Shown in pieces: positions 1-64,000 of a DNA stretch of 64,000 nucleotides. Position numbers and translations under genes: made by a program. This DNA comes from Branchiostoma lanceolatum (taxonomy: Eukaryota > Chordata > Leptocardii > Amphioxiformes > Branchiostomatidae): assembly GCF_035083965.1 (NCBI RefSeq), contig NC_089731.1, forward strand, positions 10,204,001 through 10,268,000, read 5' to 3'. The notes beneath the pieces are model-generated. The model did no database searches and was not told the DNA's origin. It saw only the letters and a list, made by a program, of their open reading frames with translations. Positions within the stretch are counted from its first letter, which is position 1. The number at the start of each line of letters is the position of its first letter.

Positions 1-184
1 ACCTTATGACCAATGCGCATCTCTGAATATATCAGAAGAGAAATGCAGCAGTCCAGACATAAAACATGGTCGGCCTTCGAAAATCATTGAAAAATAAAAC
101 ACCTCACAAGCTTATGATATTGACCACATCTCGGACGATATAGTTTTGAGTACAAAACGCACCCTGCTGGCGCGATGGTCTCAC

Positions 185-242
185 CTTGTGCCGAGGACGG
201 CCAGGCCGTCACAGCCACGATCAAGAGTACGAACTGCCACAT
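185..242 (-). CDS. Signal-peptide exon of a cysteine-rich secreted protein gene (copy 1, rest off window)
   Basis: On the minus strand this 58-nt exon runs from an ATG to a splice donor (GTGAG) at 180-184. It encodes MWQFVLLIVAVTAWPSSAQ plus one base, a typical cleavable signal peptide ending in a small-residue cleavage site. It is a near copy of the exon at 3121-3181, lacking one Asn codon, and its upstream DNA (to about 455) is also a copy of the DNA upstream of that exon. The next exon must lie below position 1, outside the window, because the only same-family exon nearby on its left-hand side is not visible. The plus-strand exon at 670 lies upstream and in the wrong orientation, so it cannot belong to this gene. 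Confidence 0.7.
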
Positions 243-366
243 CTTAACAGTCAGTTGAGCTCAGTTCAAACTCAGTAGTGTGTGACAAACTTGTTTTTGT
301 TCTTGGCATTTTATACCATTTATCATAATTCATGAGAACCTCACAGCTGACCGGTAGGAATGAACG

Positions 367-377
367 CTATTTATATA
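367..377 (-). promoter_or_regulatory. TATA box of copy-1 signal-peptide gene
   Basis: Minus-strand TATATAAATAG lies 125 bp upstream of the ATG at 242. The same motif sits about 107 bp upstream of the paralogous ATG at 3181, within conserved flanking DNA, which supports a real core promoter. Confidence 0.5.
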
Positions 378-669
378 CATTTGACGCAAAAGTTCGGACT
401 GCTAATTGGTGTGAGCTACCGTAAGGAGATAGGAAGTCAACATAGTGTCCGTGACACAGTAGTAAGGACATTTTGGCTAGTAAACAAAACTCTCCAAGTC
501 TCTCCTAAAATCTCGTATACCCAATTTTATGTTAAGCCTGGCATCTAAGTTGCAATCGGGGATAGGCCAGTAGAACCAGATTTTATTTTCAAACAATTTT
601 GATTATTGTTGGCGAAGTTACGGGGTCGTGGAACTCTGGTTATCCCAACTTTTGTGTGTCTCTCACAAG

Positions 670-1004
670 GCCAGCAGGAGTACCTGGCCACTGTAGACCG
701 TTACGGCTTCTACAAGGTCCGTGTGTCGGGAAACATGTCTGCCGTTAACATAAAGGCCGCTTGTGAGGCGGCGGGGATGAGGTATGTATCTCTCAACTCA
801 GGGAGAGACAGGAATTCTTGTAACAGCCACTGGACCCAGGGCTGCGTCAAGTACGACGACGGCGGCGTCAGCTGTGTTACCCACGAGGTGCTCTCTGATA
901 TACTATGTGGAAACAAAGACAAAGTGCCTGTTGACGACACCTTTGTGATCAACCACTGGGATTTCGGATTGATCCGCTTTTACCGATGCTGTGTGAAACA
1001 TTAA
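670..1004 (+). pseudogene. Orphan inverted exon of the cysteine-rich secreted domain
   Basis: After an acceptor-like CTCACAAG at 662-669 the plus strand encodes about 95 residues clearly homologous to the minus-strand exon at 1009-1412: shared DRYGFYKV.VSG, CEAAGMRYV, CVKYDDGGVSC and a C-G-N-K/T-D-K core with matching cysteines. Similarity fades near 950; the last third of the domain is replaced by unrelated residues before a stop at 1002-1004. No signal-peptide exon exists on the plus strand between 1 and 670. The exon is therefore probably a duplicated, inverted and truncated fragment. A functional exon of a gene starting left of the window cannot be excluded. Confidence 0.6.
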
Positions 1005-1008
1005 AAGT

Positions 1009-3181
1009 TCAACCCTCACCTGCACACAGGGCGTACATGCCACTGTAGCTGAATCCTTCCCCGTTGAAGTTCTGCTGGCTGTCGACGTCCACGCCCCAGG
1101 CGACAACCTCACCCCAGAAGTTCGGTCGAACCACGAAGACGTCGTTAAGGGGCTGACAAGACAACTTGTCGGTGTTTCCGCACAGGTTTTGGGAGAGATT
1201 CTCTGTGGTGATGCAGCTGACGTCGTCGTGGTCGTACTTGATGCAGTCTGAGTTCCAGTGGAAGCCGCAGGTCCCGGTGCCTGAGTGGAAGCACACGTGC
1301 CTCATCCCCGCCCGCGCACACGTGGCGATGAGGTTGTCGTCGGTCATGGTTCCCGACACGGGCACCTTATAGAACCCGTAACGGTCTATAGAGGTCAGGT
1401 ACTCATACTGGCCTTGTGCTGTGAGAGACAGGGACAAGTAGATTTTAAAGACAAAAATAAATAACTAGACCGCGTAACTTCGTGAACGATATCCTTAGCC
1501 TGTTCTAATCTTGGTGGACTTGCCTGGCCACCTTTGTCTGAATATATTTACAAGCACCTATCAGATGCCAGACCCAAAATAAGAAAAATGCTTACCATCA
1601 AACATTAAATAATTATAGCATTTCTTCATTACATCTGCAAATGTTGTCCAGTTTTGCAGAATTCATATTTAGCTATAGCTATGTATCTCATTCTTATGTT
1701 AAAATGTATTTCAACAAAAAATCATCATAACTACTTTTACACCGGTTAACTGTTGTCACAAACACATCATGTTATTTCACCAATGTCATTTCAGCACGTA
1801 GCAAAGACAGATGATGCAGACTCAAACTCTTACTAGTAAAAATGAGGAAGCACCCCTCTTTCTCATTTTTCACTAGAACACAGATACAAGAATTCTCTTT
1901 CATGTCATTTCGCACAAGACAGGTTGAAGAATAATATTAGCACCAAGCTATTTGCTTTTTTTCACTAGAATACATGTAAACAGATTACAGAATTTTCTTT
2001 CTAGTAAAGTAATGAGATAGCACCCCCTGTATCTAATTTTTTCAATAGAAGAGAGATTTAAAAATTCTCTTTCTAGTGAAATATGAGATAGCACCCCTTT
2101 ATCTCATATTTCATTTGAATACAGATTCAAGAATTATTAGTTAATTGACGAGATAGGACCCCTCTATCTCATTTTCACTAGAAGACAAATTTAAGAATCC
2201 CCTTGCTAGTAAGATATGAGAAAGCACCCCCTATCTCATTTGTTTGCTGGAATACAAATAAAAAATATCTCTTTTATTGAAAAATGAGATGGGTGCCATC
2301 TCAACTTATTTCTATTATCACGCTTTCTGACAACTAAATGAATGTGACAAATAACCAGGTCTTCATACCTAACAATATCCATCGCTACCTTAAATAAATA
2401 GGCCATTATTCTTATCATATAAGGCATTGTGAGTTGAAATAGTCTAAGATGCTCAGAAGCAATCCTAGATGCGGATGGAAGTCTTTCTCAAACTAGTCAT
2501 TTGCGTCGCTTCCATGGCACGGGCCGTGGTCTACCCACTGCAACGATAAAGATACACTGCACATTGAGTCAGTGAGTTAGTCACCAACGAACGAACGACT
2601 AATGTACGGGGGAACCAACTGATGAATATAAACGCATTTGTCCGTTGTATAGGTAACATAGACGCGTCCTTAGACTTCTTACATCTTCATTTTAACAATA
2701 TTGTCTTGAGAAAAATGTTTGAGACGTCGAAGAGCACCTGGGCTCGCCAGTACGACATTACATGGTTTCTCAATGTCATATTATCATGCCAAACAACAAA
2801 ATATGTGAGAGTCAGAACCACCTCTCGGACTATGTATTTTTCATTCAGAAGACCTCACCAAAACGCACACTGCTCGTCGAAAGCCCCTGTCACACTTGTG
2901 CGTATATTCAAGTGCGCAGGAGTTGCGTATTAACATGTTTTTGGTTTAGATTAAGTTTGCAGCCGAAGAAGTAATTTCTTTGGTTTGATAACTAGACTGC
3001 TCAACGGTGGGTCAAAGTAGAAAACAACTTCCTCCACGCAAAATTTACTTAAACAAAAAAAATGTTACTGCGGAACTTATGCGCACTTGAATATACGCAC
3101 AAGTGTGACAGGGCCCTTACCTTGTGCCGAGGACGGCCAGACCGTCACTGCCACGATCAGAAGTACGTTGAACTGCCACAT
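1009..3181 (-). CDS. Secreted cysteine-rich domain protein, two exons (copy 2)
   Basis: Exon 1 (3181 down to 3121) encodes a signal peptide, MWQFNVLLIVAVTVWPSSAQ, and ends in phase 1 at a GTAAG donor. Exon 2 starts at 1412 after ..CAGCACAAG and continues GQYEYLTSIDRYGFYKVPVSG. It carries one domain of about 125 residues with eight or more cysteines and the motifs CARAGMRHVC, CIKYDHDDVSC and LCGNTDK, ending YALCA. Either the stop at 1009-1011 ends the protein (about 150 residues) or a donor at 1015-1019 leads to further exons beyond the window. I recall this cysteine pattern from amphioxus extracellular proteins but know of no named domain, so the function is unknown. It is presumably secreted. 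A MITE lies immediately after the exon 1 donor. Confidence 0.65.
1841..2295. repeat. Degenerate minisatellite, ~66-72 bp unit, each unit palindromic
   Basis: Units beginning ATGAGATAGCACCCC recur near 1841, 2011, 2082, 2147, 2214 and 2283, with one badly decayed copy near 1930. Each unit contains GAGATAG.ACCCC followed closely by its partner TATCTCAT, so each can fold into a hairpin, then TTCACTAGAA and an A-rich tail. The array sits in intron 1 of the cysteine-rich gene. Confidence 0.75.
2883..3116. mobile_element. MITE with ~40-bp terminal inverted repeats next to a splice donor
   Basis: The left end (2885 on) and the reverse complement of the right end (3112 backwards) share CCCTGTCACACTTGTGCG and continue matching for about 35 bases. 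The element is about 234 bp, with no coding capacity and no target-site duplication that I can identify. It lies in intron 1, its right end abutting the GTAAG donor at 3116-3120. The paralogous intron at 180 lacks it. Confidence 0.75.
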
Positions 3182-3287
3182 TTTCGCCGTATGTTGAGCT
3201 CAGTCCAGACGCAGTAGTGTGTCACGGACAGTTTATATCGTGTCCCAAATTCATGAGAACCGCGCAGCTGACCGGTAGGGAAGAACG

Positions 3288-3300
3288 CTATTTATATATA
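3288..3300 (-). promoter_or_regulatory. TATA box of copy-2 cysteine-rich gene
   Basis: Minus-strand TATATATAAATAG, about 107 bp upstream of the ATG at 3181. The flanking block 3248-3377 is a duplicate of 330-455, so promoter and first exon were duplicated together. Confidence 0.5.
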
Positions 3301-3379
3301 TTTGACGCAGAAGTTCGGACTGCTAATTGGTGTGAGCTACCGTAGGGAGATAGGAAGTCAACATACTGTACGTGACATT

Positions 3380-6300
3380 GGTGTCATTGTCAAGTTCTTG
3401 CTATAAACTCTTTAATACACGTATACATCTTTGTCATTCCAAAAGACAACCTGGTTTTGATGCCTTTTTAAGCATGGGGTGGGGTGGGGGGGTTAGGGTA
3501 GTTGATGGCAATATTTCTGGAAGAAAAGTGTGTTTATCTCCTTTGAGACCTAAACGCTAAATGGAAGTCACTGTTATGTACGTGACACCACGTGTGCCAA
3601 ACGACCCTGAATGCAGACAAACACTGTGTTTCACCTTTACACACAGAGTTGTGTTATCAGCAGCTTATTTACGAATAACTGTGTTTCCTTTCTAAGTTAT
3701 ATAATGTACATGTATGATCCCGGACTGGGTACTTTAACAAAATGGTTACCTAAGTTCGACCGTATCCGGGTTTTTTTTAATGCAGACTTTATCCAACCCC
3801 CGATATTAAAGGACAATTAAGAAAGCCTTCCCATCACGATCTTCATTATGTAACGAACGTTATTCTGTTTTCATGGGAGATCTGTAATCTCTGATGAGTG
3901 TTTTTCTAGTTCTGTGCAAAACAGCTTACTGTGCCAAGGCCATGTGAACCACACGCTTCCCTACGGTAACCGGTAGTAATAGTTACTAATAACAATATTG
4001 TAAACAAAGGTCTAGACCTGGTGTGAACGTACTGAAGGTCGAATAGTGGCGAGTGCAGCAGACAGACAAGAGGTCAACAACATGTATTTTACAACAATGT
4101 CGTGCGCAAAAAGTACATATCTACATTACTTTAGGTTCAATAGGTCAAGGGGCAATCGATCGATGGTACGATGGCATCTAGATTACCCGAATGGCCAATA
4201 GATATAAATAGAACGTTATCAATGTAAATCAGATAGGCAAGACGAAGGATGTAAATATGTAATGTACTTGTTGACTGCTATGTCACAAACGTCCTTCAGT
4301 ACTTTGGCCAATGCCAATGTCGTCGTCTGAAAGAGATGGCATGCCGCTGCTGGGAGGAGGATTAGAATTACAGGAAGCACACGGAAAACAGTACACTTCC
4401 CTCCATTTACCCGATCGGGGCGGAAACATAGCATCAGCGGCAAAACATAACAATGCAGTCGGCGCGTTCCACTCCTCACCCCAAAGTCTTCAAGATGACC
4501 ACTTAATCGCTCGCCAAATGGTCAACGGATAAGCAAGACTGTGGAGGCGACATGAAAACATAATCCTGATCAGATAAAGGACATACCTCTGATTCTCCTC
4601 ATAGTCACCATCTAAGTCACAAGTTTAGCAGCAAACGTAAAAATCAGCGCCAGTTTTTGGCATCCGTTTGTTAGACCAAGGAGTAACCTTGTTTTGTACA
4701 TCGCTCTCTTGTTTAGAATATTCTTAAGCGTGCGCGCATAGCGACGTCTGAATGCCCTTGCCATATACATCTGTGATGTTACAACGATAGCCCAAAAGGT
4801 CAGGACAGTTCTTTAAGATGATCTTAACGTCACATCTATGGCAAAGAGAGCTGACAATATCTCCGGGCAACGACTGTGATACGGTATTAAGTAAAATAAG
4901 TGGTTTTGACGTATTTCTACACAGTGTCGTTATTTTGACACAAGAGACCGTTACCATGTTTGATCTTTATGTAGTTCTTGTGTCACGTAGTACTTATTCT
5001 CACCACCAAACGTTGAATTTTTCCTATCTGCAGTTGCATATAATCTGAAAGGCTTTTCATATCTGAGATATTGTGATTCGGCCCTGCTTGACCTCATACA
5101 TTCTTGCCACGAATCCGTTGTAAGAATCTAAAGCTCCGGTATTAATATTTGGGCGGCCGAGTCGGCACATCATGTTGGCTTTCCATCCTTTGATTCTTTG
5201 TCCACGGCTAGGCGCTCTTTAATTACAAGCGAAAGGTCCTGTAATTAAAAAGGGAAAGTTGTTCTAGCGGGGCGTGGCGGCCGTGCTTCCAGGGATGGTG
5301 GTGAATCGGCAACGAGGATTTACGGGGTGGCGGCGACGTTTGAGGAGCTTGTCGGCCGCTCTGTAGCACAAGTCCGAGCTTTTGTTTCGCGGACCCCATG
5401 GTCCAGATGACTCACACCGCTACAACAACCAACAACTTTCAGGGGGTTGGAACAGAATTATCCATGTTTATCTCAAGGGAAAATCGACCCTTGCGAATCC
5501 GACTTCTACACTAGTAATCGCGACTAGATGGTTTATGAAAAGGAGAAACATGTGGTCGAAAAGTCTGCACTTAGGAAATATTGCTGTACATTTTGAATAC
5601 AGCACCAGTCAATTTTTTATGAATAAGAAAAGAAATTCTATAAGGAAAGACCATACAATCGATCACTACGACGGTCCCCGCTACGAAGACATCGCTGTTG
5701 TCTTGGATCTGGCGACGCTAACGTAACGTCACATCTTAGGTTTGCGTTTTAAGGTAGTAAATGGACTAACTTTGAGAATAACGGCATTATCTTGTGCATC
5801 TGTAAAATTCCATCACAGTTTATCTGTGGAATTATGCGTAAGTGAACAGCTGGCGGCTGTGCATATGCATCACTAGTCTACCGACGTCATTTTGTCGTCA
5901 GACTGAAAGCTTTTCACTCTTTGAAGAATATTCGGAGCCGTAGAATATATTTAGGATATTTGAATATTGTATATGTGGTGGTTATATCATATTACAGAGA
6001 GCAGAAAAAAACGCAAAAAGTCTCCAATCTGATGACTCCTGCCATCGACTGCTGTCGGCCGTGGTCTTTGATCGCGCCCGTCCCAGCCTCTCCGCCGACA
6101 GAGCCCCCACAGGAGCCGACCATTCACGGACAAGGCGCGGCGAATCGCGCCCAAACCGTTTAATTGGTTCCCTGGAGGGTTTGTTTTTCTCCGCCGACAT
6201 TTGTTGTCATCACAGATGCGGTTTAATAAATTGCTTTGAGTCTTCAGTTGCGTGTGTTGCGTGTATGCTGTACTGTGGGTAATGAAAAGAAATCGCGGAC

Positions 6301-9300
6301 GCTATCTTTTCAAGACAGGTGTTCTAGTGTCATAATATGCTAGCGACAGCGGTAAAGTTCGTGCCGCGGCAACATTTTGCACAGGACATCATGTATTCAA
6401 ACTACAGGCTATCATGTCCTACACGGCAAATGAGGCATACCCAAGTACCGTCTCACAAAACCAACGACCACCCTTCGGCGATATAATACCCTTAATCCAG
6501 TTTGGAAATAAGCCGCACGAAACAAGGCGCATTGTTCTTGTGCGGCTGAGTACCTTCCGCTTGGGAGAACTCATAGCTCAGATATGCTTTGATATCCGTG
6601 ATACTGTTTTTCTTTTCATACTTATTCACGTTATAAGAGACGAATCTTGAAAACTACATTTCCTGTGAATAAAGAACGACTTTAAAATGCGTACGTGGAA
6701 CGAAGGGAAGCGTTTGCATCATTTGAGAGGTGCTTTCTTTCACTTTCTGATGACAGGCGATACTCAAATATTTACGTCAATTGTTTCTGGTCAACAAACG
6801 TGTGAATACCTTCCTGTACACCTGTGATGGGGACCTGAGGTGTTCGGTTTTGCATTATGATAACTTCCTGTATACAGTGTATTTTTGCGACATATTGTAA
6901 GCTGTGGTGTCGCGTGTGCATTAGTTTTCACTTGCAATGTACGTATTGGGATGTTTCGTGCATGAAGTCTTTGATACGGCAAGGAGTTTGTAGGGTTTAT
7001 AAAGTTTATTCCATACATCTAAAACTTTTTGGATACAGCAAGGAGGTTATATTCTTGGATACAAGTAACATTAATGTCATTAAGGGACGAAACGAACGCC
7101 AAATCTGTGACGTTACCGGAAATTACCAGGTGACTACTTCCGGTTGTCTCCTAAACCAGTTGCGAACCAAGGAATTTGTTGCGATCGAGGAATTTAGAAA
7201 AGTCAGATTCCAACAATTTCCGTACTATACACAGAATTAAAAGTGTTTTGCAAAGGATATAACATCTTTGGCATGTACCTAGGAATGGGTTCATTTAGCA
7301 TTTGAATGCCCTTGGTCTCTTAAGGTTTTTAGGTTGTGTGGTGTATAAAACATTCACGGTACGAGAGAACGAATGCCCTTACATGCGCGCAATGAGAATA
7401 AAACTGTTGAACGATTTGAAGCAAAACTTTCGTTTTTGCCTTACAGTGTAATTATTTCTGCGAGATGTGAAGCGATGTCAAAGGACGCAGTATTTGTTTA
7501 CGGCGTGAGGGAGGGGGCACACGTCTGCTCAGGCCATGTGGCCTCGGCGAGAGACCCCGTCACATGAGCAGTCAGAGGGACGGACGTTACTTTTCGGTAA
7601 ATCAGAACAGAGCGCACACAATGCCTCAAAACAAGCGTGTCTTTCACCGTGGAGCTCTACACGAGAAAGGGCAAAGATTACAGATGTCGGCCACCGCTTC
7701 AAAGCGCACCAATTCAATTTTTCCCATTCAACCCAAACACGCGTGTAATTGCTGTACCTTTTGTTGCGATCCCTGGGAAGATAGATCAATCGAAGCGGCT
7801 CCTGTACCGGGAAAGTCGGGGCAGCCGTGCGAAGAGTCAAGAAAATCATATGGGGGGAAATTATAATGAAAACAGTAAAATCAATGATACCTACCATATA
7901 CTGTCCTAATGTATACATTGTAGGGCACATACCACAATACTAACGATAATCTTGACGATATTGATGTCATCTTAAACGTGTCATTTTAAACTTCTGAGCT
8001 GTTTAAAACATGCAAAAACGCCTGACAAGGAGGTTCTATCTAAAGGAGGGATCATGGAATTGCGAGCATGACGTTTGTCTTTTATTTCAAGGGATTTTTG
8101 TTTGTATGTTTATTTTCTCAATACAAATTGTCATTGGGTATTTGGGGTATTTTATTCACATGTTTTGTGCAAACTTCAAAGACGAGACAAGCTGTTAGAA
8201 AAACATCCCAATAAAACTCACTTACCGCACTTAACAAGTAGTCGATAATACACAGCCAGGAAACACGGAGGTCCATCAAAGAGCGATCGAACGAGTGTAA
8301 TATGTATCGAGGGCCAAAAACTGTTTATTATAACACCTTTCATGGAAATGACGATAGCATTTTAGTCTAATACTGCATGATTCCAATGACACTCACAAAG
8401 TATCTCTGCTTCGGAGCCAAGCATATATTACATAAGATATTCAAAAGGACATACAACTCCGCGTAACGCCATTCTTTATGTATGAAACCATTTCTAGTCA
8501 GAACTGATGCAGGCAAAATCGGTGACACAAAAAGAAAACTTCAGACGGCAGGCCTGATAGGATTTCAGCGATCGGCAGAACTTGAAATCAGGCACGCCAT
8601 TGTTTTTCGTCATTGGAAGAGGACCGCACGCAGAGATGAAAGTGCGGAGGCTACAATAGAAGAAAGTTCCCCGCGCACTATTTGATGGTAAGGTCTAGTA
8701 AATGCAGGGAAAACGCTGCACAGTGGGACCAGGGTGCGATCCAGGGACAACACATTGTTTCGGTCCATTCGGTTAGCGACCTTGCATTTTTTTACAGTTT
8801 ACATTTTGCGTCTGCTAACCACTTCTATCAAAGACGCGATGGACAATAAGAGTAACCGGTAAAACTAGCGAAGCATTTTATGAAACTCTGGATGTTAAAA
8901 GAGATAGCATGGAACAGAAAATGTGAATGGTAAACGTTGCAAAACTAAAATGACACTGTTTGATTTTGAATTCCTAACGGTTCGGATATTTCGAGTATTT
9001 CAGAAAAAATCTGACGTCATACAAAAGAAACGACCACGCCCCCAAGAGAGCTGGGGATGAATGGAGAGGGACGCCGCCAAAGGCACCGGCCGCTATCACA
9101 CCACCGTCCGCACGTGCCGCTCTCTCAGCCCACCAATCACAGCTCGGAAACACGGATAAGGAGAAAACAATGGAGGAAGTAGTTATAAGAGAGATGCCGC
9201 CTTTTCCATCTTCACAAGCCGCCTTTTTCAGGACACAACATCAGCCAGGCGAGAAGTGCCACTCCCATCGTACGCTACATCCGAGAAAAAAATCCGCAGC
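3380..9300. other. Gene-free stretch
   Basis: No open frame here has family resemblance, and no exon chain with matching phases was found on either strand. Content noticed: a short inverted repeat (TTTAATTACA at 5218-5227 facing 5240-5249) in a GC-rich patch at 5150-5370, and GC-rich DNA at 9040-9150 with a CCAAT motif (CCAATCAC near 9131) that may be the promoter of the gene starting at 9313. Confidence 0.5.
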
Positions 9301-9312
9301 TCTGAGAAAAAC

Positions 9313-12300
9313 ATGGGTTTTGCAGAGATTTTTGCAATGGTGGCTGTTCTGTCGACCATGGCGGGGATAGAGGCATCTCCATTGAAGGGGAAAGGATGGA
9401 GAAGGTAGGATATAAGTCTGTTTTCTATACAGATGTAACGCCGAAATGTGAGAACAAGCAATATGTTTGGTCTTGTAGCAAGACGACATGATACATTTAT
9501 CTTATATGTAACGTTAACATTTGGTTAAGTTGTCATTGTTCCCTTGCCACCAGTTTTACATATACCATGAAGGACAGTATATATAAGGACATTGTAATGA
9601 TATAATAAAGCAGTATTGAATAGTTCACGCAATGTGTTCTGGAAGGAAAACAACAAACGATACAGTCCCCAGCTTTGCGTGGTAACTCCCGGTGCGGTCG
9701 TGTTTTGTTGGTGCTCAGCTGCACACGACACATGATTATGCACCGCGGACAGATCAGCGGTTCGTATGTTTACAATAATCCTGGCTAGAAAACATATTTT
9801 GATATTTCTGTTATCTTTTGCGTAAAAAAACGAATCATAGGAAGGACGGATAAAGTGGAAATTGAGAAGAAAAATTGTTTCATCACGACAGAAACACTTA
9901 AGAGCAATGTGTCACCTGATGATCGATATTCCAATATTTTACGTCGCCCTGAGGCGTCTGTGACGAGGCTGTATGAGCCCGAATGTGCCTTAGGTTAGAC
10001 TCCGGTATAACCTCAAAGCGTCTGTCTGGAGGCTATAAGTGTATGTCTCGCATGTGCCCTGAGTTGTCCCCTCCTAAGGCGTCTGTGACTAGGCTATAAG
10101 TGTATGTCCCGCATGTGTCCTGAGTTGTCCCCTCCTAAGGCGTCTGTGACTAGGCTATAAGTGTATGTCCCGCATGTGTCCTGAGTTGTCCCCTCCTAAG
10201 GCGTCTGTGACTAGGCTATAAGTGTATGTCCCGCATGTGTCCTGAGTTGTCCCCTCCTAAGGCGTCTGTGTCGAGACTTTTGTAACCCCACATGTGTCCC
10301 GGGGTGCCCGCTGACCCCACCCGCCAAGGTCAAGAGCGGCGCTTTGATTTGTTGAACCTCATCACAGCAGGACAAAGAAAAGGCGGAAGGACACGGGAAG
10401 TCAACGGTGTCGGGAAGAATTTAACTCAAACGGACAATAGTCGTGAACCATGTGATCATAAAGGCTCAGGGAATCACTGTTTTATACAGAGATAAAAGAA
10501 TCTTGGATGGTTAATCTATGAAACATATTTCTTATCATTTGCCGAAAGTTATAATTTCTTACTTGAAACCTTGCCCCTCCACCTTGAGATTTTTCCCACT
10601 ATTGACGACGCCCATTCTTATAAGAATTTTCACTTGATTTTCGTTTTTGATCCTTTCTCTTTCATTTTCACACCACCCAAACACGATCCTTCCTGTTTAC
10701 TGTTGAGAAGCTAACACGGCCCCACTTCTCCAGGCAGCTGCTGGAGGGTGAGATCTCCCTGATGACTAAGAACAACACGGACGCTGACATGGTGTTCCTG
10801 CCGCTGGGCCGCCAGATCAAGCTCGGTACCGTGGTCTTCACACTGTCCGACGTCGCCAAGGTGAGCCAAGGGATCCTTCAGTCAGTTCTCCCTTCCTTTA
10901 CACCGCGTATATCAAATATGACGAAAATTGATACAGATTAGTCCACGGGGAGGGGCGTGGCCAAGCCGGAATTTCTGTGATGTACCGACTATTTGTGTTC
11001 AGCGGTCGTTTGCAAGATCAGCATTTCCCTTGTCGAAATCCTTACTGTTGTGATATGTTGGCAGGATTTGGTCGGAAATATATGTGTTAGTCGGAATGAT
11101 CATTTTTATGTCTTTCCAAAATTGAGGTATAAATGCGGTTGTTACATGATTCTTTTTAAAGGGACATATACAACGTTTGATGTTCACGACCAGTTTTATA
11201 TTTTCTGTATTTTACATTCCAATGAAAAATCATTCTTTGAAACTCGTTCACCACAGTTCGGTGTTGTCATATTTTGTCTGTTTGGAGATTACCTGCAATT
11301 AGCCTACAGGAACGAACTTGCAATAAACTTTCTATAAATGACAACAGTGACATGCGTTTAGTCGTCTTGACAATATTGAAAACTTTACATCCCGTAGAGC
11401 CAGAACGGAAAGAGAAGCACTCGGCGACTCCTGAAAGAACTGAGGGAGGAGATGAAGGAGACAGAGGGCAAGGTCAACAAGGTAAGCCGCTAGGCATGGC
11501 TCATTTATTCCTAACCTGCACTTCCACCTACTTCGCACAGGGGGCACTAACGCTACGCATGTCCTGTCCTCACTACCATCAGTTCATTCACTAGATCCTA
11601 GACAATGCTAGATATCTGTTGATCAAGTGACGACAAATGTGTTTGAATCGGTTTGTTCAGTTTCAAATGCTCCGTCGTGAGACTATCACGAATCATTAGT
11701 CCCATCCATTCTCAGCTGCAGCGAGACTCGCCCTCCTCGTATGAAGCAGATGCGTCGCTGCAGTCTCGCACCAACAAAGTCGTGTCCTCGGGACAGTGTA
11801 CCCCGGACAACGTGGGCGATATCAAGATAGACGAGACAGGTGTGCCTCTTTCATATTACAATATCAAACACCAGCTTCTGTGTATAGTGTAATGATTTTA
11901 CTTCAAGTTATGTATATAAGTTGTATGTTCGTCTGTTTTGTGTGGGTCAGCCGTTACCAGTGAGAGCTGCTTAGGCTGACCCACCTGTTAATTCAAAATA
12001 CAATATAACGTTACCGTAAGGTGTTCTTAAAAGTCTGTAGGAAATGATAACCATATTAGCTTTCAATATGATGCACCGATGGTTATCATCTCCATGAAAA
12101 ATGGAGATTTTTTCATGGAGATATTGTTTTGAGCGTGTTTGCGCGCATGTTTGTGTGTGTGCACGGATGCTTGTTTGGTTTGTACAGATCAAGAGCTCTT
12201 AAACAGTTCTTTTGTACCTGTCGTGTCGTTTCCCCCAGAAGAGGCGCTGGACATCTGTACGGGGCAGGAGTGGCGAGGCCTGTTCCCGCCTCCCAGCCGG

Positions 12301-13338
12301 GACCCTAACCGTCCGGGCCGCAGCTGTCTGGACATCCTGTTCCGCGGGGACAGCCGGGGGGACGGCATGTACTGGATCAACCCTAAAAACAGGTCAGGAA
12401 ACTAGGAGAACAACATGATAAGTGGAATAAAAATTTAAAGAGCGAATGAGTAAAAGAGAAGAAGAATGTGCAAAACAAATACAAGCTGGAGCCGAAGAAG
12501 TATTTTGGAGATTAAGGCTTGATACCTTTTCAAGTAAACGTTCCGTTTGATCTTGTTGAAATCGTATTTCTGATGAAATGGAGATTTTCATGTAATCGTT
12601 ATGTATGAGCTTTCTTGACAATGTATCTTTTCGTTATTTTTGCGAAGCTTTTTCACCAAAAGTAGACTGGAAGACTGAGATTTGCTGCCTACTGTCGTTC
12701 TGACGTTATTGTCTATTTCTCCGCCAGAGCTGACAACAGGAACGCCTTCCGTGCCTACTGCGACATGACCACAGCAGGAGGAGGCTGGACTCTCGTTGCC
12801 AAGGTAACGGACGACTACAGTTGGGTGTGTCCGGAGAAGCAGGGGCAGTCATGCGCAGAATCAGTGGTAAGGACATTTTCGACCAATCCCTAGACTTGTT
12901 GATCCTTGTGATGTAGAGATCGGAATAAAGCTCGAATATTCCACCTCACAATCCTCAAATACTTGCTTCATTTTTACCTTCCGTCCGTCCGTCTTACATC
13001 AGAATAGCTATGTTCTGTTACATCGTTCTATGATCTTCTATTAGTTAATTGACTGAGAAATACATATATGACAAATTGTTGTGTGAGCGTTGCACGCAGC
13101 GTTAACATTGTAACACTTAGTAGACCACCAGGTACGTACCTTTCAGTAAACGCCCTATTCTCTGCCCCTCCAGATAGACCCGATGCAGGCGAACCTGTTC
13201 CACGAGATCCACGAACGCGACACGGTCCCGCTGACTGCCGGGATAGGACAGGACACGGGCGTGCACCTCAAGAACAACATCATCAGGGACATGTTCCTGC
13301 TAGGTCTGTGTCAGCATATTTTTATCCCATTGCTTCTG

Positions 13339-13427
<89 letters not shown>

Positions 13428-14898
13428 GCGTACGCGTGCGTACGCGTGCGTGTGCATTTTGTGGCTAAGCCTTGATCTTAGGAAGGAGTGCTAACATTTG
13501 GAGACAGATCTAGATTCAGATCTAGATCCAAGATTTAAAAGAATTATCAGACGGTTGGAATGCCAAGTCCAGCCCTACCAGAATTAGAAGCTAGCCTGAG
13601 GTCAACTGGTACAGGGAGCATGGAGGGCCTGTCGTGAACAGTTGGGACCAGAACCTTGTAGTATTTATATGCTCGACCTTACCGCTCAAGATTCGGGGGT
13701 CTGATTGGCCGATCCTCGGTTACGTGTTTCGAGCGACCAGGCGGATCCCCCAATCTTGGGTTGGCTTGCAGACGAGAGCAGGGAATTATCCTCAGAGACA
13801 CTACTTAAACACTGCCAGTTTCCTGGTATATTTCTAGCTTTTAGTTCTCTTTTGCATTGACAATCATTTTGTGCTTAAATCTATAACTGAGTATTTGTTC
13901 CGCAAGGGTAGCATGGCATTGTTGTGTTAAAACTAGCACTGTTTGAAACTAGTGTAATTCATAGTTTGCGAAGCATCAGTGATAATCATTTTACATTATG
14001 TTTTAATTGTGTTTGTACACCTTCCTTCTGTACCTACCTAGGCCGTCAATCCGTCCGATTCAGTTTCGTGGCCGAGACGTCTGATTGGACGATCAGCGAT
14101 GACGCGTACGCAGCCTTCGACGTCAACAAACCAAACGACATGTTCAAGGACGGGCTGTGGGGAGCCTACAGCACGGGCAGCCTGGACTACACATGGAACG
14201 TCATCCGCCAGGGCAGGCAGGACAAGAAGTTCTCCGGGGACATGATCTGCTGGGGGAACAAAGCTGGCGAGAGCTACAGGTACGGGTGCTACTTCTCGTT
14301 GTACAGTGCTAGTTCCGATGTAGACGTACGGCAGGGCTTTCATGACCATTGACGAAGAGTTTCCATGATCATCGTCAAAGGGTTTTCACGATCATTGAAA
14401 GGGTTGGTTGTAGTAATACATGTACTAAGGGGCGTAATCAAGACGGTGAACAAAGAGTTGCTTGCAAAAAGAGTTGTAGAAAGTGTCATATTTATAGCCA
14501 GTGTTTGTTTATTCGAAAACAGACTTATTTTCCCTACTAGCATTTTTATGCAAAGAGAGGACTTGATTTGATTGACAGAAACGAAGGATGACACCTGTGC
14601 AAAGGAACGAGAGGTAGACTCAAACTAAGTTTGAAAGAATTCGAACGTGCTTGACAATTAAATTGTATGTAATTTGATTTTTCCCAGGTATTACGACGAA
14701 GGTCTTCACATGGGCAGCCCAGCAAAAGGCGGGAAACCCTGTCACCTAGCAACGAACGAGAACGAGATCATGTTGAAGAGCCTGTACGCGACGGTGAACA
14801 GTAACGGTCAGGCCAGCTGGAACCCCGCCCAGTTTGGCTTTCTTGGCGCCAAACTCATGCAAGTGCCAAACGACAGAATAGCCATCTGGGTCAGATGA
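9313..14898 (+). CDS. Secreted fibrinogen-like domain protein, nine exons
   Basis: Exons read as 9313-9404, 10734-10860, 11398-11481, 11722-11839, 12239-12392, 12728-12866, 13174-13303, 14042-14279 and 14688-14898. All junctions are GT/AG and all phases agree, giving 430 residues. Exon 1 encodes a signal peptide (MGFAEIFAMVAVLSTMAG). Exon 3 is a short charged helix (RRLLKELREEMKETEGKV), a likely coiled coil. Exons 5-6 carry a fibrinogen-like core: SCLDILFRG, DGMYWINP, then YCDMTTAGGGWTLVAKV. Exons 7-9 are less familiar and include DMICWGNKAGESYRYYDEG and a C-terminal RIAIWVR. The YCDMTT.GGGWT signature is shared by fibrinogen-related proteins and intelectins; this one is too divergent for me to name. 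It is probably an extracellular lectin or matrix protein. Confidence 0.8.
9950..10285. repeat. 61-bp minisatellite in intron 1
   Basis: A 61-bp unit containing GGCTATAAGTGTATGTCCCG and GAGTTGTCCCCTCCTAAGG is repeated about four times between 10020 and 10285, the last three copies almost identical. A decayed unit precedes it from about 9950. The array lies between the signal-peptide exon and exon 2 of the fibrinogen-like gene. Confidence 0.85.
13335..13450. repeat. (GT)n microsatellite
   Basis: A nearly pure GT run from about 13341 to 13422, then interrupted GT/GCGTAC. It begins about 35 bp after the donor of exon 7 (13304) of the fibrinogen-like gene. Confidence 0.95.
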
Positions 14899-15110
14899 TC
14901 ACGATGCACTTAAAGAAACGAAATCTTACGTAATATCCATATTTCTAAACCGCGTTGTTCTTTAAAATTCGAACAATGTGCGTCAAAATAAGTGTCACGT
15001 CTTTGTATGGTAAACTGAATGGACGGTGGTGCATTAGATTGTAATTTTTGCACAGTATCAACAAAATATTCTGATGCTTCAAATTTCTGAGTCTGATTCA
15101 GAAATCCGGT

Positions 15111-15116
15111 AATAAA
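15111..15116 (+). terminator. Poly(A) signal of the fibrinogen-like gene
   Basis: AATAAA about 213 bp after the stop codon at 14898; first good match downstream. Confidence 0.5.
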
Positions 15117-16394
15117 CAGTCATCAGATTCTTCGTTATGTATATTTGTCAGGAAGCATAGATGATCTTTCTATATGTAAAATTGTGATTATAGGCAGCTG
15201 ATGGTGGAGTTCTGATTTTGTATAATTATTTCTTGATATGTGTATAGTATGTCATATATGGCAATGTACATGCTTCTTGTTTATTCTTGATGTTATCAAG
15301 GTTGTTGATTGTGTGTTGAGGCACTGTGGAATGTTCTTATCTATTGCGCAAAAAGCTACATTGTTGAGGTTTCATAACTTTTGTACCAAACCATGTTAGA
15401 AACCACCGCTAGCACAGGTAAACGATATTCTTCAATTGTTGTTGTTGTTGCTATGGTTCTACTATATTTTCTTCTTGTTGGAACGTCGATGTAATCAAAG
15501 TAATGTGTATATACTCTTGATCATTGTCATTATAGTGGTTTGATAGATATCGAATTACACGTAAGAACATGTTTACAACAGTCAACTGTCTTTGATTTTT
15601 CTGTCACCCGACACGACATGTTATAACTGCGATTGCATGTTTAACGACTTAGAAATTGATAGTCGGTATTCCCTTGAAAACACACGTATAGTTTCCGCAA
15701 CATCGTTTTAAAACAGAGTATGCATAGATTTCACAATGGGATTGACGTGCTTGCAATGTTCACTTTGAAAAAAATCCGCAGTTTGGGGGAAAATGGGGAT
15801 AAACCTCCACTCGTATCAGATTTATGAACCCCAAAATGAAATAACTGAATCTGTTCATAACGAATGAATGGAGACCTTTAATGTACATTGCTGTGGTAGT
15901 CATACATTTCACAAAAGGACATAAATCTGAATCAGAACATTTCCTAAAATCTAAGCCGTCCTTACCAAGGCTAATGCCCCCTCTTACAGAGGTTATGAAA
16001 ATCCAACCAACCGCCGCTGATTAATTGTGGCGGTGAAGAAAGGATAGCCTGAAGCTTAGTCGACAGTGTGCTAATCCACACTGATGTGAGTGACGTGTAG
16101 TTCTGTCGCTTTGATTAATCAGAAAGCAGATGAATCGGTCGGGTCTTTTGTTGTTGATATTTTGTGGCCTTTGCTGCGTTTCTACGGCTTTCTCTAATGA
16201 TTTGCTTTATCTTGAGGCTACCCTTCCATCACGCTTTGATGGCCTTTCCACCAATTACTCTGATATTTTCACGGTTTAAAAAAGACTTTATGTGAGGGCG
16301 GTGTCCAAGAAATTGTAGTCAGGATAGAATTCTTGAGTACGACTGCAGCACGGTTTCAGTCGCTGTCTTTAACACCAGACAAATCATAACTCAC
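15117..16394. other. Intergenic, nothing recognised
   Basis: AT-rich DNA with many stops on both strands. No repeat or gene recognised between the fibrinogen-like gene and the GPCR. Confidence 0.4.
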
Positions 16395-17567
16395 ATGCGG
16401 ATCTTCTACACCTGTGGCCGAATGATGATGTGCCGAGGTAACTATGTTGGTTGGGCGCTAGTGATTCTCGTCACTACAGTACGGTACGTTGGGGTAACTT
16501 CGGCTTCTGGACTGCGCTTGAACGTTTCAAAGCAGACCGGGGACGACGAAACGGGCATTTTTCACAACTCAACACTGCGAAACAGTTCATCTGAGAACTG
16601 TCCCTCTTCAGCAGCTACCAACAGCTCCGTGGTAGATGTAAACATCACTTCAACCGTCCAGAAATGTCTCCCGAAAGAGTCTGATGTGTACTCTAGCGAA
16701 GCTGTAGCTGTGAGGTGCATTACTCTGTGTTTAGGCGTCTGGTCTGTCGTGGCAAACAGCCTCCCACTAGCAGCCATCATTAAGCAGGAACATCTCCACA
16801 CGCCCGCCTACATCCTCACGGCTAATCTGGCAGCCAGCGACGTCTTGAACGGCATAGTCTTTGTGATCGCCTGTAGTCTGTTTTTTTTCTCCAATACCGT
16901 TTACTCCAATGTTATCATGCGTCGCGTCCGCTTCACGAGTATCTTGCTCTCCGGGTTGTCCTCGGCCTACAGCCTGCTGGCCCTGACGGCTGAGCGCTAC
17001 TGGTTCATCGTGCATGGAATGACCTACGTCAACAACGTCACCAACGACAAGTGCAAGGTCGTGATCATGGTCGTCTGGATGTGGTCTGTACTGCTGGCGA
17101 TACTGCCCAACTTCGGCTGGTACTGTGCCCTACGAACGCAGGAAGGATGCGATCCATTTGGTGGAGCACTATCCTACAGTTACAAGGTCGTTTTCCTTGT
17201 GTCCGTTTTCATCCCGATAGCGGCAATCGTCCTTTTAAACACGGGGGTGTTCTGGTGCCTCTGGAAGCATGTGAACGCCATCGCTGCACAAGAAGCCACC
17301 GTGGGTGCCCCGCCCAGTATCAACCGAAAATCCGCCATCACCATCGTTCTGATCACCATCGTGTTCCTGGTGGGATGGCTGCCGCTTCTCTTCAAAATGG
17401 CCCTGTTTACTCACGACCACATTTCGGTGGCCAAAATGTTGGTCTTCGTGATCATGAACTCCGCCATCAACCCTGTGATCTACGCATTTCGTCTGCAGGA
17501 GGTTCGCCGTGGTGTTACACGGCTCTTCGTCAACAGTAACGGAAACGCTATCCTGCCTGGAAATTGA
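16395..17567 (+). CDS. Intronless class A GPCR, lysophospholipid/cannabinoid-like
   Basis: A 390-residue single-exon receptor. The N-terminal tail is long (about 105 residues), begins with a possible signal sequence, and has several N-glycosylation sites (NVS, NST, NSS, NIT). TM1 contains VVANSL, TM2 LAASD, TM3 ends in the ERY form of the DRY motif, TM4 has W..SVLLAILP followed by FGWYC, TM6 has FLVGWLP and TM7 NSAINPVIY. The usual cysteine at the top of TM3 is absent, and extracellular loop 2 holds two cysteines (GWYC..EGC). That pattern is known for the melanocortin/EDG/cannabinoid/adenosine group, and LP..GW.C is typical of lysophospholipid and cannabinoid receptors. The ligand is unknown. 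The C-terminal tail is short. An upstream ATG was chosen because the signal-like segment follows it; a start at codon 11 or 12 is possible. Confidence 0.88.
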   Translation: MRIFYTCGRMMMCRGNYVGWALVILVTTVRYVGVTSASGLRLNVSKQTGDDETGIFHNSTLRNSSSENCPSSAATNSSVVDVNITSTVQKCLPKESDVYSSEAVAVRCITLCLGVWSVVANSLPLAAIIKQEHLHTPAYILTANLAASDVLNGIVFVIACSLFFFSNTVYSNVIMRRVRFTSILLSGLSSAYSLLALTAERYWFIVHGMTYVNNVTNDKCKVVIMVVWMWSVLLAILPNFGWYCALRTQEGCDPFGGALSYSYKVVFLVSVFIPIAAIVLLNTGVFWCLWKHVNAIAAQEATVGAPPSINRKSAITIVLITIVFLVGWLPLLFKMALFTHDHISVAKMLVFVIMNSAINPVIYAFRLQEVRRGVTRLFVNSNGNAILPGN

Positions 17568-17604
17568 AGAAAAAAGAGAACGCCTACTTTATGTCTACAG
17601 GTAA

Positions 17605-17610
17605 AATAAA
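17605..17610 (+). terminator. Possible poly(A) signal of the GPCR
   Basis: AATAAA 38 bp after the stop codon. Very close, so use is uncertain. Confidence 0.35.
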
Positions 17611-17750
17611 AACTGACAGGGCGATGTGTAAATAAGATGTAGACTTTCAATCACCTCGAGTTCATCCGAACAAACTTTACTAGTAGGAACAATTTACTTT
17701 CAAGCTGTAATTTGGGTCGAATTTGCAGAATGACCATCCACAAAAACCGG

Positions 17751-17960
17751 GAAGCCTTCGTTGGTCTCGGCGCTGCATGGCTCTTCGTGAACAGGAACGG
17801 GGACGCAATCCTACCCGATAACTGAACAAATGAAAACGCCTATTTTATCTCTATGGGTCAGGAAACCGACAGGGCGATGTGAATTTAGAATTTGGACTTT
17901 CAAAAACCTCGCGTTCATCAGAACAAAATTCACTAGCACGATCAAACTTGCAGGACGACC
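17751..17960 (+). pseudogene. Relic of a second GPCR 3' end
   Basis: Positions 17751-17825 encode 24 residues ending WLFVNRNGDAILPDN and a stop, matching the receptor's own C terminus RLFVNSNGNAILPGN. The following ~135 bp match the receptor's 3' untranslated region (for example GACAGGGCGATGTG). No transmembrane segments precede it. It is therefore the remnant of a tandem duplicate reduced to its last 25 codons. Confidence 0.8.
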
Positions 17961-19330
17961 ATAGGTAAAGGTGGAGAAGGCTGAACTAACTTCTCGATAT
18001 TGTATCATATACACGGAAGACTGCATGAAGTTCAATATCGGGAAGTTAGTATGAAGTAACAGGAATATCTTGGAAACAAACTGTACCGTCCCGCTACATC
18101 ACCGTTATAAACACAACAAAATAACAGAGTCAGAGATGACACATAGTTCAAGATCATCTGACCAACAACAACAGAAGTGTCAACAAAAGCAACAACAAGA
18201 AAAAACAACGAGTACTGTACAGGTGGGTCGGGGAACTGAACATTCAACTAGATTTAGTTAGAGTTGTGAATACGTTTGATATAGTTGAAACAAATACCAG
18301 GGTAACAACGTATCTTATCTTTTGTATTTGTGAATGTTCTAATATTTTTGTATTTGTAAACCTGATGTAGTATCATGTAAACCTTCTGATGTGTGTGAAT
18401 GGCTGTTTTTGTTTGTCAAATATTGTTCTGACGTACTATTTGAATTCATATTTGATATTCTGATGTTGTTGTATTGGTAAATATGATGATTTTGTATTTG
18501 CAAAGCTTCTGATGCTGTTGTATATTGGAATATTTTTTGTGTAAATTTGTAAAATAATGTTGTCGATATTGAATATGTTAAAAGTTCAGAATCGTTATAT
18601 GTAAAATTGAAATCACAGGGAAGAAAACCCCTACAAAGAAACCCAGGGATGACAACCAGTTTTATTATGATATCATGTGTTTGTAATTATGTATTTGACG
18701 CATCTGTAATGACGTTACATGATAGCCTCAGCGGTTTAAAATGTTTTACAGTTTGTAGATACGGCAGCACAATTGTGAACACTTTCTATTACGACTATTA
18801 CCTTAAACTATATGTCTACATTTAGACAATGTATTTCATGTTTAATGTATGTAGGGTCAGAGCATAGAATACATTGAAAAATGGATCATCTTCTGTGCAT
18901 TGTCTGTTATTCAGAGTGGTTTCTATCGTAGCGAGCGAAATGTTAGATCACCACTTAGACATGCAAGGCTTGAAATCTTGGGCCTGGATCATTTTTTCCA
19001 CTGCTTCATCCTTACGCTAAGATTACCCACACAAAAAAGCCAGGGTCCACTCATGTCTTTTAGTCATCCTGTCCACAAGATTATCACAAACCTAACAAAC
19101 CGGGTGAGCACATATCCTCCTTGGTGGGTGTAACAACGCAGATGAGGCTTAGTGTTCCGTGTGCTAATGCACCCTGAATGTTTTCTTCTTTTACTGCCAA
19201 TGGCTTAATTACTTTTTACAGTACCTGAGTGTAGTGTGGGCGGTATGTCATACAAATAGCATGATCTGACGTCTGTCCACTTCGCTGGCCACCTTTCCAT
19301 GCGTGATCCTTCCACTCATTATAGCGGATT
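17961..19330. other. Intergenic, nothing recognised
   Basis: AT-rich sequence with loosely repeated TTTGTATTTGTAAA and GATGTTGTTG words at 18300-18550. No coding region could be supported. Confidence 0.4.
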
Positions 19331-19821
19331 TATACTGATCAGGTCAGATTAGACTACGTTCATTAGATGCTGTAAAACGTCTTGTTAGTGTGGCACTCAT
19401 CACCATAAACATCAGTCTTGTTGGTGTGCAATTCAGAACAACAGGCAGGCGCACCTGTCTTATAACTATCATACTTGGAACCAAGGACAGGGACATCAGT
19501 ACTGTAGCTATATTCAGCACCAGGGACAGGGACACTAGTCTTGTAGCTATATCATTCAGCACCAAGGACAGGGACACCAGTCTTGTAGCTATATCATTCA
19601 GCACCAGGGACACCAGTCTTGTAGCTATATCATTCAGCACCAGGGACAGGGACACTAGTCTTGTAGCTATACCATTCAGCACCAGGGACACCAGTCTTGT
19701 AGCTATATCATTCGTCTTGTTGGAGTGTTATTCAGCACCAGGGACAGGAAAACCAGTCTTGTTGGTCTGTCATTCAGCATATACTGAATATACTGTATAC
19801 TGATCAGGTCAGATTAGACTA
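19331..19821. repeat. Minisatellite bounded by a perfect 26-bp direct repeat
   Basis: The 26-bp sequence at 19331-19356 recurs exactly at 19796-19821. Between them, from about 19480 to 19760, lies a tandem array of 36- and 42-bp units (CAGCACCAGGGACA, CTTGTAGCTATATCATT). Both unit lengths are multiples of three, which makes long open frames on both strands an artefact of the repeat. Confidence 0.85.
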
Positions 19822-19977
19822 GGAGTTCAAGGAGATTGATAAAAAACTTATAATAATGGTTTTTATTGGTCAGAAATTACCCGCAATGGCAGCCTTTCTG
19901 GCGCTGAATTGATGCAGGGTTTACATGTTTCATTTAATACACAACATATACCTAGTCTATCCACACTTGCATTTTGT

Positions 19978-20200
19978 GGATTTGTCGCAAGGGTCTGGGC
20001 GGCTGCCATTCGGCGCCACCAGGTGACCTCAATACGACCTTCCCCAACCGAAGTCAGGTACCCATTTTCACCTGGGTGGAGTGAGGAAATTCGTGTAAAG
20101 TGCCTTTCCCAAGGGCACAAGATCGGTGACACGACAGGATTCGAACTCGGGACCTCTTGGTTCTGAGCCGAACGCTCTGCCGTTGCGCCACACGACCCCA
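19978..20200 (-). mobile_element. tRNA-derived SINE
   Basis: Read on the minus strand from 20200, there is an A-box-like TGGCGCAACGGCAGAGCG and a B-box-like GAGTTCGAATCC, then a body with GTGCCCTTGGGAAAGGCACT, resembling the conserved central domain of some deuterostome SINEs, and CACCCAGGTGAAAATGGGTA. A decayed copy of the same body lies at 48240-48385. Confidence 0.7.
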
Positions 20201-20950
20201 CACATATTGTACCTCCTTGATCTGTTCGATTTAATTCAAATATACAACTGACAAGCAAACAGCAATTCCCCTTTCAAGCTGTAACGATCAAAACTTAACT
20301 ATCAAAACGAAATGGATTTTGAGGGGGTAACTTTTCACAAGGGGCATGTATGTACTAATGCTACAATTTTCTAAGATAGTAATTTTTTTTTTAAATAGTC
20401 TTTTGAATCCATTTCTGTTTGTTCATGTTGCTGTTTTATACAGATAGGGACACGACGTACTACACACAGATCAGACATGGTGTTGTGTAACCACCAACAG
20501 AGATGATTTTTATGCTTGTACAGTGACTTCTTATTGTTATCAGGACGAGACACTGTTGTGCATTACGAAACAATAGCTGTCAATTGCACCAGCGGATCCC
20601 TTTCCTGTGGGTATGTTCCTTTCCTCCAGCATCAGGAGTCTGTACAATTGTCATGTCCATAGCTCATGCTCACATAGGAGATCTTAACAACATTCCATGT
20701 GGGATTCACACCCTCACAAGGATACTTAGATTCATGTCGCAGCTCGCCTTTGCACTGACTGTACTTTGTACTATACTGTTTGCTACATCCTTGTTGTTGG
20801 CCCATAAAAAACGTCCGGTAGACGAAGAAAAACATAGTAGCTGCACTTAGTAACTCCACTACAATGTGAATATTTGTAGCCGATAACAAAACTGGACTTT
20901 ATAATGGGGACAGGTCTGCACTACTGACCACTTACCCAACCATTGCGATC
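20201..20950. other. Intergenic, nothing firmly supported
   Basis: An open frame at 20584-20850 has one hydrophobic stretch but no homology I recognise and no supporting context; I do not call it a gene. Confidence 0.4.
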
Positions 20951-20958
20951 GCTAGCAT

Positions 20959-20972
20959 TTGACCAATAGGAA
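20959..20972 (+). promoter_or_regulatory. Conserved CCAAT-box block, intelectin 1 promoter
   Basis: TTTGACCAATAGGAAACC, 150-165 bp upstream of the ATG at 21123. The same word occurs upstream of the third intelectin (26763-26778) and in modified form upstream of the second (23050-23062), inside a longer block conserved in the three promoters. Confidence 0.5.
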
Positions 20973-21122
20973 ACCAGATGGGTTACAACCTTTGTATTTT
21001 TCCATTAGTCACCATGGCTACAAGTTACGTGTTTCTTCAGACCTAGAATTGTAAAAGGTAAGCAGGGGGTCAAGACATTTCATTCCTTCTTCAAATTGTG
21101 TCCGCTCATGTTCCAAAGAACT

Positions 21123-22617
21123 ATGAAGGCCATCATAGTCTTCTTGTCCGTTATTTCCATTGGATTTGCCATTCCAAACGATGTCTCTATGCGTGCTGTA
21201 AATGGGGATACGTGCCAGTACACGTTCGTGGTTCCCCATGACGTGGCGCCCCCCACCCACTCCTGCTCCGACACAGAGAGTCTGCGAGCTGACCTGGAAA
21301 GTCTTCGGAACACCGTTGCAGGGCAGCAGGTAAATAAAACAAGATATCAAGCGAACGAAAAACGAGTGTTTTGTTCCATTCATAAGTCAGAAATTGACTA
21401 ACACTTAGGTAGACGCGACGAGACTGCGGTAAAATATGAGTGTTAGCTGAGACGACTACCTAGTAGTCTAGTCTAGATAAGAATGATTGAAGAATATACT
21501 GTAAGAAGTTGTGGTAAGGGCTTTGTCGTTGGTGACGACTTAGAAAATGGATAAGTGGTGTGTATTTTAGAAAGAAACTTAATTTTGAAATAGCCCTGGA
21601 AGTTTTTCAGAATATCGAAGAAGAACGAAAATAGCGGAGTATGTAAACATCTTATGTCAACTTTCCTTACAGTCAACGATCACGGACCTAGAGACCCGCC
21701 TCTCCCAGATGGAAACCCTCGTTGCTGCCACTCAGACCCTGGCTAGCCTGGACCACGGTCTCGGTACCGAGCTCAACCCAGCATCCTCCTGCCTTATCAT
21801 CATACAGAACAACCCCTCCAGCCAGGATGGCGCCTACTTCCTTATCGGGAAGGACGGAACCATCTACCAGACCTACTGCGACATGACCACGGCCGGAGGC
21901 GGCTGGACGCTGGTCTCCAGCGTGCACGAGGACGACATGTACGGCAAGTGTACGGCCGGGGATCGCTGGTCCAGCACCCGCGGGAACAACATCAACTACC
22001 CCGGCGGAGATGGCAACTGGGCCAACGTACACACCTTCGGCTCCATGGGGTCGGCCACCACCGACGACTACAAGAATCCAGGCTACTTCAGCATCAGCGC
22101 CTCCAACGTCATGCTGTGGCACGTGCCGAACAACGTGCCACCGAAAGAGTACAAGACCGCCTCCTACCTACGGTACCGCACCTCCAACGGTTTCCTCGAG
22201 GACTACGGAGGCAACCTGTACTCTCTTTTCAAAGATCACTTCCCAATCGGCTACAACTTGGGCACGTACACCCACGACAACGGCCCGGCCATCCCCATTG
22301 TGTACGAACAGGGCAGTAATCATCTTGTCGAGTCACTGTTTCCCCCGAACATTGATTCTCGCAATGAAGCCATTCCCGGGTTCATACAGTTCCGGGTGTT
22401 CACCGGTAGAGCAGCGTGCCTGGCTGTTTGTCCGGGCATCAACTTTGTTGGACCCGATGCAGAGCACGTGTGTATCGGTGGAGGTGGATATTACCCCCAC
22501 CATGCCGCTAAGTGCGGTGACTACGCCTCCAAAGACTGGGATGGCTACGGCACCGGGGTGGGGTGGAGCTCGAACCAGCTTGTCACGGAGTCCGTCATCA
22601 TGTTCTTTTATCGCTAG
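21123..22617 (+). CDS. Intelectin-like secreted lectin 1, two exons
   Basis: Exon 1 (21123-21329) encodes a signal peptide (MKAIIVFLSVISIGFA) and a TCQYTFVVP...THSC segment. Exon 2 (21673-22617) carries a short helix and a full intelectin domain, residues ~109-383, total 383 aa. Family signatures: YCDMTTAGGGWTLVSSVHE, CTAGDRWSS, DDYKNPGYF, LWHVPN, YLRYRT, GFIQFRVF, EHVCIGGGGY and a C-terminal FFYR. Vertebrate intelectins bind microbial exocyclic 1,2-diols through bound calcium. Aligned to human ITLN1, E262, H263 and W288 are kept, N243 is Gly, E274 is His and Y297 is Trp, so specificity may have changed. Unlike its two neighbours it lacks the long Glu/Arg-rich coiled coil. It belongs to the tandem array with the genes at 23209 and 26924. 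Confidence 0.92.
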
Positions 22618-22751
22618 TTATGCTAGCGTGCTGAAGAGGCCGGGAAACCTCCATACGATTCAGCAAGTTAGGAAAACGACCATAAAGTCCAACCGATCGA
22701 TATCCAGAATAATATCCCAAATGTATCTTTGAATACCTGTTTTCAGGAAGT

Positions 22752-22757
22752 AATAAA
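22752..22757 (+). terminator. Poly(A) signal of intelectin 1
   Basis: AATAAA 135 bp after the stop codon; similar spacing in the neighbouring paralogues. Confidence 0.6.
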
Positions 22758-23208
22758 ATGACATAGAAACAACTCTGCTATCTTTTTTATTTCATATGTT
22801 CCAACCCTGTGTGGAATTTTCTAGAATGTCGGTTTCAGCTATGACTCTTGGGATGCCAGTTAGTGTTATAGAGTCTAAAGCCAAATGTACATCATAGGGT
22901 AGTCGATATATGGAGTTAAAATCACACGTCATAGCTCAAATGTCACCATACCAAAAGGGGACCATAACAAGGCTGACCTTTGGAGTAGTGATCAGGGTAC
23001 ACACTTGTTGTGACTTGAATACTTACTCAGCCATGTTGACAACTAGCACCTGACCAATTAGAAAACGAGATGGCTCACCTCAACTTTATCTTCCCATCAG
23101 TGATCATTGGTCACAACTTATCGATTTTTTTAGAAGCGCGATTGTAAAACCGTGGTGCAAGACGTCTTATTCCAGCTACATATTTTTGTTTGTTTGTATA
23201 CACCAAAA

Positions 23209-24938
23209 ATGATGAGGGCCATCATAGTCATCTTAGCCATCCTTTCTGTCGGATTTGGCATTCCAAACGATGTCTCTATGCGAGCTGTAAATGAGGGTAC
23301 GTGCCAGTACACATTCGTGGTTCCTCGTGACGTGGCGCCCCCCACCCACTCCTGCTCCGAAACTGGATACCTGCTAACTGACCTGGAAGATCTACAGGGC
23401 ACCGTTGAGGGACAGCAGGTAAATAACAATGGTGCTGGGGCACGATTCGTATTTTATAATCTATCAAGACCCTTATGTCGATTATATGATTTTATTTGTA
23501 GTAGGTACACACACAGACACAGATATAGGGAAAATTAACGTCATAGCAGATGTCATCATTAATTGAGACTAATTTAGCGCACATGTTTGTTAAGTATTCA
23601 TTTACATACAAAGATAATCCTTCTTCAGATAGAACCACACGTTGTGCCGTTCTGATTCATGACACTCACCATTTTGTGGGTTTTCCTTAAATTAAGTACC
23701 TCCCAATTATGTTTATCTGTGAATTGAGTATACAATCAGGAACATCATCAGCGACATCACTAAAGCAACTTTCTTAGCCTAATTATGGTGACGCTGTAAG
23801 TATTACTATACTGTTGCCTTCCCGTTCTCTGCAGGCAGTAATTGATGCGTTCTTAGAGGAACAAAGAAACCAGACAAGGAAACTATTGGAGCTTGAGTTG
23901 GACCTGGAGCGGGAGAGAGCCAGGCGTGCGGAGCTGGAGTTGGAGCTCGAGAGAGAGAAGAACAATCGCCAGACCAACGACTTGAACCTCACCAACGTTG
24001 TCAACGCCCTGGATAATCGTCTGTCACATGTGGAAACTATGGTCGCGGCTACTCAAACTTTAGCTAGCTTGGACCACGGTCTCGGTACCGAGCTCAACCC
24101 AGCCTCCTCCTGCCTTCTCATCAAACAGAACAACCCCTCCAGCCAGGACGGCGCCTACTTCCTTATCGGGAAGGACGGAACCATCTACCAGACCTACTGC
24201 GACATGACCACGGCCGGAGGCGGCTGGACCCTGGTCTCAAGCGTGCACGAGGACGACGTATATGGCGAGTGTACGGCCGGGGATCGCTGGTCCAGCACCC
24301 GCGGGAACAACATCAACTACCCCGGCGGAGATGGCAACTGGGCCAACGTGCACACCTTCGGCTCCATGGGGTCGGCCACCACCGACGACTACAAGAACCC
24401 AGGCTACTTCAGCATCAGCGCCTCCAACGTCATGCTGTGGCACGTGCCGAACAACGTGCCACCGGAAGAGTACAAAACCGCCGCGTACCTACGGTACCGC
24501 ACCCCCAACGGTTTTCTGGGTGTCTATGGAGGCAACCTGTACTCTCTTTTCAAAGATCACGTCCCCATTGGCTACAACTTGGGCACATACACCCATGACA
24601 ACGGTCCGGCCATCCCCATTGTGTACGAACAGGGCAGTGATCATCTGGTGCAGTCAATGTTGCCTCCGAATGTGGTTTCATTGAGTGAGGCTATGCCCGG
24701 GTTTGTGCAGTTTCGCGTCTTCACTAACAACGGAGGGTGCCTGGCCGTTTGTCCAGGTGTGAACTACGTTGGACCGAACGCAGAAACAGTGTGCATCGGT
24801 GGAGGGGGGTACTGGGCTGAAGGTGCATACCATTGTGGTGACTACCCATTGAAGGACTACAACGGCCATGGCACCGGTGCGGAATGGAGTGCAAACCAAC
24901 TTGTCACTGAGTCCGTCATCATGTTCTTTTATCGCTGA
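23209..24938 (+). CDS. Intelectin-like secreted lectin 2 with coiled coil
   Basis: Exon 1 (23209-23418, 70 codons; a second ATG follows at once) gives a signal peptide and TCQYTFVVP...THSC. Exon 2 (23835-24938) adds a strongly charged coiled coil (residues ~77-121, repeated ELELELERE type heptads) and the intelectin domain (~163-437); 437 aa in all. The domain is nearly identical to the other copies up to about YEQGSDHL, then diverges. Against human ITLN1, N243, E262 and E274 are kept, H263 is Thr (AETVCIGGGGY), W288 is Tyr and Y297 is Trp. Loss of the calcium-coordinating His is unusual. The secreted protein probably oligomerises through the coiled coil and N-terminal cysteines. Confidence 0.92.
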
Positions 24939-25055
24939 AAAGGTCGATTCAGCGACTCAGAAATAAGTCATCACCATACACACCAACTGTTTTACATGTA
25001 AATCCGGAAAGTGCAAAATCCCAATAGTAGCTTTGAATAGCCGCTCTCATCAATC

Positions 25056-25061
25056 AATAAA
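25056..25061 (+). terminator. Poly(A) signal of intelectin 2
   Basis: AATAAA 118 bp after the stop codon. Confidence 0.6.
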
Positions 25062-25155
25062 TGTATCAAGAAGCCCCTTTACGAGCTCTTTTTAAGTCTA
25101 TATTTTCTAACTCTGTGTGCAAGTCCGTAGATGTCAGCATCAGCGTAGGGACCTC

Positions 25156-25442
25156 CACTGTTGCCTCCCGAAGCTATTTCGAGAAATGAAGCCGTCCCCA
25201 GATTCGTGCAGTTTCGCGTGTTCACTAACCACGGATCCTGCACTGCGGTTTGTCCAGGCGTCAACTTCGTTGGTATCAACTCAGAGCACGTGTGCATCGG
25301 CGGAGATGGATACTTTGCGGAAGGAGAACCTAGGCAGTGCGGTGACTACGCCTCCAAGGACTGGGACGGCTATGGTACTGGTGTGGGCTGGAGCTCCAAC
25401 CAACTTGTCACAGAATCCGTCATCATGTTCTTTTACCGCTGA
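25156..25442 (+). pseudogene. Orphan C-terminal intelectin fragment
   Basis: About 93 codons in one open frame, from LLPPEAISRNEAVPRF to the FFYR end and stop at 25440-25442, with its own 3' flank and AATAAA at 25550. No 5' part, coiled coil, signal exon or obvious acceptor precedes it; the homology starts abruptly. It covers exactly the variable ligand-pocket part and, unlike the intact copies, keeps N243, E262, H263, E274 and W288 equivalents (Y297 is Trp). It is the left end of a ~1.15-kb segmental duplicate of 29666-30806. It could be a decaying copy or a gene-conversion donor; no stop interrupts it. Confidence 0.75.
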
Positions 25443-26106
25443 AAAGTCTGGAAACACCCCCAACTTCCGTCAGTTAACTACACTATGATGATAAGGATGT
25501 TTGGAAGGTACAAGTTTCCAGGTACAGCTTCACATATCTGCTTTCAACCAATAAAACCAAAACAACAACCTTGCGACTTTGTATATTTCTTTCAGGTACA
25601 TGTAAATTTCCTCTTTCAGTTCATAGTCATCTGAGACTGCCAATCTTTTGGCCGTGCTATGAAACATGCACTGTTGATGATGAATATATACAAAATTGAA
25701 TCCTTGCCTCTGAGCTTAGAATCCAATTGACGACCTATCAGATTAAACAGATTTAGTGCCATATGACGAGAGCTAGGTGTAATTACCGCTCAGTCGTCAG
25801 TACAGAAAAATACCGTCATAATATAAACTTTCTCTTCAGTTTGGTGGTTAAATTAATAGCGCCCAACTAGAATTCCTTTCATAAGACATGTACATTTACG
25901 ATGCAGGACCCCATCTAGTACCTATTTGTTATACTCTAAATGTTACATATGCTATGGCACACGCGTTGTTCCCTCGTTCAAAGGTCGTATGAATTTTCAT
26001 AACTTCACAGCGCCTCCTGGCGTCTCCATCGCGAGTAACAGCTCCTTTCAATGTTCCTTCGATTCTCTATATACAGATCAAGCCAGCAGGTCGGACATGT
26101 TTGTCG

Positions 26107-26250
26107 TCACTTGTTAATCATGATCCGAATGAACCCCTTATAGCAGACCTGTCCGTCCCCCTCCACATCAGCCTCCTCCATCATCTCATCAACCTCCTCC
26201 TCCGCCATCTTGTCTGCGATGTTCATCATCACGTGACGAAGGTCTGGAAC
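26107..26250 (-). pseudogene. Dead copy of the calmodulin-like last exon
   Basis: On the minus strand it encodes [18 protein letters not shown], a helix [10 protein letters not shown] and the EF-hand 4 loop [12 protein letters not shown] then FIRIMINK and a stop. The live exon at 30604-30748 has CYEEF; here both Glu are replaced (Lys, Gly), removing the position-12 calcium ligand. The acceptor CAG of the live exon is CAA here. The partner exon 2 is missing from this copy. It is a pseudo-exon carried by the segmental duplication. Confidence 0.85.
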
Positions 26251-26308
26251 GTTGAGGAGAAAAACGTCATATTTCAAAACTCTCGCGTTTCTTTGCATTC
26301 AAAATGAT

Positions 26309-26595
26309 GCTCAACCCAATTGAGGTGTGTAACATCTCGGGGTTGGCTACTTTAGGAGTTATATGCCTTGAAAAAGGCCTGTGACAATTTCTGTCGAACA
26401 CGCATTTCGAACCACTCAGTGACCGCAGGTAGCCTTGCGAGACCGTGGCGTTTTCAGAATGGTCCAATGTTACATACAATGTAACGTTAACGTTACATTG
26501 CAAAAACAGGAACTTACAATATGTAATGTGTATGGCACGTTAATTACTTTTCATTAGACTTATGGATGTTGACCGTTTCAGATATTGATAAAGAA
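26309..26595. other. ~290-bp insertion inside the duplicated block
   Basis: Absent from the paralogous position near 30806. It contains a perfect 24-bp palindrome at 26477-26500 (half site CAATGTAACGTT) and no coding capacity. Terminal repeats were not found, so its nature is unknown. Confidence 0.5.
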
Positions 26596-26762
26596 TTGTC
26601 TTTAGTAAAGGACTTTCCTTTGATTCTAGTTTCTAAGGATAAATATTTACTGAAAAAGGTTAACGTATTGGCACAATATTTATCGTAGGCAACAGCTGTA
26701 CAACTTGTACATTTTCCCTTCACTCCACTTACCACTTACCCAACCATGGTGACGGCCAGCAT

Positions 26763-26778
26763 TTGACCAATAGGAAAC
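26763..26778 (+). promoter_or_regulatory. Conserved CCAAT-box block, intelectin 3 promoter
   Basis: TTTGACCAATAGGAAACC about 155 bp upstream of the ATG at 26924, in a block of over 200 bp nearly identical to that upstream of intelectin 1. Confidence 0.5.
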
Positions 26779-26923
26779 CAGGTAGGTTACAACCTCTTTA
26801 TCTTTCCATCAGTAACCATGGCTACAAGTTACGTATTTCTTCAGACGTACAATTGTAAGACAACGGGTCGAGACATTTCATCCCTCCTTCAACAAATTGT
26901 GTCCTCTCATTTTCCGAAGAACT

Positions 26924-29900
26924 ATGAAGGCCATCATAGTCTTATTGTCCGTTATATCCATTGGATTCGGCCTTCCAAACGATGTCTCTATGCGTGCTGT
27001 AAATGAGGATACGTGCCAGTACACGTTCGTGGTTCCTCATGACGCGCCCCCCACCCACTCCTGCTCCGAAACTGGATACCTGCTAACTGACCTGGAAGAT
27101 CTACAGGACACCGTCGAGGGACAGCAGGTAAAGAACAATTAATTTGGAGAATGCATATAGAATCTTATCATCTTTGAATTAAATTGAATTGAATTGAAAT
27201 CAATGTTGATACAGTCAAACCTGCCTAGGCGACCACCTTTTCAACGCGACCACCTGGCCATGGCGACCGCTTTTTCTCGGTCCCGAAAATTTTCCCCATA
27301 GGCACAAGCATTAAGCTGCCTGCCCAAGGCGACCACCCGTCCAACGCGACCGCGACCGCCAAGAATTGGGACCGCACAGAGCACAATCCCTGTCCATGGC
27401 GGTCGCCTAATTTTCAAGTGTGTGGTGACATCAGATCATTTTGCTGTCGGATTTCACGGAAATGTTTTCAAGACTTTAAAGGACAAAAATAAGATCAAAA
27501 ATATATGGAGTAGCAATGTTATACCATCGATTCCTCCATGAAGTGTTTTAATAAAACGTTCCCCCTATAAACATTGTAAAGACAAATGTTTGTGATGTTG
27601 TTGTGCCTATCGTAATCTTATAGTTTAACGTGAACTCAGTTCCGTTTAAACTCAATTTTCAAAACGAATACGTAGTGCATGGCGTCAAAAAGTCAGATTT
27701 CACAGAAATTACTATCTATTTCTTGTATTTTCAACAAAAATGTGTCTGTGTCTTGCTAAATTCCGCCAAAAATGACTTCGCGGCGGGCAAAACATCAGGC
27801 GAGAAATGTTGTTCCTTGGTCCCGACGCCATCTTGGATTTCGGGCGGCCCGGATTTGGCGTACCGCTGACCTTTCTAAAACACGATGATTTTGTGTATGA
27901 ACATTTACGAATACTCTAGTTATTGGTGAAAATCAAAATTCTTATTTTCTTTTTATTTCCATGAATCTCACAAACCTTTATTGGACGCTGTGCGTTCTGC
28001 TGCACTGACTTACCCTTCGATGCGGTAGCACAGAGCTTCGCGGCGCGGCGAAATCACACCGTTAACGCGTTCCGTTTTCATCTTTTAGTTGTCAGATCGA
28101 AAACTTTTTGACCCTTTCATCCAGCGGTCGGCGACCCAAAAAAGGCTGGGACCAGCAGGCGTTCTCTAGGGATCTGTCTTAGGCCTTAAAACTTCGATGA
28201 TGTGCGTGTGTGTGTGTACTATTCAATGTAACGTGTGAATGCGGGAGGGCGCTGCGAGATCATCGAGGCAACCATCGTTTTGTAGTCAAAATTATGACGA
28301 AAATTTGTACACGATGTAGTGGTATACAATATTACAGCGATAACGGAAAATGTAATTTTTGTAGGATCTTTCTGTCAATGAGAATTGAAGATGGTGAGGG
28401 TCATGCTGTCTAAATTCACATAATTTTCCATCATTTACGTACTGTATTTGAAAACCTCGACCTGGAAACATGTGAGTGGAATCCTCTTCATGGCGACCAC
28501 CTGTCCATCGCGACCGTTTTTGCTCGGTCCGCCGGGTGGTCGCCTTGGGCAGGTTTGACTGTACATACGTTGCTAGTTAACATATATTTACATAAAAGAC
28601 AAAGGAGACGATACAGTAGAAGGCGTCATTAATTGAGACAACTTTAGCGCAGCCATTTAGTGTACATTCAAAGATAATCCAGATGAACCCAAATGTTGTG
28701 TCGTTCTAATCTATATGCACACAGTTATATGGGAACTTTTGACTTTCAAAACGGAGTATACAACCACGGGAACATAATCAATAACATCCTTGAATGTAGC
28801 TTTACATGAAACGGTAAGCATACATTTGTCTCCCGTTCTCTACAGACAGAAATCAATGCGTTTTTGGAAGAACAAATGAACCATACGAGAAAACTATTGG
28901 AGCTTGAGTTGGAACTGGAGCGGGAGAGAGCCAGGCGTGCGGAGCTGGAGTTGGAGCTCGAAAGAGAGAAGAACAATCGTCAGACCAACGACTTGAACCT
29001 CACTAGCGTTGTCAACGCCCTGAACAATCGTCTGTCACATGTAGAAACTATGGTCACGGCTACTGAAACATTGGCTAGCCTGGACCACGGTCTCGGTACC
29101 GAGCTCAACCCCGCCTCCTCCTGCCTTCTCATCAAACAGAACAACCCCTCCAGCCAGGACGGTGCCTACTTCCTTATCGGGAAGGACGGAACCATCTACC
29201 AGACCTACTGCGACATGACCACGGCCGGAGGCGGCTGGACGCTGGTCTCCAGCGTGCACGAGGACGACATGTACGGCAAGTGTACGGCCGGGGATCGCTG
29301 GTCCAGCACCCGCGGGAACAACATCAACTACCCCGGCGGAGATGGCAACTGGGCCAACGTGCACACCTTCGGCTCAATGGGGTCGGCCACCACCGACGAC
29401 TACAAGAACCCAGGCTACTTCAGCATCAGCGCCTCCAACGTCATGCTGTGGCACGTGCCGAACAACGTGCCGCCGGAAGAGTACAAGACCGCCGCCTACC
29501 TACGGTACCGCACCTCCAACGGTTTCCTGGATGGCTACGGAGGAAACCTGTACTCGCTGTTCAAAGATCACTTCCCAATTGGCTACAATTTGGGCACGTA
29601 CACCCACGACAACGGTCCGGCCATCCCCATTGTGTACGAACAGGGCAGTGATCATCTGGTGCAGTCACTGTTGCCTCCCAACGTTGTTTCACGGAGTGAA
29701 GCCATCCCTGGATTCGTGCAGTTTCGGGTCTTCAACTACGAGAGTGCCTGCCATGCTGTTTGTCCGGGCGTCAACTTCGTCGGTTACAACTCCGAGCACG
29801 TGTGTATCGGTGGAGGTGGATACTGGGCGGAAGGTGCGCCTAAGCAGTGCGGTGACTACGTCTCCAAGGACTACAACGGCTATGGTACTGGTGTGGGCTG

Positions 29901-29952
29901 GAGCTCCAACCAGCTGGTCACGGAGTCCGTCATCATGTTCTTTTACCGCTGA
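26924..29952 (+). CDS. Intelectin-like secreted lectin 3 with coiled coil
   Basis: Exon 1 (26924-27127, 68 codons) encodes a signal peptide (MKAIIVLLSVISIGFG) and TCQYTFVVP...THSC. Exon 2 (28846-29952) encodes a coiled coil (RKLLELELELERERARR onward) and a full intelectin domain; 436 aa in all. Against human ITLN1, E262, H263 and E274 are kept, N243 is Tyr (RVFNYES), W288 is Tyr and Y297 is Trp. The intron (about 1.7 kb) is much longer than in the paralogues because it holds a 1.35-kb inverted-repeat DNA element. It converges on the calmodulin-like gene. Confidence 0.92.
27212..28561. mobile_element. Non-autonomous DNA transposon with TA target site
   Basis: The left end CAGTCAAACCTGCC (27212 on) is matched by GGCAGGTTTGACTG at the right end (28548-28561). 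The inverted similarity extends inward through GGCGACCACC and a second CG-rich GCGACCG..TTTTTGCTCGGTCC block. A TA dinucleotide flanks both sides, as for Tc1/mariner and pogo-like elements. Small internal open frames (one cysteine-rich at 28210-28413) resemble no transposase known to me. It sits in the intron of intelectin 3. Confidence 0.75.
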
Positions 29953-30048
29953 AAAGTCTGGAAATATCTCCAACTTCCGTCAGTAAACTACATAAGGATA
30001 ATTGGAGCGTGCAAGTTTCCAGCTACAACTTCACATACCTGCTTAACC

Positions 30049-30054
30049 AATAAA
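30049..30054 (+). terminator. Poly(A) signal of intelectin 3
   Basis: AATAAA 97 bp after the stop codon, about 30 bp from a facing minus-strand signal at 30083-30088. Confidence 0.6.
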
Positions 30055-30082
30055 ATCACTGAAGCAACAACCTTGCGATTGG

Positions 30083-30088
30083 TTTATT
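30083..30088 (-). terminator. Possible poly(A) signal of the calmodulin-like gene
   Basis: AATAAA on the minus strand, about 516 bp beyond the stop at 30604, the first good match in that direction. The duplicate copy near 25570 has lost the motif. Confidence 0.4.
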
Positions 30089-30603
30089 TCTTTCAGGTAC
30101 ATGTACATTTTCTCTTCCAGTTCATAGTCATCTTCGACGTGCCAATCCTTTGGCCGTGCTATGAAAAATGCACTATTGATGATGAATATATACAAAATTG
30201 AATCCTTGCCTCTGAGCTCAGAATCCTATTGACGACCCATCAGATTCAATAGATATAGTTGTTATATGACGAGAGCTAGGTGCAATTACCACTCGAGTCG
30301 CCAGTACAGAAAAATACAATGATAACATCAACTTTCTCATCACTTTGGTGGTTAAACTTATAACGCCTATCTAGAATTCCTTTTATAAGACAAGTCCATT
30401 AAGATTGCAAGATCCCATCTATTTGTTATATTCTGAATGTCACATATGGTATGGTACACGCGTTGTTCCCTCGTTCAAAGGTCGTATGAATTTTCATAAC
30501 TTCACAGCGCTACCTGGCGTCTCCATCGCGAGTAACAGCTCCTTTCAATGTTCCTTCGATTCTCTATATACAAATCAAGCCAGCAGGTCGGACATGTTTG
30601 TCG

Positions 30604-33176
30604 TCACTTGTTAATCATAATCCGAATGAACTCTTCATAGCAGACCTGTCCGTCCCCCTCCACATCAGCCTCCTCCATCATCTCATCAACCTCCTCCTCC
30701 GCCATCTTGTCTGCGATGTTCATCATCACGTGACGAAGGTCTGGAACGCTGAGGAGAAAAATTGTCCTATCTTAAAATTGTCGCATTTCTTTGCATTCAA
30801 AATGATAAAGGACTTTAACAAAAGTTTTCTTGTTTCTAGTTTCTTAAGTTAAATATTTACTGAAAAATTTCAATGTATTAGGACATGAAAAAAGACGCTT
30901 ATTCCCAACTGTCTTACCTAATGAAGCCGTTGCCCTCCTTGTCAAATACCCGAAATGCCTCGCGCAGCTCGTTCTCAAGCTCCTGGTCGGCGTCCATGGG
31001 TCTCGTGACCAGGGCAAGGAACTCGGAGAAATAGATCGTTCCCGTCCCGTCTGTATCCACTTCGTTCAGCAGCTCCTGATGATAAAGAATTGATGTCATT
31101 GAATGATACGCAAGATTCAAGTTTTACATCTTACATCCCCGGCATCGCTGCGGCCGATCGAGTTGGCAAAGTACTCAAAGAATTTCATCGACAAAAACGA
31201 ATCTTTTAAGCTTTGTGTGTTTTGTTGTCGTTTTAGTAATTTTTGTACGTTTTGAATGATATTCCCATTATAAAGTCAAGGGTAACACGAATCCAGTTTA
31301 GGACGCAGCGACGCCGCCAGCAAATCGTAATATGTTCCTCTAGATATTTCGGGTCTGCTCAAGCTACGATCTACAAAATATATTGCTATTTCTAATTTTC
31401 TTTCCTCAAAAGATGTCGCAGGATTAATCGCGGGCAACAGCTGTACGACTTGTACATTTTCCCTACATTCCAGTGTTTACCCTTGATTGTCACCCTACAG
31501 TAGACGGTCAACAAACGGTTAATCGTCATCGCTAAAATCCGCCTCCGTCTCATACAAACGTTAGTGATTGGCCGCGACGATACACGTGATAGTACTAACA
31601 CTACATGCCAAACACTCCGTAGAGTTCATAGGTGGGTCAGTGTGTTACTTAGCCCCATGTACCATGTACAAATTACCTATCTACTCGTCAACGTAAAAAC
31701 GTTCAAACTGACACTTGACAAGTAAGTCTGCGTTGTTACAAGCCATAACTTACCCGTCTTCTTTTTAGTAATAACACCAGGTGGCATTTTTCCAAGTAGG
31801 CTTTCTGGGCTTTTGTAACGATCCTGAATGTAATGAGCCGTAGGTCGACTATTGATCATTCAAGCGGGTAGATTTGTTGTATAGACCTTAAATACCCCAT
31901 GACTAATGCCACAAAGAGAGAGAGATAATACAATTGATGTCTACATTACTAGTATGAGTAAGACAGATTATTTCTATCCCTGGCAGTCACTTACGGAAAA
32001 TAGAGCCAATTTTCTGAACAGCTGTTATAATAAAATTTTGATGAAGTACTGACTGACTGACTATTACTCCGTATTATCAGATTTTTGCTACAACAAACAG
32101 CGCTGTAGTTTACATCGATAAGTAAAATTCAATGTAACAGACAAAATTTTGCCTATTCCAGAAAATTAGTCTAACATATTCTTTTCATTTCCCTGCCTTC
32201 GGATACTTTAGAACTCTGTTTCTGTATACGTGCCCCCCCCCCCTCAACTTTCTCTGCCCCGAACACCTGCTTGTTGAGGTGTAAATCCGGTCGTACAACT
32301 TCTTATAATGGCAAGGTCTGTCAGCAATTATCTTTCGCGAAAGGTGATTGCACATCGTTTTAATCATAGATTTCACGCTTAAGTACATTTAACATTTCCC
32401 ACAAAAGATATATGTACTGTGACAAGCCCTCCCCTATCTGCTTTAAAGTACAATGAGATTACACCTGTCACGATTTCCTGTGAAAGAAAGATGTTGTCTG
32501 TGCCGGGGTGTTTCGTTCCATTTCCCCTTATCCAGTCTAGCTTCAAAGTCAATATACGAAACAAAAGATCTTTGCGTTACATGCCGGCACACGTTCGTGT
32601 TTTCTTGCCAGGCTTGATTCCTGTACTTTGTTAGATCGTCACCGGATGGCTTACGTGTCCCGTCACATTCATAGGTATGTTGCCAAAATAAATAAGGCTG
32701 CAGTGTCAAAATTCTCTTAACCATGCTAACAGTGACAATAACATGTAGCAGCAAGCACGAACCTGAAAACGTGATATTGCTCGAGCAGACAATGGACAGA
32801 GAAGTCTACATGGAGGGCCTAGGGGTGAATCTTGACATATGCTGCCTAAACTCACCTGGATTTCAAACTCGGTAGGGTCCATCCCAAGTGACCTCATAGC
32901 AGAGCCCAACTCCTTAGCGCTGATGGCACCGTCCCTGTCTCTGTCAAACACGTCGAAGGCATCTCTCCATTCTTGAATCTCTTCTTCACTCATTTTGTCG
33001 GAGTCTGCGCCGTGTGAGCTTCCCCTGGCAGCGGAGGACCTGCGAAGACTAGTGCGGATACCAGAGAAGGACAGTCGGCGGTGGTGGTGGTGATGTTTAC
33101 CGGCAGCCGTGCGCTCTGAACCGGCGGACTGTTCTTCAATAACTGCAGGGTCGTGCCCTGTGTCCCTCCCGGCCAT
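30604..33176 (-). CDS. Calmodulin-like EF-hand protein with basic N-terminal extension, three exons
   Basis: Exons 33176-32856, 31075-30918 and 30748-30604; phases agree, giving 207 aa. Residues 1-62 are an extension with a five-His run (28-32) and Arg/Ser-rich [17 protein letters not shown], not seen in calmodulin. From about 62 it follows calmodulin: EF1 loop 78-89 ([12 protein letters not shown]), EF2 114-125 ([12 protein letters not shown]), central helix [17 protein letters not shown]3 152-163 ([12 protein letters not shown], position 12 Asp instead of Glu), EF4 188-199 ([12 protein letters not shown]). It is therefore likely a four-site calcium sensor, with EF3 possibly weakened. It is divergent from true calmodulin, so not the essential CaM gene; the extension may direct membrane or target binding. 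An upstream start is possible. Confidence 0.85.
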
Positions 33177-36100
33177 ACCTGTTCCTCAATGCTGACACAA
33201 CTGTGCCATACAGATGTGCACGTTTACTGGACTACTTTACAGCCTACTTTAGCCCGCTTTCCTACCCAACGTTCTGCTCCAAAAAGCACCAGACCACGAG
33301 TAAACACCGTGAGAACCAAACCGTCCACTAGCTGACACGGGCCTTCAGCTATTTGCCCCCGGCAGTTCAGCTGGTGGGTACAATATATGACGACCAAAGC
33401 TTGCTTCATCCCAGTTGACAAATCTATGAAGGGACGGTTCAGTAACTGTTGGTTTGTTGCGTGAGCTATAATGGAAAATGGACAAACTGCCGTAATAACA
33501 ATTAAAGGTCCTCGACCTCATACCTTCGCCAAGCAATGTTGTCCCATTACAATGCAAAGAACATCTTACCAGCATGATTTATTTGAATTCATGAAGGATA
33601 CGCCATCAATAATCACGAAGGTATTATATAGTTAGTTGTCTAATTAATTATGCAAATTACTTCCTGATTTGTATTTTTCCTATCTACTGATGTCATTTCC
33701 AACCAAGTTACATTTGTACTTAATATGGAGTATGTCATCTAGCACAATTGAAATACAACTTTTAAAGAAAATTTAAGTCCTAATTTGCATAATTTACACA
33801 CCATTACGTTGTTTTTCTACAGTTACAAAAATGTACCTACAGGTCAAAAGTCATGAAAATTCATTGAACCCTTGATTTATCCTGTTTCAAAGTATGCAAC
33901 TGAAACGCCCCTGCATGTCCAAAGAGAGCTGCTAGAGGGCCTAAACTTATGTCACTTCTTCACGACCACAACAGCTATCTTCCATCAAAAACTTGCAAAT
34001 GTAACCATAGCTTGCCTAAGCCTTATTTGGTATGTAACTGAAAAGTATATGTAGGACAGAGGGAGTCTGAAGATCGATATCTTCCTCGCACCACTGCATC
34101 TATGTTTCTGAACAGTCCCTAACTCTTTAACGCAAGAGCTAATAACCTGAAAGGACACTGATCCACTTTTATCTGACACCTTTAAATTTGGAAGGGCGTG
34201 AAGCGGAAAGCATGGATTCGAGGAAAAGCATTACCATATTTTACTGTGACGTCGCGTTTGACTATACAAAGAAATGTTTTTGATAGATGGCTAGGGCGCT
34301 TAGGACTACATGAAACGTCTTGAAAAATAATAACCGTTGCAGTATGCGATAAAGAATCCGTTTTGAATCAGAGGGGGTGGTTATGTGGGTCATGGGTCAT
34401 CTACAAAACTTCATGGAAAAGTTCTGCACTGTTTCCTGTCTCCGAAACAGGTGCATTAGGAAACGGCTGCAGGTAGTGTTTGCTAGGCTCGTGCTGGAGT
34501 ATTTTTCCATTCAACATATCTGAGAAGAGGTGGTTAATCAAGAGAATTTCTAACCGGTGAACTACAGTGTATAGTCCCTTCCTTCATAGTGATAATACGG
34601 GATAAGTAGTTGATATGCCATCTGATTCGGCTAGACCCTAGCCTTGAACCACCAAACTGACGCAGCTAAAGTCTCCCTGGTAACCCAGTAGGACACTAGC
34701 TGCTCTACACACAGCCATGAAGGCCGGGAAAATCAGACTGGTTGTTTAAGCTGGACAGTAGTTTGTAATAAGTTTTTGTTTTGTTGCTATCTCCACTCAA
34801 TTGCTAATAACTTATCGATGCATGGTGCCTACATGAGTCTGCGTTCGAGATAATCGTTTCCTTATCCTTCGACGCCTCCATAACCAATTACGCCAGGAAC
34901 TGTTTTCATGAGAAAATATCAGCTGGTGGCGAGAGAGTTATCCTGTGTATCCTGAACTTTGATGAAGCACTGGAACCCGCCCCCCTCCCCCCACACGTGC
35001 CATGCCCACTGTGCCTCCCTCCAAGATTAAACTCTATATTTGTGCTTTATGTGACCAAAGATTGTTGTGGCAGAGTTAGAGTCAGAGTGACTAGTGTGAT
35101 GTACGTTAGATTAGGATGGTCACAGCTGTTTGTGACCGAAGCTAGGGCTTATATTGGCTTAAAGCCGCACAAGGCCGATGTCACAGATGACCTTGCCGGT
35201 ACTCTATTAGCCTTTATTAATGTCAAGGGACATGGCACTACTGATATGTCGGACAGAAATGTTTCAGATACTTCACCGTGCATGTGGCAACCGCAGTGGA
35301 AAAGTCAGGAGTTTATATTTCCACAAGGAAACTTTGAAAATAATCATAATCGATTGGAGAAATCACATTTCCCAATTAAGACAGAGGTACTAAGATAGAA
35401 AAAAGAAGATTCGAATTTGAAGAAATGACAAGAAAGGATGAACAGTTGCAATCAAATTAAGGAAAAAGACGTTTTCCGAAAGAAAGGTTTAGCAACTATT
35501 GAACCAACCTTTATACACCCATACATGGTCATTTCTGATCTGTCCCTTGAGTATTATCCAAACAACACTTCTAAAATATTGATGTAATTCTTCTCGTGGG
35601 TCAAAACGTTACTTCTTTATAGTGAAGGTGCAATAGCGTTCATAAAATTGGGAAGTCAATCACGCAATTGCTCCCATAGGAAGTACAGCTGGGGTTATGA
35701 TTATTTTAGAAACCAAAGAATTATTATTATTATTAGCCTTGACGATGACGGTCACTAACGTTACGTGAAGGTGCGTTATGCTCAGTGACTCCAAAATCAA
35801 CAACTTGACCGCAGTATGTTAACAACTCCATCGTGAGCTGTTTCACAGTCACTGGTCTTCGTAGAGCGTGAAGAATCTTGGGTTTGCAGGACGTGACGAC
35901 TGAAGACCCCTTGTGGTATGTAGCCCAAATTGAGAGCACTAATTCCCTATTAGTATTAGCACCGAGGAGCGATATACAAACGACTGACAGTATGTAACAC
36001 GTGTAAACACAATGCGGTTTGTAGAGACAGTAGAAATGTGAACTCTTTTCTAGATCTCCGTAGTCAAATATGCACGCGACACGACAAAAAGGGGGAAATG

Positions 36101-39100
36101 TAGTTTCGGTAGCAAAATCGTAACTGCCGCGCATATTTTGACACAGAAAGATCTTCATATGTATTTACGGTAAACGATACTATTTTTGCAGTTTGAATTA
36201 ATAGGGTCGCTATAGAAAGGAGTGCAGTGATGGAGTCAAGGTGTAATACAAATATGTCCCTCAACCCCCAACCCCGGCCTCTGGGTGCCAAAATCATCGC
36301 TAGTTTATATAGTGCCAACTGTCGTATGGGACAAACCTAATATGTCCATCCCGTTAAGATACGGACTGTTCTTGTAAGCCCCGTATCTCATGTCACATCT
36401 TGGAACGTCTGGAATGTCATCATCCGAAGTTCACATACAAGGTCACGGGAGGGTTACAGCGAGGGCAAATGGAAGCTGAAAATTGTGTATCTACTACGCT
36501 TGGCAAGGTACGACAGGGAAAATGAAAAGTTTTCAAAGCATGAATTTGTGCAGGTGTATCTAATTTTTCCCGTTTCAAACTGTATGCACACAAGTTGATT
36601 TAAATTCCCTCTCAATAGACTCCACTTCTTACTAGTGGTTCACCCCTAATGACATACATCTAGGAGGACTTTTAAGTGGTATTTTAACTTACTACAAAGA
36701 GGCTTTTCATTGCTCGAGATTGCAAAATCTTGTTAAATTTTCATATACTACTACTTGATATAGCCGTGCTAATGACTTAGTCTTAAAAACAATATCTGCG
36801 GTGTGTCAGAAGGCTTTTGGGCTTCGGCCTCATCAACTGTCCTGACGTAATTGGATTCTTGGTTATAATTAGTCCCTTTCAAATGTGATCACCAGAATAG
36901 CCCAGTACAAGTAAATGATAACCGTGCTCATATCTGGATTGTGGCCATTTGTATAGATAAGCTATTGGAACGTGTATTTGATAACCGTCCTAGCGTATTT
37001 CACTTTTATCAAAAATCCTCGGTTTTGAATTTTTACTTCAAGTTTTATAAAATGCGCAGAGATATGACGTTGGGATCATATTCACGTTGTACACGTAATG
37101 TTACAGTGCTGCAGCGCCTTCTATCGACTTGACGTAGAATTTTTTTTCCAAAATGTTGGTCTTGCCCCCCACGTCGACGTCGATTGATCTATGAATTTCT
37201 AAACCAAGTTCCTCTTGTATCTAATAAGCCCATTCACGGTTCCAACTACGCATGTGCAGTGTCAAAGGTGAAGACCCATGACTTGTAAACAGTTCTCGTC
37301 TCCACATTGTCTAGACTTGCATAACAACGCCCCGACGGGTTTTGTTTACGGCTCATGGGACTTTACCTTTGACACTGCACATGGGTAGTCGGAACCGTGA
37401 ATGGGCTTATTAAAGAATAGCTATCAATGATCATGTTGTATGCTCACTCAGTTTTCATCGTGTTAGTAAGCAGGAGAAAGCATGTATGGCAACTTGGTCG
37501 TATGCGGATGTTACAGTTTTGTATCCGACGTCGTTCAGGTAATAAAGCCAGCACACATGTTTGTGAAAAAATTACCCTTATCTACCTTCCATGGTTCCAT
37601 GTGTTCACCCATGAGTGATGAGTTCAACTTACCTTTGTTGTGAGAACGCCATGAGATTTTTTAAGCCGCTGGAACCAGTACGAACCGCCGATTGAGATCT
37701 CAGGCGTCTGCAGCAGAGGAATGTCTAAAACTGGAAACCTGTCAGAACACATTTTCAGACGACACCTGCACTCCCATTTGGCGCCAAAAATATACGGTTT
37801 TATAATTCTATCAGCGCCCTGTTAGAGTACTGTAATAAGGCCTTGTTGATTTGATTATATCAATGACATCCTCTGGGAACCCCAAAACTGGTGTAAGCGT
37901 GCGAATAAAAAAAGTTTGCCAACAAAATGCCTTCAATATGAAATCTAAGTACTAGTAGTCGGGAAGGTTGATGACAAAACACACGGAGTATGGTCTACCG
38001 AATAATAGATTCTTCTTTCTTTTCTTTCACACCTTCTTCCTTGACTTTCAGCGCGGATGTCATCCATATAATCAAATCATCATGGCCTAACTAAAAGTAG
38101 AACACTCAAAATCCACGTAGTCTTTGGGCGTCACAGTCTTGACATATAGTGTTCATAAAATTGAGTTCATCATCATCATCATAAAATCTAGTTAATCTTC
38201 ACACATATAACGTTACACGCGCGCGACAGGCAGACAGACACACACGCACGACCGATGGTATACGGTACACATCGGACTGATTCTGATTCTACGAAGTGGA
38301 GCTATATGGAGTTGTATTTTACAGTTGCATTTTCGAGATCACCACTAGGGGTCGCTCATAAGCAATGTCAATTGTCATGCAACAGACACCAACAAAATCT
38401 CAAATGCTAGAGCTTGTCTCAGCAAGGTTATATAACCTCCTTGATCTCGATCAGTCATAAAGTCTTTACATTCAAAACAGTTAAAGTGTTCAACCTTTGT
38501 GATGGTGGGTAATTAAAAGTTATCTATGTCGTCTGCGATCATCATGTAAAAGTGACGAAGATAAAGATTAATGCATCATTTTACTGTATAGCGACAAAAG
38601 GCAAGATGGATATACTACAAAATTAAAGCTATACTAAACTTGTCAATGATAAAAAGCGAGATTTAGATTCAAAAGCCGATATGTTATACCTTGTAAGATT
38701 TAGATCAAACACTTTTGGGCGGGGGTACGGATACTTTTGTACGGGGGTACAGAGTCGGTTAATCAATCATTAAACCTAATATGTCAATCAGTCGTTGCAG
38801 TTCTTAGACTACACAATTAGTTCACTGTTTACATAATTTCCAAGTTTGTTTTTGTTTATATTCTCGTACTATATAATTTCAGCCAGGTGAAAAAGTACAT
38901 GAAGGCAATAGCATGTGCAAAATTGTATGAAAGAAGGCTACCTTTAGTGGGGAGAAGGTTTATGTACCTAACCTACACATCACCGATAAGACGATAAAAA
39001 AACAACTCTTAATGTCAACACGGCTGTCTTGTGTTAAACAAATGTCTAGTACATGGCTACCTGGTTAATAAGTTGTGGACTGACAAAGTTCAACAACCAT

Positions 39101-40085
39101 ATGCCAACGGTTTTTACTTTGCTGTCACATGCAGGTCAAAGGTTACTAACTGTAAAACACAGACAACCAATCAGAATATGCCACCGAAGTTCACACTGAG
39201 CTTTTATTTTCCATCAAGAAAACTCGAAAAACACTGTTCTGCAACGGAACTCTGTGATTGACAAGCTGAACAAGTTAGCTTTAGGTTCTGGGATGCTCCA
39301 TTTCAAAGTGTGGGGAGTGGTAGAACATATTTTAGGTGAAAGGAACAGAAGCTGAAAATGTAAAACTGGAAAAATTAAGTACAATGTACAATAAACAGAA
39401 AGAAGAGTTGAAGAAAGCCATGGAGTCATTTAAAAGGTTTTGTAGACAGATTTACTACTGGCTGAACATACACATTCAGTGGACACTGTGTAACATAGCA
39501 AATTGTGCCACATAGCATAAGACAAAAAACACATAACTACCTAACACTAACATTGGTTTCTTCAAAGCCCTTAAAAAACAACTACAACTAGTAGTAACAT
39601 CTAAGATTTCAAACCTTTAGCTCTTGAAAACTCTATGAAACACAGCATAGTAACTGAAAAGTATGCACTTCTTGTTTCCTAGCACAACATTTCCTACCAC
39701 AATAGTTTTAGTGTGCCTATGCACACACTAAATTTGGCAGACTATACCACAAAACAATCTGAATTAAGTTGACACAGCTGAAAGTTTAAGACCTTCTGTA
39801 TATAACAGAAGCATTCTATAAGCATATGAAACTTGAGTTAGAATGTTGAGCAGCTAGCTTTCTCGAGTTTCTCATTCTAGAATGCATAATCAGTACCAAG
39901 TTGTCATTAGCACACACTCAAATTAACATTTACAACATTGTCAGTGATGATTTGCTACCTCTACTAGTAGTTGTACATAGTTCAACTTGCTTGATTTTCT
40001 GATAACAAAGAAGAAAAATAGAAATAGACCAAATACAGAGAATGAAGTTGGTGTGGCTTTAGAGCTGGCACCTTGCATGGCAGCA
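33177..40085. other. Gene-free stretch
   Basis: No exon chain, conserved protein or RNA gene was recognised on either strand. Open frames present (for example 34997-35398 plus, 35733-36158 minus) have no domain resemblance. The only clear element is the MITE at 37222-37412; short ATT and ATC microsatellite runs occur near 35715 and 38170. Confidence 0.5.
37222..37412. mobile_element. MITE with ~45-bp terminal inverted repeats
   Basis: Starts TAATAAGCCCATTCACGGTT and ends with its near-exact reverse complement; arms match through GTGCAGTGTCAAAGGT with few differences. About 191 bp. A TA at each end is consistent with a mariner-type TA target duplication. No coding capacity. Confidence 0.8.
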
Positions 40086-42429
40086 TCACACAGTGAAGGA
40101 CAAAGTAAGAGCACACAGCAGGGAGAACAGCGATGCAACCAGCACCTGTCCCGCGCCGATCTGTCCGGCGGGGTTCAGCAGGTTGCACACGTCCTCGTCG
40201 TCCAAGTCGAAACGGTTGACGGTCTCCAACTGCTGGTCCCTCAGCTTTGGGGGCGCTGCGCACACCACGTTGTTGACGTCCAGGAGGTCAGGGTTCATGA
40301 CAGGTTCATCCATCCAGTCGCGCAGCCACGACAGCCGACAGTCGCAGATCCACGGGTTACCTGGAAAATCAACGCCTCTGTCAGAGCTGTTCAAATACTA
40401 GTAAACACCTATATCACAGAAACAATCGCCATGAAGCAAATCTAGCTGGCACATAGGGCAGCAAGTTTCCTTGCTGTTTCAGTAGCAGGTATCTTTTTAC
40501 AGGGAGGGGTCCCTAGCATGCTTGAGGCACCTCCTCCAACATGGGACCCCATTTTACGTCCCTTCCAAAAGACAGTGCAGCCCCAACTTAGATGCCGTTA
40601 CTCCGGGAATTGAACTGGGGTCTCCAAGTTACCAACTAATTGGAACAAAGCAAATATCAATGTTGGGAGGCTGCATCATTTTCTGACTTCCTGGCTATTC
40701 TAACATGCAGTCTTTTAAACAATTTGTGTGTCACAAAATAAAGGAAAACACATGAGAAGTTTTTACAACATGCCAATTGAGATACAGAAGTTCCTACAAA
40801 TCATTGTTGAAATCCTCAATGGAAAGAATTTTTGAAACAATGTTTGGAGTTAACAAACAAAACAATCAACAGCTATTGCATGTCTCCAAAGCTATTTTTA
40901 CACCAAAGGGCCCCTTAACAGTGACACATCCAGGTAAACTAGTTCCTTACCTGATAGTGTGACCAGAGCCAGGCGGTTCAGGTTCTCCAGGGCAGCCTTG
41001 GGCAGACGAGAGATGTTGTTGTTGGACAAGTCCAGACGCTGGAAAAGAAAAGGACAACATTGTCATCGCAGAGGACTGTTGCTCCTGTTTGTGTTCATCT
41101 GATTTTCATAATTCCAACAGCAGTCTGCACTTTCTTTCTTTCTTTTTTTCAACTGTAAATGATTAGATTTTTGTTTGCCAAGCTTCTTTATCACAAAATT
41201 AGATTTTGCTCTGTTGTTTCCAATTTATATACAAGTATTGTATCTTTTGATAAACATGTAGCAGAGTGAATTACCTGACAATTAAGTTCACAATCATGTA
41301 CATTTGAGGTTTAAGGCTTTAGGGTTTTCCCCACTTTTCTGCGCACAGAATGACCATTCTGTGTGCAGAATGACCATTCTTTGAATTCAGCAAACAAATA
41401 CAGGCCTCATGGCAGCCCTGAGGCTGAATTAACAGGCTCGTTTACAATTAAGACATCATTAACTTCTTTGCCAGTCAACCTTAATGCAATTCTTAAACCC
41501 AGAACTTACAAACTAAAAGGACTACAGGTCATATCTTGCAACATCCTTGACTAACCTGTAACTGTACAAAGTCTCGGAAGGTTTCCTCATGCAGGGTGGT
41601 GAGCTTGGGACAGTCCCTGATCTCCAGCCGCTCCAGGTTCCTGTTGACCCCCCGCAGAGCGTACGCCTCCACCTCCACCAGGTTGGGCTGCCCGCTCAGT
41701 GAGATGTTCAGGACGGAGGTCAGCCCCACGAAGCTGTCGTTGCCGACGTTCATGATGTCGTTGTTGTTGAGGTGGAGTTCGATGAGGGTGTCCAGACTGC
41801 GGATGGCCTGCGACGGGATGCTGGTGACGAAGTTGTCGTGCAGGTACAGCTTCTGAAGTGTGGCCAGGCCCTGGAACACCGTTGTCGGCAGGTTCACCAT
41901 ACGGTTGGCGTTCAACTTCAGATCCCTCACGCGTTCCAGGCCGCTGAACGGCGAGCCTGTGACGGTTGCGATCTGGTTATCGTCAAGGTGCAGCTCCTCT
42001 AGTGACACCATGTTTGAGAACATCCCATCGGTCAGGGCTGTCAACCTGTTTTCATTCAGCTTCAGGACCTTGACATCATCCAAGCCATTGAAGGCTCCGT
42101 CCGGTATGGTGGAGATCTGGTTTCCTGTCAGGATAAGCTGTTCCAGGGAGTTCAGGTTTTGGAAGGCGTTGGCGGTGAGTTCGGTGATGGCGTTGTTGCT
42201 GAGGTCGAGCGAGAACGTGTCGGCAGGGACGTCGGTAGGTAAGACGTCGAGGCCTTTTCCCTGGCAGTCAATTATTCTGTGATCGATGCCCGCCAGAGGT
42301 ACGATGGTGCATGTACAGGCACGCGGCCCATAATCATTGTCAGGACAGTCTCTACTCCCCGGTAACTGTGCCGAGGACAGCAGGAGAACAGCTGACAGAA
42401 CCAGGAGACGAAGCATGGTTGGTTTAATC
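40086..42429 (-). CDS. GPI-anchored leucine-rich-repeat protein, three coding exons
   Basis: Coding exons 42416-41556, 41038-40951 and 40360-40086 (407 aa). An acceptor just upstream (42430-42431) implies a 5' untranslated exon. Residues 1-16 are a signal peptide (MLRLLVLSAVLLLSSA). A cysteine-rich LRRNT (CPDNDYGPRACTC) follows, then about ten LRRs of 24-26 residues (pattern L..L.L..N.I..L....F..L), the tenth encoded alone by the 88-bp exon 2, then an LRRCT (NPWICDCRLSWLRDW ... VVCAAPP). The C terminus is hydrophobic (GQVLVASLFSLLCALTLSFTV) with no cytosolic residues, suggesting GPI attachment. The layout resembles lamprey VLRs and their amphioxus relatives, but also many other extracellular LRR proteins. 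Probably a cell-surface recognition or adhesion protein. Confidence 0.88.
40495..40645 (-). mobile_element. Candidate tRNA-derived SINE in LRR gene intron 2
   Basis: On the minus strand, TTAGTTGGTAACTTGGAGAC precedes a B-box-like AGTTCAATTCCCGG; the body includes GGCTGCACTGTC and GGAGGAGGTGCC. No target duplication found. Confidence 0.45.
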
Positions 42430-45400
42430 CTGTGGTAGAAAAATATAAGGCATTAGAACAAAAGCAAGCAGTATTGGATGGTTAAACAACATTATGAAAA
42501 CAGATTCCTGCAGAGTTCAGTTTTTGAAACAGGAAATTTGGGTTCCACGGAAGACTTAAGGATAGGCATTTAGTTGAGAAACCAGAGCTGAAATACAGCA
42601 TGAAGGCCCTACAGCACTTACGATGCAAATATATCCTTGTTCTGGATAATTCTTTAAAAGCTGGTTTGCCTTGAACTTCAATTTAACGGTATACAAAAGA
42701 AAGGGATGCCAAGTGTCTGAAGATAGCGTTGGTTTAAACGTACAATGGATAAACCCTATGACCCTGCTCTGTGCTATAATCATGACGTAAGGTACCTGGC
42801 ATTTGGCAAATAATTACACTGCTAGTAAATATATAACCAAGACGGTTATGTCTGTGCCGTTGTTGTGCAAGAATAATGTGGTATGAATTGAACAACAGGT
42901 GACTCGGCATACCACATGCCAAAACCTGATATGTACTGAAATGAAATATCCTATAAATGTAGTTGCATACTCATATATCATGTATAGAAAGTTATATGAC
43001 GATCATCAATCATTGGTTACATTTTACTTGCTTCTAGTAGGTGTGGTAAGGTAAAAAGTGAAGTTACTGGCAAATTCTTGACCCAAGTGGCCTTCTCATT
43101 TTCACATTTGATATCCTCAACCTTAAACTACAAAAGAGAAACCAGGTAGTGAATGAAATGCTAAAGGTAGTTCAAAATGGCTGGAACTGAATGGACTGTT
43201 TGCACTACATTAACCGCTTCAAAAACTGGCATACAATTTAGGCTGTAAAAGTATACTTCTAACATATCTATCATAAAGTCTGTCTGATGTAAAAGTTGTA
43301 AACCTGTGTCCTTAAACAAAAAGGGGAGTTAACCGTACCTAAAACACGTGAAGACGTTGCACAAAGTGTGGAGCTTGTCCGTTGAAGAGCCCGCCAGAAA
43401 CAGGTGTGGTAAAGGTGGGTGGATGGATGGGTGAACTTTATTCAAAATGGCTGGGGGTATTTGCTCCGTCCACATGCGCACATTGTCCCGCACACAGCAA
43501 ACATAGTAAATCACCAATGGCTGGGTCTGCAAACTGAATGGTGACAAACTCCACCAACGGCTCTAACGGACAGCATATTCCGTTAAAAATTGACCAAAGC
43601 ACAGACATTATGGGGAAATGTCAGGGAGATTAATTACACTTGTAGTACTTGAAAATTCTGTCCGCCTCCTTGATTTGACAAACTTTTTCACACAGCTTGT
43701 TGACAAACTAGTCAAACTGTCCCAAACAAGAGACTGAAAGATGTTTATGGCTTCCTCAAAATGAAAAAAAAAGTTTGTGGTGCAATACAATATGTTATAA
43801 AATCAATTGCAACTCAAACATCCCGAATTTACATTTTCTAAAAGTAGTTCTTCTTCCTTGTCCTGTTTCAGTCGGTGTACACTGTTGATGATATCATCTT
43901 GGAGATACTCCAACAGGATATCACATCACTTATGCAATTACAGTAGATTTAAAGTATTGGTAGAGCTTAAAATGAGATGCAGATCTCAAACAAAAGGATT
44001 GTATTTTTTCATTCCTCCCTGCCTTATTCCCTCTTCTTGTACATTACTGGTTCTGCACTGTCTCATTCTCCCATATTCAGAAGGATTAAACAGATAGAGA
44101 GCAAATGAGCTAACAACTAGACTAATACATGATGGCTGTAGGGCTCCAGCCTAATCTACACAGCTCGCACACTGGTTGAATATTAACTCAACCAGCCTGC
44201 CCTTTATGTGACCGTGCCTCATTATGAATGACCACACCTGACCCATGTTTTCAGTTGGATAGGATTTGATTGTCACATGTCTGAAATCAAATTGCACTCT
44301 GATTGGTTGATAAGAAATTTGAACTCTGCATCTGCAGGTATATTGGACAAAAATTTGGCAGACATTACAGCCTTATGTTTTTATATACAGTCTTCTCCTA
44401 TTGGCTAGAAAACTGTTAAAAATTTTGTACAGGACCAATGGGAAATTAGAATTACACAATCTTTGTCATAGATGAAATAAAATTTTAGCATGATAAATCT
44501 GAAAAATACAAAAGGAGTTTTAGGCTGATCACATAGTTGAAGGTAAATCTTAAAACCGCGAAAATGAAAAGGCCCCTTTTTCCATTGCTAACCTCTTGTC
44601 AATCTAATTCAATTAAGTAAATACTTCATCTTCATTTATGCTAATCTGCTAACATTAATACCACCTTTAATAGTCACCCCCCACCCCCTTTTTACAAATG
44701 GCTGCTTGTTCAATGACGTGGACAGTTTCCACCTGGACGTTTCAATGGGTATTGATCAGGCCATGAGAAGCAGTTCTTGGTGCGGCTGTCACCGTTTATT
44801 TGCCAACAGCTTTTACAGTGTGTTAATGATTGGCCAATGTTTTCCATCTGCTGCCAACAGCACACAGCATGAGTCATGGCGTACGATCCATGAGAGGTCA
44901 TGGCGTCCTTCACGGCGTCCTGTACACAATGGTACGAGGGCGTTCTTTACATGCTGACGGTACCGTGCACATTCATCGCCTCAAATAGTTCTCGTCAGCT
45001 GGCTGAGTTTTACTCGTGTCTTTCCCTTACATTTGACTCGGCAAAAAAACAAATTTATCTATTTACACAATGATTACTGTTCAGTGTACCCTGAATAACA
45101 GTGTTTAGGACCTAACTCTGTTTACTGGTGTTGTGGTGGTTATTGTAAATTTTAATTAGTACCACAGCAAATACAAAAAAGTCTTTAAAATCTATTTTTT
45201 TCTGGATGATTCACTACAGGTACAGTATCTTCCAGTTGATGTTTACTATCCTGAACTGTTCTATCCTGACACTGAGGCCTCCAACTTGTCCCACATTGGT
45301 GCTATTGCCACAGGTCTATATCATGATGGTTCAGTCCTTTAGGTCTCCCTTTACTACTTAGCTTGGAATCATTCCATTTTTTAGTTCCACATTAATTCTA

Positions 45401-45482
45401 ATGGAATAGTCCCATCCTCGACAGGCCAGCTTTTCTTAGAATCATGGAATCTTGGAACCACAGTACGAAGCATCCCCAACCC
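42430..45482. other. Intergenic, no gene recognised
   Basis: Contains at least the 5' untranslated exon of the LRR gene (not located). A stretch at 43395-43460, read on the minus strand, ends AATAAAGTTCACCC plus ATCC repeats and may be a LINE or SINE tail. No coding exon was found. Confidence 0.4.
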
Positions 45483-48400
45483 TTAGGCCTCCACAGTTCT
45501 GGGAAGACCTTTTCTCAGAAGTGTCATCAGGTGACTCCCCAAGTCCTCATCCTAGAGAGAACAGAGGAGCAAGATTTTGGTGTCAGTGCTGTTCTTCTCC
45601 ATGCTCACCAGATCTATAAAGTTGACATTTACAAGTTTCTAGATTTGATTTTAAACTGTGCTTTTAGCCAGCAATACTGTGGGGTAATCTGTACAGCCCT
45701 TAGTTATTGTGAAATTACTATCATGGCAGTTGAAATCAATGGCAGACTACAGCAGCATCAAAACTTTCAGTATTGGACACCCCTGCTATAAAGGCACATA
45801 ATAGTACTGAACAGTCCCCCTGAAAGTCATGTATTATACATTATATATAAGCTGACAATAGGTCACCTCCTCACCTCATATGGCCAAGACACCAAGAAAT
45901 CTTTTGTCTCTTCCTCCTCTGAGGACCCAGATACCTGAAGAGGTGAATATGTTGCAAGAAGTTAGAATCTTTAGATCTCAGCTGCATTCAATAAAGCTGT
46001 TCTAGATAATGTCACATCAAATCAGCTTGAAGATATGACTAAATTTTGTTCCATTGCAATATTATAACTAACTGTTTATCAAAGTACATTACCGTCAACC
46101 ATCACCTTGGGTACCCATTTTCACATCAATGTGAAATTATACAATCATCAAAGTACTAATAAATGCATAACTCTTCAGTTTAAAACACAAAAAAACCATG
46201 AAGAGATACATGTACATGTGTGTGCTATGTTGTGTATCCTTTGTGTTTCATACTTACCAGGTACATGTACTTGTCCAATCCTAATAGTTATATCATAAAG
46301 ACTATGGATTCAAATTACATTAGACTTCAGAATCTTCTCACCTTAATAAGCACAGAGTCTATCATGATGGAGCCATCAGGCATGTGTTGGATGGAGTGGT
46401 CCTTCAGTGTACTGCAAATGAGGATTGCAAAAATGCAGTTAGTAATTTCTGTAAAGCAAGAAATGTTTATGATAGACATCAGTGTGTAACCTCCCCCTTT
46501 TGTTTTCATTTCTACCTCCCTATGTACAAAATTGAATGAAAGAATGAATGAATGGTTCATTAATAGAAAGTTTATTGCAAATACATGCCCGAGGGCTAAT
46601 TGCAAGGACAAACAACACAAATAATAATGGAGAATACAATGATATTGAGGGCTACATCTAATGTTATACTACATTCTAAAATGTACATGGTGCTAGTTTA
46701 GTTGGGTTTGACTTCTTCTTTTGAGGCAGTGGAAGACAAATTTACCCACTTTTTTTATAATAACAAGTGTTACATGGCAGCTAAAAGCTGAATTGTGTAC
46801 TCTGTACAATATCTTGTTGATCTAACTGACAAGATTAAAGAAACAGCTTCAGAACTGGCTCCCTATCATGTTGAAACAGAAACACCCTTGACTCAAAGTG
46901 TACAACCTAACATCCTACCCTTTGAGGTGTGTGCAGAGCCTCTCGACTGTCCCCTGTGAGGGCTGGGGGTCGTGGATGGTGACTGTGGAGGTGAACCTGA
47001 TCTCGTGTTCCTTCAGTCCCAGCTCCCTCATAGCCTGGCTCGGAGACACCAGCCGCAGGCTCTGGGGACACACGGGACAGGAAATAATCTAGCTACAGCC
47101 TGTACACTGTGGTATAAATGGCAGTTGAGGTTTTGAAAAGGGGTTTGCTTGATACATGACGGGTACAAGATCATAACTTACATTTTCCTTCATGATAAGA
47201 GCACCATGTAGCACTCTGGGTCGTTTTGGGTCAGGTGGTCCTGTAGATATGGATCGATATAAGAATAAATACAGAAATATCACCAACGATCTATAAAAGA
47301 TCATGCCATAATTACACAACTGTGACAGAAATTTGTGTATTACTCTGCAGACTTCAAGTTTCTACAGCAAATCATAAGACTTACATCTTACCAATGTGCA
47401 CAAGTAATATATACTCCATCCAAAAGAAAGTTAACCAACATAATGATCATATTTTTCACACTGGCATTTGTTCTGTACACTTTGCAAGGTAACTCATGAA
47501 GACACTAAGTGAACGAACCTGTTAAAGATGCCTCCCTCTTCAGCAGGTTCAGTGAAGCATCCACAGGGATGTTGGGGTTGGTTTCTATGGTTACCGTCTC
47601 CCCATTGGCTGGGAAGAAACACTGAACACCTAGAGAGACAAGAAGAGATGGTCGATAACAAATGGAAAGAGCAAGAAGCATAGTACATTGCCTATCGTGA
47701 GTAAATTGCATATACATAGCCTCTCTAAAGTCAACAGGACAGTGAAGCAAATTTAAAGCAAAATTTATTTTCAAAGCACATTTAGTTTTAAACATGCTGT
47801 ACTGTATGAGTGCTATTTTGCACTTTTTCCATGGCACTTTCAAAGCTGCAAATTGTGTCAAAATTGCCTACATTTCCTTCCTGTGGTGACAGTAATTGAG
47901 TCAACAACTGGCGGTAAAACTGTATATCAAAAATTTATCTTTTTGAAATAACTACGATGTTGAGATTCTTGATGAATTCCAAACCTACCGAACTCCTGAG
48001 TGATCTTCTTGCTGAGGAAGTCCATCTTCTGTCCCTCCCCGTGAACCAACATGACGTTCCTGGGCTCACAGTACCGGATCAGCTGCATGATGCCCTGGGC
48101 ATCGGCATGGGCACTGTGGGGAGGGGGGCGTGTACGGTAAAAAAGGTAAGGATCACGAAGCCTTTTTAAGTTGTTATCCACTGTGTCCAGGGCATGGTAT
48201 TGGAAGACAGAGCCAAACCCTCTGCTTCCATTGCCTTTTACCTCCCAAACCATAGTCAAGTACCCATTTCTACACCTGACTGGAGTGAGGTAAGTCATAT
48301 AAAGTGCCTTTCCCAAATGCACAACATCGGTAGCATGTCAGGGGATTCAAACCCAGGACCTCTAGCACAACGCCAAGCAAGAGCAGTTCCACAAAAGGGG

Positions 48401-51400
48401 AAGTAAAAAATAAACCACTTGGCCATTGAATCAACCACTGTTCAGTCACAATAAGAGGCATGGTGTCACCTGCAGTTACTAGGCCTAAATACAACAGACT
48501 TTCTCACCTGAATGACATGTACTCTACAGCCATCCTGACCTCCAGCTGAAAAAGGGAAATTGTTCAGTAGAGATTAAACTGCTGTTTGTAAAACATGTTC
48601 CTTTATCATTCATCATAAGCATATCAGCAGGCACAAAATAATGCCTTTCTACACATAGATTATGGCCACATACCTAAAACTAATTTTACAGACAACTAGT
48701 ATTTTTGTTATTGCCTCACAACATTGCACCAACATCTGCAGTAAAAGTTCTCTGCATATGTAAGATAGGGAAGATTCTTTTTTCTTTACTTAATCCAGGC
48801 ACAATCTGTTGTTCACTCACCACTTTCTTGTTCTCAAACTCGATCTTCCTGATCCCGTTCAGGATCTTGTGCCCGACTGTTCCCGCCACACAGTAGCCTG
48901 GCATAATCACCTGTGGGAGGATATAGTTAACCTTTAGGCTAAGCACTCAAGTAGCCATTTGGTACCCAATTGGTTACAGAGTTAGGCAGCAGGGAGAAGG
49001 TTAATATCAATTGAAAAAAACTTAACCTTCTCCTTGCTAATGGTGCATTTTCTGTAATACTGATTCATTAAATAAAGATAATATATTGGGGTGTCACGTA
49101 AAGAAAGCAATTGAAAATACATGAGAAAAAAATATATATTTCACTCTACCCATACCTATGGCATGGGGAGTGAAATATAAATACACATATCATCACAAAG
49201 TCATTAGAAAAGGCCTTCTCACCATGTTCTTGCTGTCTGGAGCCCATTTCTTAAAGACTTGCAGTGACAAACCAGCATGGAGCATGCCAGGGGTGGCAAA
49301 CACAACCTGGGAATGGGAGGAAGAAAATAAAATTAAACCTTTCCATTCTTACAACCTTTATACCACAACAAATTTGTAAATCTACACAAACAATATTTCT
49401 ATATCCCAAGAAAATTATAATATGTGTCTTCCTAAATTAGATTGTGGAGAAAGAAATGCATATAGGAAAGAAGATTATCTGACCATGGGGCCAGGGTTGT
49501 CGATGTAGGACCTATCAAACGCCTTGATGTGTTTGAACTCAAACATGTTCCTCTTGACAAAAGTCTTTCGGATCTTCTGATTGGTCCATGTGATGAATAG
49601 TCTGTAGTAGTTGTTAGCCTGGAATACGAAAGATATCATGATAAAATGTCAATTCTTGGAACTATACAATCTTTGCAAATTCAGTTGAACTTCAAGAACA
49701 CCTCCAGACTTCAAGCCCAAAAAGACACAAGTATAACATTTGGTATCACAGATCCAGAGAAAATGAAATGTCTTACCTTCTCTGTAAGGCCAGTTGAGAA
49801 GTAGATAGGAGCCTTGATGTTCATTCTCTCCCTGGAAAACAGAATGGTAAAAAAACTTTAACTTGAAGTGCACTTGGAAATAACATGTTAACAAGCATTT
49901 GTGTACAATCATAAGTTCATGTGTACTGCAGCAATTAAAAGCATATGAGGACAACTCAAAATTGCAATTTTCTTGGAAGCAAGGTATCCCCATACCATGG
50001 CTAATTCATGGAGGAGATCCGGGACAATTTAGTATTTTTCTTTCTTCTACATCATTCTGCATCTACTCACCAGAAGGTCTCAAGAAGAATACACAACTCC
50101 TGGGCTCTTCCAAGTGCAAATACTGGAATAAGAACCTGTAGAATAATGCATGTAGATTGTATCATACATCTATTAAACTTCCCATTGAAGATGCTAAGGC
50201 ACTGGTAAAAGAAGAAAGTAGCCTTTTGCCTTAGAACTAATTCTTTATAAAAAAAATGTGCAGCAATATAGCAGAATAGAAACTGTATGCTGTATGTGAT
50301 GCATACATACCTTTCCTCCTTTCTCTATTGTTTCATGCACTTTCTTAAGGAAATCCCTTTCTCTGCATCTATATGACAACACAAAAACAAACAAACAGGC
50401 CATGAAAAAAAACACTTTCCATTCACATTGGACATGTTCATTGGACTCTTGGAAGAATGAAACATTTTCTTACATCTATGAGTACTCTGTTGTTCTCACC
50501 TTTTAGAGTCCCTGATAGTGGTAGCATATGTGGACTCTGTGATCAGCAGATCTGGTCTACATTTGTCTATCCACGCAGCTCTGTGAAGCATAAAAAATAT
50601 AACATTCAAACAATGGTGAGAAACAACACAGCACAAACTTTCAACCAAGTTTCTAAATTTTAACATTACCACTGCTGAGGTGGCCTTTGGTACCAAATTT
50701 CCAGGTTGCAAGTTGAGGCAGCAGGTAGAAAGTTAAAGTGAAAAGAACAGAATAAGTGAATTACCAGACTTACCCCAGATGTCTGTCAGGTGTCATATTA
50801 TAGTCCCCCTGTAAAGAAAGACAGACAGCTTACAAAACTCTTCCACAGTTAATCTTAGTCACTTAGCTTAGTCATGTTTGGGACCACATTCTTCTCAAAG
50901 CAGCATGACCTTCTTTGGGAACTAGAACCAGTCAGTTATAACCCAAAGAAGGTAGCAGAAAGACTACCGAAACACAGAAACTTGAGGTAAATCCTTTTGG
51001 TTGTGAAACAAAGAACTGTCTCTACAGTATTATCAATCTATGTAACAACCAAATCAAACTATCAACTACTGGTTATAAATTGTTTTCATAATCATTAGAA
51101 TGGACTCATGTTGACCAATGCTGGATACTAGGCTACAGTTTGTAAACAAACCTTACCGTGTACACTACTGACTCAGACCCCACTTTGATGAGGAACATGG
51201 CTGCTCCCAACACATGGCCTGCATAGTAAGCCTTGATCTCTAACTCATCATCAACCTGTGTAATATTTAATATCACAACCTTATAAACAAATATTTGTGA
51301 AACCCCTAATATTGTTCGTTTTAGATAGACATATATATATATATATATATATATTGACTTATTGACTGGTCATTAAAGATGTATATTAGATGGATATATA

Positions 51401-53791
51401 TTATATATTATATTATATACATATATGTATATATTAGATATACATTATATATTATATTTGATAGATATATTATATATATATATTGACTGGTCATTAAAGA
51501 TCTCTTCATTTTGAAAAGAAAGGCAAATCTATACAACAAAACTATTAAAAAGAGTATGGGACCATCCAGGTGTGAGTGGATCAAATAAATCTGTCTGGAT
51601 ATGCAGCTTGTATTCTTCAGAACAAACCTGGTGTGTTATGCCATGAGGTTTTACCGGGTATGGAATACAAACAATTGAATCTGACTGACAACTTGACGTA
51701 GATAAGGGAAACATGATTAGATCATACCTGCACAGTCTGATGCAGGTTGACAGGAACGACTTTCTTCATACAGTCTTTTATCATCTGTAAGGTAAAATGC
51801 AGTGTCAAGAACACAATACTTAAAGTAAGTTGATACTAAGCTACAATGTAGTTTAGTGAATGCATCTTCTTAAAATATTTATAAACAAAGTCTACACATT
51901 CAAATACTAAACAACGACTGTAAGTTTAACAAGAATGCTATGATTAAAAGTAACAAGACTGCTATGATTAAAATCTTTGACTTATTATTTCTGTATCTGT
52001 ATCTGTATCTGTAGCCAGTATAACCGCCATTCGGCGTAACACACCAGCTTCGCAGGCACGTGGCGCGGAAGCAGCTGGTTATATTACACCGAACGACCTG
52101 TCACGTCTAACCTTCGCATATCTAACTGCATGCATTGTTTAAAGCTATCTAATGTGGATGCTTCCACTGTACCTGGTTGTAACGAGTTCCACTCTACGAT
52201 CGTTCTAGGAAAATACGAATCCTAGACATTTGAAGACACTTTGAGTAAAAAACAACAAATTGAGTGAAAAGTAGATGACCTGTGAAGTGAAGAAGGTGGC
52301 CTGGCTTTCTCCTTTCCTGTCCACAGTGATTTTCCTGTAGTCTTCCTGTATATTAGGCATCAAAATAGTCAAATTTTAAGAAAAATCGGGATTCTGTCAC
52401 ACTGATGATGAATATGCACACATCAAAATTCTGTAGATCTTTATGCTCTGAAGGCAACGTCATTGAGTCTAAAATAATTATACGGCTACAAGGGGAATCT
52501 TTCACTTCCTAATCAATGACCATGAAAAGCACAAGCATGTAACATTATGTGGAAGGGATATCCTGCGAAGGTCTGTTATATGGTTGTTAGTGGGAACAGC
52601 CATTCTATAGTTGATAGCCATCATTCCGAACAGGGCCGGCCATTTGAACGTTGAACGGCCAATCCCATTCTTAGTGCACGTTCTCGTGTTTAAATAAATC
52701 CATTTGGCGTATTTTGTGTCCCTCATCTTTTATGATATGTATCTCAAAAAAACTTACCAGGAGGATAGGACAGATAGCTTTGGTTGGGTGAGTCATGTAG
52801 ATGGGCCCATCGTACCCCACCATCTCTGTCATGTAGGGTAGGCAACCACAGTGGTCAAGGTGGAAGTGACTGGGGAAAAAATACATATTTGTGATTATTA
52901 TCTTATCATGATCATGCTACACACCTGGGTTGGCGTTAGGAAGGGCATCCAGCCGTAAAAAGTCCAAAAATGCACAGCAGAGTTACATACAGTGCAAGTT
53001 CTTGACCAGTCTAGCCATGGCTGCAAAGGAACAAATTAACAAAACGGTTTAGAATTTCAAGTGATCGAAAACAGTACAATCTGATATGCAAGGGTAGGAA
53101 CACTTCTTCATAACCATAATTTTTATAAGTCCATGTACCTGATGATGACACAGTCCAGGTGGTCGTTGAGAGTCCCAGACTGGGTGATGTAAGTAAAGTC
53201 TGGAAACCGCCTCTGTAAGAGAAGAACCAAAATGATAAAATCACTGATTCAACTGACTTAAAGCTACTGTACAGTAGATGAAGTTGACATCAACATTCTC
53301 ACATAGTTTATAAGCCCTGGTCAATGATGAGCATTGAAGACACCACGTACACATCAGTAAAAGAAAAGGACAGTACAAATTCATTTGAATTACCTCATCA
53401 TTATAACCCATGTGCATCCCACAGTCCAACATGATGTTCTTGCCACCAATGCTGACCAGGATGCAACTTCTCCCAACATCTGAAAATGACATCAAGACCA
53501 CTCTGATCAGTATCAATGTTTTGGAGTTCATTCAAATCATCCATGCACAGATATGTATCATGACATCACTACAATACGTAACCTAATATTAACAGTATAA
53601 CAGAAATAAGTTCCAAAACTCAATCTCAGAGCTCTCGTCAGAGATACTTAAATTCAAGCAAGTGAATGCTTTAAAATTCATTAGGTTATAAAAACAGTGT
53701 TATCAACAGGTATTACTATTAGTACCATCTTTAGTATGAGTATGAAGATATGTACAACCATACCTTGCCCTGCTCCTGTTGGCCACCACAT
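45483..53791 (-). CDS. INTS11: Integrator complex subunit 11 (CPSF73-like RNA endonuclease)
   Basis: 22 coding exons follow each other in phase and in the order of the vertebrate protein (591 codons), from [15 protein letters not shown] (53479-53394) to [15 protein letters not shown] and the stop at 45483. The metallo-beta-lactamase signature HFHLDHCG is in exon 52869-52758. The beta-CASP part includes [11 protein letters not shown] (51255-51157), [14 protein letters not shown] (50580-50500), [13 protein letters not shown] (50135-50071), [12 protein letters not shown] (48910-48821), [15 protein letters not shown] (48545/48113) and LVHGEGQKM. Total length of about 600 aa equals the human protein, and all catalytic motifs are present. 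INTS11 with INTS9 cleaves snRNA and other nascent RNA 3' ends in the nucleus. The first residues are uncertain: either ATG at 53791 (MWWPTGAGQ) or a 12-nt microexon 53764-53775 spliced to an unseen first exon. Confidence 0.95.
46530..46640 (-). repeat. Candidate LINE 3' tail remnant in an INTS11 intron
   Basis: Read on the minus strand, it contains TGCAATAAACTTTC followed by a CATT-type repeat, the usual end structure of CR1/L2-like elements. Too short to classify. Confidence 0.35.
48240..48385 (-). mobile_element. Decayed tRNA-derived SINE in an INTS11 intron
   Basis: Shares AAAGTGCCTTTCCCAA and GTACCCATTT..CACCTG..TGGAGTGAGG (plus-strand reading) with the SINE at 19978-20200; B box decayed to GGGTTTGAATCCCC. 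Confidence 0.6.
51328..51484. repeat. AT-rich microsatellite region
   Basis: Runs of TATATA separated by a duplicated ATTGACTGGTCATTAAAGAT (51361 and 51483 areas), in an INTS11 intron. Confidence 0.8.
51989..52225 (-). mobile_element. 5'-truncated LINE 3' end in an INTS11 intron
   Basis: Minus-strand sequence closely matches the 3' end of the LINE at 63041-63961: codons for [10 protein letters not shown], then the untranslated part (AGCTGGTGTGTTACGCC, GGCGGTTATA) and a GATACA-type hexamer tail (plus-strand TGTATC repeats at 51990-52013). Confidence 0.85.
52922..52978 (+). repeat. Short RTE-like LINE 3' remnant
   Basis: GGTTGGCGTTAGGAAGGGCA followed by TCCAGCCGTAAAAA resembles the conserved 3' end of RTE-type LINEs and their SINEs in many animals. 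Only about 55 bp remain. Confidence 0.4.
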
Positions 53792-55094
53792 GAAAAAGAG
53801 AAACAAAATCATGAGTGGGCACGGAAGAATGTGAACATAGTACATAATTTGATGGGTTGTTAATGAAGCCACGTGCCCTGCTCTATCTTTATGTCACATG
53901 ACAGAAAAAAGTCTACCTACAATAATTTTCTGGTACCAGGTGGTTACTAGTACATCAAATCTTAACGTAAATCACACTTTTTGAATATCAAGAATGCCTG
54001 AATAGTCAGAAATTTTGAAGAGCATTAGTAGTAAAATTTCATCAAATATCACAGGCAAAACACATGTACAATGTCTTTGGTCAGTTGAGATGAACAATAT
54101 GCTGTGACCTATAGTAACCTGGTTGCATCATCAGTCTGCATCGAACAAACACAATTAGTTGACAAGACTTAACATGTACAGGATATTAAAAGTCAAAGAA
54201 CCAAAGATCATAAGGGCAACTTTGAATTTGTTTTATGGGGAGGCTACAGTGTACTCTATTGATCGGTGAACTTGTTTATTCAATGTTTAGATAAAGTAGA
54301 CTTGAACATTTTGATGAAAGGGGCATCAACATGAAAAGGGGAAAAGCAACTTTAACCTAGTGACTCTAGCAGTCATGTAAGACACCACTGGTATCCAGTA
54401 GTGTTTCACTGCCTGGTATCATGTCATTTGTATATTGTCTGAAATGTGATAACGGTAATTGTTATAACTAGAAAGAACTTGGTTGCATCAAGGATTTGCT
54501 TCATGAAATTTGTTTTAAAATGCTTTGATTGACAAAAGAGTGAAGTTCTACATATTAAGTATACAAAATGTATTCACAATGTTCATATTTACTCTAAAAC
54601 TCAACTGAGGACACAAACCAAATATTTGATTTTTTTCAAAGATCCGGTTGGTCACTCTAGACAATTGCATCTCAAGTGACCTGTGCAATCATTGTGTCTT
54701 TGACTTGAATAAATAATGATTAATGACAAAGAGCTAATAAGTTTGAAACCAATTAAAGAGTTTAACTAATTTCAACTGTCAGATTTCTGAATTACAATAT
54801 CTTTTGGATAAAATATTTTTCAAAGTCTAACAAATCCCAAACAATTTGGCATCAAACACATGGAACATAGATGGTACTGTACAAACATCCCCCATAGCAA
54901 CTGGAATGGTATAGTCCTAATTGGGGTCAGAGGTTGTACTTTTGGACATTCACCCACTGTCATTGCAATATCAGCCTTTGTGCACGTGAAGGCTGATTTC
55001 CGCGGATAGAGGAGTACACCATGAGATAGGGACTCAAACAGAAGACCTACAAACTGTAGTTTAGCCTGGCTTTACCCTACACTGAAAGACCAAG
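53792..55094. other. Intergenic between divergent INTS11 and the GLTP gene
   Basis: No repeat or coding exon recognised. It should hold the promoters of both genes and, if the microexon model is right, the first INTS11 exon. Confidence 0.4.
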
Positions 55095-58000
55095 ATGAAT
55101 AAGGGGTCTGCAAAGATCGCGGTTTCTATCACTGCTTGCTTGTGCTTGACTTTCTTGCTGCTTGGGCTGTACTCTGGAAGGCTTTCTTCCCTGAAGAGAG
55201 GTAAGAAACTTGGCAATCTTCTTGTTTTTTTACTGACCCATCCCTTTTGGATAGGCCAAAGTAAACAGAGAAATCGGATCCTTTAGAATTGCAGATAGAT
55301 GTCGAACATGTTATGTTGTCTGTAACCATGCCAAGAAAGCCATCAGGAATGTCACAATCGACAGTAAACAAGTCAGACTTTTGCTGACTTGTCAGTGTGA
55401 ACTTCCTTCTTCTGGCTGAAAACAGAACAAAGGCCACACTACAACCTTGTTTTTTTGGGGTGTTATTTTAGCCTTCCCAAAGGACCTTCATTTGTATATT
55501 TTGCTGATTGATTGCTTGAAACAATGCAATCATCGGGAACATCTTGTATTTTTAAAGCCATCGTCTTTTTCTTTCCATGAAATACCGCTTCATTAGCATT
55601 TGTGGAGTGACTGTCTATTCTTCTAATCTGTCAGAATTGTTTAGTGAAAAAAACATGGAGGGTCTACAGCTGATCACATAATGTAACCATTCAAGGACAT
55701 GTACATTGGGTACTAATATGGCCTTCAAGGCACTGACTTCACAAACAATGATTGACCTTTTAACCTTTATCGACCTTGAACTGGTTGGATTTTAACTGTT
55801 GTTTACAACCAGGGCTGTCTCCAGCTTTAATTTTTTTTCCATCCCACTTATTGTTTGGGAGCCTATGTTGTAAATTTTGCTGTTAAATCTGTTATCTTAA
55901 GTTTAAAAAAAGAAACATTTTCGTCAATTGCAAGTCGTAAAGTTAACATTTTCTATGTCTGGGGCCGACTGGGGGAAATGTTTTTTCTGTCTAAACAAAT
56001 TTCTGTCCTGGAAGGGTCCTGGAGACAGCCCTGTTTACAACATTAGAATTTAAAGTATGGGGTTTAAAACTAGTTTGGTGTTTAAAAGTAAAACCTCTTC
56101 AATTGAAGTCTTGTTTTGTCAAGTCTGCAAGGTTTTATCACAAGTATTATCACAATGTAAACAGATGAGAGGCTGCTGTGTGCCCATTAGAAGAACATAG
56201 TAAAAACCGAAGCAGATTTTCGTGTTGAGAAACATGGAAAATGTAGCTTTTGTACATGATCATGATGTAGTCAATTTGTGCAAGGATTGATTTGAGCAAG
56301 GAGATTTTTTAACTCCTTTAATTGAGGGGGCAAAAGGACTACCGGTAATCTAATTCTGTACTAAATTGTACTTCCATAAAATCTCAACCAAATTCTCCAC
56401 TTTGAAACTGCCTATTTTGTACACGATTTGTTACTAAGCGACAGATTGTATCTAGGTCAAATCTTCCATCAGGCAAAATGTCAGGATACTCGACAAGATT
56501 CTGGGATAACATGAGTCTGGTTCCTTTGTTTGTGACATGAATAATTCAGAGACACCTGATCTACTAGTCTGTGCCGAGTAATCTTCTTGGAGCCTTCTTA
56601 TTCAGACAATCATAAACCTCTGATTATTACAACATTTCTTGCATGTCCTTTGTTCTTATTTGTCCAGCAGAGGCTTGGTTATTACATGGTGACAGAAAAG
56701 ACACTTTGTGATTTAGAGTGTGGGTTTTACATGTCAAAATGTTGAAAGGACAAATTAGGGCAGGTTTGTTCAGTGTCTTTGTGATTAGCCAACATCTTGG
56801 CATCTGTCAATGTTCATGTTATTGATCAAGGCAAACAATAGTGTCTGGGTTTTTCTTCAGTGTTAATTTCCCACATAATGTGGGGAGTAAAGGCCAAACT
56901 TTATCTAGTACGTAAGAGGAACAAAAGATGGAAGGCAGTAGCTTCTGCAGTACCACCAGTGGTCACTAGAGGGCATTACTGCCAAGTGTTGCTGTTTGAG
57001 GATGTATGATAATGAATACTCTTTATGACTTGAGTGGTACTAGTAAATGTTTTAAGTTAACTAACTACGCAGTCAATCAATAAAATGCTCATTGTAACAT
57101 GTCTTTTTCTTTCCACTATATGGTTTTACACTGATTTCATGTTTAGAACTAAATTTTCAATTTTTCTTCTCACAATATCAGGAGAATGGACTGGACTCCA
57201 AGACACAGACGAAACAATCCAAAGCTGGGGAGGCAAGGGGCAAGTCCACATCAACAACCAACAATATGACATAGAGGGTCGTGCCATCATGCAGGGAGGT
57301 GACAAAGGCTCCATCAAAGTCGAAGCGGGATGGCACAAGCCGCACGAAAAGATGCCCATGGCCCACGTGACCGCCGACCTTAAAGTCAAGGTTAAAGGAG
57401 ACAAAGAAAACTCATTTCTACACCAACTTACTAACCACAGAAAGGGAGAAAAGGTTTCCAAAGGTTCTGGTTTGCATGGTCTACCACAGGGTGATACCAT
57501 CGGTGAGGATGGTGGGGAGGGGCAGGAACCTACTGAAGCAGAAATAGCTTGGCTGGAACAAGTGGAGAGAATTTTAAATGGAGAGGACATTGACAACTAC
57601 CCTTTTAGAAATGGAAAATATGTTTGGACAGGTTCAGAGGTAATGCCTCATTCTTCAAGTTGTTTTATCAAGCATCCAATACAATCATCAAAATCTTTTT
57701 CTCTAATTGTTTGATTGACATAATCACGGCACTATTCAATCATGAATGAAAAAACAGCATGGATGACTTGAACAATAAAAAAATATGTACATTTTGCAAA
57801 TCCTAGTTTTGATTACAAGGTGATCAAATCTACATAGATAAGAACTAAAGAAACAGGGTATCTGTCAATGTTGCTTGATCAATTATTCAATCTACTTTCC
57901 AACAATGCAGAAATCATTCAGTTGGGAAACTGGGGAATTCAATAATACAGCAACCTGGATGCCAGACAGTGCACAAGGTCATACAGATCCCTTTTGCTGG

Positions 58001-59628
58001 GGAAGAAACATATATGTCCAGCTCCCAGAGTTGGCAACCTAGCCTGAGTTTTCCAGCCCACAGGGCCAAATTCAGGGGGGCCTCAAATTGTAAAATTTCC
58101 TTGGGATCATGTTGGCCCTGCAGCCAAGGAGCTGGCCTGTGTAGGCCCTGGAAACATTCTTGCATCCAGGCTAATGATACAGATATGAAAATTCAGACAC
58201 ATGGTGCATAATGCCTTGCCTCAATTTCTCCCAGTTCTGAAAGTATGATTTCACTATTCACTACCTTGAACTTTCAACCCATTGCATGACACTGACATAG
58301 ACACTAACCCTAACGCATCTTAATTCCTAACCCTAATCATGAAGCATGTCCTTTGCGAATCAAAAAGCATGAAATAACAAAAACTGTTGTATATGTATAC
58401 TGTATACATGTATACTTGCCACAAAATTTTGTTCAATATTCTCCTTACATTTCGTAAAAAACCAAGCCTCCATGCCATTTTGTTTCAGAATGATTCACAA
58501 CAGAAGACTAAACAACAAGAGACCAACAATAACAACGATGACTCCCCTCCAGGCTGCTATAAGAATAAGCCAGACCACTTCTCTTTGTCCCGTCTGGTGG
58601 AAAGTTTCAAGAACACCCTGACGAAGGACGGAGAAATAGACACAACCAAGTACATTGATACCAACAACGAGCTCATGAAGTAAGTCGGGTGTTACCATTT
58701 TATCAGAAAGCATGTGTAAAACAATTATGATTTGATCAGAATAGCTTTGAGCTCCCTACAAAAGTCAGATCTGTCTAACTGACATGCTGATCATGCTACT
58801 CTAGATAGGTTCTAACTTCTAAGGATTTCCATCTGAAAATTGCTGCTGTCCCTCTTTTTCCTTTGCAGAAAACATCACAATCAAAAATGGCATTGTAGAC
58901 TCGCAGGTGGCATGCATATAAACACTTGAATGTATACAATGTACACCCTACACTATCCTCACCCTCTATATATAGCAGTACATATATCAAATTGCAAAGC
59001 TACCTTGAGTTTTTTCCCAGATGCCAGCCCTAAGTAAAACCAGAAAAACATGCTGAGATTAAGTAGTTTCTCCTTTACATGTGCTCATCATAAACGTACC
59101 ATTTTGTTCCTCAGGTTTTTCCCCATGATGGGAACACTGTTCACCTTCGTCACTTCTGAAGCGCAGAACAAAATAGACTACCTTATGAGCTACCTGGAGG
59201 GACCTGATGGCAAGGAATACAAGACCTTATCGTCAATGGTGAAGTTTGAAACAGACAATCACATCATAAACGTCAAAGCGTACGAAGAGTCGGGAACCAG
59301 GAACTTCCTCCGTCTGCATCGAGGTCTCAACTTCAGCCTGGCCTTCTGCGAAGGACTCAAGAACAGTAAACCAGGAGACAACATCGTTACGATCGCGTAT
59401 GACAGCTACTCCTCCACCGTGTCTCACTTCCACGGTTGGTTCGTACGGAAAGCGATACAGGCGGCGTTCTATCTCTTGCCAAGCAGGGATACATTCATGG
59501 GGTTGTTGTGTGATACCGACGAGGACACAGCTTTAAAACTATTGAACGAGTTGGCTGAAGTTGCAAAACCTGTTTATGATAGGACTCAATACGTTTATGA
59601 AAAATACAACTACTTAGACTTGCCCTAA
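55095..59628 (+). CDS. Membrane-anchored GLTP/CPTP-domain protein, four exons
   Basis: Exons 55095-55200, 57182-57639, 58489-58679 and 59115-59628; phases agree (422 aa). Exon 1 encodes a short basic start (MNKGSAK) and a hydrophobic helix, a type II signal anchor. Exon 2 is a 153-codon module (SWGGKGQVHINNQQYDIEG, GSIKVEAGW, WLEQVERILNGED) I do not recognise. Exons 3-4 form a GLTP domain from ~210 on: FSLSRLVESFKNTL, YIDTNNELMKFFPMMG, SMVKFE, FLRLHRGLNF, SHFHGWFVRKA, PSRDTFMGLL and a final LDLP. The LRLHR arginines and the His of H.W match phosphate- and amide-binding residues of ceramide-1-phosphate transfer protein; most like GLTPD2, which also has an N-terminal hydrophobic segment. Probably binds or moves sphingolipids at a lumenal or extracellular membrane face. 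Confidence 0.88.
55810..56033. mobile_element. hAT-type MITE, copy 1
   Basis: 224 bp with ends CAGGGCTGTCTCCAG / CTGGAGACAGCCCTG and an exact 8-bp target duplication TTTACAAC (55802-55809 and 56034-56041). Lies in intron 1 of the GLTP gene. An 8-bp duplication with CAG..CTG ends is typical of hAT elements. Confidence 0.9.
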
Positions 59629-61069
59629 CAGAATCGTGGTACAGAAAGCTTAAGCTTGTTACCAGTTGTGAACCTCTGACTCTGAGACAATCAGTTTAAA
59701 ACAGATTTTGAATAGCTTTTTTTAACATTTTTGTACGACTCATTGAGAGAAAAACATGTCACTGTTTTATGTTGACAACTACACAAAGATAAATATTTTC
59801 CAAAGTGATCTCTACTTAAAATTAAATCAAAAGAGAAAGCCATGAAGCAAGTACTTCTCGTATTTAAAGTAAGTTACAAATGAAATGTTTCATGATTTTC
59901 CAGATTGAGTATCTATAGATGTCAATGACAATTGTACCGTTAAACCTCATGCACCTTTCAATGCAAGAAAACATATAGTATCATCGAGGTAATGCAATAG
60001 CTGCAAAACCATTCCAAGCTTTTCTTAAAGTGCTTGTTAATGTGGACACAGTAAAGAACTACTAGTAGTTATTTTAATGCTATGTTATAAATGTTGGTAA
60101 AATAGTATTTTTGATGACCACTGTACTTGGATATTGAGCAATACGGACATAGTTCATTAGAATTTGTCAAAGAAGTGACACCCTTCCCCTCCCCTGGATT
60201 ATCCATTCTGACTGATTGATTGAACGTCTAAGAATAAGATGACAGAATTCGCGCGGAACTTATCATTCATGTGAGGGCTTGTATCTTACTAGCAGTTAAT
60301 AGTAAAAGCCCAATTAATGAACATATTTACTTTCACACAACTTTTCTTGCTCATATATGCCCATATACACTCCTTCTCCATATACATGTACTAGTATATA
60401 CTGGTATAAGATAGGACAGCCCCATACAGGGTACAAGCCTGGAAGTCAGGAAGGATACTTGTCTTAGGCTGAGTTTCCTTACTGCCTGACTTTGACACAT
60501 TTTTTTTGTTAAATAAAAGCAATTGTTCTTATTTCTTCAATAAACATGTTGCATCTAGCTGTTATCCACAGTTTTTCCATCATTGTGTATACAGTGCAAT
60601 GAAAATACATTATGTAGCAAAACATAGTATTTTTTTCATTATTTCAGGTTGTGTTATCATTGCATTATCTATTGTACCTAAGGACTAACAACACTTTCTG
60701 GCCAATTACACATACTATAGCACTAAAATGTTGATCAAAAACTATTTATGAAAGATATCATTTAAATAAGTTATTTCATGTCTTAATGATACTGAAAAGT
60801 TATGTTTTTGAAACATATTCCAAAGCTTTAATCTAATATATATCAGCTTTTATTGCTAGCAAATAATGAATAGCAGACAACAACAAACAAAATGTAATCT
60901 ATTCCTCCTGGTGACCTAAGTAGGGTCAAAGGTTGCAGATTTGACCCTTCTTTACCCCAGTATCAACCATGCTGGCTTTGTTGTAGGCATGCAGCACTTC
61001 CAACCAAAGGAATCATGACATAGAAACTGTCCTTATTTGATGGGATGGTTTAGAATAGTGGTATCCAAG
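59629..61069. other. Intergenic between tandem GLTP genes
   Basis: AT-rich, no coding region recognised. Presumably holds a long 3' untranslated region and the promoter of the second copy. Confidence 0.4.
60512..60517 (+). terminator. Possible poly(A) signal of the GLTP gene
   Basis: AATAAA about 880 bp after the stop at 59628; no better candidate nearer. Confidence 0.3.
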
Positions 61070-62569
61070 ATGAAGAAGAGACTGAAGATGGTGATTTTAA
61101 TAACCGTAGTGTTGTGTTTGGTTGTCTTATGGTTTGGACTAGATTCTGGAAGGCCTTCTTTCTACAAAACAGGTAAGAAACTCAGCAATACAACTTTTGT
61201 GCTGTACATTTCTCTAGTATTATATAGTAACACAACAAGTGACTATTGTGTGTCTCTTCTAGACCATTCACAGTAGTTGTAAACAATAGAATCTGACCCC
61301 AGCTGGCTTTTCATGTTGTCTGGAATCTTGCCAAGTCACTTGGGAATGTGACAATCAGCTGTAAACAAGCTGGAAAACCTCAGCTGACTGATCAACATAC
61401 TCTGCAAGCTGAGCATGGAAATCCCTGTATTGTGCATGAAACAAGAAATAGATTTTAACCTCCTTGAGCAGAGCAAGGAATTTCTAACCACCATAGTGTT
61501 TTATGTTGTTATTTGGTCTGCCTTTTTCTGCATGTGTATCAGGGCTGTCTCCAGGACCATGACCTAAAACTGGTGAAAAGGTACTTTTGTAAAGCTTAGA
61601 ATGACAGATTCAACATTGAAAACCAAAAACATGGGCTCCCAATCAATGAGTGGGACGGGAAAAAATTTAAAGCTTGAGACAGCCCTTGATGTGTATTGAC
61701 TTTTGAAGGTAGACAAGCAAGTGTATTACGGCTGGCTAGGGGGTCTCACCAGTAAATCAATACATTGGTGGCACTATAAACAAACTACTGTTGAGTTTCT
61801 TGCAAAGACAATGCCTGACAAAAACCTTTCAGCAATACTATGTAAAATGTATCAGAGAGGTAGGACCCTGACCTACCCACATGGACATGTTAATGTTTAC
61901 ATGCTGATTTACATTGTACTTCACCACATTGATGGATTGGATGAGCGAAAACTTTAATTGCTCAGTCTTTCATTCAAGAGTCGTAAATCAAGACATGGCA
62001 ATAAAAAATCTATTTGTACTGTAGACCCGTAGTAATTTTTTCCCCACTGTCAGATTCACTACATTCAGCTTTGTTTATACCACGATTGAGTTCAAAGCAG
62101 TCTTTTGAGTGGTCTCATAAATATTGTGGTCTTTTGATACAAAATAATTTCTTAAATCTTATGCGCTACAGGAGGATGGAACATGCTCCAAGAAACAGAC
62201 AACACCATCCACAGTTTGGGAGGAAAGGGACATGCACATATCCACAACAAACAGTACAACATAGAGGGTCATGCCATTATGCAGGGAGGGGACGAAGGAT
62301 CCATCAAAGTCGAGGCAGGGTGGCCCAAAGTCAAGGTTGACGGGGATAAACAAAACCCAAATCTATTTTCACAACACTTTACTAACCACAAATATGGGGA
62401 AGGGTTTTCAGACTCTGGTGTGTACAGTCTGCCACTGGGTGATACCAACAGTGAGGATGGTAGGGAGGGGAAGGTACCTACTGACAACGAAAAGGCATGG
62501 CTAGAACAAGTGGAGAGAATTCTAAATGGTGACGAATTTGACCATCCTTTCGTTTGGAATCGGTCTAAG
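61070..62569 (+). CDS. Second GLTP-gene paralogue, first two exons only
   Basis: Exon 1 (61070-61172) encodes MKKRLKMVILITVVLCLVVL and DSGRPSFYKTG: basic residues plus a transmembrane anchor, like the neighbour's exon 1. Exon 2 (62172-62569) gives 133 codons aligned to the neighbour's exon 2 (HSLGGKGHAHIHNKQYNIEG, GSIKVEAGW, WLEQVERILNGDE) but lacks about 17-20 residues after AGW. Donor GTGAGG follows. Exons 3-4 with the GLTP domain are not in the window; a LINE lies downstream at 63041. The start was set by the shared CCAAG-ATG context. It is a tandem duplicate; whether it is whole cannot be seen. Confidence 0.75.
61540..61688. mobile_element. hAT-type MITE, copy 2
   Basis: 149 bp, ends CAGGGCTGTCTCCAG / TTGAGACAGCCCTTG, exact 8-bp duplication ATGTGTAT (61532-61539 and 61689-61696). 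Internal sequence includes GGGCTCCCAATCA, which matches copy 1 inverted. Lies in intron 1 of the second GLTP gene. Confidence 0.9.
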
Positions 62570-63040
62570 GTGAGGTCTTATTCTTTAACCAATTTGACAA
62601 TATTTTGGTGACCAACTTGATTGAATTAACAACCTCACCTTAAGCTTGAAATACACATTTTGCAATCATGAATCAACTCCTGCTATATCGGCAAAACTGA
62701 AACGAGAAATTCCTAATTGATTATTGATTGAAGATTCATTATCTACGAATCACATTTTAAGTAATATAGAATGTACTTGCAATCTAAGGTCATCATTATA
62801 CAACATAAATCCAATCTTGATCTTGGTACTGCAGTCTACCATCCAGGGTTCTTCGACTGATTAACTGATGACTATATAAGTTATAACTAACAGAAGTTGG
62901 GGTTTACTGTCTTGAAGTGCTTCTTTCTTTAATAAATGCGTGCATGATATTTCTCGAGCCTGATAAGATATTCAAAATCAGAACGTTTTCTTTGAGATAT
63001 GAAACACTGAGCAATTTTTTCATTATCATCCTCATCAAAT
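62570..63040. other. Intron 2 of the second GLTP paralogue
   Basis: AT-rich, no feature recognised before the LINE. Confidence 0.4.
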
Positions 63041-63961
63041 AGAATTGATTACCAAGCCCAAGTCTGCCTTAACTCTCCAATCACCCGACTAGAAGATTTG
63101 AACACACTCGAAGAATGGCAAAGCAGATGGCTAATGCAGTTTAATCCGGAAAAATGTTACATCATGCATATAACAAACAAACGAAACCCAATTGTAACCA
63201 CCTACCAGTTCTGTGGACAGGCTCTAGCAACAGCAAAGAGCCACCCGTACCTAGGCGTTACATTAACAACGGGGCTAAAGTGGAACACCCATATCAACAA
63301 AGTAACAACTAAGGCTAAACAGACATTGGGAGTGATCAAGCGTAATTTGTGGGCATGCCCAGCAAAGGTAAAATCACTTGCATACACGTCTCTAGTAAGA
63401 CCAAACCTTGAATATGCTGCAACAGTTTGGGATCCATACACAAAGAAGGATATAGATAAACTCGAGAGGGTGCAGAACCAAGCTGCCAGATTCTGCACGA
63501 ACAACTATGAAAGGGGCGCCAGTGTAACAAAAATGAAAGCAGACCTGCAATGGATGTCACTTGAGGACAGGAGAACAATGTCCAGACTTTGCATGATGTA
63601 CAAGATGACTAATAAACTTGTGGACGTACCGACTGATAAGTATCTAATGCCAGCTCAGAAGAGGACCAGAAATAGTCATGCTTTTAAGTACCAGAGTTAT
63701 CAGCCAAGGATTGACGTGTTCAAAAATTCGTATTTCCCGAGAACCATAGTAGAATGGAACTCGTTGTCATCAAGTACTGTAGGAGCTTCATCACTAAGTA
63801 GCTTTAAAGAACGGTTGCAGTCAGATATGCAAAGACTAGGTGTAACAGACCGTTCGGTGTAATATGACCAGCTGCTGCCGCGCCGCGTGCCTGCGAAGCT
63901 GGTGTGTTACGCCTGATGGCGGTTATACCGGCTATATAGATACAGATACAGATACAGATAG
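63041..63961 (+). mobile_element. 5'-truncated CR1/jockey-group LINE with GATACA tail
   Basis: One open frame (63041-63862, about 273 codons) holds the C-terminal part of a non-LTR reverse transcriptase: [77 protein letters not shown], ending GVTDRSV and a stop. The YADD catalytic part and everything upstream are missing. About 75 bp of 3' untranslated DNA and a GATACA repeat (63939-63960) follow. The open frame and the close match to the copy at 51989-52225 suggest a recent family. Confidence 0.9.
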
Positions 63962-64000
63962 CCTGTGTGCCATATCATCTTAGTTAGTTTACTGGGGCTC

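Follow-up and report, generated by a model that had tools for sequence, protein, structure and literature searches.

Intelectins in genomic clusters

Intelectins are sugar-binding lectins of the immune system that recognise microbial glycans at mucosal surfaces. In the mouse Itln1-6 cluster, carbohydrate-binding positions vary between paralogues on a scaffold that is kept; gene conversion is expected by the authors between recent copies, and a McDonald-Kreitman signal is given for Itln1 (accessible part of PMC8324875). Single pocket changes in intelectins accompany changed ligands, as for W288A in mouse Itln2, which goes with beta-Galp instead of beta-Galf (accessible part of PMC12800186). Expansions in genomic clusters have been described in tunicates (22) and in Trichoplax sp. 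H2 (up to 31; accessible part of PMC6321704). The structural calcium motif of the family is HENxxxGxCTxGD (accessible part of PMC9682848).

The Branchiostoma lanceolatum array

The window, a stretch of 64,000 nt from Branchiostoma lanceolatum (GCF_035083965.1, NC_089731.1 10,204,001-10,268,000, forward strand) within which all positions are counted, contains three intact intelectin (X-type lectin) genes of two exons each, c1, c2 and c4, arranged in tandem together with a 3′ fragment, c3f, all on the plus strand. An earlier note had counted four intelectin units; three of these are genes, with frames, splice sites and stops all intact, but the unit at 25.2 kb (c3f) is a truncated duplicate of the c4 3′ end. 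Exon 1 of c1 (21123..21329, 69 codons, open frame, donor GTAAAT) comprises a signal-peptide-like start, called by eye, and an N-terminal part, and resembles exon 1 of c2 (23212..23418, 69 codons, open frame, donor GTAAAT) and of c4 (26924..27127, 68 codons, open frame, donor GTAAAG). For c2, an alternative start at the ATG at 23209 is possible. Exon 2 encodes a short stalk and the whole lectin domain in c1 (21673..22617, acceptor TTACAG, stop TAG), and a coiled-coil-like stalk and the lectin domain in c2 (23835..24938, acceptor CTGCAG, stop TGA) and c4 (28846..29952, acceptor CTACAG, stop TGA). The predicted products would be secreted lectins that share a scaffold but differ in their glycan sites.

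The c3f fragment (25156..25442, within an open frame of 25149-25442) comprises the last ~95 codons and is devoid of promoter, exon 1 and ~200 lectin codons. It belongs to a segment, 25156-26308, that is an 87% identical duplicate of 29666-30806, and is preceded by c2-type 3′ flank running up to 25144. The block duplicated with c3f also carries, on the minus strand, a copy of the last exon of an EF-hand (calmodulin-like) gene in convergent orientation (25947..26246), which shows 95-100% identity per 100 nt to its counterpart behind c4 near 30.44-30.74 kb. The EF-hand identity of this exon was judged by eye from its translation; EF-hand models are matched by the 5′ exon of the EF-hand gene at 32709-33185.

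The c4 lectin domain (residues ~103-380) is homologous over its full length to XEEL (9.6e-102), ITLN1 (6.9e-97) and the lamprey lectin (4.7e-83), c1 exon 2 matches XEEL (E=2.8e-100) and ITLN1 (1.3e-93), and the c2 protein is 90% identical to that of c4. The fibrinogen-like YCDxxxxGGGW part matches NF040941 above cut-off in all three genes (E 2e-15 to 2.2e-16; c2 exon 2 GGGWT domain, E=2.2e-16); Pfam assigned a family to none of the four intelectin pieces. By-eye comparison places the structural calcium motif at HEDDMYGKCTAGD in c1 and c4 and at HEDDVYGECTAGD in c2, with Asn replaced by Asp. A structure was predicted for exon 2 of c4 from an alignment of three rows; it reached a mean pLDDT of 36.5, with an N-terminal helix alone confident, and was set aside. 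Short matches to nine viral contigs, over just 21 residues, and to one bacterial contig, over 29, fall by position around the fibrinogen-like GGGW region.

Divergence along the lectin domain

Lectin codons 1-296 are counted from the T of TQTLASLDHG / TETLASLDHG (c1 21730, c2 24051, c4 29062). As the earlier note had counted, c2 and c4 differ at 7 amino acids over codons 1-200, compared with 20 over the last 88 (codons 209-296); the corresponding counts are 11 and 27 for c1-c2, and 8 and 21 for c1-c4. The same note had held that silent divergence rising equally in the last 85 codons would denote ordinary age difference rather than selection, and this is largely what is found: NG86 dS between copies is 0.19-0.24 in codons 1-211 versus 0.83-1.31 in the last 85, values that rest on three genes with silent sites near saturation (permutation p=1e-4 for the silent difference in all three pairs). 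Silent variability is 0.15 before (179 codons) and 0.58 after (60 codons) a single break at codon 198/199 (permutation p=0.0005), the support interval of which is wide (codons 151-205). In a codon model the neutral-rate step into the back part is 3.41 (p=7.8e-7) or 4.95 (p=1.3e-11), and is still 3.4-fold with part-specific codon frequencies. The low-dS codons 1-198 thus defined by silent variability correspond to 21730..22323 in c1, 24051-24644 in c2 and 29062-29655 in c4, and the high-dS pocket segments (codons 199-296) to 22324..22614 in c1, 24645..24935 in c2 and 29656..29949 in c4, all three supported by the silent-site break and the codon model.

The first 570 nt of the domain (codons 1-190) are 94-96% identical between c1, c2 and c4. 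Exon 1 and the stalk have a dS (0.22-0.31) about as low as that of the lectin front part, so that it may be the pocket segment, and not the front, that is the outlier. Conservation against XEEL and ITLN1 is about the same in the last 85 residues (0.55, 0.54) as in residues ~20-150 (0.58, 0.60), which argues that the back part is no inherently fast region.

Selection on the glycan pocket

Pocket positions 243, 244, 260, 262, 263, 274, 288 and 297 were taken from the accessible part of PMC8324875 and numbered from an alignment with ITLN1 (chain index + 7 = ITLN1 number, by our own reading). The residues that the earlier note had listed for c1/c2/c3f/c4 are exact, namely G/N/N/Y at 243, H/T/H/H at 263, H/E/E/E at 274 and W/Y/W/Y at 288; positions 244 (R/N/H/E) and 260 (D/N/N/N) also vary, and 262 (E) and 297 (W) are the same in all four copies. 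Identity to the ITLN1-type pocket is incomplete (3/8 in c1, 4/8 in c2, 5/8 in c4 and 6/8 in c3f), and since this pocket varies within the intelectin family it lacks strict defining force for membership. Six of the eight pocket positions are variable, compared with 29/84 overall (Fisher p=0.018); by pair, 6/8 pocket codons differ in c1-c2 (p=0.008) and 5/8 in c1-c4 (p=0.017), with no significant enrichment in c2-c4 alone (3/8, p=0.26).

A rise in dN/dS restricted to the last 85 codons, as the earlier note expected of diversifying change, is not borne out by NG86 estimates, in which omega is alike in front (0.11-0.17) and back (0.11-0.21), with overlapping bootstrap intervals in all three pairs; exon 1, which has no pocket, has a higher NG86 omega (0.33-0.51) than any other part of the gene. 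The codon model gives 0.059 in front and 0.167 at the back (p=0.010 against equal omega, p=0.062 if codon frequencies are shared between parts, and p=0.058 with the split at 211/212), back-segment omega being 0.147-0.167 and both parts lying far below 1. For sites with omega above 1, M2a was no better than M1a (p=0.68 with three genes; p=0.365 with c3f). Within the last 85 codons, the eight pocket codons have an omega of 0.567 versus 0.122 in the remainder (p=0.0001, three genes), and for them omega=1 is not rejected (p=0.16).

The first proposal, in which positive selection acting on the sugar pocket would account for how far the last ~85 codons have diverged, is distinctly unlikely. The elevated omega of the eight pocket codons, indistinguishable from 1, their excess of variable positions and the codon-model rise in omega are in its favour, but dS rises as well (3.4-5.0-fold), segment omega stays near 0.15, the site models are non-significant and the pocket-less exon 1 exceeds the back part in NG86 omega. 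Moreover, the pocket enrichment depends on c1, in which relaxed constraint would have the same appearance. The faster change of pocket residues than of their neighbours may reflect either functional divergence of sugar specificity or relaxed constraint. Because silent divergence jumps together with replacements, the pocket part appears mostly older, and the contrast speaks mainly for an age difference between the two gene parts and does not prove diversifying selection; protein counts alone (7 versus 20) can mimic positive selection when gene parts differ in age. Of the interpretation in the earlier note, the homogenised 5′ part fits (dS is low to codon ~198 in all three pairs), but diversifying selection on the pocket is not shown.

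Origin of the pocket segments

The relationships of c1 shift along the gene: its promoter is 87% identical to that of c4 and 73% to that of c2, its intron shows no similarity to that of c2 or c4 above shuffles, codons 1-190 are close to both, and its 3′ flank is 73% identical to that of c2, with no similarity above shuffles to that of c4. For c4, the similarity is to c2 as far as codon ~198 (dS about 0.2, promoter 74%, intron 76%) and to c3f from codon ~202 onward (3′ flank 89%), the c2 and c4 3′ flanks being no more similar than shuffles. Silent sites of the back part exceed adjacent non-coding DNA in divergence, with ~20/64 differing versus 56/469 flanking sites in c3f-c4 (p=1.7e-4), and 35/57 versus 49/180 sites of the 3′ flank in c1-c2.

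The array has probably been shaped by partial concerted evolution, with the pocket segments representing older lineages under overall purifying constraint. Gene conversion and/or unequal crossing-over would have homogenised the front part repeatedly, with exchange between copies ending near codon 199, which would leave the pocket segments as older lineages. A local drop in silent divergence with a sharp boundary, as for gene conversion, is present at codon 198/199, and the low-dS part has the higher GC3 (0.83-0.87 versus 0.58-0.71), as GC-biased conversion would give. GENECONV-like run tests for single conversion tracts were significant in none of six cases (p 0.064-0.72), tests that have little power if all copies were homogenised together. 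The pockets may have been kept apart by selection or may simply have escaped homogenisation; mere escape predicts no excess of silent divergence over the non-coding flanks, and with the excess in c3f-c4 and c1-c2 old pocket types may have been retained or exchanged.

It is possible, though on balance unlikely, that the pocket segment is inherited separately, as a module shielded from homogenisation or swapped in near codon 199, with backbone, promoter and flanks renewed by conversion. In the stricter form, in which the 3′ segment and downstream DNA are exchanged or retained together at a recurrent breakpoint near codon 199-203 so that renewed backbones carry old pocket types, this is unlikely. 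The excess over non-coding DNA and the change of partner by c4 between codons ~198 and ~202 are consistent with such exchange, as are the left boundary of the duplicated c3f block (29666), which lies 10 nt from the c4 silent-site break (29656), and the 10/19 2:2 sites in the 3′ segment that conflict with a (c3f,c4) grouping. The conflicting sites are, however, not clustered into tracts (13/18 switches, p=0.77), so that saturation is an equally good explanation, the interval around the break is wide, and plain tandem duplication followed by deletion accounts for c3f. Were the module real, the array would be a slowly evolving sugar-site repertoire on interchangeable scaffolds, and c3f a stranded pocket module. 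It is very unlikely that there was no homogenisation and that silent sites of the front part either mutate at a lower rate or are held back by codon bias or exonic signals. The strong front-part GC3 bias would suit this, as would a front-part codon-model dS (0.27-0.35) above the NG86 dS (0.15-0.20), but the rate step persists with part-specific codon frequencies, exon 1 and the stalk, outside the lectin domain, are low in dS too, and codon agreement between copies is far above the prediction from usage bias: in codons 1-150, 125-128/137-140 degenerate codons are common to copies versus 79-81 expected from that part's usage, with a smaller excess in the last 85 (34-42/57-62 versus 22-26). An assembly artefact, in which alleles or collapsed repeats were stitched together and c3f is a stray haplotype piece, is extremely improbable; c3f is fragmentary and the repeat units are alike enough to confuse an assembler, but c1, c2 and c4 are intact in frame, splice sites and stops, and the c3f-c4 non-coding mismatch (56/469) and the 4-6% difference between copies in their most similar tract would be much for alleles.

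Comparison with known intelectins

An array with a near-constant scaffold and stalk and an old pocket segment would give matched proteins from which specificity residues could be learned. A front/back divergence split in intelectins was found in no paper among the matches listed in the open-licence literature, by which its absence is unproven. The tunicate and placozoan families share with this array lineage-specific cluster expansion, and the accessible part of PMC6321704 shows no comparison of divergence between front and pocket. The lectin domain is homologous over its full length to those of XEEL and the lamprey lectin, with a close structural calcium motif, and the Trp at position 297 is common to lamprey serum lectin, XEEL and all four amphioxus copies (accessible part of PMC9682848); unlike in XEEL and the lamprey lectin, c2 and c4 have a long coiled-coil-like exon 2 stalk, and pocket residues differ between neighbouring copies. 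Position 288 varies as in mouse Itln2 (W/Y/Y in c1/c2/c4), although 243, 244, 260, 263 and 274 are changed too in the amphioxus array (accessible part of PMC12800186). The mouse Itln1-6 cluster and the amphioxus array are both tandem, with variable binding positions on a kept scaffold. Relative to the accessible part of PMC8324875, where no front/back split in silent divergence is seen, the amphioxus array adds a break close to codon 199 and a 3′ fragment, and its changes extend to positions at the calcium site, 260 and 274 among them.

Organization of the intelectin array

Three complete two-exon intelectin genes are arranged in tandem on the + strand: c1 (exons 21123-21329 and 21673-22617; 383 residues), c2 (23212-23418 and 23835-24938; 436 residues) and c4 (26924-27127 and 28846-29952; 436 residues), their GT/AG introns measuring 343, 416 and 1718 nt, respectively. 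Exon 2 encodes the entire lectin domain and the stalk, which c2 and c4 have in a long, coiled-coil-like form and c1 in a short one. The lectin domain is alignable end to end with solved intelectins; that of c4 matches XEEL (9.6e-102), ITLN1 (6.9e-97) and lamprey serum lectin (4.7e-83), and c1 matches XEEL (2.8e-100). The c4 intron holds a ∼1.3 kb insert (27201-28572) flanked by inverted repeats (arms 21-25 nt, up to 100% complementary), which resembles a mobile element and has no evident coding part. Upstream of the array, an additional short frame (12747-12815) has a fibrinogen-like motif, YCDMTTAGGGWTLV, and is intelectin-like at 16/23 residues.

Of the four units proposed in the earlier note, these three are intact genes, and the unit at 25.2 kb (c3f) is a fragment comprising merely the last ∼95 codons of an intelectin. 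The segment 25156-26308 duplicates 29666-30806 with 87% identity, and includes the terminal exon of a calmodulin-like gene in convergent orientation, identified as EF-hand by eye from translations, the 5′ exon of which (32709-33185) matches EF-hand models. The fragment c3f would be accounted for if a c4-like unit had been duplicated in tandem and the duplicate had then lost its 5′ part. Within the duplicated EF-hand exon, 26147-26246 matches the copy near 30.7 kb at 100% identity, and gapped similarity extends to 26761/31513 (25156-26761 versus 29666-31513).

A Pfam family was matched by five of the ten frames scanned. Elsewhere in the window are a rhodopsin-type receptor (7tm_1; 16296-17564), a leucine-rich-repeat protein (41532-42452, -), an RMMBL metallo-hydrolase exon (47930-48337, -) and a glycolipid transfer protein (59038-59625). 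By eye, frames 57061-57711 and 62156-62608 resemble diverged copies of one protein, and the convergent frames 603-1001 (+) and 1012-1464 (-) are alike in sequence; the Pfam scan found no family match for any of the four.

Divergence along the lectin domain

As the earlier note had counted, c2 and c4 are separated by 7 residue differences over lectin codons 1-200 and by 20 over codons 209-296; among the three genes, variable positions number 7/150, 11/61 and 29/85 in residues 1-150, 151-211 and the last 85. Silent divergence follows the same course, NG86 dS being 0.238 (c1-c2), 0.188 (c1-c4) and 0.195 (c2-c4) in codons 1-211 and 1.29, 0.83 and 1.31 in the last 85, with omega of 0.17/0.16, 0.13/0.21 and 0.11/0.11, respectively, and bootstrap intervals that overlap in every pair. 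Of the 239 degenerate codons whose encoded residue is the same across the three genes, 62 vary silently, and this variability jumps from 0.15 to 0.58 at codon 198/199 (support interval 151-205; permutation p=0.0005). In a codon model (GY94/F3x4, custom script, three genes) the neutral rate steps up 3.41-fold from codons 1-198 to 199-296, the pocket segment (p=7.8e-7; 4.95 with common codon frequencies, p=1.3e-11), and omega rises from 0.059 to 0.167 (p=0.010; 0.071 to 0.147 with common frequencies, p=0.062; split at 211/212, p=0.058). By hand calculation from these values, the silent step makes up ∼54-69% of the rise in replacement divergence on a log scale, the remainder being higher omega. 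The result that the earlier note had named as speaking against selection, a rise of synonymous divergence in the last 85 codons, is thus largely what is seen; the codon model adds a rise in omega, at values far below 1.

The identity of c4 to XEEL/ITLN1 is 0.58/0.60 over residues ∼20-150, 0.50/0.36 over 151-211 and 0.55/0.54 over the last 85, which are thus exceptional between neighbours and unexceptional over long times, as fits parts of different ages.

Probable homogenization and older pocket segments, and proposed selection

The pattern is real and was read well, and its cause is probably mostly ordinary, namely partial concerted evolution of tandem intelectin genes with older pocket segments. 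Homogenization is favoured by the low dS, by codon choices that the copies share more often than usage bias predicts (125-128/137-140 against 79-81 expected in codons 1-150; a smaller excess in the last 85, 34-42/57-62 against 22-26), by higher GC3 in the front part, and by the sharp left boundary of the c1 tract, inside which 545/570 nt are identical to c4 and 536/570 to c2, versus 29/57 and 32/57 just before. The nearest relative of c1 shifts along the gene: its promoter is 87% identical to c4 and 73% to c2, its 3′ flank is 73% identical to c2 and no more similar to c4 than shuffles, and its intron resembles neither gene more than single-base shuffles do. The 5′ homogenization proposed earlier fits these data. 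Against it, run tests for particular conversion tracts gave no significant result (p 0.064-0.72). Also against it, dS is about as low in exon 1 (0.22-0.31) and the c2-c4 stalk (0.29), so that little divergence is seen over most of the coding region, with the pocket segment as the exception.

A segment that had simply been spared from homogenization would be expected to show no more silent divergence than the non-coding DNA next to it, yet more is seen: about 20/64 silent sites versus 56/469 flanking sites for c3f-c4 (Fisher p=1.7e-4), and 35/57 for c1-c2 versus 49/180 (3′ flank) and 43/161 (promoter), the latter two from local alignments, which favour similar stretches. Flank constraint, higher coding-site mutability, or old pocket segments retained or exchanged could each cause this excess. 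That such segments were retained or exchanged separately from their backbones appears rather unlikely. In favour of such a cassette model, c4 is like c2 through codon ∼198 and like c3f from codon ∼202 onward, and the silent-site break (29656) lies 10 nt from the duplication edge (29666); against it, conflicting sites inside the segment lack tract structure (19 sites, p=0.77). Proof that pocket segments are inherited or protected apart from backbones would be new.

Diversifying (positive) selection on the glycan pocket, as first proposed, appears unlikely, although the pocket codons do change faster than their neighbours in this small sample. Omega is 0.567 at the eight pocket positions versus 0.122 in the other last-85 codons (p=0.0001; three genes), omega=1 is not rejected for them (p=0.16), and 6/8 vary versus 29/84 in the segment (Fisher p=0.018); with c3f, omega is 0.678 versus 0.185. 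However, M2a did not improve on M1a with three genes (p=0.68), nor with c3f included (p=0.365), and NG86 omega of exon 1, far from any pocket (0.33-0.51), exceeds that of the pocket segment as a whole. Pocket differences are high in both c1 pairs (c1-c2 6/8, p=0.008; c1-c4 5/8, p=0.017) and 3/8 in c2-c4 (p=0.26), so the enrichment is driven by c1, in which relaxed constraint would give the same pattern.

Comparison with known intelectins

The pocket residues previously assigned to c1, c2, c3f and c4 are correct. Carbohydrate-binding positions of ITLN1 are 243, 244, 260, 262, 263, 274, 288 and 297 (PMC8324875, the text of which states "seven" and enumerates these eight). Six of them differ between the genes c1, c2 and c4, whereas Glu at 262 (E262) and Trp at 297 are invariant, the latter also occurring in XEEL and lamprey (PMC9682848). 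Of the eight residues, c1 shares 3 with ITLN1, c2 shares 4, c4 shares 5 and c3f shares 6. In intelectin-2, a change at 288 accompanies a changed ligand (PMC12800186). Clusters of intelectin genes that vary in their pocket residues are already known in mouse (PMC8324875), as are expanded intelectin families in tunicates and placozoans (PMC6321704).
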